A stretch of 64,000 nucleotides of DNA. Source: Hydra vulgaris. Taxonomy: Eukaryota; Cnidaria; Hydrozoa; Anthoathecata; Hydridae. Position numbers and translations under genes: made by a program. Below, in pieces: positions 1-64,000 of the stretch; the first letter of the stretch is position 1; each line of letters starts with the position of its first letter. The notes below the pieces were generated by a model that was not told the origin of the DNA, did no database searches, and saw only the letters and a program-made list of their open reading frames with translations. The stretch covers positions 12,767,501 to 12,831,500 of the forward strand of contig NC_088921.1 in assembly GCF_038396675.1 (NCBI RefSeq). Direction: 5' to 3'.

Positions 1-730
1 TTGTACTCAATAATACTGAACTTGAAATAGTCAGCAGCCACAAATATCTTGGAATCATGCTCAATGAGAATATTGGTTGGGATGAACAATGGACAAAAGT
101 TCACAACAGTATAAAATCAGTAACATATCTGCTCAAACGTCTTAAGCAAATTGGACACACTCAGCCAAACCTTTTACAGGTCTACCAATCTTACGCTATT
201 AGTCACTTGATATATAGTGCTCCTATTCACACTTCGTGCAGTGCTGCTGCAAAAAGACAGATCCAACATTTTCATAAAAATGCTCTACAAATTATTGGAA
301 TTGATGTAACCAATTCAAGCAGCTTCAATATTATATTTGACGTTGAAGAGTTACTTGACAGGATCTGTATTAATACACTCAAAAAGATCCTTGCAGACCC
401 ATGCCATCCTATAACTACTAAATTAACTTAAACCAACATCGGAAACCCTAATAGATTCCTGTATGCTCTTAACACCGCGAAAACAACTACTTACCAAAAA
501 ACTTTTATTCAAAAATACCACCGAATCCTTTGTGATGACGTCAGTGACCTCTACCTCCCTAGCAATATTGGAAGCTCTACTGCCTTTACAATGCATAAAT
601 AATATGTTTCTCCCCTGTATTCTTGCTAAAATATTAATATTAAAGGACAGATAAAATTGTACAATTCATTACTTGTAATGCTAATCAATTTTAAATAAAG
701 ATTTATAAAATAAAAAATTAAAAAAAAAAT
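1..730 (+). mobile_element. 3' end of a decayed LINE-type retrotransposon
   Basis: An open stretch at 57-431 resembles the C-terminal thumb/tail part of non-LTR reverse transcriptases: a helical segment with 'YAISHLIYSAPIHTSCSA' and a 'KNALQIIGI' motif. It is followed by non-coding sequence with AATAAA-like signals and an A-rich tail near 700-730. The 5' part lies outside the window and stops interrupt the rest, so this is a relic. The clade cannot be set from the fragment. Confidence 0.6.
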
Positions 731-735
731 CCATG

Positions 736-1013
<278 letters not shown>

Positions 1014-1076
1014 TTATCTCATAGTCGAAAGAGACTTTTAATGTAAAAAAAAATTCTCTTTTAACAACAATTTTAC

Positions 1077-1330
1077 TACCTCAACACTCCCTTGTAGCAG
1101 CAGGCTATCTTATAGCCTGCTGCAACAAGGTAGTGTTGCTACATCGACTATCTTATAGCCTGACTCGCCTTGGAGTGTTGCTACATCAACTATCTTATAG
1201 CGTGACTCACAACGCAGTGCTGCTACATTGACTGACAAATAGCCTGACTCACAACAGAGTTCTGCTACATGAACTGAAAAATAGCCTGACTTGCAACAGA
1301 GTGCTGCGACATTGACTGAGGTTTTGGTTT
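1077..1330. repeat. Degenerate minisatellite
   Basis: About five to six imperfect copies of a roughly 42-45 bp unit are present. The recurring core is 'tagcctgactcgcaacagag' followed by 'gctacattgact'. The copies are locally more GC-rich than the surroundings and contain no coding frame. Confidence 0.85.
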
Positions 1331-1445
1331 GGGCAGGCAGTCTATCAAATAACTAAAAAATTTTTTTGGTCTTTAAAATAAAATAAAACCTAAAACTGTT
1401 ATTTTATGGTAAAAACTTGAAGATTATAATGCAAGAGCATATATA

Positions 1446-2065
1446 TTAGGGTGGAGTGAATATTAGTTTTTTTTACAATTCGTTTAGCCTGGGTGTGCAA
1501 AAGTTGTCTATTCATTTCAGAAATACTCTGAAAAATATCAATGCTCTAGGAAATTATCTTGAGGTTCCTCAAGACCTCTAAAATTTTAATGGGTCTCTAA
1601 TATTATGTAAAAAAAAGTTTTTCAAAAGTATGTCATGTTGGGTTTCAAAAGAAGCAAAATTTTATAAAAATTTCAAAAATAACAATTATTTTATAAAAAA
1701 ATTATTATTTAAGATTTTTTTGAAATTATAATTAAAAAAAAAAAACTTTTTTCATTTTTAGTTTAAAAGGTCATTTTTTCTGCAATAAACTGTAAAATAA
1801 CAATTCTTTTTTAAAAATAATTGTTATTTTTGAAATTTTTATAAAATTTTGCTTCTTTTGAGACCCAACATGACGTACGTACTTTTGAAAAACTTTTTTT
1901 TACATAATATTAGGGACCCATTAAAATTTTAGAGGTCTTGAGGAACCTCAAGATAATTTCCTAGAGCATTGATATTTTTCCAGAGTATTTCTGAAATGAA
2001 TAGACAACTTTTGCACACCCAGGCTAAACGAATTGTAAAAAAAACTAAAACTCATTCCACCCTAA
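1446..2065. mobile_element. Foldback MITE with very long inverted repeats
   Basis: The left arm (about 1446-1720) and right arm (about 1790-2065) are inverted copies separated by a short A/T-rich loop. The ends read TTAGGGTGGA and TCCACCCTAA. TA flanks both ends (1444-1445 and 2066-2067), the target duplication expected for Tc1/mariner-type mobilisation. No transposase is present, so it is non-autonomous. A few arm mismatches indicate age. Confidence 0.88.
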
Positions 2066-2283
2066 TATATATATATATATAAATATATATATAAATGTTT
2101 ACAAACTTTGCTAAGCAAATAAGCTAAAAACTTGTTAGTCTAGTAAAAATTTTAATGCTAAAATTGCTAGTATCAATAATCTAGCGAAAATTTCTTAAAT
2201 AAAATAAAAAAATTAGTATTGAGAATTCGTATTTATTGATGTTCATATATTAAATTTATTCAACTCTCATACAAGTTGTTGTC

Positions 2284-2474
<191 letters not shown>

Positions 2475-2753
2475 ATACATATACTATGTGGTCAATTCTA
2501 CAAAAAAATTTTTTTTTTGGTAATAAATTCTCCCCTTTTTTGCTAGACTTAAAAGTTTTTAGCTTTTTTGCTTAGCAAAGTTTGTTATTAAAATCGTTAT
2601 TGTTTGTTATTGGTAAAAATTTTATTTTAAAATTATTAAATTTTATTAAATTAAATTTTATTTATTTAAATTAAATTTTATTAAATTAAATTAAGTTTTT
2701 ATTTATTTAATTTTATTAAATTTTATTTTAAAATTATTAATTATTGTTAAAAG

Positions 2754-4170
2754 TTGTTTGTTAGCAAAATTGGAAAAATAAGCAAGAAAATCTTAGACAT
2801 TACTAACACATACTTTAGGAATAGCCTAAAAGTAAACCAATGGAAAAATACCACCGACGTTATTAATTGGTTCAACGACTTGGAAGACAAAAGTAGTTGT
2901 TTCTTCATCCAATTAAACATAAATGAATTTTATCCATCTATAACTACAGAAATATTTAATAAAGCCGTTTCCTTTGCAAGACAACACACCACAATAACAG
3001 ACGACCAACTTAGAATTATAATACATAGCCAAAAATCCCTCCTCTACTACAACAATAACACACGGATAAAAAAATTGAATCATGAAAGTTTTGATGTAAC
3101 AATGGGCAGCTACGATGGCGCTGAAATTTGTGCACTTGTCGGGATCTACATTCTCAACGAATTATCTAATATAATTATAAAAACCGACATAGGGCTTTAC
3201 CGTGATGATGGCTTGTTGATAATACACAATTCTAACGGCCAAGAAATGGAGCAAATGCAAAAAAATGTAATCCAAAAGTTTAAAGACGTTGGATTTCAAA
3301 TAGACATAAAAGCAAATCTTAAATCAGTTAATTTTCTATGTAACTTTATGTAACTTTCAATTTAGCCCAAAACGCCCATAAGCCTTTCAAAAAACCCAAC
3401 AATAGTCTTCAATATATTCACATATCTTCTAATCACCCACCACAAATTATTAAACACTTACCTACTTCAATATCAAACAGACTATCGCAAAATTCCTCCA
3501 GCGAAGTTATATTTAATCAATCTAAAAACAAATATGAACAAGCACTAAAAAACAGCGGATACAAAAACTACTCTCTCAAATATCAGATCAAACAAAAAAC
3601 ACCCCAGAAAAATCGTAAACGCAATATCATATGGTTCAACCCCCCATTTAATAAAAACATCTCCACAAATGTTGCAAAAATGTTCTTGCATTTGCTAGAA
3701 AAAAACTACCTAAGACACGCAAACTTCACGAAATATTAAACAGAAACACAGTAAAGGTAAACTACAGTTGCACTGAAAATATAAAAAAAACTATAAAAAA
3801 CCACAACAAAAAAATTATCTTTCCAAAAATTGAAAATTATGATCCAAAATGCAGCTGTCAAAACAAAGCAGAATGCCCCCTGAATGGTTAGTGCAAATCC
3901 ACAAATATTATATATAAATGCATCATCGCAGCAAAAAACCAACCCAGCAAAGTTTATATCGGATTAACGGAAGGTGAGTGGAAAACCAGATACAACAACC
4001 ACAAATCATCATTCAATAATATTAAATACAAAAATTCTACCGCCCTATGAAACTATGTCTGGGATTTAAAAAACAATTTTAATGAAATCCATATGCTAAC
4101 ATGGTCTATTCTCAAGTCAGTACCCCCCTACTCGAATATTTCCAAAAGATTTTAAAAACTTGTACCATGT
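2754..4170 (+). mobile_element. Decayed Penelope-like retroelement (RT plus GIY-YIG)
   Basis: 2754-3353 encodes a reverse-transcriptase segment with 'MGSYDGAEICALVG' and 'IGLYRDDGLLII' (the YRDD catalytic box), then 'NLKSVNFL'. In the next kilobase, scattered over frames, are 'SNHPPQIIKHLP'-type text, a cysteine cluster and 'KVYIGLTEGEWKTRYNNH', which fits a GIY-YIG endonuclease. RT followed by GIY-YIG is the plan of endonuclease-bearing Penelope-like elements. Multiple stops and frameshifts make it inactive. Confidence 0.8.
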
Positions 4171-4496
4171 ACTATTTTATGTTAGCTAATAAAAACTATT
4201 GATTACAGATGATTATTATTTTTGAAAATTACTTTAACAACACTTATAGCTGTTACATCATAAGTGATATTACTCTTAACGTCACGTCTGTGGTAAAGTT
4301 GTCACGTCTGTGGATTACGCTATAAGTTTTTAATTTTTTTTTAGTAAACTGACAATTAACGAGTTGTGTGGATACTTTCAAATAATTAAATATACTCAAA
4401 GCTATAACCACAAAAAAATTTGGTTTAAAAAATTTAATATTTAATTTTTATAAAATTAACTATCGAAAATGTTACTTTTCAGGAGAATGACCCATA

Positions 4497-4936
<440 letters not shown>

Positions 4937-5019
4937 GGTAGAGCATGCACGAGGGTACTGATGCATCAAGTTGTTTTTATCCAAAGTATATTTATAAAAT
5001 GCTAATTCGCAAATCATTT

Positions 5020-7142
5020 TTATGGAAAAGATGGTCGATCACTAAGACGATCTTGCACAAAAAGAATATATCCAATATGCATCAAAATGTAAAAAAGCCA
5101 TATCCAAACAACATAAAAATATGGAACCAAAACTGGTCAAAGAAAATAACTAAAATAAGTTTTTTAGTTACATAAATAAAAATCTAAACAACCCCAAAAA
5201 AATATATCCTCTAAAAACCAATAGCAACTTTACTACTAGCAATATTGAAATTGCGGAAGTGTTTAACAAACACTTTGGAAGTGTTTTTACGGTAGATAAC
5301 GGTGATTTGCCTAAAATAAATGCTTTTGTTAGTGAACATATTAAGATGGAATGCGTAGATTTTTTAGCAAAGATAGTTCATCAAAAACTAAAAAATCTAA
5401 AACCTAGCACATCGTTTGGACCTGACGGTATACCAAATATACTTTTAAAACAGTTAGCACATATAATATGTATTCCGCTTTCATATATATAGTAGAATCA
5501 AGTTTTACGTCTAGCTCGTTACCAAAACAGTGGTTTTAAGCTTCGGATTTGCCTATTTTTAAAAAAGGATCTACTTTAGATGCTAACAATTATAGACCTA
5601 TATCCCTCATATGTACTAGCTGTTGAGTAATGGAAAGTATTGTTAGTTCATGTATCGCTGATTATCTTAATATAAATAATCTAATAACACCTAATCAACA
5701 CAGCTTTTTATCTAAAAGATCACTGCACAAATCTTCTAGAGTCAACTAATGACTCGAATAAAGCTTTAGACAGCAATTTAACTACTGACGTGGTGTACAT
5801 TGATTTTCAAAAAGCATTTGAATCTGTACCTCATCCAAAACTTTTGAAAAAACTTGCAATGTTTGGCATAATAGATAAGCTGCTTCATTAGATATCAGCA
5901 TTTCTTTCCAACAGATATCAAAGAGTTCTGGTTGGAAATTCACTATTCAATCCAACCAGCATCCTTAGTGGAGCTCCAAAGGGTAGCATTTTGGGTCCAA
6001 CGTTATTCTTGTTATATATTAAATATCTACCCTCTATAACAAAAGATCTTAATTGCTCTCTAATGTTATATGCTGACGATATCAAGCTATATAGTTCATT
6101 TAAGGATGCTGATTACAGTCACGATCTTGCTGTTGCCATTTATAAAGTTTATCTCTGGTCAAAAAAATGGCAGTTAAAAGTAGCCAATAATTGGAGCTTT
6201 ACTCATAGAATAGCGCCTACTTTTTTTTGTAAAGAAATAAATTACAACTATGAATTAGGAGATCATAATTGAACCTGTTCTACAAACCCAAAAGATCTTG
6301 GTGTGACCATGGATTCTTACTTAAATTACAATAGTCATATTTCAAATATCGTCCGCGCATCAAACATTCGAGGATATCTAATCCTTAAGTGTTTAAAAGT
6401 CGAGATCCACGTGTTATCGTAAAGGCCTACACTACCTATATAAGACCGATCTTAGAATATTTTTTATATACCTATATAAGACCGATCGCTATATACCTAT
6501 ATAAGACCGAATATACCTATATAAGACTGATCTTAGAATATTGGTCGCCATACCGCACTGAAATGAACAAAGTAGTGGAAAGAGTACAAAGACGTTTTAG
6601 CAAGAGAATTGCTGACCTAAATAACTTTTCATATTTTAATAGACTTAGAATTCTTGGTTTGGAGCTACTAGAAATTCGTCGCCTTAAGCAAGATATGATT
6701 ACATGTTACAAAATTCTGAACAATTTAATTTGCTTCAATGAATTAAGTTTCTTTTTAATTAACAACTATATTTACACTTAAGGACATAATTTCAAATTAT
6801 GCAAACTAAAATGTAAACTCGATGTCCGTAAATATTCTTTTTTCACTCAGGGTTTTTAATACGTGGAATAACTATCTGATGTCGTGAGCGCCAAAAATAT
6901 CAAGCGCTTCAAAATTAAAATTAATTCTATCGACTTTGAAAAACACTGTTCCAGCTAACTAGATTTTGTTTTATAACTGTTGTCTTATATATAATTGTAA
7001 TATATATATATATATTGGCAAATATCTCGCATATGTGTTATGTGATTATAGGGCACACTATCAGAGTCCTTCATATTTTATGGACCTGCGTGTTCTTTAG
7101 AACATGTATCACTGTTCTAATAAATTTTAATCTAATCTAATC
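5020..7142 (+). mobile_element. Decayed LINE (jockey/CR1-like reverse transcriptase)
   Basis: Reverse-transcriptase blocks appear in order across broken frames: 'GPDGIPNILLKQL' near 5420, 'NNYRPISLI' near 5585, 'VYIDFQKAFESVPH' near 5800, 'GAPKGSILGPTLFLLYI' near 5975 and the catalytic 'LMLYADDIKLYSS' near 6060. A C-terminal thumb region follows at 6389-6781. The 3' end carries a short (TAATC)n-like tail at about 7125-7142. An internal duplication of 'acctatataagaccgat' lies at 6430-6535. Stops and frameshifts throughout show it is dead. Confidence 0.88.
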
Positions 7143-8339
7143 TACAGATTTGGGTTGGGGCAGATATTTTTTTTTTAAATAGTATAAACATATAACAAAA
7201 ACAAATACCGCCAAAAATAAATTATATTTTTCAAATATAGAATTTGACTTATGTTATTCTTTTTGAATTCTTATTATTAAGCCATATATCTTTTATTGTC
7301 TTAGAATATACCATGCATTGACATATTGAATAAATTATACTTATATTGTCATAGAATATACTATGACAGTATTATTGTCTTTTATAACAATAAAAGTTGT
7401 ATAACAAGTTTTGTCTTCGTTTATACAATGTATATTGCATACACAAATATCTTCGTGCATATAATGTGTAACAATGTATATTGTCATTGTGTATACAACG
7501 ACAATATAGATTGTATTCTTAATGTATATTCTACTATAAAAAAAATCCTTATGAAAAAAATTAAATGTAAAAAAAAATTTTTTTTTGGTAATAACTATGG
7601 CAATACTAATAAAATTTGTAAAAATTATTGATTACTAATAGTATTTTTATTCAACAATATTGTTTATTTAAGTTTTTTACAAATTTTGGGTAAAAATTTT
7701 TTGTTTTTAGTTAATTTAGACTGTATTTATAATTTTATCAAAAACTATAAATACCGTTTTTGATAAAATTATCTATATCAAAAAATAAAAAAGTCCACAT
7801 TTTTTTTCAATTTATATATTTCATATATACTAAAACTAAATATAGATTAAATTGTTAAGAAAAATTTAAGAAATAGTCGATTAATGTCATAATAATTAAA
7901 TTAATAACATACAATCTAATCTATTCCAAACAACTCTATGAAAGTTATTAAAATTTAGATTTCAATGTTATTTTGAGATTAAATACAAAATGGCAAACGC
8001 ATTTAACCACCATCAAATAAAATATCTATGAAAAGTTAACTATAAAACCAAATGTTCCCAACAGACACAAATAAAACATGATTTTAATTTTAGTTTACAT
8101 ATTTGTTTGATCTGTGTTTCTTTATAATAAGGCTCACTTCTGAATGTAATTCAGACGTCTTATGAACGTTCCAGGCTGATCAAAATAAATGTTTTAGTTT
8201 CAAGAAGGTCTAGGACGTTCAGGGTGTAAACTGAACATACATTATACGTACGTCTAGTGTTTGCTGGGTATTTGATAATTTAAAAATATTTTGATTAAAA
8301 TGCTTTGATAAAAAGAATAATAAAAATGCTAAACTACAA

Positions 8340-8950
8340 AAAAAAGATAGACCATTAATAATTGTAAACATGGACCGACGTGTCAAAGTTTTAAATCTTT
8401 GGTTTCAGTATAAGATTGATTGTCTGAAGAAAAAAATCGTTGATTTTTATGACAAAATAGAGTGAATTATCAACTGTAAAACATGGTGGATTTATTGTTA
8501 ATGTGTGAGACTGTTTTGGTTGGAATGCCACTAGTGACTTTGTAAAAATAGAGGAAGTACTGACAATAGTTTATTTGTACACCTAAAAAACCATGCTACA
8601 TCTTCAAAAAAATAAGTTAATGAAAAGCCATTTATTTATTCAGAAGAAAATGACTTGAATCTAAAACATATTTTTCAAAAAATTGTGCTATTTGACGGAG
8701 TCTGAAAACAATCAAATTTTGAATAGAATGATTTAGCTTCCCTAATCACAAAATCTCTCTCCTATTGAATTTTTAAGTTAGGAATTTAAAGTAATGTCAA
8801 AAACTAACGTCTAATGATGCATAAGATGTGTAAAAAACTTATTAATTAGTGTCATCAATTGACTTTGACAAATTGGATTAGTTGTTATTGTTCAAGAATA
8901 TGTATATTGTTATCGTCACTAAAGGTGACTAAAAAGCAAGTAAATTATAA
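8340..8950 (+). mobile_element. Heavily decayed Tc1/mariner-type transposase relic
   Basis: Around 8478-8580, broken translation gives 'VKHGGFIVNV', a stop, then 'DCFGWNA' and 'FVKIEEV'. This matches the catalytic-core region of Tc1-like transposases (KHGGG-x-VMVWGCF). Further on, 'SPIEFL' near 8755 resembles the DLNPIE motif, and 'VIVTKGD' near 8915 resembles their C-terminal block. Stops are frequent, so it is an old relic. The terminal repeats were not located with certainty. Confidence 0.6.
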
Positions 8951-9113
8951 ACTAATCTAATGGAACCTAATATTGATTTTTTTGTAAACCTAATAAGTAG
9001 GAAGATAACATATAATTCTGGTAGACTTTGCTTTAATTTTCTCTCCCAATAGTAAGTACAGCTTTGCTATCTGATTTCGAAAAGTACAACCATTCCATTA
9101 ATTATGGATGTTA

Positions 9114-9117
<4 letters not shown>

Positions 9118-9163
<46 letters not shown>

Positions 9164-9180
9164 GTGTGTGTGTGTGTGTA
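9118..9180. repeat. TG microsatellite
   Basis: A (TG)n tract of about 30 units with a single C interruption. Confidence 0.97.
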
Positions 9181-12100
9181 TGATTCAGCAAGTATATATA
9201 TATTTTTCTCACGATTGAAAAAAAACTTTTTATATTAAAAGATTTTGAGAAGTTTATTAAAAATGTTTTTAAAGACACAGCGGATTTAAGAGATGAAGTT
9301 GTGAGATACTGGATCGCAATATTGGAGGTTGAATGCAGCCTACTAATTATAAATTATTGGACAATTTTTTGAGTTAAAAGAGTTTGCAATTCTACTTACG
9401 ATTGTAAAAATGGTTGAGACATTGGACACTATATAGGTTTGGAGAATTATACGGAATGTTTATAGGAGTCAAACAACTCAACCATTTACTGAAAACACTA
9501 CAACTACTAAGTATAAAAATATAAAATAGTGTGAGGCATCAAAGGGCCAAACAGGTTTAGTTCATTTTAACTTTTTTGCAAAGAATATGGTTTTAAGGAA
9601 GATCATGCTACAATGCAAGCCAACAGAAGAAATAAATCAAAAAAATAAAAAGAAGTTTTGATTACTATTATTTTTAATAATATATATTTGTTGTTAAACT
9701 TAAAGGTCTTTTTTCAAAATGATATTAACTATAACATCATATATATTCAATTATGTCATATTTGTCAATTATGTCAATATTTTATCTTGTTTCCTTAAAT
9801 CCAAATCAAATAAAAGTTATAAATTAAAATGTATTTCAAAAGTCAAAAACCAAGCTTCTGTCAAGCTTCTATGGTAAATTTAACTCATAACTTGATTAAA
9901 AAATATTTTTTTAAGTAATTTCTATAAATAATGCTAGATATTTTCTACTGGAATACAAGAATTTAAGATTTAAGGTAAAGTGATGTAAGGTAAACATTAA
10001 GGTGTAAGGTAAATATTGACACATCTTTGTAAAATATTTTTTTTAGCTGTGACAAACTAAATTTGGTATGCAATATTTTTATGTGTTTACCAATGATAAT
10101 GCTCCCATAAACTGATGAAGAATTTAATCAGTTATCTATTATAGATAATTAATGTTGTTTTTGGGGTTCAACTGGTAATGTTACCCTTATATGTGTAAAA
10201 TTCACAGTATTATGTTATATGCTTTAAACGTTAAAGTTTCATCATGAGGGGTAACATCATCGGAATATTGATAAACAAAATAGAGAAAACATTTTTAATG
10301 TATAGTAATAAAATTGCAATGAAAATGTAATGTTATATTATTTTTTGAATGACATCAATTAGTTTCTGTTCTGATAGTGCCTACTTACTAATATAAAAAA
10401 GTGTGTTAATTTATGTTTTTAAAATTTTTCCCTCTAAAAATCGTCAAATTATTAAATTCTACATCACATTAATGACTCAATAACTGATTATGATGAAATT
10501 CTGCAGTGCTTTAATTTTTATTGGATTTCTTCGTTACAAATTTTTAAGTGTTTGCTTTAATTTCAGAAGCAACATACGTTTTTAGATCTGTTGACATTTA
10601 ATGTATTGGTACATTTCTTTTCTTTTTTTTTAAGAATTACTCTTTTAATTTAGGGTTTGTTTGATTCCATTTCATGTAACCGCCAACTTTCGCTTGATTC
10701 TTGGCCTATGGGATGACTTAAGCATTTCTGTCAATGTTATCTCAAAACTGAAATAGAGGTTCAAAATAAAAATGCAACAAAAAAATTTAAAATCCTTAGT
10801 ATTTTGAAACAACATCATAAAAACACATGTAAAAAAATTATGCCCTCCGTATTGTGTTGTTGTTTACGCTTACTATTATGTGGATAAAAATAGTTATATT
10901 TGTTAATTTAACATCTTTTAAATGAACATCTGGCTTCAACATCTGTTAAATTAATTTAAACAAAAATTAAAGAGTGACTGATAAAAATGTTTAATCTAAT
11001 ACATGTGGATGTTACCCACATCTCAAAGTAACCCTTAACCTAATAAGTAATCTTGTTTATTTAAAAAATAAACAAGGAGAATTACTAGTTCTAAGAGAAT
11101 TATATCATAAGTTACTTTGAGCTTTATTTAATTTTTTTTTTCCTGTTACTAGAGTTTGCAGCTTTAGTTTTGGTCTTTTTTTTACTGAAGGCTTATTGTA
11201 TTTAGATGCCTAAAAATAATGACTAATAATTCTTTAAATGAATTGAATTGTTTTGGAGATGGTACTCTTCAAAAAAATATTTGTAAAAAAACAATGCTTA
11301 TATTTATCTCCAATAACAGAAATCAGGATACCATTTTTTAAGCATTTTACTACGTTTGCGATACTCATAATTTGACTACTGTTTTAAACAGTTTCTTCAA
11401 GTAAACAAAAAGTTTTTTTAAAAATTACCAAAGAAGAGTTACCCTAAAACTATCTTTGATAATTTTAAAAATAAAAAATAAACACGTAGAAAATTGTGAT
11501 TTAAAACTTTGCTTCCAAACTTTTTTTCTTCTCAAACCATGAAGCTTCTTTTAGAAAAAAAGACGAAACTTCTTTTAGAAAAAAATCTTCAATAGCAGTA
11601 ATAACATTAAGAAATTTATGATGTTTATTTTAATAATAATATTTTAATAATTTAATAACAATAAGAAATTTAAGAGTATATTTTAATATAAGTGTTAAGA
11701 AGGTAGAATAAATTATTTTTCAGAATATTATTGTCAATGACCCTGTAAGAAAGGTGCTGAATATTACCAAACTGTATGTCAATGATACAAAAAAGCTTTT
11801 ACAACTATCCTCAAAACTATACCATACTTAATTCAAATTACTTAAATCAGATCTTAACTTTATCTTAACTTCTGCAATATAACATATCAAAATGTGTAGT
11901 TGTGCATTATGACCATAACAACAAAGAGTATTTCATATTAAAAAAACAGTATGCAGTTGAAAGAGTCAGTTACAGAATGAGAAGTGTTTTTTAGTGCAAA
12001 TTTAAATTATAAAAATCAAGTTTTTATTGCTTCTAACAAAACAGGTCAAATGTTTGGTTGAATCAAGAAAGACTTGGACTGCTTTATATAACTTTTATTT

Positions 12101-12504
12101 GTTACTACAGTTTGCAATTTCAGTTTCTATCTCCATTTAGTATTTACTTAACAGTCATTAGCTGATTAATCATTACTTTCCGGAAATTGCTGGATTGATG
12201 TTCAAATTGTGAAAATATGATCAGATTAAAATTTAATTTTAAAAATTTACCATCAAAGTTATACAAATTTAAAACCATTCTTGTTTAAAGGCTTAAAGCG
12301 TATATGTACTTTTGTAAAAATTGTGCTTTAAAGTTTTTAAAAAAGCAAAAATACGTTTTTAAAGTTAAGGAATCTCATATTCAACTTTGAGAATGAGATT
12401 CCTTAACCTTTCCTTTAAATTAATTGACCATACCTTTAAATAAATATGTTAGATAAGAAGATAACAATAGTAAATAAACTTAAATGAGAAGTTTTTCAAG
12501 GTTA

Positions 12505-13022
12505 GTGTAATAATGAATAAAATCACAACATTCAAACATATGGTTGGTGTAATAATTAATAAAACCACAACATTCAAACTTATGGTTGGTGTAATAATGA
12601 ATAAAATCACAACATTCAGACATATGGTTGGTGTAATAATTAATAAAATCACAACATTCAAACTTATGGTTGGTGTAATAATGAATAAAATCACAACATT
12701 CAGACATATGGTTGGTGTAATAATTAATAAAATCACAACATTCAAACTTATGGTTGGTGTAATAATGAATAAAATCACAACATTCAAACATATGGTTGGT
12801 GTAATAATTAATAAAATCACAACATTCAAACTTATGGTTGGTGTAATAATGAATAAAATCACAACATTCAAACATATGGTTGTGTAATAATGAATAAAAT
12901 CACAACATTCAAACATATGGTTGGTGTAATAATGAGTAACATCACAACATTCAAACATATGGTTGGTGTAACAATGAATAAAATCACAACATTCAAACAT
13001 ATGGTTGGTGTAATAATGAGTG
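12505..13022. repeat. 42-bp minisatellite with 84-bp higher-order period
   Basis: About twelve tandem units of 42 bp, each containing 'aaaatcacaacattcaaac' and 'atggttggtgtaataat'. In the left two thirds, two variants (gaataaaatc...catatgg and taataaaatc...cttatgg) alternate, giving an 84-bp period. Because 42 is a multiple of three, several frames stay open on both strands; these are artefacts of the repeat. Confidence 0.95.
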
Positions 13023-13257
13023 ATAAGAGTTATATGGAAAATAAAATTATTTGAAAAAGAATCTAAAAAACCACAAGTATTTTTTACTCAATTATTTTAC
13101 TAGAATAATTGTCACAAAATGTACTGAAAATGTAAATGTAACTCACTCGGACATAACAATGTAAAATAAAGTGTAATGATTTTTTTTTTGGATTGATTTT
13201 TTTATCATGTTGCTTTTTTTGTAGTGTTTTGACATTAAAAGAAATGTTATCATAAAC

Positions 13258-13331
13258 AGAGTTCTGTTTAAGCAAAAAGCAATAAAAAGGCTATTTAGCC
13301 TTTTTATTGCTTCTTGCTTAAACAGAACTCT
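13258..13331. repeat. Near-perfect hairpin of about 36-bp arms
   Basis: The left arm 13258-13293 (starting agagttctgtttaagc) and right arm 13296-13331 (ending gcttaaacagaactct) are inverse complements with about one mismatch and a 2-base loop. It could be a tiny foldback transposon relic or a small-RNA precursor; nothing here decides between them. Confidence 0.8.
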
Positions 13332-13474
13332 GGGTTATGAATTCAAATTAATTGAAATTCAAATTTCAGAATTAGTGTAAAATTTGTTATATATTTTTTC
13401 TGAATTTAAAACTATGATACCTGTGCCTACTATTTAATACATATATATATATACTATATACATATTTAAGATGC

Positions 13475-13576
<102 letters not shown>

Positions 13577-13602
13577 AATGACGATCAATTGTTTATATTT
13601 AG

Positions 13603-15035
13603 ATACATCAGAGATGTGCACAGCACCGAAAAATTATTATCGCAAAAACTATGGAAAAATAAATGAAGTACAACCACCATTGAAAGTACCTGCAAATGTT
13701 GATTTGATAAATAGTTTTGTTGAACTATGTATTGTTGATGCAGTTAATACTCAAATGGATATTGTTTTTAATTTTGAACGAAAAAATTTTCTTGAAAAGC
13801 AATTGAACTATAAACCTATTCCATATAATGAAATTTTTATGGAAGAAAAGTCTGTAATATTAATATCTGGAGTAGCTGGTATTGGAAAAACATGGTTGCT
13901 TCGAAAATGTTTGCTTGATTGGTCAAACGATTTAATTTGGAGAAATGTTGAACTTGTGTTTTATTTGGAATGCAGAAGGCTTAATCAATATCAAAATATT
14001 TCTAATATTAATGAATTACTAAATGTTTTCTACAAAGATATTATAAATGATTTCAAAATTAGTAATCATCCTGCACTGTTTATAGTTGATGGATTAGACG
14101 AGTTTATTTATTTAAATAAGTTAATAAATTGCAATTCAAGTTGTAAGTATCCAATTGTTAATGCTTTAAAAGAAATTCAAAAATACAAATATGTAATTGC
14201 TGGTAGAGTTTATGCAATTGATCAATACCAAAGTATATCTACAGAGCATAGTAATAAGCTAACCGTTCAAATAATGGGATTTAACCAAAAAGGAATACTT
14301 AATTATATAGAAAATAAAGTTAGAGAAGAAAAAAAAGATGTTGTAAAAGAAACGTTAAACAGCTCTCCAATTGCAAAAGCCATGGCATCTGTTCCATTTT
14401 ATTTATGTTCCATGTGTAAAATTATTAGTGATTCAAAAGAAATAAATAAAAATTCTTTCTTAACAATGACAAATTTATATGCAAGTATTTTTTTATACTT
14501 TTTTCAAAACCACATCATAAAAACGAATAAATTAATGAATAAGATAATTGAAGACAATTCCAATAAAAAATATATTTTAAATATTTGTAAAATTGCATAT
14601 GAATTGTTTGTTGAAAATAAAGTAATTTTTTCAGAAGAAGAGATTCAAACTTTTATCATTGATTTTGATAACAATGAAAGTAATGTTTTTGGATTTATAG
14701 AAAAGATTGAAACAAATCTGGAATGTTATTATCAATTTGCACACTTAACAATAATGGAGTTTTGTGCATCTGTATATGCATATAATTGTTTAAGTATTGA
14801 AGAGATTATAACCAATAAAAAGCTGGAGAGTTGTTTATCGATGATTTGTGGATTAACTAATAAAAGCCAAAATAGTTTAATAAAGTTTCTTGTTAACTTA
14901 AATCCTTCAAAAAATGGTTCTGAAGAACTTTTGTATTCTATTTTAGGTAAGTTCTATTATGCAATAAGATATGAAAAACATATAAATTTTTACCTTATTT
15001 TTTTAAAAAACAATATTTTTGTTAATGCAAATTAA
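13603..15035 (+). CDS. NACHT-domain NTPase exon, NLR-like host innate-immune receptor
   Basis: Encodes a P-loop NTPase of the NACHT class, the nucleotide-binding oligomerisation module of NLR receptors. Walker A is 'GVAGIGKTWLLRK' near 13875, and an extended Walker B 'ALFIVDGLDEF' with paired acidic residues lies near 14085. 'YVIAGRVYA' near 14195 fits the sensor region, followed by an alpha-helical winged-helix-like part. The exon start is inferred from the acceptor 'gtttatatttag' ending at 13602; the first in-frame ATG is 13614. The upstream (GAT)n frame is open only by chance. N-terminal signalling domains such as Death or DED would lie in unseen upstream exons. The stop is at 15033-15035 and no LRRs follow. 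It is immune-type by family; its activity is unknown. It lies about 300 bp from the large element. Confidence 0.85.
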
Positions 15036-15336
15036 TTTGGGGGTAAGTAGAGTAATTCTGTCATTTCTAAATTTTTTCTTGTTTTAAAATGTTATCATGT
15101 ATATAACTTATATTTATTTATTTTTACACTATTACAAAAACTTGATTAAAATCAATTAATTTGTTTTTAAAACAAATGAAAAACAAAAAATGGTTTTAAA
15201 ATAAATATTGAATTATTTATCAAATTTTTAAGCTTTTTAACTTTATGACAAGTCTTTTTACCTAAACTAAAAATAAGCTAAAATTGTCATCAGTAATTAT
15301 AGTTTACAATAATCAAAGATTACCAACAAAAAAATA
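15036..15336. other. AT-rich spacer between NACHT exon and element
   Basis: About 300 bases of AT-rich sequence, probably the 3' untranslated or flanking region of the NACHT gene. No gene or repeat is recognised. Confidence 0.6.
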
Positions 15337-15342
15337 TATGTC
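15337..15342. repeat. Left target-site duplication TATGTC
   Basis: TATGTC abuts the left end of the element and is repeated exactly after its right end at 57817-57822. A 6-bp duplication is the size known for Polinton/Maverick integration by a retroviral-type integrase. Confidence 0.92.
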
Positions 15343-15466
15343 TGATGATATATGAATGTTGGAAAAGTGTGTTACGAGTTCAGTATATTTTTTTTACGAG
15401 TTCAGTATATTTTTTCTGGGTGTCGAGAGGGGGACCCCGTCAAGTGGTTCGTTATGGTAATTAAAT
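15343..15466 (+). repeat. Left terminal inverted repeat
   Basis: About 124 bp, matched in inverse orientation by 57695-57816. It starts TGATGATATATGAATGTTGG. It contains a direct repeat of 'acgagttcagtatatttttt' in two adjacent copies, then 'ctgggtgtcgagagggggac'. Known roles of such termini are recognition by integrase and, for protein-primed replication, origin of synthesis. Confidence 0.93.
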
Positions 15467-15488
15467 AATTCGTATAAATAAAAAAAAT

Positions 15489-15731
15489 TTATTCGTATAA
15501 ATAATTAGAGTCTAATTCAAAAGGCGGAGCGTTACACAACCACTCTTCTTCTTTTTCTTCTTCTTGTTCTTTTGCTTTTTCTTTTGCTTCTTTTATTTCT
15601 TTTATTTCTAGTTTTAAACATTGTTCAAAGTTTAAGCCTCGGAGAGGTCTTTTTAATTTTAAGTTTGGTTGTTTAAAATCAAACGGAGGACTGTCGAGTT
15701 CCATCTCCCAGTTGTTATTATTATTATTCAT
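15489..15731 (-). CDS. Small acidic, Glu/Lys-rich protein, unknown
   Basis: 80 residues: an Asn-rich N-terminus, a middle with basic and hydrophobic residues, then a strongly charged helix rich in Glu and Lys (about residues 40-65) likely to form a coiled coil, ending in 'PPFELDSNYLYE'. The motif 'SPPFDF' near the start echoes 'APPFEL' near the end. It is the last gene of the leftward run, next to the terminal repeat. An acceptor-like 'tttttTAG' lies about 9 bases before its ATG, as for its neighbours. No family recognised. Confidence 0.6.
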   Translation of the reverse strand: MNNNNNNWEMELDSPPFDFKQPNLKLKRPLRGLNFEQCLKLEIKEIKEAKEKAKEQEEEKEEEWLCNAPPFELDSNYLYE

Positions 15732-15877
15732 TTTTTATAACTAAAAAAGTTAAAATGTTAGTATAAAGTTATATAAAACATTGTTAAAAAATGAAGTAAA
15801 AAAGATGGAATAAAAAAGACAAAAATATGATAAAAAATATATTTCTAAAATAAAAAAATACAAAAAAAAGTTAAATT

Positions 15878-16134
15878 TCATTTGTGTAGCTGACAAGCTT
15901 GACAATTGCCACATTTCTTAATACAGAAATAGCGCTCGTTGAATAATTGTGAATGTTTTAGTGATTCTCTTTGCAATTTAAAAAAGTAGGGATACATGGC
16001 TAAAAAAAAGAAAAAAAGTAAGTTAAATAAAAAAAATTTTAATTTAAAAAAATAAAAGAAATGAATATACCTTTCATTTGTTGTCGTATTTTTTTTGGAT
16101 TTTTTGTTTTTTTAGCGTAACCATAGTTTTTCAT
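15878..16134 (-). CDS. Two-exon basic cysteine-cluster mini-protein
   Basis: Exon 1 is 16071-16134 and exon 2 is 15878-15999, with an intron bounded by GT (donor ggtatatt) and a T-rich tract ending AG. The spliced frame closes exactly: 62 codons including stop. Exon 1 gives a Lys-rich basic head; exon 2 ends with 'CIKKCGNCQACQLHK', a compact set of four cysteines that could bind zinc. The cysteine spacing recalls the cluster genes at 34346-37114. The start is preceded by 'tttatag' and an A-rich leader. Function unknown. Splicing is inferred from frame and consensus sites, not from RNA. Confidence 0.65.
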
Positions 16135-16151
16135 TTTTTTTATTATTCTAG

Positions 16152-16523
16152 CTATAAATATAAAATAACATCATTTTTATGTACAGTTTGATGAGAATTA
16201 ATATAATAATATTGCTTTAAAGCCCAAGTAATATAATTTTTTAATAAAATATAAAACGGTTATATATATAAAAAAAGCTTGATCGAAAAAAATTCTAAAT
16301 GTTTTCTGTATAAGAATCGAGGTCCAGTTTCAGTTGTCTTGTAAAAAGTTTGAGTCCAAATAATATATTTATCCGAATTGTAATATTCAATAGGAATGAC
16401 TTTGGCAAGTTCTTTTAAAAATATGTCCATTTCAACTTGTATTCTTGCTAATCCCATTTGCTAATCCCATTCGTGATAATGCATGTTGTATTCTTCAAAA
16501 CTTTTTCTTATTAGTTGCGTTTT
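16152..16523 (-). pseudogene. Decayed paralog of the KDLCKR family
   Basis: This is a damaged copy of the gene next to it (16536-17048). The place where the start codon should be, after the same 'tttatag' and 'ctaaactaataaaaaa' leader, reads ACG. The frame has an in-frame TAG near 16448-16460 and a TAA at about 16260-16262. Shared landmarks are 'KSFEEY' near the start and 'LLKNYITWA' near the end, and both copies end 'ILYL'. The only open part is 16260-16457. Function of the family unknown. Confidence 0.6.
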
Positions 16524-16535
16524 TTATTAGTTTAG

Positions 16536-17048
16536 CTATAAATATAAAATAATATCGTTTACATGTATAAATGTTTGATTCATAATAAAATGATATTGAA
16601 GTATAGCCCAATCTATATAATTTTTTAATAAAATATAAAATTGATCATATTGAGTATTGTTTAAAAAATCGTAATGATAATGCGAGTTAAATATTTCAAT
16701 TGAAAGATATAAAAAAGTATGTTGCGCGTAAAAAAAACTTAATTTAGATGAAAAATGAAATAAAAACCATCAATCAGTATATCTTGGAAAATAAAACGAG
16801 TTTTTATACATAATAAATTCTTCATCGTAATAACACATTGGTATTGCATTTTTAAGTTTTTCTTTAAATAATATAATTTCTTTTTTTATTCTGCAAAATC
16901 CCAATTGTCTTTTACATAAATCTTTCAAGGTAGGGATTTCGTCGAGTTTAAATGCTAATTTTGTTTTTGAACAAAACCATACCATTTTTTCATATTGAAG
17001 ATCGTATTCTTTGAAACTTTTGCATCGATGATTCTTTTTTGTTTCCAT
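16536..17048 (-). pseudogene. KDLCKR-family protein with one in-frame stop
   Basis: The frame starts at ATG 17048 and is open to a TGA at about 16770. It then continues in the same frame to a TAG at 16536-16538. Features are 'KSFKEYDLQYEKMVWF', 'LKDLCKRQLGFCRIKKE' and 'LLKNYIDWA'. These are shared with 16152-16523 and, more weakly, with 17121-17534 and 17560-18303. The protein is helical with no known domain. Its last stop codon TAG coincides with the acceptor-like AG of the next gene downstream. Either the TGA is a disabling mutation or the protein ends there. Confidence 0.6.
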
Positions 17049-17120
17049 TTTTTATTAGTTTAGCTATAAATATAAAACAAAATCTTTTATATGTATAAAA
17101 TTATTAGTAGTAATAAAATA

Positions 17121-17534
17121 CTATTGATCTTGTGCCCATTGTGCATATTTTATGATACAATTATAAAAAAAATCAAGTTCTTTATCATTAATACATCGAT
17201 TATAATAGTGAAATCTAAACACATTGTACAAATAAAATACAGTTTTTTTTTGAATCCAAAAAAATCTAGTATGATCAGAAAAAAATTCAATAATATAAAA
17301 AAAATCATCATTTGTATAATATAAATTAGTAAAATATAAATATCCGAGTTCATCTTTTAACAATTCGAGTTTAACTTTCATTTTTCTGATGGCTAATTTT
17401 CTTTTCGCTAATTCTTTTAAAGATTTCATATTACGTCCAATGTTATTTTTTGATTCTTGCTTAAACCAACGGACAATGTGGTTAATCTCGTATGACTGAA
17501 AGTCTTTGATTCTTTTGTTATTGTTATTTTGCAT
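17121..17534 (-). CDS. KDLCKR-family protein, unknown function
   Basis: 137 residues. It has an N-terminal Asn/Lys stretch, then 'LKELAKRKLAIRKMKVKLELL', matching the 'LKDLCKR.LA..RI..E' signature of the flanking genes. Near the C-terminus 'NCIIKYAQWAQ' matches the 'YIDWA' or 'YVIWA' signature of the paralogs. The middle is rich in Phe and Tyr. The gene is preceded by 'tttttttag' and an A-rich leader. The family seems specific to this element and has expanded in tandem. No enzymatic motif is visible. Confidence 0.65.
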   Translation of the reverse strand: MQNNNNKRIKDFQSYEINHIVRWFKQESKNNIGRNMKSLKELAKRKLAIRKMKVKLELLKDELGYLYFTNLYYTNDDFFYIIEFFSDHTRFFWIQKKTVFYLYNVFRFHYYNRCINDKELDFFYNCIIKYAQWAQDQ

Positions 17535-17559
17535 TTTTTATTAGTTATCTAAAAAAATA

Positions 17560-18303
17560 TTAAAAAAATTGTTTTACAATAGTATTATGAATAAAACAGT
17601 GTTCTGTAATATAAAAATATTGATATTTTGCCCAAATTACATATTCTAATATTATACAATATAATTCTTTCATTAAATGTGTTTCTAATTGTTTTTTTGG
17701 ATCTGCTAAATACGAAATTTCTGTAAAAAGTAAATGAAAAAGTTTCTGTAGATAGCGTCTTTGAAGATGATAAAATAGTAAATGTTTATTTTTTTCTAAA
17801 AATTCTTCATAAAATATGTGTTTTTTATAAGTATAAAATAATAGTCTAATATATATTCCATTTGTCCATTTTGTGTTTCGCATTTTGGTTCTATCAAATA
17901 TAGAGATGATTTGATTTTGTAATTGCTCAAATTCATCAATGATTCTTTGATGAGCCAAAGTTCTTTTACATAAATCTTTCAAGGTAAGTTGTGATTGAAT
18001 TTCATTGGTAAATTTGTTCATGTTATCTAATGTTTCATCGTCATAATGAAATAGATAATAAGAAAAATGACGTTCGTATGGAGAAAACCAAATTAGTGTT
18101 TCTTGTTCAAAGTTTTCAATACGATAATAAATGTTTTCCAAATATTCAAAACGATTTTGATTTTCGTTGTCAATCTTTTCTTTCTCGTCAATCATTTTAA
18201 TTCTTTTTGTTCGTTTCTGCTTTTTTACACGTTTATGTTGGAGGCGTAATGAAGCGAATTCGAAATCTAATAATCTCTTGATATTGCCCCAGTTGCTTCC
18301 CAT
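17560..18303 (-). CDS. Longest KDLCKR-family member, unknown function
   Basis: 247 residues from ATG 18303; frame upstream of it is excluded because that stretch is low-complexity leader. It begins 'MGSNWGNIKRLLDFEFASLR', followed by a Lys/Arg-rich segment that could be a nuclear signal (about residues 27-45). A helical middle carries 'LTLKDLCKRTLAHQRIIDE', and the C-terminal part has 'CIILEYVIWAKYQYFYI'. These two blocks relate it to the three genes downstream. The acceptor-like 'ttttttttag' lies about 17 bases before the start. Possibly a family of interaction proteins; nothing more can be said. Confidence 0.65.
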   Translation of the reverse strand: MGSNWGNIKRLLDFEFASLRLQHKRVKKQKRTKRIKMIDEKEKIDNENQNRFEYLENIYYRIENFEQETLIWFSPYERHFSYYLFHYDDETLDNMNKFTNEIQSQLTLKDLCKRTLAHQRIIDEFEQLQNQIISIFDRTKMRNTKWTNGIYIRLLFYTYKKHIFYEEFLEKNKHLLFYHLQRRYLQKLFHLLFTEISYLADPKKQLETHLMKELYCIILEYVIWAKYQYFYITEHCFIHNTIVKQFF

Positions 18304-18433
18304 TTTTTTAATTAGTAATCTAAAAAAAATTACAAATATAAAAAATACATAAAAAATGAAGTAAATGTTTTGGAAAAAAATTATAGTTTTACTATACAAC
18401 TAAAAAACTATAACTTTTTCCCAAAAAAAGTTT

Positions 18434-18855
18434 TTAGTAGAAATTAGTTTCTTGAGCACATTCAGGTAAAGGATTGTAAAAATTGAAAAGTTTTTGTTGC
18501 TTGGCTTCAATGACTTCACTTGGAAATATTGCATTTCGTGGAGAATAAACAGGTGGTAAATGTTTAACTAGACTTTCTTCGTACGTTGGCAAACGTGGTA
18601 TTTTATTTTTATATTTAGTGATAATATCCATTCGATGAATCGCTTTACATAATACAAATAAATATTCTAATTTGCTTTCTATCGATTCGTAAGTATGTCC
18701 TTGTTCGTCTTGTATAATATTATCTTTGAAGTACTCTATAATATTCAATCCGTTTTTTAAATTCCAAATGGTATTCTGAGCATGAATTTGATAGATTTTA
18801 CGTAAGCAATGGTTAGTTCGAGACTGATTTGACTGAAAATGTCTATTGCATTCAT
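18434..18855 (-). pseudogene. Helical protein with N-terminal frameshift, unknown
   Basis: The acceptor-like motif and leader precede an ATG at 18853-18855, but that frame closes after about 30 codons. The open frame 18434-18748 (104 residues, with 'KIPRLPTYEESLVKHLPPVY') continues upstream without stops to near the first ATG in a different phase. A single-base change near the start would explain this. Product unrecognised. The Pro-rich C-terminal half looks extended rather than globular. Confidence 0.5.
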
Positions 18856-18977
18856 TTTATTAGTTAATCTAAAAAAATATTTTCATGTATAAAAACGTCA
18901 TTATAAAACAAATAATTACATAAAAAATCATTAGATAAAATTCAAAAATGACAAAAAGTTTTTACAAAAAAAATATA

Positions 18978-20060
18978 TTATTGAATAGTAATTGTAAGAT
19001 ATAAGTTATTGTTTATAATAAATTGATTTAGTTCTTGGTGTGAAATGAAATTAGGAAATCCAACAGCTACATTAAATTCTTCGGTAGGTTTATCAAAAGA
19101 ACTCGCGTTTAAACTTTGAATATAATTTTCTGGAGTGATAGTATGAGCGAAAAATTTTTCATTATTTCTCAGAGTAAAAATTATTTTTTTACTAAAGGGC
19201 CATTTCAAATTATCATCTAGTTCTCCTCGAATAAGTTGGAAGAAAATGGCTACATTCGTTTCATTGGTGCTGCGAGTATAAATTTTTATACGATAATAAT
19301 ATCCTTCGGGTGAGTAAACAGCTTCAGAATAATAAGCTTCGTCGGAAAGTAATCTTAGATTCATTTGATCAAGTTTGATGATGTGTTTGTCTTTAAGGAG
19401 GTGTTGCATAATTTGTGGTTGTTGAGTTGTTTTTTTTAAAGCTAAGAATTCTGTAGCGTTTTCTTCAACAACTTGGTTGAGTTTTATAATTTCTTTATTG
19501 AGATTTTGTATCTCCTCTTGATTTGCTAAAGCTGCTATGTTTTCATATACAACATTTTTCAATTCTGTTATTTCTTTGTTCATCTCTTCCAAGGTTTGTT
19601 GTAGTGTAGTATTTTCTTCTTTTAGTTTTTTAATTTCTTGTTTATCTTCTTTTTGTTTGAACATCGTTTCTTTACTATCTGCAATTAGTTTTATTATAAT
19701 TTCGTTACAATTCTTTGCTCCAGCTAAGATATGGTTGACAGAAAGATTCAAATAATTTAAATTTTTCTTTTCATCTAGTACAATTTGATCAAAATATTTA
19801 TTTTGTTGATCTTTATAATATTGAAAGCATATTACAGAGTGCTCATCATAATCTTCGTTGTTTACAGCAGTCTTGCAAAAAAAGCATGTTTTTTGAAATT
19901 CATATTCACATTCATGGTTTAATAAATCTGATACCTTTTTCTTACATGTAAAACATTCGTAAGATAATTGATTTGTAGAGCATTCCATTTGGTGTTTCAT
20001 GAGTTGATCTACAGTAAATTCCATATCACAAAAACAGCATGGATAGATGTTGTCTGCCAT
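18978..20060 (-). CDS. TRAF-like protein: zinc fingers, coiled coil, MATH domain
   Basis: 360 residues, intact. Residues about 1-85 hold several Cys/His groups (CCFCDMEF, HQMEC, CFTCKKKV, CFFCKT, HSVIC) arranged like TRAF-type zinc fingers. Residues about 110-210 form a Leu/Glu/Lys-rich coiled coil with heptads. The C-terminal 130 residues fit a TRAF/MATH fold: 'YYYRIKIYTRS', 'LKWPFSKKIIFTLRN', 'GFPNFIS' and 'NNLYLTITIQ'. Cellular TRAFs trimerise and link TNF-receptor, Toll/IL-1 and NLR signals to NF-kB and cell-death pathways. No RING finger is seen, so it might compete with host TRAFs rather than ubiquitinate; that is inference. It has an acceptor motif before the ATG. A second MATH protein lies at 31916-32515. 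Confidence 0.85.
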   Translation of the reverse strand: MADNIYPCCFCDMEFTVDQLMKHQMECSTNQLSYECFTCKKKVSDLLNHECEYEFQKTCFFCKTAVNNEDYDEHSVICFQYYKDQQNKYFDQIVLDEKKNLNYLNLSVNHILAGAKNCNEIIIKLIADSKETMFKQKEDKQEIKKLKEENTTLQQTLEEMNKEITELKNVVYENIAALANQEEIQNLNKEIIKLNQVVEENATEFLALKKTTQQPQIMQHLLKDKHIIKLDQMNLRLLSDEAYYSEAVYSPEGYYYRIKIYTRSTNETNVAIFFQLIRGELDDNLKWPFSKKIIFTLRNNEKFFAHTITPENYIQSLNASSFDKPTEEFNVAVGFPNFISHQELNQFIINNNLYLTITIQ

Positions 20061-20130
20061 TTTTTATTAGTTGCTAAAAAACATTTATTTATATAAAAAA
20101 ATTGTTAATAAAAATACACTCGTTCTTTTT

Positions 20131-20334
20131 TTAACAAAAACCATTTAACAAATATAAAAAATTTATAATGACAACAAGAAGATTAAGTATAAGAAAAAAA
20201 AAGTCTATTTCAATGTTCAATTCGTTTATATTTTCGTTGAATGTATCATGAAATGTAATATTTTCTACTTCTTCAAACACGTCCCCAAAACCAGGAAACA
20301 AATCATCGTAATTTTCATTATTATTATTTGCCAT
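20131..20334 (-). CDS. Small acidic protein with C-terminal membrane segment
   Basis: 67 residues. The N-terminal 40 are Asn/Glu-rich and acidic; the C-terminal 25 are a continuous hydrophobic segment ('FFFLILNLLVVIINFLYLL') fitting a tail anchor. It is preceded by 'ttttttttag' and a short leader, and sits between the TRAF-like and an acidic gene in the leftward run. No family recognised. A tail-anchored protein near death-signalling genes could act at mitochondrial or ER membranes, but this is speculation. Confidence 0.6.
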   Translation of the reverse strand: MANNNNENYDDLFPGFGDVFEEVENITFHDTFNENINELNIEIDFFFLILNLLVVIINFLYLLNGFC

Positions 20335-20380
20335 TATTATGTTTGCTAAAAAAAAATATATATTTAATTAATAAAAAAAT

Positions 20381-20740
20381 TTATAAATACAGTTCAGGTA
20401 ATTCGTCCATTTTTTTAATAACTTCATTGATATATTGATCAATGTCCATTTCATTAAACAAGTCGTCTATGACGTTTTGTATTTCTTCCAATTCTTTTTC
20501 CATTTGTTCTTCCATCATTTGATTTTTTAATTCTTTAATATATTCATTTTCATCTGTTTCATTATTTTCAACTGTTTCATCTGTTGCAAGTAAATCTTCC
20601 AAGTATTTTTCGTAATCTTCTTCTGACATTTCTTCATAATCCATTATTTCTTTGATAAAGTTTTCATCTTTTCCAGTTAAACATAAATCATGATAGCAAA
20701 ATTCTTCATGACATTTGCATGTTTTGATATAATTTTTCAT
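20381..20740 (-). CDS. Acidic coiled-coil protein with N-terminal Cys/His cluster
   Basis: 119 residues. Residues 8-20 carry 'CKCHEEFCYHDLC', four Cys and two His that could bind a metal. The rest is strongly acidic (Glu/Asp) and helical with Leu/Met heptads, likely coiled coil. The start follows 'tttttttag' plus an A-rich leader. Function unknown; acidity suggests protein-protein contacts. Confidence 0.62.
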   Translation of the reverse strand: MKNYIKTCKCHEEFCYHDLCLTGKDENFIKEIMDYEEMSEEDYEKYLEDLLATDETVENNETDENEYIKELKNQMMEEQMEKELEEIQNVIDDLFNEMDIDQYINEVIKKMDELPELYL

Positions 20741-20790
20741 TTTTATATATTAGTTAGCTAAAAAAATAAAAAAAAATTTACAAAAAAATA

Positions 20791-21120
20791 TTATTGTGAT
20801 ATAAAAATTTTTATCATTTCCATACACTCTTTTATGTTGATAAAAAGTTCTTTATTTATTTCGTTTTGAGTGCCCAAGTCCAATGTCCAAGACCAAAACG
20901 CATTATATAAAGTTTTTATTGCGTCCATTTCTGATTTTTTTTGAAATAATAATGTTAATACACGAAACATTCTGTCTTCTGCTGTTTGGTAATCGTGACG
21001 AATTACTTCGATGTCTAGTTTTTTATATTCTAGATTTTCGGCCATTGTTTCCCATCGACTTTTTAAATTTTTGGCAATGTTGATTTTGATTCGTGATATA
21101 TTTGTTTGTGATATATTCAT
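20791..21120 (-). CDS. Death-domain-like protein
   Basis: 109 residues. The pattern 'IAKNLKSRWETMAENLEY', then 'IEVIRHDY', 'AEDRMFRVLTLLFQKKSE' and 'AIKTLYNAFWSW' follows the six-helix Death domain: conserved Trp in helix 2, Asp after helix 3, aromatic/Leu in helix 4, and Leu-rich helices 5-6. Death domains build complexes in apoptosis and NF-kB signalling by homotypic contact. A stand-alone Death domain without an effector module could block such assembly. It is adjacent to a second one (21159-21440). It carries the acceptor-like motif. The assignment rests on pattern only. Confidence 0.65.
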   Translation of the reverse strand: MNISQTNISRIKINIAKNLKSRWETMAENLEYKKLDIEVIRHDYQTAEDRMFRVLTLLFQKKSEMDAIKTLYNAFWSWTLDLGTQNEINKELFINIKECMEMIKIFISQ

Positions 21121-21158
21121 TTTTTATTATTTTGCTAAAAAAATACAAAAAATATTTA

Positions 21159-21440
21159 TTAATTTAATATAATTAATTTACATTGTGATAATTTATATAA
21201 AAGTTCTTTATCTTCGGTTTCCCACTTTGCTAAAATCGAATATAAATGTTTTGTTGCTCTTTTTTTATCTTTGTGTTGCGTTAAATAAAGAATTAAAATT
21301 TTTTTAATTTTGTCAAAGTTTTTTATATAATCCACGTCAATTTTTTTAATAATGCGTCTTTTAAATTGTAGATCAATCGCTAATTGTTTCCAATGGTGAT
21401 TTAATTGTTTTGAAATCGTATTTATTATTTGCTTGTACAT
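21159..21440 (-). CDS. Death-domain-like protein
   Basis: 93 residues, almost entirely one domain: 'TISKQLNHHWKQLAIDLQFK', 'IKKIDVDY', 'KIKKILILYLTQHKDKKRA' and 'LYSILAKWE'. The Trp, the Asp-x-Asp turn and the Leu positions align with the neighbouring copy at 20791-21120 and with 44941-45192. It probably arose by tandem duplication followed by divergence. The leader before the ATG ('atacaatagaaaaaa') has an AG but a weaker T tract than other genes. The role proposed, interference with Death-domain signalling, is inference. Confidence 0.65.
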   Translation of the reverse strand: MYKQIINTISKQLNHHWKQLAIDLQFKRRIIKKIDVDYIKNFDKIKKILILYLTQHKDKKRATKHLYSILAKWETEDKELLYKLSQCKLIILN

Positions 21441-21606
21441 TTTTTTCTATTGTATTAAAAAAGATGTAAAATTCTATTGTATTAAAAAAAGATAATAAAA
21501 AACTCAAATAAACAAAAAAATATAAACAAAAAAAACTAAACATATACAGATAGAAAAAAAAGACTATAAAAAAATGTATTTTCTATAAAAAATAATACAA
21601 AAAAAT

Positions 21607-22034
21607 TTATAATATTTTATTTTCGATGAAATTTTCTGGATCCGGACTTTCTAAAAAAGTGAAGGAGATTTTTAAAAAAAATATTTATATAATTTTTTAT
21701 TAATAAAAAGCACTTAAGTTAAACTTACGTGGTGAGTAGTCCCAGTGAGAGGGACCGACTTCTCTATTACTAGTGATTTCGTGTCTTTCTTTTACTCTTT
21801 CTAAGAAGCGATCAAGCCTTTCCATGTCATTATCTATAAGAAAAAAAGTTTTTTATAAAAAAAGAATTAATTATTTTTATATATAAATTAATAAAAAAAA
21901 TTACCTAATATAGCTGAATAAGGTTTGACATGATAAAAAGGAATTTTTTTATTATTTTGAATGATGTAATAATTTCTAAAGAAACCATCATGATAAACTT
22001 CGTATCGTATTTTATTGATTGTTATGAATTTCAT
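21607..22034 (-). CDS. Three-exon small protein, unknown function
   Basis: Exons 21905-22034, 21729-21833 and 21607-21650. Both introns are GT-AG (donors gtaatt and gtaagt; acceptors cttatag and ttttttag), and the joined length is exactly 93 codons ending TAA. Exon 1 encodes a Tyr/Ile-rich beta-like segment ('YEVYHDGFFRNYYIIQ'). Exon 2 encodes a charged helix 'MERLDRFLERVKERHE'. Exon 3 encodes an acidic tail. The start follows 'tttttttag' and a short leader. No family recognised. It is strong evidence that this element is expressed in the nucleus through host splicing. Confidence 0.75.
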
Positions 22035-22146
22035 TTTAGTTTGCTAAAAAAATAATAGTTATTTTATATAAAAAAAAATATATTGTTTTTTGTAATAAAT
22101 AAAATATACATATATATATATAAATAAAAAATATCATTTTTATAAA

Positions 22147-22488
22147 ATGCCTAAAATAAGGTATACTCCTAGAACATTAAAGACTGTAAACATTGCACGT
22201 ACAAAAACAACTGTTCCTAGAACAAAAAAAGCAGTTCAAACACAAACGAGTACAAAACAGAGTTCAACATCGACACAGACTGAAAGTCAGTATTTACCGA
22301 GTAATTGTAAAAGAATATTATCATGTTTGCGAAGAACAAATAATAGATATAAAGATAATAAAACAAACCGTAAACTTGGAAGAGTTGGTAAAAAAATAAA
22401 ACGTTGGGTTCATACTGCTGAATCATATGTCGATATTAAACATCAATTAAAAGAAGCAAACATAAGACGAAAAAATAAAAATAAATAA
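22147..22488 (+). CDS. Basic Arg/Lys/Thr-rich protein, paralog of 24111-24548
   Basis: 113 residues, very basic. A Thr/Gln/Ser-rich middle separates a basic head from a C-terminal block with 'CKRILSCLRRTNNRY', 'NRKLGRVGKKIKRWV' and 'KHQLKEANIRRKNK'. The block aligns with 'CRKALMCYRKTKSKY', 'NREMKRVGKPIYRFV' in the gene at 24111. Probably a nucleic-acid-binding or virion-core protein. It is the only rightward gene in this stretch and converges on 22494-23145 with a 5-base gap. Confidence 0.65.
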   Translation: MPKIRYTPRTLKTVNIARTKTTVPRTKKAVQTQTSTKQSSTSTQTESQYLPSNCKRILSCLRRTNNRYKDNKTNRKLGRVGKKIKRWVHTAESYVDIKHQLKEANIRRKNKNK

Positions 22489-22493
22489 TATAT

Positions 22494-23145
22494 TTATAAT
22501 TTTTTACTTAAATACAATAATTTTTTAAGAAGATATTCTTGTTTTTTTTTCGCGTCATATCGTTTGCGATTTTTATTTTTTTTTTTTCTCAAAAATATAT
22601 ATAAAAACATTATAGAAAAAAATATTAAAAAAAGTTTAAAAAAATAATGTAAAAAGAAAATAAAAAAAAAACAAACTTTTATTTTGATGTTCGATTGAAT
22701 TTCTTGTGTTATATTTATGTTGACATTTATTTCTACGCTTGGTTTCGCTATTTCCTTTTTATTAAAAAAAAATTAAAAAATTAAAAAAAAATAACACGTA
22801 TTTTTTATAAAAAAATATTGTTTTTAAAAAAAAACTTACTTTTTCTTGTGGATTACATCTTATTTCAAAATGTACTTCTCCATCTTTTTCTTCGTATAAA
22901 TCTTTAGCACAATCTTCATAATCATCAATTTCGATAACTTCTGGTTTTTTATTTTCCAGAATATCGTGATCAAAAAATTCTAACTCTTGTTCATCTTCTA
23001 TTTCAATAATATCAGGTGATTCATTTTCCGATTCCGAAAGTTCTATTTCTTCTTCTGAAAAATTGATTTTTTTTTGAACGATTTCGTTGTCTTTAATATA
23101 TCTTGACATTTTAGCCGTTTGTTTTTTAATGCGTGTTTTAGCCAT
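22494..23145 (-). CDS. Two-exon acidic transmembrane protein
   Basis: Exon 1 is 22840-23145 and exon 2 is 22494-22754; the donor is gtaagt, the acceptor a T/A-rich tract ending aaaag. Both exons are whole codons (102 and 87), giving about 188 residues. Exon 1 has a short basic head then a Glu/Asp-rich region with 'SEEEIELSESENES', resembling phosphorylatable or SUMO-interacting acidic text. Exon 2 has a strongly hydrophobic Phe/Leu/Ile segment of about 35 residues followed by a Lys/Arg tail, a single-pass membrane topology. It is the first gene of the leftward run. The unspliced frame would end in low-complexity Phe text, which favours splicing. Confidence 0.65.
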
Positions 23146-23424
23146 TTGGTTTTGTCAGTAAAAAAACGCGCTTTTTATGTATAAAATTTAATCTCTACAG
23201 ATTAGTTTGTACAAAAGAGTAAGTGATGCAACTTTAATCAATGAAAAGAAAATGCTGTGTCATGTTTGTTAAATTTAGAAAGTTTTAATAACGCTTTTAT
23301 GAACAAGATTAAAACAGATTAAAAAACGAAGTAAACAACTTTTTAAAAACTCTACGAAGAAAAAACTCTGCGATAAGTGTTAAAACAACATGTTAAATAA
23401 ATTCAAAACTTTATGAACTAACAC

Positions 23425-23515
23425 GTCGACGTAGCATAGTGCATTCGCTCGCCGCACTATGTTTCAATCGTCATGTCATTAGACCGTTGTGGGTTCGACT
23501 CTCGTTGAAGGTAGT
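23425..23515 (+). ncRNA. tRNA-like / SINE-like Pol III transcription unit (candidate)
   Basis: 'tagcatagtgcattcg' at about 23433 resembles a tRNA-type A box and 'gggttcgactctc' at about 23490 matches the B-box consensus GGTTCGANTCC well. The spacing of about 55 bases suits an internal Pol III promoter. A complete cloverleaf could not be drawn, so this is more likely a tRNA-derived SINE head or an element-encoded small RNA than a functional tRNA. Confidence 0.4.
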
Positions 23516-23785
23516 AGAAAGTTTAGAAAGTTCTATGTAAATACAGGGGGTGCTCACTCACTGATGTAATGTCTAGAAAGTTTAGAAAGTTCTATGTAAA
23601 TACAGGGGGTGCTCGTACCACTCACTGATGTAATGTCTAGAAAGTATAGAAAGTTCAATGTAAACAGGGGGCGCTAACACCGCTCACTGATGTAATGTTC
23701 AATGTAAACAGGGGGCGCTAACACCGCTCACTGATGTAATGTTCAATGTGAACAGGGGGCGCTAACACCGCTCACTGATGTAATG
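23516..23785. repeat. Five imperfect direct repeats, 44-64 bp
   Basis: Each unit ends 'ctcactgatgtaatg'. Units 1-3 begin with 'agaaagtttagaaagtt'; units 3-5 share 'aacagggggcgctaacaccg'. The repeats are more GC-rich than the rest of the element. Their central position suggests binding sites, an origin or the tail of an inserted SINE. Confidence 0.85.
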
Positions 23786-24110
23786 TGGAGTGTGTGAGAA
23801 CGAGTGAGTGTACGAGTGTGTGAGTAAGCAGGTTAAGGAAATCAGGCAGGATTAAGTAAGTTAAGTAAGAACTAAGTAAGGACTAAGTAAGAAAGTAAGT
23901 TAAAAAACGGCCGTAAAAAATAAACACTATAAGAAAAATATAAGTAAGTAGGCCTACTAAGATAAAATAAAGACAGAATAAGTAAGGCAGTGTCAGGGTG
24001 ACACAAAGTTTTTTATGTTGTAAGAAAACATATAAAAAAACGAAGTCAAAAAAAAGTTGAAAAAAATACAAGTCTAAAAAAAAGTTGAAAAAATACAAGT
24101 CCAAAAAAAA

Positions 24111-24548
24111 ATGGCCGCAGATGATGTTGATTTTTCACGGATGATTGTAAGACGAAATTTATTTTCAAAACCCTCACTTCATAAAAGTAATTTAAGACCG
24201 AAATATTCGACTAAATTACCAAAATTTACAGTAGACGGGAAATATCCTTTTCATAGAGATGCTTTTTTTGAATTTTTTGATAGGACTTCTTTTGATGAAA
24301 ATGAGTTAACAGATCCTAATAATACAGAAATAAGAACTCTAAGACGTAGAAGAAAGAAAAAAAATTTAAAAAAAATAAAGCGTCAAATTTGTAGAAAAGC
24401 ACTGATGTGTTATCGAAAAACAAAAAGCAAGTATATAAATAATATACAAAATCGAGAAATGAAACGAGTAGGAAAACCGATATATCGTTTTGTTATAACA
24501 AAAGTTGATCAAAATAAACAAAGAAACGAAATATTTAAAAAAAAATGA
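24111..24548 (+). CDS. Basic protein, paralog of 22147-22488
   Basis: 145 residues. The N-terminal half is mixed with Phe/Asp-rich text ('HRDAFFEFFDRTSFDENE'). The C-terminal half is highly basic: 'RTLRRRRKKKNLKKIKRQ' then 'CRKALMCYRKTKSKY' and 'NREMKRVGKPIYRFV'. The shared C-terminal block identifies it as a divergent copy of the gene at 22147. A nuclear, DNA-binding or core role is suggested by charge. It overlaps the next gene by 4 bases (ATGA). Confidence 0.65.
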   Translation: MAADDVDFSRMIVRRNLFSKPSLHKSNLRPKYSTKLPKFTVDGKYPFHRDAFFEFFDRTSFDENELTDPNNTEIRTLRRRRKKKNLKKIKRQICRKALMCYRKTKSKYINNIQNREMKRVGKPIYRFVITKVDQNKQRNEIFKKK

Positions 24549-24748
24549 GACATAAAAAACCTAGGAGACATAGAACGGCTCAAAGATATATTTTTATTCA
24601 CCGAAAACATTTACTCCATCCTAGACCTTATCATTCTTTAGTTGGTAGAGGGCGAAAACGTATATTGAGAAAACGTGGTAAAGGTCTCTTTGGTAATTTA
24701 TTAGGAGGTATACCCATACTTGGTGATGTTTTTAAAACTGTATTTTGA
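24545..24748 (+). CDS. Arg-rich protein with hydrophobic tail, adenovirus core pX-like
   Basis: 67 residues. His/Arg-rich head, then 'GRGRKRILRKRGKG' and a glycine-rich hydrophobic end 'LFGNLLGGIPILGDVF'. Arg-rich head plus amphipathic or hydrophobic tail is the layout of adenovirus and adintovirus minor core proteins (pX/mu type), which condense DNA in the virion. Four similar proteins sit at the right end (56220-57010). The start overlaps the previous stop as ATGA. Assignment is by composition and layout, not by clear homology. Confidence 0.55.
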   Translation: MRHKKPRRHRTAQRYIFIHRKHLLHPRPYHSLVGRGRKRILRKRGKGLFGNLLGGIPILGDVFKTVF

Positions 24749-24804
24749 TCGGATTAAAAAACAACTATAAAAAAGCAAAAACTTTGTAAACGTTTATTTC
24801 AAAA

Positions 24805-25200
24805 ATGAATTTACTGCAAGCGTGCAAACATGTACATAGAAGAACGCACAATAAAAAGTATTGTAAAAGATGTTTTATGATAACGTTTCATAAACACGTA
24901 AAAGAAAATTTGAAAGATTATCTTCTATTATTAACAGAAGTAAAAAAAACAAAGAGAAACGTAGTTCAAAATTTAAGAACAGATACAAGTGATTATGGCG
25001 ATTACATTTTAACTTTACAATATAAAGATGGAACGGCTGAAATTATTAGCGGTGAAAAGAAAAAAGGACATACAAAAATATCTACTTTTTTAGGTGGATT
25101 AGTTTTAGATTATGATGTTTTAAATAATTTATATACAATTTCACATGTAAAAAACGGTGTATTTTATGTTGGTAAAGAAATACCAAAAATATATTGTTAA
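24805..25200 (+). CDS. Unknown protein with Cys/His head
   Basis: 131 residues. The head 'CKHVHRRTHNKKYCKRC' holds three Cys and several His and could be a zinc knuckle. The rest alternates beta-like strands with Lys/Thr ('GDYILTLQYKDGTAEIISG', 'GVFYVGKEIPKI'). A TATA-like 'ctataaaaaag' lies at about 24767, some 35 bases before the start, and no acceptor-like motif is present. No family recognised. Confidence 0.6.
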   Translation: MNLLQACKHVHRRTHNKKYCKRCFMITFHKHVKENLKDYLLLLTEVKKTKRNVVQNLRTDTSDYGDYILTLQYKDGTAEIISGEKKKGHTKISTFLGGLVLDYDVLNNLYTISHVKNGVFYVGKEIPKIYC

Positions 25201-25299
25201 AAATTTAATTTAACAGTGTTTTTTCTGTTGTTTTTTTTAAAAAACTATAAATTTAGTTTTTTTCATTTTTTTTATTTAGTATTTTTTATTCTAAAAAAA

Positions 25300-25593
25300 A
25301 TGGAGTTTAAAACTTGTTTACAAGAATTTTATACATCATTTGTTAATCTAGAAACTTCTAGTTTAACAGGGAATGATAGTTTAAAACAAGTTAATGGAAA
25401 TTTTAAATTATTTTTTTGTTTGGATGGTAGTAAACAAATCAAAATAACTCGAGTGGAAAATAAAGCCCATTTTGATTTTATTTATGACGAAAAGAAACAC
25501 GAATTTGAAATGATTTATGAAGACTTTATTGAAGTTATCAAAGAATCATTTGATATTTGGCTACTCGAAGAAGAGGTCATAAAAAATCCGTGA
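25300..25593 (+). CDS. Small protein, tandem paralog of 25625-25954
   Basis: 97 residues from ATG 25300; sequence upstream of this in the same frame is Phe-rich leader. 'CLQEFYTSF', 'QIKITRVENKAHFDFIYDE' and 'FIEVIKESFDIWLLEEE' align with the next gene's 'YVTDFYTY', 'FIKVTRLNNKLNIVFIYED' and 'FLKFVIKSWGGWLIDEE'. An alpha/beta domain of about 90 residues with an acidic end is likely. Function unknown. Confidence 0.65.
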   Translation: MEFKTCLQEFYTSFVNLETSSLTGNDSLKQVNGNFKLFFCLDGSKQIKITRVENKAHFDFIYDEKKHEFEMIYEDFIEVIKESFDIWLLEEEVIKNP

Positions 25594-25624
25594 AGAATTG
25601 ATAGAAGAAGCTCGCGATTAAAAA

Positions 25625-25954
25625 ATGGATTTTGAAACTTATGTGACAGATTTTTATACTTATCCACAATTAACAAAATTTTATGGTGTAGTATTTAATG
25701 CTTGTAAAACAAAGGAGGATTTTTCATTATTATGTGCCTCAAAACATGGTTATTTTATCAAAGTAACACGATTAAATAACAAACTCAATATAGTTTTTAT
25801 ATATGAAGACGGTGAAGAACATTGTTTTGAAATAACCGAAAAAAAGTTTCTAAAATTTGTTATTAAATCTTGGGGAGGATGGCTTATCGACGAAGAAGGA
25901 CAAGACGTTATAGACGTAAGATACGACGAAAGGTTCGACGAGGAAGAGGATTAG
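25625..25954 (+). CDS. Small protein, tandem paralog of 25300-25593
   Basis: 109 residues with the same layout as the preceding gene, from which it is separated by 31 bases. It adds a C-terminal acidic tail ('YDERFDEEED'). That tail is encoded by the same DNA that, in another frame, encodes the Arg-rich head of the basic gene at 25879. The reading of one strand in two frames thus gives an acidic and a basic peptide. Function unknown. Confidence 0.65.
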   Translation: MDFETYVTDFYTYPQLTKFYGVVFNACKTKEDFSLLCASKHGYFIKVTRLNNKLNIVFIYEDGEEHCFEITEKKFLKFVIKSWGGWLIDEEGQDVIDVRYDERFDEEED

Positions 25955-26127
25955 CTGATTTTATTACTCCTAAAAATGTGACCAACGCATTACAAGTGGG
26001 TTCATTGTTATACAGTATAAGAAAAGCGTGGAAAGGTAAAAAAACAAAAACTAACGATCCAAATCCTGTTGTTATAAAACCCGTTAACCCTTATATGGCG
26101 TCAGACAAAGTGTTTGAAGTATATTAA
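25879..26127 (+). CDS. Arg-rich core-like protein
   Basis: 82 residues from ATG 25879. The first 25 are almost all Arg, Tyr and Lys ('MAYRRRRTRRYRRKIRRKVR'). There follows a Gly-Leu turn and a helical part ('FITPKNVTNALQVGSLLYSI'), and a Pro-rich end. Protamine-like heads are typical of virion DNA-condensing proteins. It overlaps the previous gene by 76 bases and converges with the leftward gene 26101-26487. It is likely real because the composition matches the 56220-57010 set. Confidence 0.6.
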   Translation: MAYRRRRTRRYRRKIRRKVRRGRGLADFITPKNVTNALQVGSLLYSIRKAWKGKKTKTNDPNPVVIKPVNPYMASDKVFEVY

Positions 26128-26487
26128 AAAAAGATACTTTTTTGTATAAAAATATTGTTTAAAATCTTCTAAAGAATAAATATGTACAAATAATAAATTG
26201 TGTTGCTTTTCTTCGATTTTTTTCTTTTTAAAACGTTTTATGATCAATGTTTTTTTTCCTTTGCAAGTTAAACAAGTCGTTTGATGTAAGACGCTTTTCA
26301 CACCTTTTTTTGTCATTTTGTTGAAAATCCAAACTTCTTTATTTACAACTTGTAAAGTGCAGTCTTTTAACATCGCTGTGTTTTTTTTATCTCTGAAAAT
26401 CATGAAATATAATTCTCCGTATCCATTGCAAGTTGCACACTTTTCTTCTATGATTTCTTCAAGTAGTGTGTGTGTTGATCTCTTCAT
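26101..26487 (-). CDS. Zinc protein with two DnaJ-type CxxCxG motifs
   Basis: 128 residues. 'CATCNGYGE' near residue 17 and 'CLTCKGKK' near residue 72 are a pair of CxxCxG(x)G half-sites, which in DnaJ and related proteins bind one zinc together. Between them is a beta-rich region. The C-terminus is Lys/Tyr/Phe-rich and overlaps the convergent gene by 27 bases. No J domain is present. The start lies just downstream of the protease gene in the leftward direction, so the two may share a transcript. Confidence 0.6.
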   Translation of the reverse strand: MKRSTHTLLEEIIEEKCATCNGYGELYFMIFRDKKNTAMLKDCTLQVVNKEVWIFNKMTKKGVKSVLHQTTCLTCKGKKTLIIKRFKKKKIEEKQHNLLFVHIYSLEDFKQYFYTKKYLFLIYFKHFV

Positions 26488-26495
26488 GATTTTGT

Positions 26496-27659
26496 TTATA
26501 TTAAATTCAGAGCTAGCTGCCTTTTTATTTCATTCTTAGTCATGATGTCATCGATAGGATTATCTAAAAATAGATTAGCAGTCTTTAATCGAGAATAATT
26601 GTTTGCATAAATTTTATCGCTTTCATCTTGTATCATATAATAAATATTTTCCTCGTTCATTACAGATGGAACAGCTTTAATATCTAATATGGATAATTTA
26701 TCCCATGTAGCTTCGTAATTTGTTCTCAAGAATCCAGAGTCTTTTAAAAATCTTTTAATAGCATTTTGAGCTAATAATTGTCTTTCATAAATATCATGAT
26801 TCAAAGGAATTTGTTTTGTTTTCAAAGACAATAGTTCACGTTCCAGATTTTCCTGTTTTCTCATATTTAAATGCAATTGCATGTCTTTTTCAAACAGTTG
26901 TTTAGCAGTAACATCAAGATATTGAAAGAGCTCTTTTTTGATAAATTGAAAAAATGGATGAAGATTTAGTTGAATTAGTTGGGATGCATGAAGAGTTGTT
27001 ACTTCGCAAAAATAATAATTTAACAGTCTGCACAGTAAAGGTAAATAAATTTGATCAGTTAATAAAACATTTTCGTTGCGAAATACTAAAGCTACAAAAT
27101 AAGCAGCAAACGCACCACACAAACTGCTATCATTCCATTGAAAAGGAAATTTGTTGTATGAAAAAAACACGTTTTGATTGTTAGTCATTTCGCTATATTT
27201 TAAAATAATTTTTGTAAACCAATAAAATTCATGATTATCTGCTGTCCATTCTGTAGGAAAATGATTTGTTTGTCGTATATAAGAATTGATATCCATTTCG
27301 TTATAGTTAATATTAATAGTGTTGATTTGTATATTGCTGCTTATTTCTTCTACTGCTTCAAACAAATGTGTATTAAATCTTAAATATATTGGAATTTGTT
27401 GCAATACGCTTTCTTCTCCTAAACTATCAAAACAAAAAAAATGAGCTTTGTCTATTTTCATCAATACTCTCCAATGTTGACCTGCTTCTTTTGTGGTTTC
27501 ATTGTTGTAAATAATAAAAGAACCATTTTTTTTCATATTATTAATAATATGAATATGAGTGCGAGTTTGACTCAATTGATCAAAAGCATAAATTCCTATA
27601 AAATAATCTTTAAATTCAGAATTTTTAAAAAAACGAAATAAAGAATCGTCAGTAGCCAT
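26496..27659 (-). CDS. Adenain-like cysteine protease
   Basis: 387 residues, intact. 'HWRVLMKIDKAHFFCFDSLGEE' gives the catalytic His followed by the Asp of FDS, and 'QWNDSSLCGAFAAYFV' gives the oxyanion Gln and nucleophile Cys, in the His-Asp-Gln-Cys order of adenovirus-type (Ulp1/C5-like) proteases. Polinton and adintovirus relatives use this enzyme to process capsid precursors; that role here is inference. The C-terminal half is helical, without a recognised domain. The gene lies near the dnaJ-type zinc gene rather than the capsid genes. Confidence 0.85.
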   Translation of the reverse strand: MATDDSLFRFFKNSEFKDYFIGIYAFDQLSQTRTHIHIINNMKKNGSFIIYNNETTKEAGQHWRVLMKIDKAHFFCFDSLGEESVLQQIPIYLRFNTHLFEAVEEISSNIQINTININYNEMDINSYIRQTNHFPTEWTADNHEFYWFTKIILKYSEMTNNQNVFFSYNKFPFQWNDSSLCGAFAAYFVALVFRNENVLLTDQIYLPLLCRLLNYYFCEVTTLHASQLIQLNLHPFFQFIKKELFQYLDVTAKQLFEKDMQLHLNMRKQENLERELLSLKTKQIPLNHDIYERQLLAQNAIKRFLKDSGFLRTNYEATWDKLSILDIKAVPSVMNEENIYYMIQDESDKIYANNYSRLKTANLFLDNPIDDIMTKNEIKRQLALNLI

Positions 27660-27665
27660 TTTTGT

Positions 27666-28314
27666 TTATTCTTCTTTTTCTAAACTAAAAAAACTCGTAA
27701 TAAATATGGTTACATTAGCGTGTAATATATTAACAAATAAAGTTTTTTTATCGCCGGTTCCTTCTTTTATAATTCCTTCAATGTTTCTTTTAACAGATTT
27801 TTTTTTTTAACGCTCCATCTAGTTTAACTATCAAAGAAGAGACAGTGGGTAATATTTTTGTAGTAAACGTATCTACAAAACCATCTGTTTGATCGCCATC
27901 TGTTTGATCTAAAGTAGGTTTAATATCTCTTTCAACCAATAAAATAGTGAGTTTAGATTTATAGTATTCAGTTATTTTGTTATCACCAAGAGGTTGTTCT
28001 TTTAAATTATCAAAGCGTTCGAGATGTTTTGAACAAAGTTGTGGATTTTCGAGCAAATGTTTAAATTCACTATTTTTAAAACATTTTTCAATACTGTAGG
28101 AATTTAATGTTATTCTTTTAGAATCGAGTACATTTTGTAGAAAATCAAATGATTTTTTATCTGTATAATGTTCTTCTTCTTCTTGAATATCAGACGAGGG
28201 TGAAGAGTTTCCAGATTTATTTTCACAATATTCATATTTTTTAGATACTTCGTCAAGTGCGCACACTGCGCAATTGTTGTGAATTTTTTTAATAATGCTA
28301 TCAACGCGATTCAT
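27666..28314 (-). pseudogene. Acidic/helical protein with homopolymer frameshift, unknown
   Basis: An open frame of 174 residues from 28314 to 27790 has a Cys-containing head ('NNCAVCALDEVSKKYEYC'), an acidic Ser-rich linker and a helical body. It ends inside a run of about 11 A residues (minus strand) near 27800. After it, another phase is open to a TAA at 27666-27668. A slip in the A-run explains the break. It could be a real mutation, an assembly length error or slippage. No family recognised. Confidence 0.5.
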
Positions 28315-28501
28315 TTTAAAAATAAAAGAATATGTAAAAAATTTTAAAAAACTGATTTTTTTATACTTTTTTATTTAGTTTATTAAAAGAATACGCTTCT
28401 TTTATTAATAAAAAACTCTATTTTTTTAGTTGTGGTTGTTGGATTTTGAATTTATAGCAAACAAGGAAGATCATATTTAGGGAAAAAATTGCATAAGAGA
28501 A

Positions 28502-29172
28502 TTGTGTTTGCGTTCAATTGTCGATAAACAATTTTTCCATACACAAGTGTTTCCTTGTGTGCATTTTGACACATTAGGAGAAAAAGAGAAAAAAATATTT
28601 TTATATTGTTTAAATAACATTCATGGATTAGAGTATTACCCCACTTTTAAATATACAGTCGAAATAATTTTTGTAGATTCGTTGTCGATTATTTAAAAGC
28701 TATATTTTCGAAATACGAATACAATCTTGTTTTTTATAAAGGTGGTCATATGGAAAATGATGTATTGCGCTCGATGAAAGAGCAAAAAATATATATGTTT
28801 GATTTAAATAGGTTGTTATTTCCTAAAATTTGCCTTTTACCATTATATGCTAACAATGAAGATATTTGTATGGAACATTTTTTAAATCAACAAAATAAAG
28901 AACTCACGTTGCAACATTGCCCTAAATATGAAACATTTATGTTTAGTTTATATTTGGAAGATTTTGTGAACGGATTTATAAAAGATGGTGAAGTACAACA
29001 ATATACAAAATTTAGTGTTGTCGAATACACCAGTTTTATTAAATTTATAAAAGACAATATTAAATGTATTTACATATTCAAAAAAGACAAATGTGAATGT
29101 TTTGACAATATATTTAAAGTAAATAAACTTGTATACCAACTTTTTGAAATGGAAAAAAAAAATAAAAAATAA
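28502..29172 (+). pseudogene. Broken gene, possibly RNase H-like fold
   Basis: The frame 28502-28696 and the frame 28750-29172 (140 residues) are in different phases, and the second is open upstream of its ATG to about 28690. Together they look like one gene with a frameshift near 28680-28700. 'FYKGGHMENDVLRSM' followed by 'MFDLNRLLFPKI' resembles a K-G-(G)-x-x-E motif seen in uncharacterised nuclease-like proteins of animal mobile elements; this comparison is from memory and weak. Catalytic residues cannot be fixed. Confidence 0.4.
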
Positions 29173-29185
29173 AAAAGTGCCTTGT

Positions 29186-30133
29186 TTATAATCCTTCCTT
29201 CGCAGTCACATAATATTTAGTGTAGTGAATGTTTGTATGAATAGGTTGTTTTGATACTATTTTGTTGTTCTCGTAATTATAAACTTCGTCTTCTTTTCTG
29301 TATAAAATCTTTGAAATGTTAAAATTTCTTTTAAAGAAAAAAAACCATTGAGCTGTAGGAAACATTTCTATCAAACTTTTATCGTGAAAATTACAGCGAT
29401 CAAAAGCTTTATAAATATAAACTTTATCATCTTCTATACGGACTTTTTCGAATATAAAATATTTATAAATAGGAACAGGTGTATAAACGGTGTAATAACC
29501 ATTATGAAAAACTTTATCGTTGTATGAAAAATAAAGTGGTTTTTCTATGCAAGCAGGATACTCGTTTTGTAATATTTTACAATTTTTCTTCAATTCGTCA
29601 TATTCCCATTTGTTAGATACATACGGAAATAAAAAATAATATTTTAAGGTTTGTTTAAGTTTACTTTTCCACGAAGTGCATTTCTTTTCTGTATTTTTTG
29701 TTTTGCAATAAAGTTTATACACTTTAATAAATTCATCCAATTTTTTTCTTTGTTCTTCGTGTTGCTTTTCTACTGTTGTTTTTGTTATATTTAAAAAATC
29801 ATCGTTAATCAGACGACATACTTCAAACATGGTAGCTCTCCATGATAGTGATTGTTCTTCAAAAGTCATATTGCAACGAGAAGCTTTTTCAAATAAATGT
29901 AGAGAACTTTCATAGTCTTTTGCTATGAAAATATAGTATAAATCAACCCATTTTTCTTCTTCCAAATTTAATTCCAAATTAAATTTTTTTAAATATGTTA
30001 ATATAATATCCTGCCATTCTTCATACGTGTTATTTAAATGATGAAATTCAAATAATATAGGATGTAATTCATTATCTGGATAAAAAAGTAAAACAGCTTC
30101 GATTAGATTTTCGTCTAGTTGTTTGCTAGTCAT
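29186..30133 (-). CDS. 315-residue protein of unknown function
   Basis: Starts at ATG 30133. It is a mostly helical, Lys/Glu/Tyr/Trp-rich protein. Residues about 130-180 carry a charged helix ending in 'CTSWKSKLKQTLKYYF'; the C-terminal 120 residues look beta-rich with many aromatics ('YTVYTPVPIYKYFIFEKVRI'). A TATA-like sequence at 30173-30185 lies about 40 bases upstream. No known motif is visible. Confidence 0.65.
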   Translation of the reverse strand: MTSKQLDENLIEAVLLFYPDNELHPILFEFHHLNNTYEEWQDIILTYLKKFNLELNLEEEKWVDLYYIFIAKDYESSLHLFEKASRCNMTFEEQSLSWRATMFEVCRLINDDFLNITKTTVEKQHEEQRKKLDEFIKVYKLYCKTKNTEKKCTSWKSKLKQTLKYYFLFPYVSNKWEYDELKKNCKILQNEYPACIEKPLYFSYNDKVFHNGYYTVYTPVPIYKYFIFEKVRIEDDKVYIYKAFDRCNFHDKSLIEMFPTAQWFFFFKRNFNISKILYRKEDEVYNYENNKIVSKQPIHTNIHYTKYYVTAKEGL

Positions 30134-30172
30134 TTTCTCTTTCAAAAATGAACTAGAATATTATTTTTTCAA

Positions 30173-30185
30173 CCTTTTATATAGG
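30173..30185 (-). promoter_or_regulatory. TATA-box-like element
   Basis: Read leftward this is CCTATATAAAAGG, a strong TATA match, 40 bases before the start at 30133. It suggests the gene has its own Pol II promoter instead of an acceptor-like motif. Confidence 0.6.
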
Positions 30186-30262
30186 AAAAAGAGTAAGAAA
30201 AACAAGTTTTTTAATAATAAAACAGGTTTTTTTAATTCAAATAAAAAATTACAAAAAAATAA

Positions 30263-30973
30263 TTATTCTTCATCTTCTTCTGGTACTTCAGTTTCGACTT
30301 TTACTTTTTTTGCAGGCGTTTCGTTTGTTTCTTTTTCAGCCAACTCAGCGCAAACTTTTTTCAAATTTTGATTTAAATTTCTAGGAACACCATTTTTATT
30401 TATTGTGTTGTGATAAGAAGGTTCTATAGCCATTAATCTTTCATACTCTGTAATATAAATTTCATCGTCTTCTTTTGCTATTCGTATCTGATAATTGTTA
30501 AACTCGACTGTTTTTAATATGTGAGTTTTAGGGTAAGCCACATGCATATAAGCTCTGTTTTGAGCAGCTTGCATATTATCCATTAAACTTTCCAATACTT
30601 TTTTGGTCATTTTGTTGTGAGTAAATTTAAAAACTACATTATTAGTAACTTCGCCTTTGGGCATTTTAAAATTGTTGTCGTCTTTTGTTAATTTCAATTC
30701 GCATCTGAATAAATAATTTGATTTGTTGAGATCACACATCTCTCTGTATTTCCATGGTAATAAAATTTCACAGCCTTCATTTTTTGGTTTGTAAATCAAT
30801 TCTTTTTTATTATAGTTAAATTGAGCCAGTGGTTTAAGAGGAACAGTGGAATATTGTTTATCTTTTATATTTTTTTCTTCTTTAAAATCAATAAGCCACA
30901 AAGTAGCTGCAGCTAATTCTGCAAATTTAACATAGGCGTTATCGTTGCAATAAACAACTTCAAACTCTGACAT
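30263..30973 (-). CDS. Protein with acidic tail, possible DNA-binding protein
   Basis: 236 residues, intact. A compact body of mixed alpha/beta (residues 1-195) is followed by 'PAKKVKVE', which looks like a nuclear signal, and an acidic end 'VPEEDEE'. A basic/aromatic body with an acidic C-terminal tail is common in single-stranded DNA-binding replication proteins, but no OB-fold signature can be proven by eye. A TATA match at 31021-31030 lies upstream. It is adjacent to the dUTPase gene, and both may belong to a replication group. Confidence 0.55.
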   Translation of the reverse strand: MSEFEVVYCNDNAYVKFAELAAATLWLIDFKEEKNIKDKQYSTVPLKPLAQFNYNKKELIYKPKNEGCEILLPWKYREMCDLNKSNYLFRCELKLTKDDNNFKMPKGEVTNNVVFKFTHNKMTKKVLESLMDNMQAAQNRAYMHVAYPKTHILKTVEFNNYQIRIAKEDDEIYITEYERLMAIEPSYHNTINKNGVPRNLNQNLKKVCAELAEKETNETPAKKVKVETEVPEEDEE

Positions 30974-31020
30974 TTTTTGTTTAGTTGTGTTTTGAATAAA
31001 TTTTTAAATTAAAATGAGCT

Positions 31021-31030
31021 CCTTTTATAC
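31021..31030 (-). promoter_or_regulatory. TATA-box-like element
   Basis: Reads GTATAAAAGG leftward, about 50 bases before the start at 30973. It matches the element at 30173-30185 in its AAAAGG end. Confidence 0.55.
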
Positions 31031-31286
31031 TGTTTGAGTTGAAAAGAGAGATTAAAAAAAAACAAGAACTAAACAAGTTTTTTAAAGAATGTAAAAAATG
31101 TCATAAAAGTTTAAAGTTTAAAGTGTGGTGTGATAAAAACTTTGAACTCTGTACTTTGAACTTTGTTACTTTAATTCTATTTTAATGAAATAGATTAAGT
31201 TGTCATGACTTCATTTTTATATAAAAAGAGGAAAAAATGTCTTGTTCAAACATCTTCTGTCGAAGTAAGCACTAGTGTAAAAAAAG

Positions 31287-31777
31287 ATGGATAAATGCAA
31301 TCAATGGTCTTCTGATGAAGTAAAGAGATTCAAATAAACGATACTCTAGAATGGTCTTTTTATGAAACAAAAAATAGTGCTTGTTTTGATCTGAGAAGTA
31401 AACTTGAATATACACTTCAACCCAATCAACGTGTTTTAGTACGTACTGGAGTATATATCGATACAATAGATTCAGATTTAGTAGGTTGCATATTTTCAAA
31501 ATCAGGTATAGCTTTTAAATATGGTGTTGTCGTGTTGAACGCTCCAGGAATAATAGACCCTGATTATAGAGGTGAAATTAAAGTGATACTAATTAATCAT
31601 TCAAAAGAAGAATATATTATTAAATCTGGAGATGCTGTTGCTCAAATGGGGTTTGTAAAAATGTATAAAGCTGTAAAAAAAGTAATAGAATTTGATGGTT
31701 GTGCTTGTCGTCAATTAACAATGTCAATGATTAAAAACGTTGAAAGAAAAGGCGGTTTTGGTTCTACTGGAAAATAA
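31287..31777 (+). pseudogene. dUTPase with 5' frameshift
   Basis: All five trimeric dUTPase motifs are present. Motif 1 is 'ACFDLR' near 31378 and motif 2 'SKSGIAFKYG' near 31497. Motif 3 is 'NAPGIIDPDYRGE' near 31537, motif 4 'GDAVAQMGF' near 31629, and the Gly-rich motif 5 'KGGFGSTG' near 31750. The enzyme turns dUTP into dUMP and limits uracil in new DNA. The ATG at 31287 opens a frame that stops at 31335-31337, while the motifs lie in another phase that is closed upstream near 31310. So the gene has a frameshift between these points. A TATA-like 'tatataaaaagagg' lies at 31218-31231. Confidence 0.85.
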
Positions 31778-31915
31778 TTTTTTGTATAATTTTTTTATAA
31801 AAAATGATTAAATTTGATTCTTCATTTTCTACATGAGATGTAGAATATGTGGAACAAATTTAAACATATATTGTAAATATTTTTTTGTAATTTTTTTTAG
31901 ATTAGTAAAAAAATT

Positions 31916-32515
31916 ATGGCAGATAGAATTGAATTTGATGGTGTTTACGTAAAAGAAAATACACAAAAAGAAAATGTAGTACCTGCTTTTACCATTTTTA
32001 CTAACAATCCAAATTTTTTAATGAATGAATTTTGTAATAAAATAAATGATTTAGAAATTCGTTTGTCCATATTAGAAGAAATGCACAACAATGATGGTTA
32101 CGGTAACAAGATATGGATTTTTGAAAATTTTAAACAATATAAAAACAAAAGCAAAGATTATCATAGTGTACCATTTTATTTTAAAAATTACCAATTTTTA
32201 ATGAAATTATCTCTTAATATAAAATGTGATCATCATAATAAAGAAGAAATAGGTTTGTATATCATATTGAGATCTACACCTTATGACGCTATTTTAAAAT
32301 GGCCTTTTTTAAATCACAAAGTCACATTGAAATTATGTGGTCCAAACGGTAAACAAATTAAAAAATTTTTTCTTACAGAAAACAATGTAGCTTTTCAAAG
32401 ACCTCCAAAAGATGGACAAAATTGCGGTTATGGTTTTTGTGACTTTGTAAAAAAATCAGATATTGATGAATATTTAGTAGAAAATAATTTATATATCATG
32501 TGTAAAATTAGATAA
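31916..32515 (+). CDS. MATH (TRAF-C-like) domain protein
   Basis: 199 residues, intact. A short N-terminal part with a helix ('NKINDLEIRLSILEEM') is followed by a MATH-type beta-sandwich. Its landmarks are 'KIWIFENFKQYK', 'VPFYFKNYQFLMKLSLNI', 'AILKWPFLNHKVTLKL', 'GYGFCDFV' and 'NNLYIMCKIR'. The 'L-K-W-P-F' and terminal 'NNLY' positions match the larger TRAF-like protein at 18978-20060. MATH domains bind receptor tails and substrates. A MATH domain without RING or zinc fingers could compete for TRAF sites; this is inference. 'ttttttttag' precedes the ATG. Confidence 0.8.
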   Translation: MADRIEFDGVYVKENTQKENVVPAFTIFTNNPNFLMNEFCNKINDLEIRLSILEEMHNNDGYGNKIWIFENFKQYKNKSKDYHSVPFYFKNYQFLMKLSLNIKCDHHNKEEIGLYIILRSTPYDAILKWPFLNHKVTLKLCGPNGKQIKKFFLTENNVAFQRPPKDGQNCGYGFCDFVKKSDIDEYLVENNLYIMCKIR

Positions 32516-32622
32516 TTTTTTTATTATTGCGTATCAAGTGTATAATTAAATATTTTTTTTATTATAATAATTTGTATATCAAGTGTAATAATTTGAAAAA
32601 TTTTTTTAGACAACTAATTAAA

Positions 32623-33077
32623 ATGATTCAAAATTCTTGGGGTATAATTGAAAATGAAATCAAAGAAGAAAATGAACTTAAGCAAGCTTGGAAAGTATTT
32701 TTAAACTTGATCATAAACAACATTTTCGTTTAGAAAATATACATGCATATCAACGAAGTCAAGAAATTATTTCATTTAATGATGCACTTGATAATTTCGA
32801 TAATATGTCAATGATTTTTAAACAAACTATTGGAAATATTTCGTTAAATGATCTAAACGCATATTTGATTATTTTTGTTTGTTTTCGAAAGCAATGTGAA
32901 CGTTTAAGGAATTATATAAAAAAATTTTCTTACGTTAATAAAATAAATATGAATGAGTATGTAAATAATGTGAAATTTTTTGAAAAACATTTTTTAGAAT
33001 TGTTAAGTTTTGCTAATAAGTATATTGCAGAAAATCATTTAGAATATGATTTTATTAATTTATCTATTCGTTTGTAA
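32623..33077 (+). pseudogene. Helical protein with frameshift, paralog of 33168-33620
   Basis: The ATG at 32623 follows 'tttttttag' and an A-rich leader. Its frame stops at 32733, while the phase 32688-33077 carries the rest. The switch must lie near 32690-32710, at a short T-run. The head 'QNSWGIIENEIKEENELKQAW' resembles the head of the next gene ('KNSWNKYEIERIN...ELWNAL'), so these are tandem paralogs. The product is all-helical; function unknown. Confidence 0.55.
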
Positions 33078-33167
33078 TTTACTTTTTTTAAACGAGTATT
33101 AAATTTCATGATTTGTTTATTTGATTAATGTAAAAAAATTTTTTTCTAGTCAACTAATTAAAAAAAC

Positions 33168-33620
33168 ATGGAAACTGTTGTTAAAAAAAATAGTTGGAAC
33201 AAATATGAAATCGAACGCATTAACAAATATGGAGCAATACATCATTCTGAAAAAGAATTATGGAATGCTTTGGAAAAATTATCTAAAGAATTTTATTTTC
33301 ATTTTGTTATCTTGCAAGATTTTATAAGTATGGATGAACATCAAGACGGAATATTGAAGGAGATTGAAAAAATAATAGAAGCAATAAATGAAAACATCAC
33401 ATTTATAAAAGAAAATGTAAATTTACGAAATTTGATAACAGAAACGTTATGTCATATGATTGCAATTTCCAATGTTGGAATTGAAGAAGATAATTTTATA
33501 GTATCAAGAGAAAAAGAAGAATTTAACAGACGAGATCAAGCTATGTTTTCGCATATAAAAACTAATATTGATATGAAAGATTTTAATAATTTATCTATTC
33601 ACGAAAAAGATTATTGTTAA
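33168..33620 (+). CDS. Helical protein, unknown function
   Basis: 150 residues, rich in Glu, Ile, Asn and Lys, predicted all-helical. 'NSWNKYEIERINKYG' and 'SEKELWNALEKLSKEFYFHF' relate it to 32623-33077 and in layout to 33747-34277. The start follows a T tract and 'tagtcaactaattaaaaaaac'-type leader (over 30 bases in all). Three such genes lie in a row behind the MATH gene, which suggests repeated local duplication. Confidence 0.6.
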   Translation: METVVKKNSWNKYEIERINKYGAIHHSEKELWNALEKLSKEFYFHFVILQDFISMDEHQDGILKEIEKIIEAINENITFIKENVNLRNLITETLCHMIAISNVGIEEDNFIVSREKEEFNRRDQAMFSHIKTNIDMKDFNNLSIHEKDYC

Positions 33621-33746
33621 AAAAAACAATTAAAAATTATTTTGCCAGTACTTTTATAAATATTATTAATGAGTAAAATTTTTTTTGTAATATTTTTAAA
33701 CTTTGTACTTTAAATTTTTTTGTATTTTTTAGGTAAACTAAAAAAC

Positions 33747-34277
33747 ATGGATTTAATTGAAAAATTTAAATTCATATCTGGAAAATACATCACTCATAAA
33801 TACAGAAAGATGGATAAACTGAACGCAGATGTTGCTGTTGAATATAAAATAGTAAAATATTTTGTTAAATATGGTGAAGATTTTAAACATTTTGTTAAAA
33901 ATTTTCATGACGATATTTTAAATGAAGCTATAGATGAAATGAATAAATTAATACGAGAAGATGCTGAAAAAGACTGTTTTATAAACAGATTAAAAACTTT
34001 ACAAGTGTATATGCAAGGTATCTACAAATTATATAGGATAAATCAAGAACATATTGGATGGTTGATAAGAGAAAGAGAAGAAGATAAAGAAAAACAAGAA
34101 GAAAGAGAAATGGCTATGTTAGAGTATATTGAAAAAAATGTTCCTGAATTTCGCAAAGAAATAATGAATCATTTTTCTTTTGAACACAAGAATGAAAAAA
34201 CAATACGTATTCGTGAAGAATTACAACGTTCATTTCTAAAAACAATGGAATATTTGAGCACTTTTTTTGAAGAATAA
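33747..34277 (+). CDS. Helical charged protein, unknown function
   Basis: 176 residues from ATG 33747. Almost entirely helical, with a very charged middle ('REREEDKEKQEEREMAMLE', about residues 110-130), likely coiled coil. Layout and position suggest it belongs with the two preceding genes, but direct similarity is weak. 'ttttttag' precedes the start by 14 bases. Confidence 0.6.
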   Translation: MDLIEKFKFISGKYITHKYRKMDKLNADVAVEYKIVKYFVKYGEDFKHFVKNFHDDILNEAIDEMNKLIREDAEKDCFINRLKTLQVYMQGIYKLYRINQEHIGWLIREREEDKEKQEEREMAMLEYIEKNVPEFRKEIMNHFSFEHKNEKTIRIREELQRSFLKTMEYLSTFFEE

Positions 34278-34345
34278 ATAAGTTTTTTTTAATTTGTTAG
34301 ATTAAATAAATTTTTTTATTGTTTTTTTAGATTACATAATAAAAA

Positions 34346-34570
34346 ATGGAAAATGAAATAATTACAAAAGAAATTGCAAATGAGAAGAAATCTGAAGAAA
34401 GTTGCAAATGTGAAGCTCTTTGTCCAGAATGTCAAAAACGAATTCGGGAAATAATTGACGTGATATCTGATATATCTGATAATATAAACAAAGTTCTTGG
34501 AATTGACGTAAACAAAGTTCTTGGAATTGATGTTAACAAAGTTCTTGGAACCAACTCCTTCTCTTCTTAA
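34346..34570 (+). CDS. Cysteine-cluster protein with C-terminal repeats
   Basis: 74 residues. 'CKCEALCPECQKRI' carries four Cys. After a helix ('REIIDVISDISDNI') comes a threefold repeat of 'NKVLGIDV'-type units, clearly from tandem duplication of 24 bases. The gene is preceded by 'tttttttagattacataat' and an A-run. First member of an array of eight Cys-cluster genes up to 37114. Confidence 0.62.
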   Translation: MENEIITKEIANEKKSEESCKCEALCPECQKRIREIIDVISDISDNINKVLGIDVNKVLGIDVNKVLGTNSFSS

Positions 34571-34628
34571 ATTTTTTTAATGTAATTTTTTTATATTAAA
34601 TTTTTTTTTCAGATTACATAATAAAAAA

Positions 34629-34802
34629 ATGGTAAAAATAACAATACGAGCGAATAATAGTTTTATGAGACCACTACGCATAGAAAAGTGTCCAAATTGT
34701 CCATATTGTCGAAAGACTAAAATTGTTTATGCAACGAATGAACATTTGAAGACTAAAATTGATTATGCAATGAATGAACATTCGAATAAATTTTTTTCAT
34801 AA
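34629..34802 (+). CDS. Cysteine-cluster mini-protein
   Basis: 57 residues, too short for default gene calling. It has the cluster 'CPNCPYC' and then a direct duplication of 'KTKI.YA.NEH'. The leader 'cagattacataataaaaaa' precedes the ATG exactly as for its neighbours, which is the main support for a real gene. Confidence 0.6.
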   Translation: MVKITIRANNSFMRPLRIEKCPNCPYCRKTKIVYATNEHLKTKIDYAMNEHSNKFFS

Positions 34803-34855
34803 ATAAAATAATTTTTAATTAATTTTTATTGTAATTTTTTAGTTTTCATAATAAA

Positions 34856-35104
34856 ATGTCTTTTGAATATCATGTTGAAAATTTAATTACAAAGCTTTTG
34901 TTAGACGTGGCTGTTTTTCACGATGATACTTCAACGATAAAAGAAATGAGAGAAAATGTGGATTCTTGCAACGAAGAAAATTGTTCTGGTTTGCAACCTT
35001 GTGATTCTTGTAAAAGAAATTTGGATTTAATTCGTCAATATATTGAAGAAGAAAAAATTAAACAATACGTACTTAAAATATATAAAAAATATACTTTATT
35101 ATAA
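34856..35104 (+). CDS. Cysteine-cluster protein
   Basis: 82 residues. The N-terminal half is helical with 'VENLITKLLLDVAVF'. The centre has 'DSCNEENCSGLQPCDSCKRN', four Cys in two pairs, matching 'DSCENKCNAEKPCESC' in 35683-35937. It ends in a Lys/Tyr helix. The spacing suggests one zinc site. The leader motif is present in a variant form (ttttttagttttcataat). Confidence 0.65.
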   Translation: MSFEYHVENLITKLLLDVAVFHDDTSTIKEMRENVDSCNEENCSGLQPCDSCKRNLDLIRQYIEEEKIKQYVLKIYKKYTLL

Positions 35105-35140
35105 AATTTGTAATTATTTTTTAGGTTACATAATAAAAAA

Positions 35141-35623
35141 ATGGAAGTGTTTAATGAAGGTGGAAATGAAGATGGAAGTTTTGGTATTGTTAATGATAAA
35201 ATTGTAAATAACGATCTTACATCTAATATTTACAATAATGTTTATAAAGAAATGTCTCAAAAAGAATTGGATGAATTTGTAAAACAAGTGCGACAAATCA
35301 AACCGAAAAAACTACGAGTGAAAAAATATTCAGAATATTCTTTAAAACTTTTATTACAAAGTCATGCGGAATTGTTATTTTTAGGATGGTGTTTAGGTCA
35401 TCACGATTCGGAAATGTGTGATAAAGTTTCAAAAAAAATAAACTGTATGGAAGCATTGCTCCATGTTATTTGTAAAGAACGTGATTTTGTATACGAAGCT
35501 CTTTGTAAAATTGCACAATGTGATTGTTCTCCTGTTTGTGTATTTTGTAATTTGAATGCTTGTCATATTTATGTTAGAATAAGAAGTATTTTTGGATATA
35601 GTTATTTTGGTAGAATTTTTTAA
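35141..35623 (+). CDS. Larger cysteine-cluster protein
   Basis: 160 residues. A charged N-terminal part ('MSQKELDEFVKQVRQIKPK') is followed by a helical middle and a C-terminal cluster 'CDCSPVCVFCNLNAC'. It ends in basic/aromatic residues. It starts 36 bases after the previous stop, with 'ttttttaggttacataat' between. The general order, helical part then cysteine cluster, is the same as in the flanking genes. Confidence 0.65.
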   Translation: MEVFNEGGNEDGSFGIVNDKIVNNDLTSNIYNNVYKEMSQKELDEFVKQVRQIKPKKLRVKKYSEYSLKLLLQSHAELLFLGWCLGHHDSEMCDKVSKKINCMEALLHVICKERDFVYEALCKIAQCDCSPVCVFCNLNACHIYVRIRSIFGYSYFGRIF

Positions 35624-35682
35624 ATATGTAAAATTTTTTTAGATTTATTTTTGTATTATTTTTTAGATTACATAATAAAAAA

Positions 35683-35937
35683 ATGTCTAAAACAAGTTTC
35701 GCAGAGTTTGATGTATATGAAGAATTAATGGATGCAGATATTGATTTTGATGATTTTTTGGATTATGTTGCGAAAGCGGATACAAATGGTGAAATAGAAA
35801 AACTTATGATATCTATGGATTCTTGTGAAAATAAGTGTAATGCTGAAAAACCGTGTGAATCTTGTATTCATATTTTTGATAAAGTAAAAATGTTTATATA
35901 CGAGAACAAACTCGTGAAAAAATTTCAAATGGAATGA
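35683..35937 (+). CDS. Cysteine-cluster protein, tandem paralog of 36010-36288
   Basis: 84 residues. 'MSKTSFAEFDVYEELMDADIDFDDFLDYVAKAD' type head (quoted in part: MSKTSFAEFDVYEEL) is nearly shared with the next gene (MSKTSFEDFDLYAEV). The cluster is 'DSCENKCNAEKPCESC', and the end is 'IYENKLVKKF' against 'IYDNELVNKY'. This is a clear recent tandem duplication. The acceptor-like leader is also duplicated. Possibly a small zinc protein; function unknown. Confidence 0.7.
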   Translation: MSKTSFAEFDVYEELMDADIDFDDFLDYVAKADTNGEIEKLMISMDSCENKCNAEKPCESCIHIFDKVKMFIYENKLVKKFQME

Positions 35938-36009
35938 ATCATCAAACTAATTTTTTTTGTATTTTTTTAATTTGTTGAATAAATTTTTTTTAGACTACAT
36001 AATAAAAAA

Positions 36010-36288
36010 ATGTCTAAAACGAGCTTTGAAGATTTTGATTTATATGCAGAAGTAGTCAAGAAAGATCTTAATTTTGATGATTTTTTAGAATTTGTTGCAA
36101 AATCAGATGCAAGTGGTGAATTAGAAAAAAGTATGTTTTCTACAAAAGATTGTGAATTTTGTAGTCTCATTCAATGTGGTGTCGAACGATATTTTTGCAA
36201 GACTTGTCGAGAAATTATTTTAAAACTAAAAAAATATATATACGACAACGAACTCGTGAACAAATATCCAATGGAAACGATAAAATAA
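36010..36288 (+). CDS. Cysteine-cluster protein, tandem paralog of 35683-35937
   Basis: 92 residues, same layout as the preceding gene, with more Cys in the cluster: 'DCEFCSLIQCGVERYFCKTC'. That gives five cysteines, in a CxxC...CxxC order. Helices flank the cluster. The leader 'ttttttttagactacataat' differs by one base from the common form. Confidence 0.7.
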   Translation: MSKTSFEDFDLYAEVVKKDLNFDDFLEFVAKSDASGELEKSMFSTKDCEFCSLIQCGVERYFCKTCREIILKLKKYIYDNELVNKYPMETIK

Positions 36289-36356
36289 AAAAAATTTTTT
36301 TGTAATTTTTTTATATTTTTTTAATAAATTTTTTTTTTAGATTACATAATAAAAAA

Positions 36357-36518
36357 ATGGAAAGTAATATTATATTGAGTGCTAAAAAAATTGGTTTATC
36401 AGAAGATTTGCTACGGAATACCATATATAAATATCATAAAGACGAAATTCTTTGTTTGGGTTCTTGTCCATGTTTAGTGAACAATATATGTTGTGATTGT
36501 AAAAAAAAAACGAGTTAA
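36357..36518 (+). CDS. Cysteine-cluster mini-protein
   Basis: 53 residues. A helical start ('LSAKKIGLSEDLLRNTIYKY') is followed by 'CLGSCPCLVNNICCDC', six Cys. The frame ends in a run of ten A residues followed by TAA; a length change there would extend the protein to about 36590, where Lys/Tyr-rich text continues. The canonical leader 'tagattacataataaaaaa' precedes the ATG. Confidence 0.6.
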   Translation: MESNIILSAKKIGLSEDLLRNTIYKYHKDEILCLGSCPCLVNNICCDCKKKTS

Positions 36519-36658
36519 AGATTCTACGTTCAGAATATAATAATTCCGAAAAGAAAGACTATAAATTAGTGAATGGATTATATATAGAATAATTATTTTT
36601 TTACTTTAATGTAATTTTATACTAAAAAAAATTTTTTTTAGATTACATAATAAAAAAA

Positions 36659-37114
36659 ATGGAACTAACAGAAAATGATTTGGATTTTTTGATAGAAAGC
36701 ATATACAAAATGAATCTAAATTATCCAGCAACTTTGGAAGAGATTCGAGTGAATGCGATTGCTTTAAGACAAATTTTATGTCGTCAATGTAAATGGTATT
36801 ATTTGAAATACAAGTGGGATGGGTTTTTTAATGAAGAAATGAAAAGAATACCTTATATATTGATTTTGATGGTGTTTCAATATGTTAAAATTTATTATCA
36901 TGTTTATTTGAATTTAAATTTTGAAAGTTTTTATAATTTTTATGAAAATATATCTAAAGAAGATTTATTAAATCATGTAAAGGAAAAATGTTTAGAAATT
37001 GAAAAATGTAAACATTATTTGAACGAATGTGATGATTGTGATGAATATAGATATTCTGATGGAGAAAGTTGTTCATTTATATATTGTGAAAAATGTTTTG
37101 ATCAAGTGTATTAA
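36659..37114 (+). CDS. Cysteine-cluster protein, longest of the 3' array
   Basis: 151 residues. A helical N-terminal half with 'CRQCKWYYLKYKWDG' and a C-terminal 'CKHYLNECDDCDEYRY...CSFIYCEKC' region, a ring of eight Cys. The last gene of the series before two short membrane-like genes. Only 12 bases separate its stop from the next ATG, and these are 'aattttttttag', leaving no room for a separate promoter. Confidence 0.65.
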   Translation: MELTENDLDFLIESIYKMNLNYPATLEEIRVNAIALRQILCRQCKWYYLKYKWDGFFNEEMKRIPYILILMVFQYVKIYYHVYLNLNFESFYNFYENISKEDLLNHVKEKCLEIEKCKHYLNECDDCDEYRYSDGESCSFIYCEKCFDQVY

Positions 37115-37126
37115 AATTTTTTTTAG

Positions 37127-37345
37127 ATGAATAAAATAAATGAAAATGATATTAAAATGTTGGAGTTATTAAAAAAACAAAAAAATGTATTGAATGAGGA
37201 CAAAGTATTAGCTGTGAAATTTTTATTACTTGTTAATGGCAACAAAAACAATTTTTCAAATCAAGTGGAAAAAGTCATTGATAGAAACATTATATATATG
37301 ATGATTTTTGTAAAATACGCTATATTGTATTTATATTCAAAATAA
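37127..37345 (+). CDS. Small protein with C-terminal hydrophobic end, paralog of 37356-37582
   Basis: 72 residues. 'MNKINENDIKMLELL' head, helical middle and hydrophobic/aromatic end 'IYMMIFVKYAILYLYSK', possibly a membrane anchor. The ATG is directly preceded by 'ttttttttag'. The following gene starts 'MNNINENKK' and ends 'CIYFYSK', so the two are duplicates. Confidence 0.55.
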   Translation: MNKINENDIKMLELLKKQKNVLNEDKVLAVKFLLLVNGNKNNFSNQVEKVIDRNIIYMMIFVKYAILYLYSK

Positions 37346-37355
37346 ATTTTTTTAG

Positions 37356-37582
37356 ATGAATAATATAAATGAAAATAAAAAATGTTGGAAAAAATAATAA
37401 ATATGAATTCTTTGGCAAAAGAAAATTTACAAAATGAAACTTTAAGTGACGACGAAATATCATCTTTGAAATTTTTATTGAATGAAATTGATAGTGACTT
37501 TTTATTTAAATTACGAATGAATTTGAATTATGAACTTATTTTTTTGTTTTTTTGTACTTGTATATATTTTTATTCAAAATAA
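37356..37582 (+). pseudogene. Damaged paralog of 37127-37345
   Basis: The ATG at 37356 follows 'tttttttag', but its frame closes after about a dozen codons. The phase 37382-37582 continues with 'MLEKIINMN...SSLKFLLNE' and the hydrophobic end 'LIFLFFCTCIYFYSK'. Comparison with the preceding gene places an indel at about 37378-37384. It may still be translated from the ATG at 37382. Confidence 0.5.
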
Positions 37583-37624
37583 AAAATGTTTTTGTAATTT
37601 TTTTCAGTTAAAATAATTTAAAAA

Positions 37625-38857
37625 ATGTTATCTTTGCAACAACAAAAAGCACTTCAATGGCTTGATGAAGGAAAAAAATTTTTTATTACTGGTGGTGCTG
37701 GTTGTGGTAAAAGTTATATTGTCAAAGAAATTGCACAAAGTATACAAATTTATAAAACAATACATATTACTGCAAGTACAGGAAAAGCAGCACATTTATT
37801 AAATGGTGTCACTATACATGCTTTTGCTGGTATAGAAACTGGTGTTAAAAGTGTAGCTTATTATAAACGACATATGCATCCAGATATTAAAATTACGTGG
37901 TTGGAAACTGATGTTTTAATTATTGATGAAATTTCAATGATTAATGCTCAAACCTTTGATTTGTTGCATATAATAGCTTGTGAAATTAAACAATGTTATG
38001 ATGAATTATTTGGTGGTATACAAGTTATTGCTTGTGGTGATTTTTTTCAATTGCCACCTATTAAAGGAGAATTTGTTTTTAAATCTAAAATATGGCAACA
38101 ATACATGACAGAAGTTTTGGTTTTAACTGAATGCTTTAAACAAAAAGAAGATGCGCAATTTTTTGGAGCTTTAAACGAAATACGTTTTGGTCGAGTTTCA
38201 GAACAAACTATTGATTATTTTATAACACGATGTTTTGAAAAAGATGAAAATTTGAATAATAAATACACAAGATTATTTTTTAGAAATGTGGAAGTTGATT
38301 TTCATAATAATGATAAAATGAAAAGTATAAAGAACGAAGGTTATTGGTTTTACGCTAAAGATGTAATTAAAAATCCAAACGTACAATGTTCGTTTCAAAT
38401 ACCAGCAGCTGTTTATCTTAAAATTGGTGCTATTGTTATGCTGGTAAAAAATATCAACGTTGAAGAAGGATTGTGTAATGGCACTGTTGGAACAATTATT
38501 TTAACAGAAAATAATGCTGTTTGAGTCAATATGAATGGAAAAGAAGTTAAAATTGAATGTATTAAAGAAGAAATTTTAGATTGTTCTCATGCTGTTGTAG
38601 GTTCAAGATTGGGTTTACCTTTAAAATTGGCTTTTTCTTTTACTGTTCATAAAGCGCAAGGATCTACAATGAATAAAGTGGTTGTTAATTTTAATTCAAA
38701 GGCTTTTAATAATAGTCTATATTACGTTTCTTTATCACGTGTTTGTAATATTAATTATATTTTTATAATAATTAATAATAAATTAGAATTACGAAAAATA
38801 TTTGAAAGTTTAACTGTTGATTCAGATGTTTTGGAATTTTATAAAAAATACATGTAA
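37625..38857 (+). pseudogene. PIF1-family helicase with one in-frame stop
   Basis: A superfamily 1 helicase of the PIF1/RecD type. Walker A is 'FITGGAGCGKSYIVKE' near residue 20, and 'ASTGKAAHLL' (motif Ia) follows. Walker B is 'VLIIDEISMI', motif III 'GDFFQLPPI', then 'LTECFKQKE'. After the stop come 'FSFTVHKAQGSTMNKVVV' and 'YVSLSRV' (motifs V-VI). A TGA at 38522-38524 interrupts an otherwise continuous frame just after 'CNGTVGTIIL'. The enzyme would unwind DNA during element replication. Without readthrough the product lacks the last motifs and cannot work. The start follows 'tttttttcag' and an A-rich leader. Confidence 0.88.
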
Positions 38858-38875
38858 TTTTTTTAGATATAAAAA

Positions 38876-39634
38876 ATGAAATTTGAATATCAAACTGAGG
38901 AAAGTAAATTTAGTAACAATAGTATATACACTGAACATTTTTTTTACATTAAAGATAATTATAAAGATGAAGATATTGTAGAAGAATCACAACTTTATTC
39001 ACAAACTCAAAGTCCAGATGAAATTGTTTATGATGTAGAACAAAAAACAATGGAAGGGTTTGAAACGCAAATGAAAAATAGTATTCATTTTGCTGATTTG
39101 TTTCAAAATTTTTTAATTGGTTATAATATTGTTACTTTGTGTTGCAAATCTATTGAAAATGGTTATTGTAAAATAATGAAACGTTGTTACAATTCGCCTG
39201 TTTATTTTATAAAACCTTTAGAAGAACCAACTAATTTACGTTTTATTCAAGATGCCAATGTGCGAGCTGTTTTTAATATTTTAGAAAACGATAGTGGATG
39301 GAAATTGATACGTTTATGCAATTTTAAAATTAAAACTCTATCTAATTTAACAGAAAGGTCAATGATGAAATTACGAGATTTTGAATTGTCAGGTTTTAAA
39401 AGAAAAATGCTCACGACAGATGAACATAATCAAAAAAAGAAAAAACATAATAAATTATATTACGAAAAAAATAAAAAAACTATTTTGGCTAAAAAAAAAG
39501 AAGCAAATAAAATAAAAAAGAGAGAAAAACACGACAAACTTTATTACGAAAAAAACAAAAAAAGAATTTTATATAAAAGTCAACAAAAGAGGAATAAAGA
39601 AATTGATGCAAACGAATGGTTTGGTGAGTGGTAA
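38876..39634 (+). CDS. Unknown protein with Lys-rich tandem repeats at the end
   Basis: 252 residues. The acidic N-terminal third holds 'EESQLYSQTQSPDEI'; the middle is globular with several Cys. Residues about 190-240 carry two copies of 'KLYYEKNKK..IL.K' with long Lys runs, a basic repeat that may bind nucleic acid. The gene starts 18 bases after the helicase stop, across 'tttttttagatataaaaa', so both are probably on one transcript. No family recognised. Confidence 0.6.
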   Translation: MKFEYQTEESKFSNNSIYTEHFFYIKDNYKDEDIVEESQLYSQTQSPDEIVYDVEQKTMEGFETQMKNSIHFADLFQNFLIGYNIVTLCCKSIENGYCKIMKRCYNSPVYFIKPLEEPTNLRFIQDANVRAVFNILENDSGWKLIRLCNFKIKTLSNLTERSMMKLRDFELSGFKRKMLTTDEHNQKKKKHNKLYYEKNKKTILAKKKEANKIKKREKHDKLYYEKNKKRILYKSQQKRNKEIDANEWFGEW

Positions 39635-39828
39635 AGACCTCATTCTTTAACACAATGGTAAAAATCGCAAAAAGCGCAAACTTTTACAAAACTCTCTTAT
39701 GAACAAAAAAGAAAAATGTTTTTAGATTAGAGTATTTTATTTGAACCAGGTTTATGTTTTTATTCTGCTTTTTTAATCTCTTTGTTAATTCGTCAATGGA
39801 ATGTGAGCACAATTAAAGAATGGAATAA
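39635..39828 (+). other. Degenerate stretch between two genes
   Basis: About 190 bases with short open bits in all frames and one 'tttttagattag' at 39719. It probably holds the damaged 5' end of the polymerase gene, because the frame after 39829 is already protein-like. Confidence 0.4.
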
Positions 39829-42800
39829 AAAGTTTTAGAAAAAAATACAACTGACTTATATTCAGAAGAAAATATTTTTCAACTCCTTTTTGAAGATCAA
39901 AATGAACAAAATATTTTGGCTTGGAAAAATGTTTTACAAAATTTAAAAGAAAAATCTAAAAATATGTCATTTCAAACTTTGATTGATTTGTGCCACTGTT
40001 TTGCTTATGAAAATACTTTTGATCGTATTAACATTAAAATTTTCGCTGTTAACAAAAGTAATACCAAAATTCGTTTATTGCATTCGAAATTAAAATCACA
40101 ATATAAAAGTACTCTTACAGAATTATTAAAAGTGGTCTACGAAAGCGCAAACATTACCAAAGACGATCAAGATTCTCAAAGAGTTTTTATTAATGACGAG
40201 GAAAAAAATATAGCTAATCAACGGAAAAAAACAAAAAACACAATAAAAATTTGTATTTTTCAAAAAAACAATTCTTTTCATGCTATAAGTATGTTGAATG
40301 AAAAATTTTCTACTGTACATTTTTCTTCCAACAAGTCACGTGTTATTTTTCAATGTTCAGAATGTGGAAAAAAATTTACTACAGAGACACACGAATGTGA
40401 AGGTTTTTATAAACCTGACAAATTTACATACAACGATTGCATTAGTCACTATCGTCCACAAAATTCATTCATGTGTACAAGTAGAAACTTGTTTCCTTTT
40501 TTAATGACGTTTGATTGTGAAACAAATATTACAAAGTCTGAAGAAAATCCCACTTCAAAAGTTAAACCTTTATCAGAGTTGAGTTACCATTGTCATTCCA
40601 TCGTCATTCAATGCATTCATGAAACATTAGTAAGAGAATGTTTTGGTTTAGATGAACAAGGACACGTGATTAGTCAATGGATTTTTTATTATGAAAATAC
40701 TATTGAAAGTTTAGAAAGAAATCCTTTAATGTGTTTACCTGCCTATTTTCAACCAGGAGTTTCTTTACTTCACAAAACACACAGACGTATATTATGGGAA
40801 AAATTAAATTTGACTCAAGAAAATAATGAAAATTTAAAAATGGAATTACGAGTTTATGATTTAATAGCTTTAGCAGACACTTTGGTTCGATGTGCTTACG
40901 AAATATGTTTACCGCGTTTTCAAAATTTAAAAATATCATCTGAAGAAAGAAATTTAATATGGCAAGAAGAAAATCCTTTATGTTCTATTTGTAGATATCC
41001 TGTAGATAAAATACATCAATCTGATATTTATAAAAATAAATTTTTTCACATGACTCCTCAAGAAATAGAAAGATTAAATCATAACGAATTTCGTATTTAC
41101 AACGACAAACGAATTCAAGTTGTTAATATCATGTTTCAAAGACTAGGTCGTTTAGAATTGTTCATGTTACCTTTAAATGTTCAAAATTATTTGATCAACA
41201 ACGATGCAGAAAAAATAAAACAAGATTTATTTCAAGTATCGAGTTTGTTTTATATTTGTTGTAGATGGTGGGAAAAATTTCAATATCTACCTGCTACTAA
41301 CGGTTTGTTAAGTGATTATGTGAGAATAACCACTGAAGTACTTGTAGATTATATGAAGCAACTGGCTTCCCTTGTTATGACAGATCATCAGCTAGAAAAC
41401 TATTTTGATCAAGAGTATATGGAGTTGTTAGATGATCCCTACTTTTTAATCAAAATCTTTCGCAAATGTATCAACGAAGTAGGTGGTCAAAATACAGATA
41501 ATCTCTATTTTTTGTTTCTTATAAGAAAGTTAAAGCAACCCGTCTACGAATTATGGTATCATAGCATGTTGGTTTCTTTTAATAAACAATTTGAAAAAAA
41601 ATTTAGTTTATCTGATTTTATTCAAGATGAAAAAAATAGAGAAAAAGTTTTGAATAAATGCTTTTTTCTCAACGCTTTTGAAGATTATCTTGTTGTTGAT
41701 CACGATCATTTTTCAGGACAAGTTTACGGATTGGCTCACAATTATTGCAACAAAAATTTTGGCAGATATAATCAACATTTATCTTGTCCTATTTTTGCCC
41801 ACAATGCTTCTTTTGATAACCGTATTATGATTGTAGAAGGTTTAAAAAAAAAATTGGATATTCCTTTATACGGTCATTTGGCTGAATCTGAAACAACACC
41901 TTTTAACGCTTTTATCAAATATAGCAACATGGAGGATGTTTTTGTTAAATCGAAAAATGTGAGCAAAGTTAATATTATTTGCATTGGTAAACATATTAAA
42001 ATTGTGGACAGCTTGAAAATTTTAAATTGTTCCTTAGAACAAGCCAGTAGTATGTTATCACAAAAAGCCCAAAATCAAATTATCAACACTATGTTGCATT
42101 ATTTACGTCCTTTTCATCCTGAAATTAATCATTTAACTGAGAATATAGAGTTTAAAAAATGTTTTATTAAAAAAACATTATTTCCTTATTCACAAATAAC
42201 TGATGAACTATTAAACATTGAATATAAAACAATACCACCTATTGAATTATTTGCTCAAAACGATTTGATGAAATCTAAAAATTTAGAAGAAGAAATTAAA
42301 AAAATTAAAGAAGCTTATGAAAGTGTTCAAAAATTATGGAAATTTTTAAATTTAAAAAATTTAAAATCCTTATTACATATATATACTATACTTGACACAG
42401 TAGTATTGGGTTATGGTATGATTGACTTTGATGAAAGAACATTTGAATTTACAAAATTTCATATTCTTAATCACGTTAGCAGTTTTAGTTATACAAGCAA
42501 ATTAAATTCTACAATTAGTTTAATTCCTGCTCAATTTCCGCCAACCAACGAACATCAAAAAATGATTGAAAAGAGTATTCGGGGTGGCATGTCAACTAAC
42601 GGCACACAAAAATTCGCCATTGATACTGATCATTTCGAACCTAAAATAAAAGAATTCAAATTAAATAGTGTATTAAGAGGTTGCTTAATTTTTATGGATG
42701 AAAATGGACAATACGGAGGAGCTCAATTAAAACCCTTACCTTTTCACATGAAATATTCTTTTGATTTGGAATGTGTTACTTTAGAGGATGTGATTCAAAA

Positions 42801-44591
42801 ATACCATCGTGTTAATTTAAACGGATTTTCAACAAGTGCTTTAGTCCATTGTCAAATTGCTATGAAACCAGAGTATCAAGATCAAGTAGGAGGTTTTTCA
42901 CCCATGGTAGAAAAGGAAATTATATCTTTACAAGATTATTCTCCAACTGAAATTGTATCTAAACGCTATCTCAAAAATAATGGAAAATATACTATAGAAA
43001 AAGACAAAACTATTAAATTAGTCATGAAATTAAGTTCACATGAAACGTGTGAATTTTTAGACACTTTAATATGGTTGACTACGTGTTGTGGATGTGTTGT
43101 TGAAAAAATTTACAAAGTACTACCTTTATGGCGTTATCCTTTAGCACAAGAAATGGTAAAAAGAAATATGGAAAAAAGAAAAGAAGCCATTAAAAAAGGT
43201 GACAAAGTAGTTGACGCTTCGTGTAAATTACAGATTAACGGACATTACGGCACATTAAGTCAGCAAATTGCGCAAAAATTAAATACTACTTTTATCAATC
43301 ACGAAGAAAAAGCATTTCAAAATATCATTGAAAATTTTCAAAACATTCGTCACGTTTTAATTAGAGAAGGTCAAACGAATGAAAATATTAAGCTGTTATT
43401 TCCTTTTCATTTTCAAAATTTATTATATAACGAATCAGTGTTTATTGGCGTTGAACCTGAAAGATATAAATTGGACGTTTTTGAAAAAAAGTTTGTTTAG
43501 ATTATTACGACACTGCTGATTTTAATTACGACGATTATTTTAAAGAAATGCTTCTCAATTTGATTACTGATGTCAAAACAAAAAGTATTTTATTTCATGA
43601 TGAGAACAATCATTACGAAATGAAAGATGTTTTTGAACTTTTAAAAATAAAAGATCATAAAAATGCTCTCATTTTAACAACCAGCGAAAAATGCAAACTC
43701 GTTAATAAATCTTTACGTATTGTAGCTTCACAAATTTTATCGTATGCTAAACTTAACGTTGGACGTTTTAGTTGGGAATTCGGGCAAGTATTAAGAAATC
43801 ATGGAGCTGAAAAACATTTAGTAGTAACGGATACTGATTCTGGTTGTTTTTTCATTACTCAAAAGAAAAAGAAAAACAATATGCTTACTTCAACGTTTCG
43901 CGAAAAAGTAGATGAATGGATTTATTTTTCAAAATTTGGTGATCGTTGGATGGATTATTCCAATTATAAAAAAACTCATCCTTTTTATTCCACTCTTTAT
44001 GATAAAGAAACTGATCATTTTCAAAACGAAATACCCCCTCCCTATTATATTGCTTAAGCTTTTGCTATGGGACCTAAATGTTATAGCGTTCACAGCTTCA
44101 ATGGAGATGAAGAAAAAAACTATTACAAAAATAGAGCTAAAGGTCTACCTAATTCTAAACTCTTATTTTCAAATTATGTTAACGGTTTTGATACCTTTGC
44201 CGCAAAAAGATTAAGTAAACAACTTCCTTTTGCAGTGGTAAAAGAAAATCAACTTATTGAACAAAATAGAATGAGTATCAATTACAAACAAGTTAAAATA
44301 CAAACACACGTTATTGATTTTTTAAAAAGATTTACACAAAAAAATTATGTTTTTGATGACGGAGTCATGACTGAAATTCGAGATCATTATCTTTTAAAAC
44401 CAATACGAGAAGCCAATTTAAAAGTGTTACCCGATATAGAAAAATTTTGTAGTGATGAACACATTCAAAATTTACTTGAAATTGAAAACAATATTATAAA
44501 ACAATCAGAACGTTATCAAACAATGGCTATGTTTAATCGAAAAGTTTTGATCCCTTTGTTATACGATCTTAAAAAAAATACAAATTTGTAA
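39829..44591 (+). pseudogene. Family B DNA polymerase (Polinton type), interrupted
   Basis: Very long gene, over 1,500 codons. In order: 'LMTFDCETNI' (Exo I) near 40503; 'CSICRYPV' and 'VVDHDHFSG...AHNYCN' near 40982 and 41690, a split HNH/treble-clef-like insertion. Then 'FAHNASFDNR' (Exo II) near 41797 and 'YTILDTVVLG' (Exo III) near 42383. Polymerase A 'FMDENGQYGGA' lies near 42691, B 'KLQINGHYGT' near 43226 and C 'VVTDTDSGC' near 43825. It replicates the element, in this family by protein priming. Breaks: a phase change at an A-run near 43485-43491 (the first frame stops at 43498-43500) and an in-frame TAA at 44055-44057, inside a normally conserved block. The 5' end is also unclear. Confidence 0.9.
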
Positions 44592-44612
44592 ATTTTTTTA
44601 TATAAAAATAAA

Positions 44613-44944
44613 ATGGAGTTTAATTTTTTTGATCAAAAACTGACAACACAACAACTTAAATGGGACTTAATTTTTTTAATCAAAAGTTAACAACTCATCA
44701 ACTTGAAAATAAATTAAAAGAAATGGGTTTAAAAGATTTTTATTTAGAAGAAAATACACAAAACCTACTCGAATATATGCAACATACAGGAGAATTACGT
44801 AGTTCACGTATTATTTTAAATACTTCTCTTAGTACCCAATTAATACCCGAAGAAATTTTAAAAGGTTCTACTGAACGTTTTCTTGAATATTTAAATAAAG
44901 TGTTAAAAAGAGAATTTACTTGTTATTTAGAAAAAGAAAAATGA
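44613..44944 (+). CDS. Small protein with partial duplication of its 5' end
   Basis: The clear frame starts at ATG 44660 (94 residues; 'FNQKLTTHQLENKLKEMGLKDFYLEE'). The 47 bases before it, from ATG 44613, are a diverged copy of its first 48 bases in another phase, leading to an early stop. So the 5' end was tandemly duplicated. 'GLKDFYL' recalls 'GFHDFYLKG' at the start of the packaging ATPase, which may point to a shared binding peptide. The stop overlaps the next start as ATGA. Confidence 0.6.
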
Positions 44945-45192
44945 TTGATAATATATTATTAACAGAAGTTTCAAAACGACTGAGTCGAGATTGGAAAACA
45001 TGTGGAAGATATTTAAAAGTAAACGAATGCGAACTGGATTTTATTGATGCAGATTACAGATATATTGAAGAAAAAGCTTTTCAAATGTTAAAAATATGGA
45101 GTCATAATGGAACCAAAGAACAATTACTTTATGCAATGAACAAGATACCAAGAATGGACATTAAAAAAATTATTTTAGACGGTTTTTTGTAA
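44941..45192 (+). CDS. Death-domain protein
   Basis: 83 residues, essentially one Death domain: 'LLTEVSKRLSRDWKTCGRYLKV' (helices 1-2 with the conserved Trp), 'ELDFIDADYRY' (helix 3 and turn), 'EEKAFQMLKIWSHNG' (helix 4 with Leu and Trp) and 'TKEQLLYAMNKI' (helices 5-6). It is the best match of the three in the element. Cellular Death domains join receptors, adaptors and caspase-type effectors; a single-domain protein could block these by binding. Here it sits in the core gene run between polymerase and ATPase, overlapping its upstream neighbour by ATGA. Confidence 0.78.
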   Translation: MIDNILLTEVSKRLSRDWKTCGRYLKVNECELDFIDADYRYIEEKAFQMLKIWSHNGTKEQLLYAMNKIPRMDIKKIILDGFL

Positions 45193-45257
45193 TTTTTTTT
45201 TGTAAAAAAATAATTTAAATGTAAAATTATTTTTGTTGTTTTTTATTTCCTCAAAAA

Positions 45258-46508
45258 ATGGAAGATAAAGAAGCAAAACCTATTGAACAAATAGTAGAAT
45301 CTGTAGAAAAACCTATAGAAAAACCTATAGAAAAAAAAGATGATAGATCTATAACTGAAATATTAAACGAAAAAGGTTTTCATGATTTTTATTTAAAAGG
45401 AACATCAAAAGAAACCAAACTTAAAGATGAAGAAGATAGTTCGCGAGTTCAATTTATTATTTTTAAACCTACTCAAGACGTTTATCCTGAAAATACAATT
45501 ATTACAGGACCTACAAACAGTGGAAAATCAACTATGGCGAGAGAATTATCGCATTGTGGAAAATTTCCTGATGCAGAAATGTTGTTTGTGATACAAATGA
45601 GAGAACCTAGTGAATCTCAACACAAAACATGGCAAAATATTATTGATTCTTCAAAAAATAATTTGGAAGCATATGATATTATAATAGTAAACAGTCCTGA
45701 AAATTTAGATTCAGTAATACAGAGAGCAATTAGTTTTTCAAAAGATAAATACGGTATTCAAAATAGTGATCATCGTTATTTAAAAACAATTCTTTTATTT
45801 GATGATATTAGTGCTTTTTGTTTAAAAATCCAACAATATACTAGCGCTTGTTCTAGCGGTTCTCATCACGGAGTAGGCACCATTACCGTCTTTCATTCGA
45901 TTCCTACTAAAGCTACTAAATGCTGGAATAATTTAGTTTCTCACTACAAATGTATTATTTCTTTTGATAACAACAGCGAGATTGAAAAAATATTTAAAAG
46001 TGATTTTCCTTCTACTGGCAAAACGCATCATCACGTTATAAGTGATTTGTTGAATAAAGAATCTTCGAATCAACACGGACATTTAGCTTTATTTAAAAAA
46101 AATAGCTCGGTTGCACGCTTGAGAACACAGATTACGAGTAAAGAACAAAGAGTATTTATTCCGGTAGATGCTCAAGGTAAATTAGACTTTGATTATAAAG
46201 ACATGAGTGTAAACAAAAAAATTGTTACTTTTAATTCTTTTCCCTATGTTAAAGCTCCAAATTTAAAAAATCACTATTATCTCAAATCACATCATAATAA
46301 TTATAATCAAGAGAAGGAGAATAAACCCAACGAAGAAGATAAAAATGTTATAAATAAAGAAAAAGAAAATCCGATAAAAAAAAGAAAATGGAGCGAAAGT
46401 GAAAGAGCTACTCAATTACTCGAAGAAATTAAAAGACAAAAACGTTATGGATTGTGCGAATCTTCAGACGAATCTTCAGACAGTAGAGCCAATTTTGATT
46501 CTGAATGA
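45258..46508 (+). CDS. A32/FtsK-like genome-packaging ATPase
   Basis: 416 residues, intact. Walker A 'IITGPTNSGKSTMAREL' (about residue 78), Walker B 'TILLFDDISAF' (about residue 175), and 'HHGVGTITVFHS' after it, which fits the sensor segment of A32-type packaging ATPases of Polintons and large DNA viruses. Before the ATPase core is a charged head with 'EKPIEKPIEK' repeats; after it a basic, Ser/Glu-rich tail ('PIKKRKWSESERA'). The enzyme would drive DNA into capsids in the nucleus. The start has no acceptor-like motif. The 3' end overlaps the next gene by 62 bases. Confidence 0.85.
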   Translation: MEDKEAKPIEQIVESVEKPIEKPIEKKDDRSITEILNEKGFHDFYLKGTSKETKLKDEEDSSRVQFIIFKPTQDVYPENTIITGPTNSGKSTMARELSHCGKFPDAEMLFVIQMREPSESQHKTWQNIIDSSKNNLEAYDIIIVNSPENLDSVIQRAISFSKDKYGIQNSDHRYLKTILLFDDISAFCLKIQQYTSACSSGSHHGVGTITVFHSIPTKATKCWNNLVSHYKCIISFDNNSEIEKIFKSDFPSTGKTHHHVISDLLNKESSNQHGHLALFKKNSSVARLRTQITSKEQRVFIPVDAQGKLDFDYKDMSVNKKIVTFNSFPYVKAPNLKNHYYLKSHHNNYNQEKENKPNEEDKNVINKEKENPIKKRKWSESERATQLLEEIKRQKRYGLCESSDESSDSRANFDSE

Positions 46509-47127
46509 TTGGGAAAGTGAAGAATTTTTAAAAATTTTACAAAGCGATTACGATTTATGTAATAATGTCAACAAAACGAGTAAACGTCAAGCCATGAGAC
46601 AAAAGTTGGCTGTTCGAGGACAAATTTTTATACCCAAAATGAACAGAAGAAAAGACATCGACGAAAACGAAATTAAAATATGGATGAAAGAAATTTTGAC
46701 GCGTTTTAATGCTGTAAAAATGTTAAAATGCGAACTTTTATCTGATCACGAAAGACAGCAAATAAAAAACGCTTTTCAAGAATACGTTTGTATAGAAATT
46801 AAACTCTTTGTCAAAGAATATTTATATCCTTATCCAAAATTTAACGAAAACGGAAAAGTCATCATGAAAAAAGAAAAAATGAAAGATAAAAATCAAGCAA
46901 TATCAGACTTTGTTTATAACAATTATGACGTTTTAAAAGAATATTTCAACTCTACTCGTTTTAAACTTTATCACGAAATTATAAATTATTATGCTAATAA
47001 ATTAATTTCATTCGATACTATACAACCTACAAAAACTGTAATCGATTTATTAAGACAACAATTTGACATTGATTATTGTCAAAAAGAACTTTATTTTCAA
47101 AATAATTTGTATTTTTATGAAACATGA
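46447..47127 (+). CDS. Unknown helical protein in the structural gene run
   Basis: 226 residues from ATG 46447, inside the ATPase 3' end in another frame. It is charged and helical ('RQQIKNAFQEYVCIEIKLFVKEYLYPYPKF'). No known motif. The stop overlaps the next start as ATGA (47124-47127). This tight packing suggests co-translation or a shared transcript for the three genes from 45258 to 49220. Confidence 0.65.
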   Translation: MDCANLQTNLQTVEPILILNDWESEEFLKILQSDYDLCNNVNKTSKRQAMRQKLAVRGQIFIPKMNRRKDIDENEIKIWMKEILTRFNAVKMLKCELLSDHERQQIKNAFQEYVCIEIKLFVKEYLYPYPKFNENGKVIMKKEKMKDKNQAISDFVYNNYDVLKEYFNSTRFKLYHEIINYYANKLISFDTIQPTKTVIDLLRQQFDIDYCQKELYFQNNLYFYET

Positions 47128-49220
47128 ATAGATATAAACCTTATAACGATTCTTCTTTATTGACTTTACAAAAAATTTTAGCCAAAAATGCGTATAACAT
47201 GGATGTTTTTAATAAAAAATTATTGCAAATGAACGAACGAGAAAATACAGAAGTAAACTTAGAATCTGAACCAACAAATGAAACAGATTTGTCTCAACTT
47301 ATTGAAAGATATGATTTACATAATTCTCTTAATTATGCAGATCCTATCAATCTTGAAAATCAAATTGCTGGTGAAGTTAGTTTTCAACAAAATTTAAATA
47401 GTTTACTACCTCTAGATACTATGCTTAACAGTGATTTGGCTACAAGTTTAATCAGCGATCAAGAAAAATGGAAAACTTATCTCAATGTAGGAGGAGATGC
47501 TTATGCTTTTAAAACTATTTTAAATTTAAATAAACAAAGCGAATTCAACGAACAAATTGATCAAAGAAATATAAGCGAATCTTTAAGAACAATGAGAAAT
47601 TTAAAAAAATTTCCAATTCAAGACGACACTCTAACTAATACTACACCTCCCACCTCTATTCAATCTACATTAAACACTCTACCACGATCTACTACTTTAA
47701 ACACTATTCCATCAACTCATAAAAAAATTTATTCTTTGACACCTCTTAGTAAATTTTTAATTTTTCACGAAACACCCAATTCAAATGAAATTTTACAAGA
47801 ACTTTATAAAAATGAATCTGTAAAAAAAATTTCCGACTTGCCTCGAAAACTCGTTGATATGTGTAAAAATCAAGTCAATTATCGATTTGGATCTCATCAA
47901 ATATCTTTACGCGTTTATAAACCGAGAAACGAAAGTGCGACTTTAAACAATTTAAAAATTTATATTTTATATCTAGCTAATGTTGTAAATGTAGAAGAAT
48001 CCATAGCGAGTATTATTAATAATGTTACAAACAATGCTTTTGAAAAAATAAACGATCCAAAACAATATTCCTTTTACGCAAACGAATTTTTAACTTTACT
48101 TACCTCTTCTCATTCTGTAAGCAACATGAGAATAGTAGCCGATTATTATCAAATACGACAACTTACTTTTGCTAAATTGTGGAGTTTTATTAAAAAATAC
48201 AATATACCCTTCCGAAATGAAACTAAATTAACATCCGAAGGCGTTTATGCTAGTGCTTTATCTCGTGATTCTTACACTGTTGTGACTTCTGGTTTTATAG
48301 AGAGCGAAACTATTAGCGATAAAAGTTTTGCTGGAACAAGAGCTTTCGAAATATTAACACAAACAAAAAATATTATTAATCAAAGATGTACACAATATGC
48401 TGAAATGTTTCGAGGTGATAAATATGAGATTTTGAGAGAATATATTCAAAACAAAAGCTATTTACTATCTAATAAAGAAATTTATGATCGAATGATAAAT
48501 AATTATGATGAAAACGCGGTAGCCAATAGAACTATCGGTGAAAATATGCTCTATTTAACATTTAAAACTTTTTTCAATCATGTACCTTCGTTACCTTTTA
48601 GAGATGTTGCAGATGTAGTCATATTAAAAGAAGATGTACAGCAAACTTGTGCTAAAGGAGGAATGTTGGGTTTATTGGAACGTATTAAATCCAATTCAAA
48701 TCAATTTTATAACACAGAAAATATAATCAAAGAAATAAGTTTACTCGAAATGTTGATGATAATGGGTTCATTGTATACTTCTCAACTTGCTCGTTTAAAT
48801 TCACTTTTAATATCTTATCAAAAATGTTTTGAAATGGATCCTAATAATATTAAAAATTTTGCCGAATCTTTAAAATTAGTTACCAATTTTATAAAAAGAA
48901 ATTTATACACTCATCCGTTAACAAGCGCTTCATTATTACATATTCCTACACCCAAAAAAGGACCACGAACGCGATCAACTGATCCCTATTTACCACCGAT
49001 AGAAACTAAAAAAGAAGAACCTATTTCATCAACTAAAGTTGAACCTACAGAAACACCTGAAACTTCTAGTGAATTATTAGGTGCTACTGCTTTATCTGAA
49101 CCACCAGGACCTAGTGCTTCAACCGACGACAGTGAACCTACCATAACTACAAAAGAACGAGTAACATTAAAAAGAAAACCAATAGAAACGAGATCAATGA
49201 GAAAAAGAGCAGAACAATAA
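47124..49220 (+). CDS. 698-residue structural-region protein, unknown
   Basis: Intact. The N-terminal 200 residues are acidic with Thr/Pro-rich linkers ('TPPTSIQSTLNTLPRSTT'). The middle (about 210-600) is helical with aromatic and Asn-rich text. The last 80 residues are Pro/Thr/Ser-rich and disordered, ending in a basic segment 'RVTLKRKPIETRSMRKRAEQ'. It lies between the packaging ATPase and integrase. A minor-capsid, scaffold or precursor role is possible by position; no homology is recognised. Confidence 0.65.
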   Translation: MNRYKPYNDSSLLTLQKILAKNAYNMDVFNKKLLQMNERENTEVNLESEPTNETDLSQLIERYDLHNSLNYADPINLENQIAGEVSFQQNLNSLLPLDTMLNSDLATSLISDQEKWKTYLNVGGDAYAFKTILNLNKQSEFNEQIDQRNISESLRTMRNLKKFPIQDDTLTNTTPPTSIQSTLNTLPRSTTLNTIPSTHKKIYSLTPLSKFLIFHETPNSNEILQELYKNESVKKISDLPRKLVDMCKNQVNYRFGSHQISLRVYKPRNESATLNNLKIYILYLANVVNVEESIASIINNVTNNAFEKINDPKQYSFYANEFLTLLTSSHSVSNMRIVADYYQIRQLTFAKLWSFIKKYNIPFRNETKLTSEGVYASALSRDSYTVVTSGFIESETISDKSFAGTRAFEILTQTKNIINQRCTQYAEMFRGDKYEILREYIQNKSYLLSNKEIYDRMINNYDENAVANRTIGENMLYLTFKTFFNHVPSLPFRDVADVVILKEDVQQTCAKGGMLGLLERIKSNSNQFYNTENIIKEISLLEMLMIMGSLYTSQLARLNSLLISYQKCFEMDPNNIKNFAESLKLVTNFIKRNLYTHPLTSASLLHIPTPKKGPRTRSTDPYLPPIETKKEEPISSTKVEPTETPETSSELLGATALSEPPGPSASTDDSEPTITTKERVTLKRKPIETRSMRKRAEQ

Positions 49221-49251
49221 AAGCCAATCTAACCAAAAAAAATTTTAAAAA

Positions 49252-50571
49252 ATGGACAACGATTTGAGAGACGCTATTGATAACCTTGTAGAAGATCAAT
49301 TGACTAAATTATCAAGTCGTTTGTTTGCTTTGACAGACGTACCTAAAATTAAAAAAGTTTTGCTTCAATTTGATACTTTAAAAAAAAATCCAACCGATTT
49401 AAAATTTTATGAACAAATAAAAACGCTTTTAGAAAGTTCCAACTATGCCAAATGGAACGGTTTAATAACAGCTTGGTCACACGCTACTTTACTTTTTAAA
49501 AAAACCAACTGATGCCAATGTTAAAAAACAAGCACCTAGGAAACCTTATGTATATGAAACTCATCAATTATCATACGATAGACCTCGACAATATTTTCAA
49601 GCTGATTTAGCTAACATGAACAGTTTTAATATAAATTTTGCTCCTCATCGTCCCAAATTTTGTTTAGTTGTGGTAGATGACGTGTCTAAAAAAGCGTATT
49701 TAAGAGTGACCAAGAGAAAAACTGCTGATAAAGTGCTTAGTAGTTTTAAACATATTTTTGAAGATATTAAAAGAGATGATAAAACTTTTATCTACCTACA
49801 AACAGATCAAGGTGGTGAATTTTTTAATAACAAAATGGAAGAATGGTGTTATGAACAAAACATTTATCATTTTAGTTCTAAAAATTATTGAAAAGCTTAC
49901 TTGGCTGAATCAACAATAGGGCGTTTAAAACAACTTTATCAAAAATTAAGAAAACAAGGTGAACTTCAAAAAAACAATTGGAGTTTTTATATCAAAGACA
50001 TTGAACAAAAACTAAACGAAAAAGAAAGAGCAAAGAGTGGAATTGCTCCTGAAGATTTGGATGGTGATGACGCTAAAAGTAAAGCTCTTCGTTTAGTCGA
50101 TCAATACTGCGATGGCAAAAGACGTGGTCTTCATTTTTCTTCCAACATGTTCCATCGAGTAGAAAAAGAATACAAAACAAAAACTTAAAAATATATAAAC
50201 CTCTATCCGTTGGCACAGAATGTTATTTAAAAAAATACAAAATAGATCCTAAAGACACCTTCAGCAAATCAACTACTCGTGATCAACCCTATTGGGACAC
50301 TACAAAAAAAGTAATTATAATCAAAGCTACTCAGCGCGTCAACCCTTCAGTAGAAGGTTATTTACCCGTTTATATTTATCAAGTGGGAGTAGTAGGTGAT
50401 TTAAATACAACATTTAAAGTAAAACGAGAAGATTTATTACCTATTAAAGAAGAAGATAAAGACATTTATTATAAAAACTTTAGTGAATATGTTAATACTT
50501 TTTTAAAGCCTATGAAGAAAAGACTGCAAGAAAAAAAGAAAAAAAGAAAAAATGAACAATTTAACGTTTGA
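49252..50571 (+). pseudogene. Retroviral-type DDE integrase, interrupted
   Basis: Catalytic triad: Asp in 'YFQADLAN' (49604-49606), Asp in 'LQTDQGGEF' (49805-49807) and Glu in 'YLAESTIG' (49907-49909), giving D,D(33)E. An N-terminal helical region (49252-49512) and a C-terminal part with 'ECYLKKYKID' and 'YQVGVVGDL' flank the core. The enzyme would insert the element and create 6-bp duplications. Breaks: phase change near 49505-49515, in-frame TGA at 49889-49891 inside the core, and a phase change in an A-run near 50170-50185. The last 20 bases overlap the next gene. Confidence 0.88.
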
Positions 50572-53500
50572 CGATGTTTTAGATGTAAATAAATATGATT
50601 GTAGTACGTATTATTTTAGCGAAATTAAAAATAAAATCGAAGCGAGCACGCATTATAATGTTTTGAACGATTTTACTTTACCCTTGACTCCTAACGATAT
50701 CGACAAACCCACATTTAAAAATAACACCATTTTACATTTAGCCAGTATGGACGTACCTACCAATTTAACTCGAGTAGATGAAAACCTATACTTCTTAGAA
50801 AAAAATTATTGTTTAAGAATGGAATCCAAACCTTCTATCAAACAAATGTTAACAGACATTCAAAATGATATCATTAGCAATCCCACTAGTAAAATTCCAT
50901 TTTATCTCATAACAAAAAATGTTGTTTTATACACCAATTTTCAAACTTTACCAGGTGACACATTTTTAAATTTTGATATTTTGGATATGGAAAAAATGAC
51001 ATCATTTCATCAAGAAGCAATGGCAAGTCTATTAACGTACGGAAAATTGTTTGGTAATGGTAGTCCAAGTCCTTATCAAGACGATTTTTTAATTAGACGT
51101 TTAGAACTTTTTAATACTTCTTTAAATAGAAAACTTTATTTTACTGACTTTTTTTCAAGTTATCAAAATAAAATTAATGGTATATATAATCAAAATTATT
51201 TAAATTTGAAGTATTTATTCGATTCTAATACACACTTCCGTTATGTGTTATAACAACGAAAATACTATCATTTCAAAATTAAATATAGATTCAAACATGA
51301 ACATTAAACAATATATACAAGCCTATTCTTTCATTACCGTTCCTAATTATAATTTTTTTTGGTATTATAAACCAAAAACAAATGAATTTATTAATAATCC
51401 TTCTTATCTTTACCCTATAAGATCGATTATTGGAAGTAAAACAAACGAAAGAGGTCTATCCTATTTTGGTTTTTTTCCAAACAGAACAAGCGGAGATCGA
51501 TACACTATTCAAGATTTTACATCTTTACTGCAATATGATTATCTTTCTCACAAATCTATATATGATAATTTATATAACTTCTCTTTATCAACTCGAACTA
51601 ACAAAAAATTTTTCCTTTACATAAATCATCCAGAAGTAGCTCCAGAGGATAAGCAAATCTAACACCTCAAAGAGAAATCATTTAAAACAATGTAGAAGAA
51701 ACTTTTATACGTCCTTTTATTCATGTTATGGTAACACCAAAATATGGTGGAGCACTTGTTCGAAAATCTCCATTAAGTCCTTTAACTCCAGACACGCGCG
51801 ATGCTAATATTTTAAGCGTTGATTTAGATATTTATATTAATAATCTTTTGTCTACTACAGAAAGCGTAAAAACAAGCAAAATGAAACATTTTGTACCATG
51901 GCAAATTGCTTTTTTTTTATTAAAAATAATGACCAACTCAAACACAATAAAATCCGAAGGTAATATATATAATATAGAAACTGAACTCATTGATATTCCT
52001 ATCAAAATTAACGCTTTATGGAAAATTTGGAACGATCATGTCAATATTAAAGACACTAACGGAAACTATACACAAGAAAAAATGACTTTAGAAGGTTTTA
52101 TAGAAATGTTTAGACTTGCCATTATAGAAAATTATGGAAAAATAGCAACAAAATTCCTTTTCGTTAATGGTTCAAGTATAGGTGTCGAACCGACGGAAAT
52201 CCTTACAAGTTTTTATCAAATTTTTTTTCCGAATACAAGTCAAAGAAAATATTATCGATTTACTTTAAAGAACATACCATTATTATCTTTACCAATACCT
52301 TTTTTTTATGTTGAACAAATCATATGGCCCGAACGAGAATTAAAAATGTTAGATGTTTTTACTGAAAGTATAAACTATCAACTACCTAACAATTTACTCA
52401 AATTAAATTTAAACAATATCACTTTTTCTGATTTTGTCTATGAGGGTTCTTGTCGTTATACTTACAATAAACTAATAACAAATCAAGAATATGAAATCGC
52501 TTCTTGCATTCCTAAAGACGGTTTAAATAATTATTACACTTTTTGGTGTTTACCGTCCTTTGAAAGACAATTATCATCACCGATACAAATAAGTAAAGCC
52601 TTAATTAATTCAAATAATTCTCTTTATTTTGAAATGAAAGCAAACGAAATTTCTCCGTATCATCGACAATTTGGAACAACTGTTACTTTACAAACTTTAC
52701 CATCCAAATTACCTACCGATATTTATAATTTAATGATAGTTGATTTAAGTTTAATTGCTAAATACAACACAGAAACATTTATTGAAATTTTGTTATATTG
52801 TGAACAAATCAAACCTATTTTTTCAAACGCTATCAAAGTACCTCTTATCACTACAACTAGTTTTGAAAGAGCGACTACACCGTCTCATAAAACATGGTTA
52901 AATAGTGTCAAAGCTATATTACAAGGAAATAATCTAACAGAATTAATATTTTATTGCACTTCTCTTAATGGTCAATTCATTTATCAAAAAAAGAGCGATG
53001 GTACTATTGTTCAATCTCGGACAGACAGTTTGCCATTAAAAAATATTATTTTAAAAATGTATCAATCTATTGGAAACAATCCTATACCATATACTTTACT
53101 TTTACAAAGAGATCAATACAGTTTAACTCAACAAATTAATCCTTTCATTATGCAAATCGATCAAAATATGACCAACACCATGGCACAAGATTTTAAAATT
53201 CAAAAAAAAAGATTAGCTTTTTTAAGATGCACTCTTACACAAATAAGTAACTTTAATAACACTGTTTCCAATTTTCCTACAACTACAGACGCTTACATTT
53301 TTATTAAATGTGATCAAGCTGTTAATTGTGGAATATATATGAACAAAGTTTATGTTCCTGGAATTGTTGCTTTTTTTAATTTATTAGACTATAGCAATTC
53401 TACTCAAGTTACTACCAATATTGATTTTACAAAAAATCGAAACACTTCCATTCAAGGACAATTATCCACCTTTGATATCAACGATGTGGACGATTGGAAA

Positions 53501-53639
53501 CAAACAAGATGGTCGTTTCTCAATTCAAAATCTGAACCTCTCACCTTTAGCAATCTTAGCTCTACCGTTTTTTTAATCCTACGTTAAAGATTCAAATGGT
53601 TCCGTTTTACAATTAACTAGTTTGATTAGTATAAAATAA
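50552..53639 (+). pseudogene. Very long penton-like / capsid-associated protein, interrupted
   Basis: Three open blocks (50552-51253, 51243-51662, 51728-53587) plus a short 3' tail together give about 1,000 codons. The last 120 residues contain beta-rich text ('AYIFIKCDQAVNCGIYM', 'FSNLSSTVFLIL', then 'SNGSVLQLTSLISIK' in another phase). This resembles the C-terminal part of Polinton/adintovirus penton-like proteins. Breaks: phase changes near 51245, 51655 and 53580, and a TAA at about 51683-51685. Polinton pentons are usually much shorter, so the first 600 residues may be a separate structural module. Function is inferred from order and weak pattern. Confidence 0.45.
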
Positions 53640-53728
53640 TATCTTTTATTTTTTTATTTATTATTAAGAAAATATAAAAAGAAAAAAAAGTTGTTATTTT
53701 TTTCACCAACTATATTTTTTTTACAAAA

Positions 53729-54349
53729 ATGAGTCTCTTTTGCGCCAAAGGAAGATATAATAAAAATTTAGTCAATTTAGAAGAAAAAACGATGGAAGAT
53801 TCAAAATTTAATCCTAAAGATCAATTTAATCAAATTAAAAATCATATGCAACAATTACAAAATCAACTAGCTCAATATTCGACTAAATCTGAATTGTTAA
53901 ACATGAAAACAGAATTGGACGAAATAAAAAAAATGAAAAATAAAAAAAAAGATATACAAGATGAAAAACCTCCCAAAAAACTGAAAAAAAATGTACAAAT
54001 CAAACCCAAACCTAAAAAACGAAAATATTCAGAATCTGAAAGCGAAAGTTCTGAAGAAGAAGAAATTGTTGAAAAAAAACCTAAAAATAAATCATCACCC
54101 TTACACATATGTTCAAACTGCTTTCAAGAAGTAAATGCTGTTGACAAAATAAATGGTTTATCTAAAAATTGTATTATCCAACAAAGAGCTATTTTATCAA
54201 GTCCGCTCATACAGAATAACAACGAAAAAAAGAAAAAAAAATTAAATAAAAAAAGTTTAATTAAACTTGGTTACACTCGAGCTTTAAAAGATGTTAAAAA
54301 CAAAAAAAATCCACTTAAAAAAAACACTTTAGAATCAGAAGATGAATAA
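53729..54349 (+). CDS. Lysine-rich coiled-coil protein with Cys pair
   Basis: 206 residues. An N-terminal heptad region ('QIKNHMQQLQNQLAQYSTKSE', part) forms a coiled coil. Then a Lys/Glu-rich low-complexity part with 'YSESESESSEEEE', a 'HICSNCFQEV' pair and a basic end. The frame before the capsid gene suggests a DNA-binding, scaffold or core role. A TATA-like 'aatataaaaag' lies at 53669-53679, about 55 bases upstream; no acceptor motif is seen. Confidence 0.62.
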   Translation: MSLFCAKGRYNKNLVNLEEKTMEDSKFNPKDQFNQIKNHMQQLQNQLAQYSTKSELLNMKTELDEIKKMKNKKKDIQDEKPPKKLKKNVQIKPKPKKRKYSESESESSEEEEIVEKKPKNKSSPLHICSNCFQEVNAVDKINGLSKNCIIQQRAILSSPLIQNNNEKKKKKLNKKSLIKLGYTRALKDVKNKKNPLKKNTLESEDE

Positions 54350-54384
54350 ATAGAAAAAAAATTAATTTTTCTTTTTTTTAAAAA

Positions 54385-56088
54385 ATGGGTTCATTAGCTA
54401 AATATATGAGGGTAGACGATGGTAATCGCTACACACCTAATTCAAACGGTCATGTTACTATTGAAGATGTTTTAGCACAAGCAGATCACGAAAATCGTTT
54501 ATTACAAGAAGCAACAAGTGGTAATATTAGTGCTGAATATAAAGCTATTTTAAATGAAAAATATCCTGGTTTTTAAACAGCTCAATCGCAAGATGAAGTC
54601 ATTGCTGTTAATACTCAGAAATTTTCTTATGATCTTACTTCTGATATGGCTAATTTAATTACTTTTACCACTATTCTTAACGAATGGACATACCCACCTG
54701 ATTTTTATTTGGATTTGGATGTATTTGTTTATAAAAATTTAAGCACGCAAACAAAATTTGCAGCAGACGATCCTTTATTGCAAAGATTTTGTCTAGTCGT
54801 AAATTTTATGCACGCTTTAATTAAAACTGTCAAATTTTATCCCAATTATCAAAAAAACAATAGTACTTGTGCAAACAACGCTATAATTAATCGCTCTTAT
54901 GATCGTTTAAGATCTTTACTGATTAAAAAAAGTTATATGAAATCTTTTAGAGAATGGATGATTAATCCTAATTTAGGTTTAATAGAAAGCTCTGAAAACG
55001 GCACAAACGCTGTTACTTTTGCCGATACTAAAGCACTAGTGCAATCTGCTGACCCTAACGGTCTCATTCGTCCTCCTAATTCAACTTCAACACCTTCTTA
55101 TCAAACAGCGCTTGCAACTAGATATAATGCTATGATGGCTGGAGATAAAGGTTATAAATTTAGAGTACCTTTAAGTTTATTGTGTGAAGTTTTTCAAATG
55201 AAAGAATATTTTGGAAAAAATAAACAATTTAGATTAGAATTTCATATAGAAAATGATATGAATCAACTATTAGAATGGATACGACCTATAGCAGACGCCG
55301 ACGTAACAGCACTTGCCAATATAGGAATAGTTATCAAAAACCCAATAATTTATTGCAACACTTATAGACTCAAGCCCAGTTTACCGTTAGAAAGATCTTT
55401 ATATATCAACAGTAAAAAAGACGAAATGTATACTTTACTACGTTTTGCCCACTACGAACAAGTTGTAACCAATGTAGAAAATGTTGCAGAAGTCACTGTC
55501 AATTTAGGAAGTATAAAAACAGCAGATCTTGTACCTCACAGCATTTTATTTTTTGTTAATTCAAAAAAAGAAAGCGATCATTTAAGCAAAGGTTGTATGA
55601 TGCCGGTGGAAATGGCTTGCAATATCATTAAAAAAGTCACTCTATATAATTTTAGAAGAACATTTGTTAATTCATCGGGAGATACTACCGAATACGATTT
55701 GACAAAGCAAGATGATCAACAGACACTTTGGAGAAATTATGTTTCTTGGTCTAAAGGAAATATACCCTCTACTTTTAATATTAACAATTTTGCAGATTAT
55801 TATAATAGTGACGATGACAGTTTTTTAAGACACCCTACTTTATATTTTACTACAACTAATACTACAGAACCTTTAGTCATCGACACCACTAGCGATTACA
55901 ATTTCATCAATGATAAACCTCCAGCTGTTATTGCTGGAAATAATTCGTTTCAAATCAATGTTCAATTTACAGAACAATTTAAAGGAGTACTGACTATGTA
56001 TTTGCAATATCCAGCCGAACTTGTAGAAACCGGGGTAGGAACCGATTATGAAGTAACCTATGTTCCTACGAAATTTAAATCGTTTTAA
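54385..56088 (+). pseudogene. Major capsid protein, double-jelly-roll type, with one in-frame stop
   Basis: 567 sense codons in one frame, with a TAA at 54574-54576. An ATG after it at 54646 leaves a 480-residue frame. Diagnostic text: 'YKFRVPLSLLCEVFQMKEYF' then 'FRLEFHIEND' near residue 270, and 'NPIIYCNTYRLKPSL' followed by 'LLRFAHYEQ' near residue 330. 'SILFFVNSKKE' fits the second jelly roll, with a C-terminal 'QINVQFTEQFKGVLTMYLQY'. These match the arrangement in Polinton-type major capsid proteins, which form hexagonal capsomers. The stop removes about 63 N-terminal residues or needs re-initiation. The call rests on motif spacing. Confidence 0.75.
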
Positions 56089-56219
56089 ATTTAGCATAAA
56101 ACATTTTTACTTTTTATTAAACATACCCTATTTGTATTGTATTTTTGTAAATAAACGACTATTTAATTCTAAAAAAATCTTAAAAAAAGCAAATCTTGTT
56201 ATTTTTTATTCTTGTCTTA

Positions 56220-56384
56220 ATGGCTCGCAGGCGTACAAGAAGAAGCGGACACCGTCGTCGAACTCGACATCATAGAGGCAAAGGAAAATTTATAACCAAA
56301 GTTAAAAATTTTGCTAAACGACTATTAAAATCAAGCGCAGGAGGTTACGCTTTAGATTATCTTCAAAAACAACGCAATGCGTAA
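56220..56384 (+). CDS. Arg-rich core-like protein
   Basis: 54 residues. The head is almost all Arg/His ('MARRRTRRSGHRRRTRHHRG'), then Lys-rich 'KFITKVKNFAKRLLKS' and a short hydrophobic/Gly part. Composition fits a virion DNA-condensing protein. The next gene overlaps its 3' end by 8 bases in another frame. First of four basic genes behind the capsid gene. Confidence 0.65.
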   Translation: MARRRTRRSGHRRRTRHHRGKGKFITKVKNFAKRLLKSSAGGYALDYLQKQRNA

Positions 56385-56529
56385 AAAACTTTGTTGCACC
56401 GCTTGTAAAATAAAAAAAAGTTTTTGTAAAAAAAGAGGAAAAGGAAGAGTTTATTTTCCTCCTTTAAAAGGCGCGGGTAAAAAACGAATAAAAAGACGAA
56501 GAAAAATTTATCCTCACTATAAAGCTTAA
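56377..56529 (+). CDS. Basic core-like protein with Cys
   Basis: 50 residues: 'CCTACKIKKSFCKKRGKGR' with four Cys, then 'VYFPPLKGAGKKRIKRRRK'. The block 'RGKGRVYFPPLKGAGKKR' is almost repeated in the next gene ('RGRGRVYLPPLKGAGRKR'), so they are paralogs. The hydrophobic tail present in the others is missing here. Confidence 0.62.
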   Translation: MRKKLCCTACKIKKSFCKKRGKGRVYFPPLKGAGKKRIKRRRKIYPHYKA

Positions 56530-56619
56530 AAGAAACAAATGCAAAAAATAAATTTAAACATGTTAAAAAAATATGTCTTTACAATATAAATTAGTTTAAC
56601 TAAGCTCTAACATGTCGTA

Positions 56620-56784
56620 ATGCATAGAAAAAGAGGAAGAGGAAGAGTTTATTTACCTCCGTTAAAAGGCGCAGGTAGAAAACGTTTAAGAAGACATTTA
56701 AAAAAACGCATGCGTGGTAAATTTCTTCCATTGTTAGCTGCAGTTTTAGCACCGACATTATTATCATCTCTTATACCGCGATAA
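56620..56784 (+). CDS. Basic core-like protein with hydrophobic tail, pX-like
   Basis: 54 residues. Arg-rich head with 'VYLPPLKGAGRKRLRRHL', then 'RMRGKFLPLLAAVLAPTLL' and a short end. A basic head joined by Arg-Met-Arg-Gly to a Leu/Ala/Pro hydrophobic helix is the layout of the adenovirus minor core protein pX, which is cleaved by adenain; such a site is not proven here. Confidence 0.65.
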   Translation: MHRKRGRGRVYLPPLKGAGRKRLRRHLKKRMRGKFLPLLAAVLAPTLLSSLIPR

Positions 56785-56788
56785 AAAA

Positions 56789-57010
56789 ATGTATAAAAGA
56801 AGACATAAAAAAAATAATTATAAAAGACATTATAAAAAACATAGAACAAGACGAATGCGTTGAAAATTTTTTGGACCTCTTTTAGGATTAGCATCTAAAG
56901 CTATTTTACCTTCTCTTACTAGTGCTATATTACCTACCATTGGTAAAGCTGTTTTGGGTGGCGCTATCTCTGGTGGAATTTCTTACGGAATTAATAGAAT
57001 TGGAAAATAA
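56789..57010 (+). pseudogene. Basic core-like protein with one in-frame stop
   Basis: The first 24 codons are Lys/Arg/His/Tyr-rich ('KRRHKKNNYKRHYKKHRTRR') and end 'MR'. A TGA at 56861-56863 follows, then the frame runs on with a Gly/Ala/Leu hydrophobic segment ('FFGPLLGLASKAILPSL', 'GGAISGGISYG') to TAA at 57008. The join of Arg-rich head and hydrophobic tail is exactly where the stop lies, at the same place as the Gly in the preceding gene. So a single substitution has cut a pX-like gene in two. Confidence 0.6.
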
Positions 57011-57038
57011 TATTTTATTATAATATATAATATAATCT

Positions 57039-57245
57039 TTACAATGTTTTTATTTTATTACAAATAAATAATCCCAACATTGTTCCGAATAATATCAAAG
57101 CAGCCAATAACGCTCCAAATAAATAACCTCCCACTAGAATAATAATAAACACACTTGAAATTGCTAATATTGTTAATATTTTTTCTTTATTAACGCACTT
57201 CAAAATATCGAATACGATTTCCATGCGAGTCATGCGTACCACCAT
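57039..57245 (-). CDS. Small membrane protein
   Basis: 68 residues: short basic head, then about 40 hydrophobic residues ('ILTILAISSVFIIILVGGYL' and 'GALLAALILFGTMLGLFIC') forming two possible membrane helices, and a Lys end. It overlaps the small gene 57190-57336 in another frame. Internal starts at Met residues 5 and 8 are possible. Membrane proteins of this type are not standard in Polintons; an envelope or permeability role is speculation. Confidence 0.58.
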   Translation of the reverse strand: MVVRMTRMEIVFDILKCVNKEKILTILAISSVFIIILVGGYLFGALLAALILFGTMLGLFICNKIKTL

Positions 57246-57336
57246 TATCTATCGGAGGATCAGGTTTATAAGGTTTAACTACTGCAACTGTTGAACTCGT
57301 TTGAAATTGTTGTAATGGTTTATTTTTTGTTTCCAT
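57190..57336 (-). CDS. Small Pro/Thr-rich protein
   Basis: 48 residues from ATG 57336, with 'FQTSSTVAVVKPYKPDPP' in the middle. It overlaps the start of the membrane-protein gene by 56 bases. A TATA-like 'tatataaag' (leftward) lies near 57370, about 35 bases upstream. The two genes may be read from one transcript. No family recognised. Confidence 0.5.
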   Translation of the reverse strand: METKNKPLQQFQTSSTVAVVKPYKPDPPIDNGGTHDSHGNRIRYFEVR

Positions 57337-57398
57337 TGATTATAACTATTTTTTTATTTTTTTCAATCTTTATATACATTCGATCACGCTTCATTAAA

Positions 57399-57599
57399 CT
57401 ATTCATCATTTTTAAAATTTTCAATAATAGAAACAATCGCATATAATACAATAGAAAAATATAACCATATTCCAAAACGTATCATATTAAACAACGTGGG
57501 TAATCCTTCCATTATAATAACATATAAAAAACATGCTAATGCGATAAAAGGAATATATATACAATTCAACACCAACGTAACATAATCAATAATACTCAT
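57399..57599 (-). CDS. Small two-helix membrane protein
   Basis: 66 residues with two hydrophobic stretches: 'YVTLVLNCIYIPFIALACFL' and 'FGIWLYFSIVLYAIVSII', joined by a short loop, and an acidic end 'ENFKNDE'. A leftward TATA-like 'tatataaac' is at about 57628. It is the outermost gene on the right, pointing inward like the leftmost leftward genes point outward. Function unknown. Confidence 0.58.
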   Translation of the reverse strand: MSIIDYVTLVLNCIYIPFIALACFLYVIIMEGLPTLFNMIRFGIWLYFSIVLYAIVSIIENFKNDE

Positions 57600-57694
57600 A
57601 ATTAATAAATAAAATTTTTTATTTAGTGTTTATATACTTTTAGTCATGCTTCATTAAACAAATTAAAATTCCTCACTCTTTTTTTTATTTACTT

Positions 57695-57816
57695 TATTAC
57701 CACAACGAACCATCACTTGACGGGTCCCCCTCTAAACACCCAGAAAAAATATACTGAACTCGTAAAAAAAATATACTGATCTCGTAACACACTTTTCCAA
57801 CATTCATATATCATCA
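57695..57816 (-). repeat. Right terminal inverted repeat
   Basis: Inverse copy of 15343-15466, with about four substitutions and two small indels. It ends ...CATATATCATCA at 57816. It has the same tandem pair of 'acgagttcagtatatttttt'-type units, one of them changed to 'gatcag'. Confidence 0.93.
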
Positions 57817-57822
57817 TATGTC
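57817..57822. repeat. Right target-site duplication TATGTC
   Basis: Exact copy of 15337-15342, directly outside the right terminal repeat. Confidence 0.92.
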
Positions 57823-60469
57823 AATCTGATGACAGATTGCATATTAATAATATTAAACCATTTTTAATATTAGCGATTTTAAATTTTAACCAGAGTCAGT
57901 TCATAGCAAGCGTTGTTTTTTTTTACCAAAATTCTCAAGTCTTGTTTTAAAGGTAAATATATTGTTTTTTAATTTGTTATGTGAGTTATTTTTTAGTTCA
58001 TTTTGTTTCTTAATAGGTATTACTATGGTAAACTAATAATAATATACAAGTTATTTTTTTTTTAATAGTCCACTTAGTAACTCACATATTTCATTTTTCT
58101 TCAAGTGACGTCAATTAAAGATAATATAAACGAAAATCACAATTATTTTATTATTCCCATTTTTATTTTATTTTTCTATAATATTTTATACAGAAACTTA
58201 TTTGTTTATGTTCTCTAGCACAGTTTTAAACAAATTAAAAATCACATTTTCAAGCCTTAATCTTGATTTATAGTCATAAAATGTGATCAAAAAAAATCTC
58301 GAAAATTTACTATTGTTTGCAATTCGTTAGATTCTCATTTTATAAAAATTGTCGCGTTAGTTACGATACGTTTAACTATTAGCATAATGGTTGTTTACAA
58401 TTTGATTATAATTTTGTTCGAATTTTCTGAAAGATTTTTTGAAGTTCGATGATCGAGTTTTTGATATTTAAAATCTCATAATTTGTTTTTTTTTCTTAAA
58501 ATGTTTTAAGGAATCATTTTGTCACCATCGTTTATTCAAATTAACACTGATAGCTAAACTTTTTTTAAATTTAGTAAGTTGGAAGTATACTTCAGTTTTA
58601 ATTGTCGTAGTTTATTATTATTTTTAAAAATCTTGTTTTGAAACTAAATTCAAGTTGTTACAAGACCATAGCTTGAAACAATTTTTTTTTATAGAGCATA
58701 TTTTTTTTTTGATACATAAAATTATTTCATAAAAATTTAAAAGTGAACAGATCTTTTGATTTAGTTTAATTAGAGTGAACAGTATAATTTCTTAGGAGAA
58801 AACTAAACGTTTTATATCAATTAAACATTTTTGAAGCAATATTAATTTTTATTTAACGCTCATTTTTTTAAATATAAACATCAAAATCAAGCTTGCCGTA
58901 TTGATTATTAAACATTTTGAGATTTTAATCGATTGTAATTTTAATTGATTTTCTTTCCAATCTATTTAGTTACTATATATTTCCACAATTTTGCACTTTT
59001 TTTTTGTTAATTAACAGTCGGTCCAAGTTTTAATCGTTCAATTTTACTTACCGGAATAAGATATAATTCCTGTAATTAATTTTTTTGTTTTTTTTTCCTG
59101 CTTACAACGTATGTTTAATTATCGCCGAGAACTTCTGTAACTATAGCTTAAATAGAATACAGAGAAATATCAAATATATAAAGTAAAAAAATATATTTAT
59201 AAAATGATTGTGTGAAATTAAGAGTTTAACGACTTTTAATATTTGTATTTTAAATATTTCTAAAACAAAAATTTTTCCGTTTTATTTAGCGAAAAACATT
59301 TTGTTAGAAAGCCATAGATTCGTTGTTAGTTTTTATTTTTATTTTTTAACATTAAATTGATTTAAAAATTTGATTTAAAAATTTGTTTTCAAGTGATATT
59401 TTTTCACTTCATTCTTCTATTTACCATTTTATCTGGTTTGCCTTGATAAGTTATTGGTATTTTTTTTAACCTAAAATATGAATATTTGTGTTCGGTTTGA
59501 AAATGCCACTTATATATACTTTTATTTGAATTTTTATTTGGGAGTCTAGAATTAACGTATTTCGTAAAATGTATTTGATGCCAACCCTGGTAGTTATGCT
59601 TCAACAACCCTAGTAGCAATGAAATTATTTCTAACTATGATTTTGACTATTATTTTGCAATAAGTTTTAATAATCTTTTGTTTAAAAAATTTTTTTAAAA
59701 GTTATAAAAATCTTTTGTTTTTCGTGACCTGTTCTTATTTCTTTTTATAAGTATTTCTTATTTCTCTGTGAAATTTTTTTGTTTATTCTAATTAAAATGC
59801 ATCACATAATATATTTCATATTATAAAATATATAAGTTATAAACAGATTATATTTTGTATTATAAAACATAAATTCTCTGTGATGTTTTTTTGTTTTTTT
59901 TTTGAGTTTCAAATCAACGTCGAAATCGAATATTTAAACTCTCACTCTTTGAGTTTTTTATGGTTTTAATCACATATTTCAAAAAAAGATAGTTGAAGGA
60001 GATTTTCGATTTTATATCTCTAAATTTAATTTTTTAATACGAATTCGATTTACAAACTTTTATTTAAAATCTGTGTTTGAATGAAGAACGATTTACTTGT
60101 GTATTATTAAAACAACTGAACGATGTTATTTTTGTAAATTTGTATTAGTTTCTACGTTGGTTTGAAATGAATAACGAAGTACTTTTTTTTTTTGTTTATA
60201 TGAATTAATTTGTTTTATATTATTTTAAGCATGTTATATTTATAATAAAATAAAGTTATTTTGTTTTAAAAATGTGATAAATAAAAATTATTTTTAAATA
60301 AGATGTTAAATATGTGTATGATAAAATATCATAATAATATATAACTTTAATTATATTTAATATTTATTTATGTATTAATATGTAGAATATTATAATATAT
60401 ATAATATTATAATTTTGATTATTATTTTAACTTTTTTTTAATTGTTATTTTATTTTTGTTTTTTCTTTA
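57823..60469. other. AT-rich non-coding host DNA
   Basis: No gene is recognised. Long T and A runs and frequent stops occur in all frames. The 3' part is likely an intron or upstream region of the exon at 60471, since a T-rich tract and AG end it. A leftward frame at 59404-59619 has no protein-like features beyond chance. Confidence 0.6.
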
Positions 60470-60470
60470 G

Positions 60471-61111
60471 ATCATCTACTTAAATCAAGAACTTATTACG
60501 ACGAATATTATTACGTTGAAAATTACGTTGATTTATTCATTGAATGTTTTTATGAAAGTCAATCATCATTTACTGATAAAATATATTCATTTGGTGTAAT
60601 AAAATTTATCGTCGATGAACGAGACAGGGCGATTTCGATTAACAATGGAAAAACTTCTTACGAAACTTCTTGTGAAAATTATTTCGTAAATCATTACATT
60701 AAATTTGGAAGAAAGTTATCGAAGTTAACTGTTGATAAAAATATTTTAAGTGATGAAGAAAAAAATCTTATAATTCAATGTTCAACAAATGTTCGCGATG
60801 TCTGGTTTAATTGTCCAATTAAATTCGAAGGATGGAAACCGAAAGATAAGATTGAATATTTGTGGATAAAGATCTCACGTTATTTAATAACGAAAAAAGA
60901 TTTTGAAGAAAATTTTCTGGCGTGGATTAATCTTTGTGAAGAATTACAACTTTGGCTTCACGACGACATCGATTTCATTAAAGAGATTTATGAATGGATT
61001 CGTAGTTCGAATGTCAAGATGTTGAGGATCGAGTACCGTGGAAAATACATTCAAAACCTCGATAAATTAAAAAACTTTATAACACAGAAAAATATTCAAT
61101 ATCTTAATTAA
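60471..61111 (+). CDS. Terminal exon of a host gene of unknown family
   Basis: The acceptor 'ttttctttag' ends at 60470 and the frame is open for about 213 codons to the TAA at 61109-61111. Text such as 'VENYVDLFIECFYES', 'VWFNCPIKFEGWKP' and 'LCEELQLWLHDDIDFIKEIYEWI' suggests an alpha-rich domain with Trp/Leu repeats and a final 'NLDKLKNFITQKN'. The first ATG within the exon is at 60860, so the real start lies in an upstream exon. Part of its 3' end is repeated just downstream. GC content is higher than the flanks, which supports coding. Confidence 0.6.
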
Positions 61112-61140
61112 AATATGAACAATAATTATAAAATAATATA

Positions 61141-61300
61141 TAACATCTTGAACTTCACAACGACTTCGATTTCATTGAAGAGATTTATGAATGGATTCGT
61201 TGTTTGAATCTCAAGTGGTTGGAGATCAAGTACCGTAGAAAATATTTTCGTAACCTCGATGAATTAAAAAACTTTATAACACAGAAAAATGTTTAATATC
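61141..61300 (+). repeat. Partial duplicate of the preceding exon's 3' end
   Basis: About 155 bases are a diverged copy of 60950-61110 (both contain 'gatttatgaatggattcgt' and 'ttaaaaaactttataacaca'). It is a tandem duplication and not clearly coding by itself. Confidence 0.8.
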
Positions 61301-61515
61301 TTAAGTAAAATATAAACTATAATTATAAAGTAATAAATGAAATATTTAATATATTATTTTATAAATAAAATATACGAATTAGTTTTAATAATTTTGTTTT
61401 GTTAATGTTTTAGTTTTACATTTTTAATGTTTAAAAATTTAAATTTATAAAATATAATTAATTTTATTTTTAAATATTAGTAATAGTAAAATCATCAATT
61501 ATTTAATATATTTTT

Positions 61516-61519
61516 ATTG

Positions 61520-61553
<34 letters not shown>
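61516..61553. repeat. ATT microsatellite
   Basis: A (TTA)n tract of about 12 units with a single interruption at its start. Confidence 0.95.
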
Positions 61554-61557
<4 letters not shown>

Positions 61558-62272
61558 ATTATGCAACATAATTATTACTTTCAATATATATTTGTCGTAA
61601 TGCAACATACTAAAAAGTTTTTACACTTTTTCAGCAACCTCTTAAATAAATGTTTAAAATTTTAGTTTAGTTAACATTAATTATAATTTTTATTGAATGA
61701 ATATAATAAGATATATAGTTATAAATTAAAACTAGAATTATTTTCGTTTTCTTTTTTTATTAATTGAATTTAAATAACGTAGACGTTGTGTAAAATTTTT
61801 TTGAGGCTTTAAAAAATTTGAAAATGGTAATAACGTTATGTGGAAATCTTTTGTTTAATATTTTATATATTTAACATTTTTGTGGAATATGTTTAATATT
61901 TATTTTTTAAATAAAATATTAAATATATTTTATAATATTGAAAAAATACAATTATTTTAATTTTCGATTTACTAAATATATTTATGCTCATGAACAACTA
62001 TTTTAAAAATTTAAGGATTTCGCCAATTGTTTCTTCAAACGATTTTTGTTGTCAAAATAAAAAAGTTGGAAAGTTTTGTAGAATTTTTCTTCGAAGTTAT
62101 TTTGTTCGGAAATAAAAGTTTCATTTAAGTTACAAATAACGTTGTTTACTTAATTGTAAATTAATAGATAAATATTAATTTTAAAATGTTAACATCTTAA
62201 AAAAGTTTCTTTTGTAATAAAATTAAATTAAACATGTTAATTGAAGAAAACTGATTCTTAACTAAATAAATT

Positions 62273-62524
62273 TTAACAATTTTTCAAAGAGATGAATAAA
62301 GATGTACCATGTTTTGTTTTAATCATGAATAGTAAAACTTGGTGTATATTAAATTTATAAAGATTAAGGGCATTAAGTTTCCTAAAAAGAGATTCGTAAT
62401 TAACCATTTTGTAAACGCCAAATAAAATCCTGGGGACATTTTTTTGTTTACTGTTTATTTTTTTGATTTCTTTAGTTAACTGAAATAAGTAGTTTCTCAA
62501 GCAATATTGCAGTAGGTAAGACAA
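62273..62524 (-). mobile_element. LINE reverse-transcriptase C-terminal relic
   Basis: The leftward frame has 'TKEIKKINSKQKNVPRIL', 'YESLFRKLNALNLYKFNIHQ' and 'MIKTKHG', like the post-polymerase tail of jockey/CR1-type LINEs. The same region of the LINE at 5020-7142 is comparable in layout. Only a fragment remains. Confidence 0.5.
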
Positions 62525-64000
62525 CCGTTATCAAATAAAAAGTATATATTTCATATTATATAAGATTTAGTATTAAAAAATGGTCACTATTTATAGCATA
62601 GTAAAAATAAAAAGTATACTTTTTAAAGACTTTGTATTAACAAGTAGTCACTCTGTATTTAGCATAGAATGAGATTTTTGAGAATTTATTTCTAATAGAA
62701 TTTGTATGAAATTTCCATTGTACAGTTTATGGGGGGAGGTGTGGTTACTCAAAAACGCACTAGCGCGTGCTAGGGGCGGTTTACCGGCGCTTGTTTTTTT
62801 CTTTCTCCTCAAACTTGATTTTTTTTTTTAACGAAAGCAATAAAATTCACGAGTTAAAGAAAAATCATTATTAAGTTATGTAACAGAATGTTTTATTAGC
62901 CAAATTCATTTCAGAGGCCTGGTCTCGAAATTAATTCGATCTTGGGAAAAAAGTAAAGATGGTAATTTTATTATTAAAAAAAAAATTGTTACTAAAAAAA
63001 ATAACTTTGTTATTAAAAAAAAAAAACTAAACAATACTGTTGCTGCTACTATTAGTTCCTAATTCATTATGATTAAAAACGTAAATGATACTGTAAATGA
63101 TTTGGTACTTTCGAGGAATTGCGAAACAAAACGCAAATGTATTTATGTTATTTAAAGCTAAAAAATAAACTGAAGCCTGATAGGCTATTGAATAGCAAAC
63201 CTGTATTTTCAATGCAGTCTCACTTAAAATACCTAAAATTAAAGCTGAATGGTCATCAATCAAGATATATTACTATAAGAAAGCTAGTGAAGATGTCATT
63301 TACAGATACTGTGACCATAAAATGGAGGGACTTCCTGAAAAAGCGTAAAGAATTCTAAGACGTTAAAATAGTTACCTGGTTAAATGTTGCATGCATTAAA
63401 TCTAAGAGTATAAAATTATAAAGTCCCTACTTGAGATTAGTTTTCTAACTTTTTGATTGATTTAATCCTGATATAGAACATTGCAGTTGTCCTGTTAGTT
63501 CCAGTAAGTTGTGTACTTTCGCTTACTTTCACTTTTGTGTTTTTTAAAACACAATAATGATAAAATACTAACTGCAATGAAAACCGCATAAGAAAAGATT
63601 TACTCTGTCTTGCACAGAACAGTTACAAAGTGTAACCGTTTTTTAAAATTAACAGAGTCCTTAAATAATAAAAAAAAGAGATGACATAATTGCTATATCA
63701 GCAGATCCAGAACTAAACTTTTTTTAAAAAGATGTATCATTAATTGTTTTAAAATTGAATAAGCACTTTAAAAAAGTGGCTGTTTATCTGTAACGTGTTT
63801 ATTTTGTACAAATTAAATTGAAATTTGAACGCAAATCATCTGTCTGTCAACATTTACATTATAAATAGTTACAAAGAACTGCCTTTGTTTTATCAGATTG
63901 TATTTTATTTAATACCTAATTATTTGATTTAATTATACTTCACATAGATAACACTAAAATTGAAAACATTGACCTCTATATAAATAAACTCACAGAAGAT
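62525..64000. other. Host DNA without recognised gene
   Basis: AT-rich sequence with one short GC-richer patch at about 62730-62800 ('gcgcgtgctaggggcggttt'). Open frames near 63027-63358 lie on both strands of the same stretch and show no domain. Nothing else interpretable is seen. Confidence 0.55.

Follow-up and report, generated by a model that had tools for sequence, protein, structure and literature searches.

Two TATA-headed accessory gene clusters in a Hydra Polinton/Maverick-like element, probably polycistrons resolved by host spliced-leader trans-splicing

The adenovirus major late unit has one promoter, many genes, and many acceptors. In Hydra itself, the RFC140/flp operon was found by experiment to be resolved at a T-rich site ending in AG; the accessible part of that report (PMC3273482) adds that its intergenic region is without promoter activity and that mutating the AG and three AGs just downstream abolishes downstream expression. 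The locus analyzed here shares with this operon the host genus and a T-rich stretch, pyrimidine tract, and AG between genes. However, RFC140/flp comprises two host genes with 417 nt from stop to acceptor, as far as the accessible text describes it (PMC3273482), whereas our element is virus-like, with 16 and 11 listed sites in its two arms and gaps down to about 12 nt. Transposable-element RNAs of Hydra also bear host spliced leaders (SLs). According to the available portion of PMC12220107, SLs are present on 30.9% of the Iso-Seq reads from AEP transposable elements, and Maverick is among the putatively active elements, all of which are expressed. That portion reports no SL result specific to Maverick, and its main text does not use the word "operon". 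For dinoRNAV, the part of PMC10235124 available ties viral RNA and endogenous copies to the host SL, but this is a dinoflagellate RNA virus with the SL at the 5' end, and no acceptor array is described in that part.

The window (the whole 64,000-nt stretch of Hydra vulgaris DNA that was analyzed) holds a Polinton/Maverick-like element whose accessory genes, judged from sequence, probably form two TATA-headed polycistrons that the host resolves by spliced-leader trans-splicing. We are also inclined to think that these genes (MATH, Death-like, and orphan) make up two long operons with minimal host trans-splice sites, in which gene gain would be plug-in and expression of the arsenal would be confined to SL-using animals. 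If the SL is joined, a dsDNA virus-like lineage would bypass the eukaryotic habit of one gene per mRNA through host trans-splicing, and 16 and 11 sites per arm would be a scale far above that of a two-gene Hydra host operon. Such elements would be tied to SL-using hosts, the packing of accessory genes 12 nt apart would be accounted for, and Hydra genetics would gain natural minimal trans-splice cassettes.

The element and its accessory clusters

The terminal inverted repeat (TIR) arms, at 15343-15437 and 57722-57816, are 97% complementary, and a 6-bp target-site duplication, TATGTC, adjoins both outer ends (15337-15342 and 57817-57822). Other short chance repeats also occur near the element ends. 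A retrovirus-like integrase was identified in ORF 49616-49891 (rve PF00665, E 1e-7, 32.5 bits, 0.1 bit below the curated cut-off). Six-base-pair duplications are a Polinton/Maverick trait. The element resembles this family in its TIRs, 6-bp duplication, and integrase core, and it also has the PIF1-like helicase and the size typical of the family. It differs in its acceptor-punctuated arms, which are not reported for Polintons/Mavericks in the literature found. The large ORF 39964-43500, in which a protein-primed B-family DNA polymerase was sought, gave only Endonuclease_7 above cut-off, and in the case of the packaging ATPase, the ATPase-like domains in ORF 45258-46508 all scored below it. Among the element ORFs, no match in Pfam, PHROG, or PDB named a capsid or protease, and Rfam returned nothing in the window at gathering score. 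Viral contig scans with 45258-46508 and 51728-53587 found no relatives outside the host, and protein searches with 51728-53587 and 33747-34277 gave zero matches. The search with 54646-56088 gave two, one named Hydra vulgaris; a structure model of this ORF was discarded (pLDDT 40.7).

Table 1. Features of the element and its two accessory clusters (positions in the window; automated, motif test; hand, hand list)
Feature	Position	Strand	Basis or remark
Polinton/Maverick-like element, 42.5 kb	15343..57816		terminal inverted repeats at both ends
T-run+AG acceptor, gene 15489-15731	15741..15750	-	automated, hand
Predicted cis-intron, gene 16134	16000..16070	-	exon frames
Weaker T/A-run TATAG acceptor, gene starting 16134	16152..16161	-	hand
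Weaker T/A-run TATAG acceptor, gene 16770-17048	17064..17073	-	hand; outside automated count
T-run+AG acceptor, gene 17121-17534	17549..17558	-	automated, hand
T-run+AG acceptor, gene 17560-18303	18320..18329	-	automated, hand
T-run+AG acceptor, gene starting 18855, broken here	18869..18878	-	hand
T-run+AG acceptor, MATH-domain gene 18978-20060	20074..20083	-	automated, hand; domain search
T-run+AG acceptor, gene 20131-20334	20346..20355	-	automated, hand
T-run+AG acceptor, gene 20381-20740	20758..20767	-	automated, hand
T-run+AG acceptor, Death-domain-like gene 20791-21120	21135..21144	-	automated, hand; PF00531 E 3.5e-4, 21.1 bits vs cut-off 22.6
Cis-intron of gene 22034 (GTAAGT...TTTTTTAG)	21651..21728	-	donor and acceptor kept in 6/6 aligned sequences
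Further predicted cis-intron, gene 22034	21834..21904	-	exon frames read separately
T-run+AG acceptor, intron-containing gene 22034	22044..22053	-	hand; exon-frame reading
TATA-like promoter, head of minus-strand cluster (gene 22762-23145)	23171..23186	-	conserved block, window and L033, L035, L039
Conserved TATA box, head of plus-strand cluster	31215..31228	+	window and upstream stretches of 10/12 other copies
dUTPase, first plus-cluster gene, 5' part apparently broken here	31352..31777	+	Pfam PF00692, E 1.5e-22 on 31352-31774
T-run+AG acceptor, MATH-domain gene 31916-32515	31891..31900	+	MATH PF21355 6.8e-18; automated, hand
T-run+AG acceptor, gene starting 32623, broken here	32600..32609	+	hand
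T-run+AG acceptor, gene 33168-33620	33140..33149	+	automated, hand
T-run+AG acceptor, gene 33747-34277	33723..33732	+	automated, hand
T-run+AG acceptor, gene 34346-34570	34321..34330	+	automated, hand
T-run+CAG acceptor, gene 34629-34802	34603..34612	+	automated, hand
T-run+AG acceptor, gene 34856-35104	34833..34842	+	automated, hand
T-run+AG acceptor, gene 35141-35623	35115..35124	+	automated, hand
T-run+AG acceptor, gene 35683-35937	35657..35666	+	automated, hand
T-run+AG acceptor, gene 36010-36288	35984..35993	+	automated, hand
T-run+AG acceptor, gene 36357-36518	36331..36340	+	automated, hand
T-run+AG acceptor, gene 36659-37114	36632..36641	+	automated, hand
T-run+AG acceptor abutting ATG, gene 37127-37345 (zero leader)	37117..37126	+	automated, hand; other copies
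T-run+AG acceptor abutting ATG 37356; ORF broken here, intact copies exist	37346..37355	+	hand; other copies
T-run+CAG acceptor, PIF1-like helicase gene 37625 on, broken here	37598..37607	+	PIF1 PF05970 3.7e-35; automated, hand
T-run+AG acceptor, gene 38876-39634	38857..38866	+	automated, hand

The automated test sought six pyrimidines plus AG at most 40 nt upstream of the ATG of ORFs of at least 50 aa. The motif preceded 15 of 17 plus-cluster ORFs, 7 of 13 minus-cluster ORFs (22 of 30 in the two clusters together), and 1 of 33 other element ORFs, giving 23 of 63; 1000 dinucleotide shuffles averaged 2.06 and never exceeded 8. For ORFs of at least 90 aa, the count was 14 of 42 (shuffle mean 1.39, maximum 6). 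Of the 32 pyrimidine runs of 6 nt or more that precede the 30 cluster ATGs, 22 end in AG, whereas the element-wide background is 7-8% of such runs (697 and 501 on the two strands). In the plus cluster, we read the two misses, 32805 and 38531, as ORFs starting inside broken genes. The minus-cluster misses include 18434 (an inner piece), 15750 (a second exon), 16770 (the weaker T/A run), and the head gene 22762-23145; gene 21159-21440 and ORF 16260-16457 are without a clear acceptor site.

An earlier sequence-only reading had noted such a motif before at least sixteen plus-strand genes and proposed a comparison with shuffled sequence; these numbers bear out its observation. Our hand list has 16 plus-strand acceptors, with ATGs from 31916 to 38876 and the broken genes 32623 and 37356 included, and 11 on the minus strand; AG and a pyrimidine at -3 are present in this list by selection. 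A T-run and AG lie near all 11 positions that the reading had given as examples, each AG within about 11 nt, and its intergenic gaps of as little as 12 bases recur as the 12 nt that separate gene 37127-37345 from the previous stop. It had overlooked the minus-strand cluster (15.4-22.1 kb) with the same motif, as well as the near-absence of the motif outside the clusters, where ORF 26496-27659 is the sole bearer.

Constraint on the acceptor motif

Across 659 ordered ortholog pairs, which are not independent and in which the motif was required in one partner only, identity over TTTTTYAG (-8 to -1) was 0.94-0.96 and fell to 0.82 at +1, against 0.63-0.77 in the upstream flank (-28 to -11). The mean amino acid identity of these pairs over the first 60 residues was 0.65. 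This unequal divergence bears on whether the similarity of the leaders is a functionless by-product of tandem gene duplication. The neighbors 35683 and 36010 are indeed duplicates (repeat D7) with the whole leader in common, but on both strands the motif stands before genes of differing families (MATH, Death-like, PIF1, and orphans). We consider this explanation highly improbable and rejected it, since divergence differs inside and outside the motif.

Of 186 pyrimidine runs before ATGs in the 12 other copies, 117 end in AG, compared with 22% of 992 runs over the whole strand, pre-ATG runs included. The stop-to-AG distance is 9-20 nt in 34 of 113 cases and zero or negative, overlapping the called upstream ORF, in 8 of 113. 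AG abuts ATG, leaving zero leader, at 17 of 119 sites and in 11 of these 12 copies; two small genes start in this way in most copies.

The A-rich leader past the AG shows conservation as well (0.90-0.95 at +5 to +8 in the ortholog pairs). This would suit an initiator-type or virus-specific core promoter for each gene, with transcription starting at or just past TAG, as would a separate motif copy for every gene and the agreement of TTAGATT with the general initiator pattern. Yet conservation peaks at -8 to -1 rather than past the AG, and nothing is conserved at -28 to -11 of the internal sites, unlike the well-conserved promoters at the cluster heads. Genes with zero leader would have no 5' UTR. 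Furthermore, the acceptor of cis-intron 21651..21728, whose donor is GTAAGT, is of the accessory-gene type. The alignment of this intron covers the window and 5 of 7 copies; the remaining two, L036 and L038, had no usable match and were omitted. Because of the TTTTTYAG peak with its drop at +1, the shared cis-intron acceptor, and the starts at AG-ATG, the sequence comparison points to a 3' splice site rather than to a promoter; a promoter-only origin of the motif appears very unlikely and was rejected on these grounds. A giant-virus-type promoter was also rejected, because a spliceosomal cis-intron is conserved in the element.

Cluster heads and leader donors

At the plus head, the stretches of the two remaining copies (L027 and L028) matched nothing of the head region. 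At the minus head, the comparison covered 4 of 7 copies: L033, L035, and L039 have the block, and the L034 stretch is another region.

Acceptors of this type would also serve for adenovirus-like cis-splicing, in which one element-encoded leader exon from a distal promoter is joined to each AG. The sequence-only reading had offered this as its alternative, and it is the main rival to host-leader joining. The acceptors are compatible with it, and the element does make cis-introns. Moreover, the window and its close copies L021 and L022 have a GTAAGC about 50 nt past the head TATA. In the other 8 of 11 sequences, however, the aligned place reads GACAG or GTCAG, and no donor common to all 11 was found between the head TATA and the first acceptor, the stretch covered; in this the element differs from the adenovirus major late unit. 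Counted from the head TATA, donor-like sites lie at +49/50 in three sequences (one also at +62), +60 in one, +204 to +213 in three, and +510 to +514 in two, with none in two. They fall in groups and are therefore recurrent within sub-groups, with none common to all. We judge a cis-spliced leader unlikely. The sense strand of the plus cluster has few strong donors (2 versus 7.3 +/- 2.6 expected), but this is not specific, as the core plus sense strand is also low (4 versus 13.4); the minus-cluster sense strand is not depleted (2 versus 2.9).

Host leader and RNA processing

Under trans-splicing by the host leader, host RNA polymerase II would start at one TATA per arm, at about 31.22 kb (plus) and 23.18 kb (minus), and each arm would yield one long polycistronic RNA. 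At each TTTTTYAG, the Hydra spliceosome would join an SL exon of the host, either of the SL-B1 class or related to it, so that each small gene would obtain a separate capped mRNA whose native leader measures 0-18 nt. Outside the arms, most genes would have another mode of expression. A polycistron cut by the host leader, as the earlier reading proposed, gains support from the sequence; we infer the joining of the SL at these AGs, with upstream messages cleaved and polyadenylated there.

The reading had referred to spliced-leader trans-splicing in Hydra, and SL RNA genes are present in the genome. In the assembly containing the element (911.5 Mb, 15 contigs), SL-B1 RNA genes combine SL-B1, a donor, and an Sm-like site in one member each of arrays L040 and L041, and dispersed SL-joined sequences are also present. 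The exact SL-B1 core is absent from the window, and the best local score of SL-B1 in the element is 15 on either strand, versus 13-19 in six shuffles. Genomic fossils, sought as a single end of SL-B1 attached to a single form of the common element leader, did not exceed the control: with up to 3 mismatches there were 33 matches, versus 47 for the pattern reversed.

Between stop codons and T-runs, AATAAA is not enriched (34/110 versus 25.7, shuffle maximum 39). It is enriched in the leaders past the AG (59/95 versus 32.0, maximum 41), for which the proposed mechanism gives no reason. TGTA-type words are enriched between genes, for example, TGTAT at 53/110 versus 11.0.

The acceptor-like motif and its conservation

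The motif, a pyrimidine run ending in AG (TTTTTYAG at -8 to -1, with +1 following the AG), is concentrated before the ATGs of two gene clusters. Defined as six pyrimidines plus AG no more than 40 nt from an ATG, it precedes 15 of 17 plus-cluster ORFs and 7 of 13 minus-cluster ORFs; outside these arms, where some ORFs overlap (e.g., 46447-47127 and 47124-49220), only 1 of 33 carries it. Across 1000 shuffles, the mean was 2.06 and the maximum 8 of the 63 element ORFs, which bears out the enrichment proposed in the sequence-only reading. Its count of at least sixteen plus-strand genes also held, with 16 plus-strand sites in our hand list beside 11 on the minus strand. The selection criterion fixed the AG and the -3 pyrimidine of these 27 sites but left +1 free to vary (A 14, C 7, T 4, G 2). 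A 121-nt repeat (D5) at 16136-17168 has three diverged copies, each with a minus-strand TATAG acceptor and leader start.

The motif recurs beyond the window. In the 911.5-Mb genome (15 contigs), the 21-mer TTTTTAGATTACATAATAAAA has 621 exact matches and its reversed control none; among the 100 matches listed, most fall into groups that each span a few kb. Of the 196 ORFs reaching 50 aa in 12 other copies of the element, 119 are preceded by the motif, including a few large downstream ones (e.g., a 989-aa ORF in the copy L016). Leaders measure 15-16 nt at 59 of these 119 sites and have zero length, the AG abutting the ATG, at 17, spread over 11 of the 12 copies. Five of seven additional minus-cluster stretches have the motif in 27 of 54 ORFs; the remaining two, L036 and L038 (0 of 9 ORFs), probably fall outside that cluster.

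Conservation argues for a splice site. In a set of 659 ordered ortholog pairs, for which only one partner had to carry the motif, positions -8 to -1 show an identity of 0.94-0.96, +1 of 0.82 and -28 to -11 of 0.63-0.77. The AG is retained in 626 pairs, and three ORFs whose starts may be miscalled (4235 in L011, 4436 in L014 and 4343 in L019, all other copies) account for 16 of the 33 misses. Identity rises again within the leader at +5 to +8 (0.90-0.95), of which splicing gives no account. Identity thus peaks at -8 to -1, with lower values at +1 and upstream. The element also has a cis-intron with the same acceptor in the minus-strand gene 22034-. Because its GTAAGT donor and TTTTTTAG acceptor are retained in 6 of 6 aligned sequences around a variable intron body, the acceptor form would appear to serve nuclear splicing of the element. 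Two further introns are predicted in the window.

Other signals flank the T-run. TGTA words bunch directly before it (the -15 to -11 bin holds 48 for 135 sites and none for 54 control sites), and TGTAT precedes it at 53 of 110 sites against 11.0 expected. AATAAA is not enriched there (34 of 110 vs 25.7) and is enriched inside leaders (59 of 95 vs 32.0), negative gaps and those longer than 150 nt being excluded from the TGTAT and AATAAA counts for other copies. TGTA words or leader AATAAA could serve 3' end formation. This TGTA enrichment, some 15 nt before the AGs, is present both in the window and in other copies.

Probable trans-splicing and the rival common cis-leader

The main rival to trans-splicing is a common leader joined in cis. 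Between the head TATA box and the first acceptor, donor-like sites do recur within sub-groups of the 11 sequences compared, but none is common to all. In the plus cluster, GTAAGT is absent and GTAAG/GTATGT occurs twice against 7.3 +/- 2.6 expected, but donors are also scarce on the core plus strand (4 vs 13.4) and are not depleted in the minus cluster (2 vs 2.9). Intergenic gaps do shrink to 12 bases, as claimed from the sequence, and genes starting directly at the AG likewise leave little space for a promoter and 5' UTR. A Hydra operon is reported to be resolved at a comparable site, where mutating the AG together with three downstream AGs abolished downstream expression (PMC3273482). SLs are reported on 30.9% of AEP TE reads (PMC12220107), and the trans-spliced share of Hydra genes may be 67-94% (PMC7986045). 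Overall, resolution by host spliced leaders is quite probable. In the titles and abstract starts of open-licence literature, most subscription papers being outside this scope, we found no report that a Polinton or any other DNA virus has operons resolved by SLs, which is not proof that none exists.

SL-B1 sequences in the host genome

The host genome contains genes for SL-B1, a Hydra spliced leader. Its 3' end has 367 genomic matches (control 4); the 100 listed include two tandem arrays on contig C1 as well as dispersed places. Among 20 places examined, a donor and Sm-like site are present at both array members. Of the 18 dispersed places, 11 retain the upstream SL part under a strict pattern, and about 12-13 continue into one common retroelement-like start. 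SL-bearing RNAs thus appear to have been retroposed into the genome. GTAGGC follows one dispersed end, L050, which is possibly a relative of an SL gene; at two others, L058 and L059, the SL end is repeated two or three times in a row. A search of the genome for this one SL-B1 end joined to one form of the element's common leader, allowing 3 mismatches, gave no excess of matches (33, and 47 for the reversed control pattern).

Identity and gene content of the element

The sequence features of the 42.5-kb element fit a Polinton/Maverick, since it is bounded by terminal inverted repeats, adjoins TATGTC at both ends and encodes a PIF1-like helicase, a dUTPase and an integrase core scoring 0.1 bit below the Pfam cut-off. 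Pfam, PHROG and PDB matches of its ORFs confirmed no polymerase, protease or capsid. Part of the 1178-aa ORF at 39964-43500 resembles Endonuclease VII, and the ORF matches no polymerase. One element protein has a named relative from Hydra vulgaris (64% identity across 39% of the query). Three Death-domain-like and two MATH-domain genes are possible host-signalling mimics.

Death-domain-like and MATH-domain genes of the element
Gene	Position	Strand	Pfam E-value
Death-domain-like	20791-21120	-	3.5e-4 (below cut-off)
Death-domain-like	21159-21440	-	1.3e-5
Death-domain-like	44941-45192	+	1.1e-10
MATH-domain	18978-20060	-	
MATH-domain	31916-32515	+	

In the host flank adjoining the element lies a NACHT-domain gene (13476-15035), and the left flank also carries a tandem repeat with a 42-nt unit (D3) at 12458-13086.
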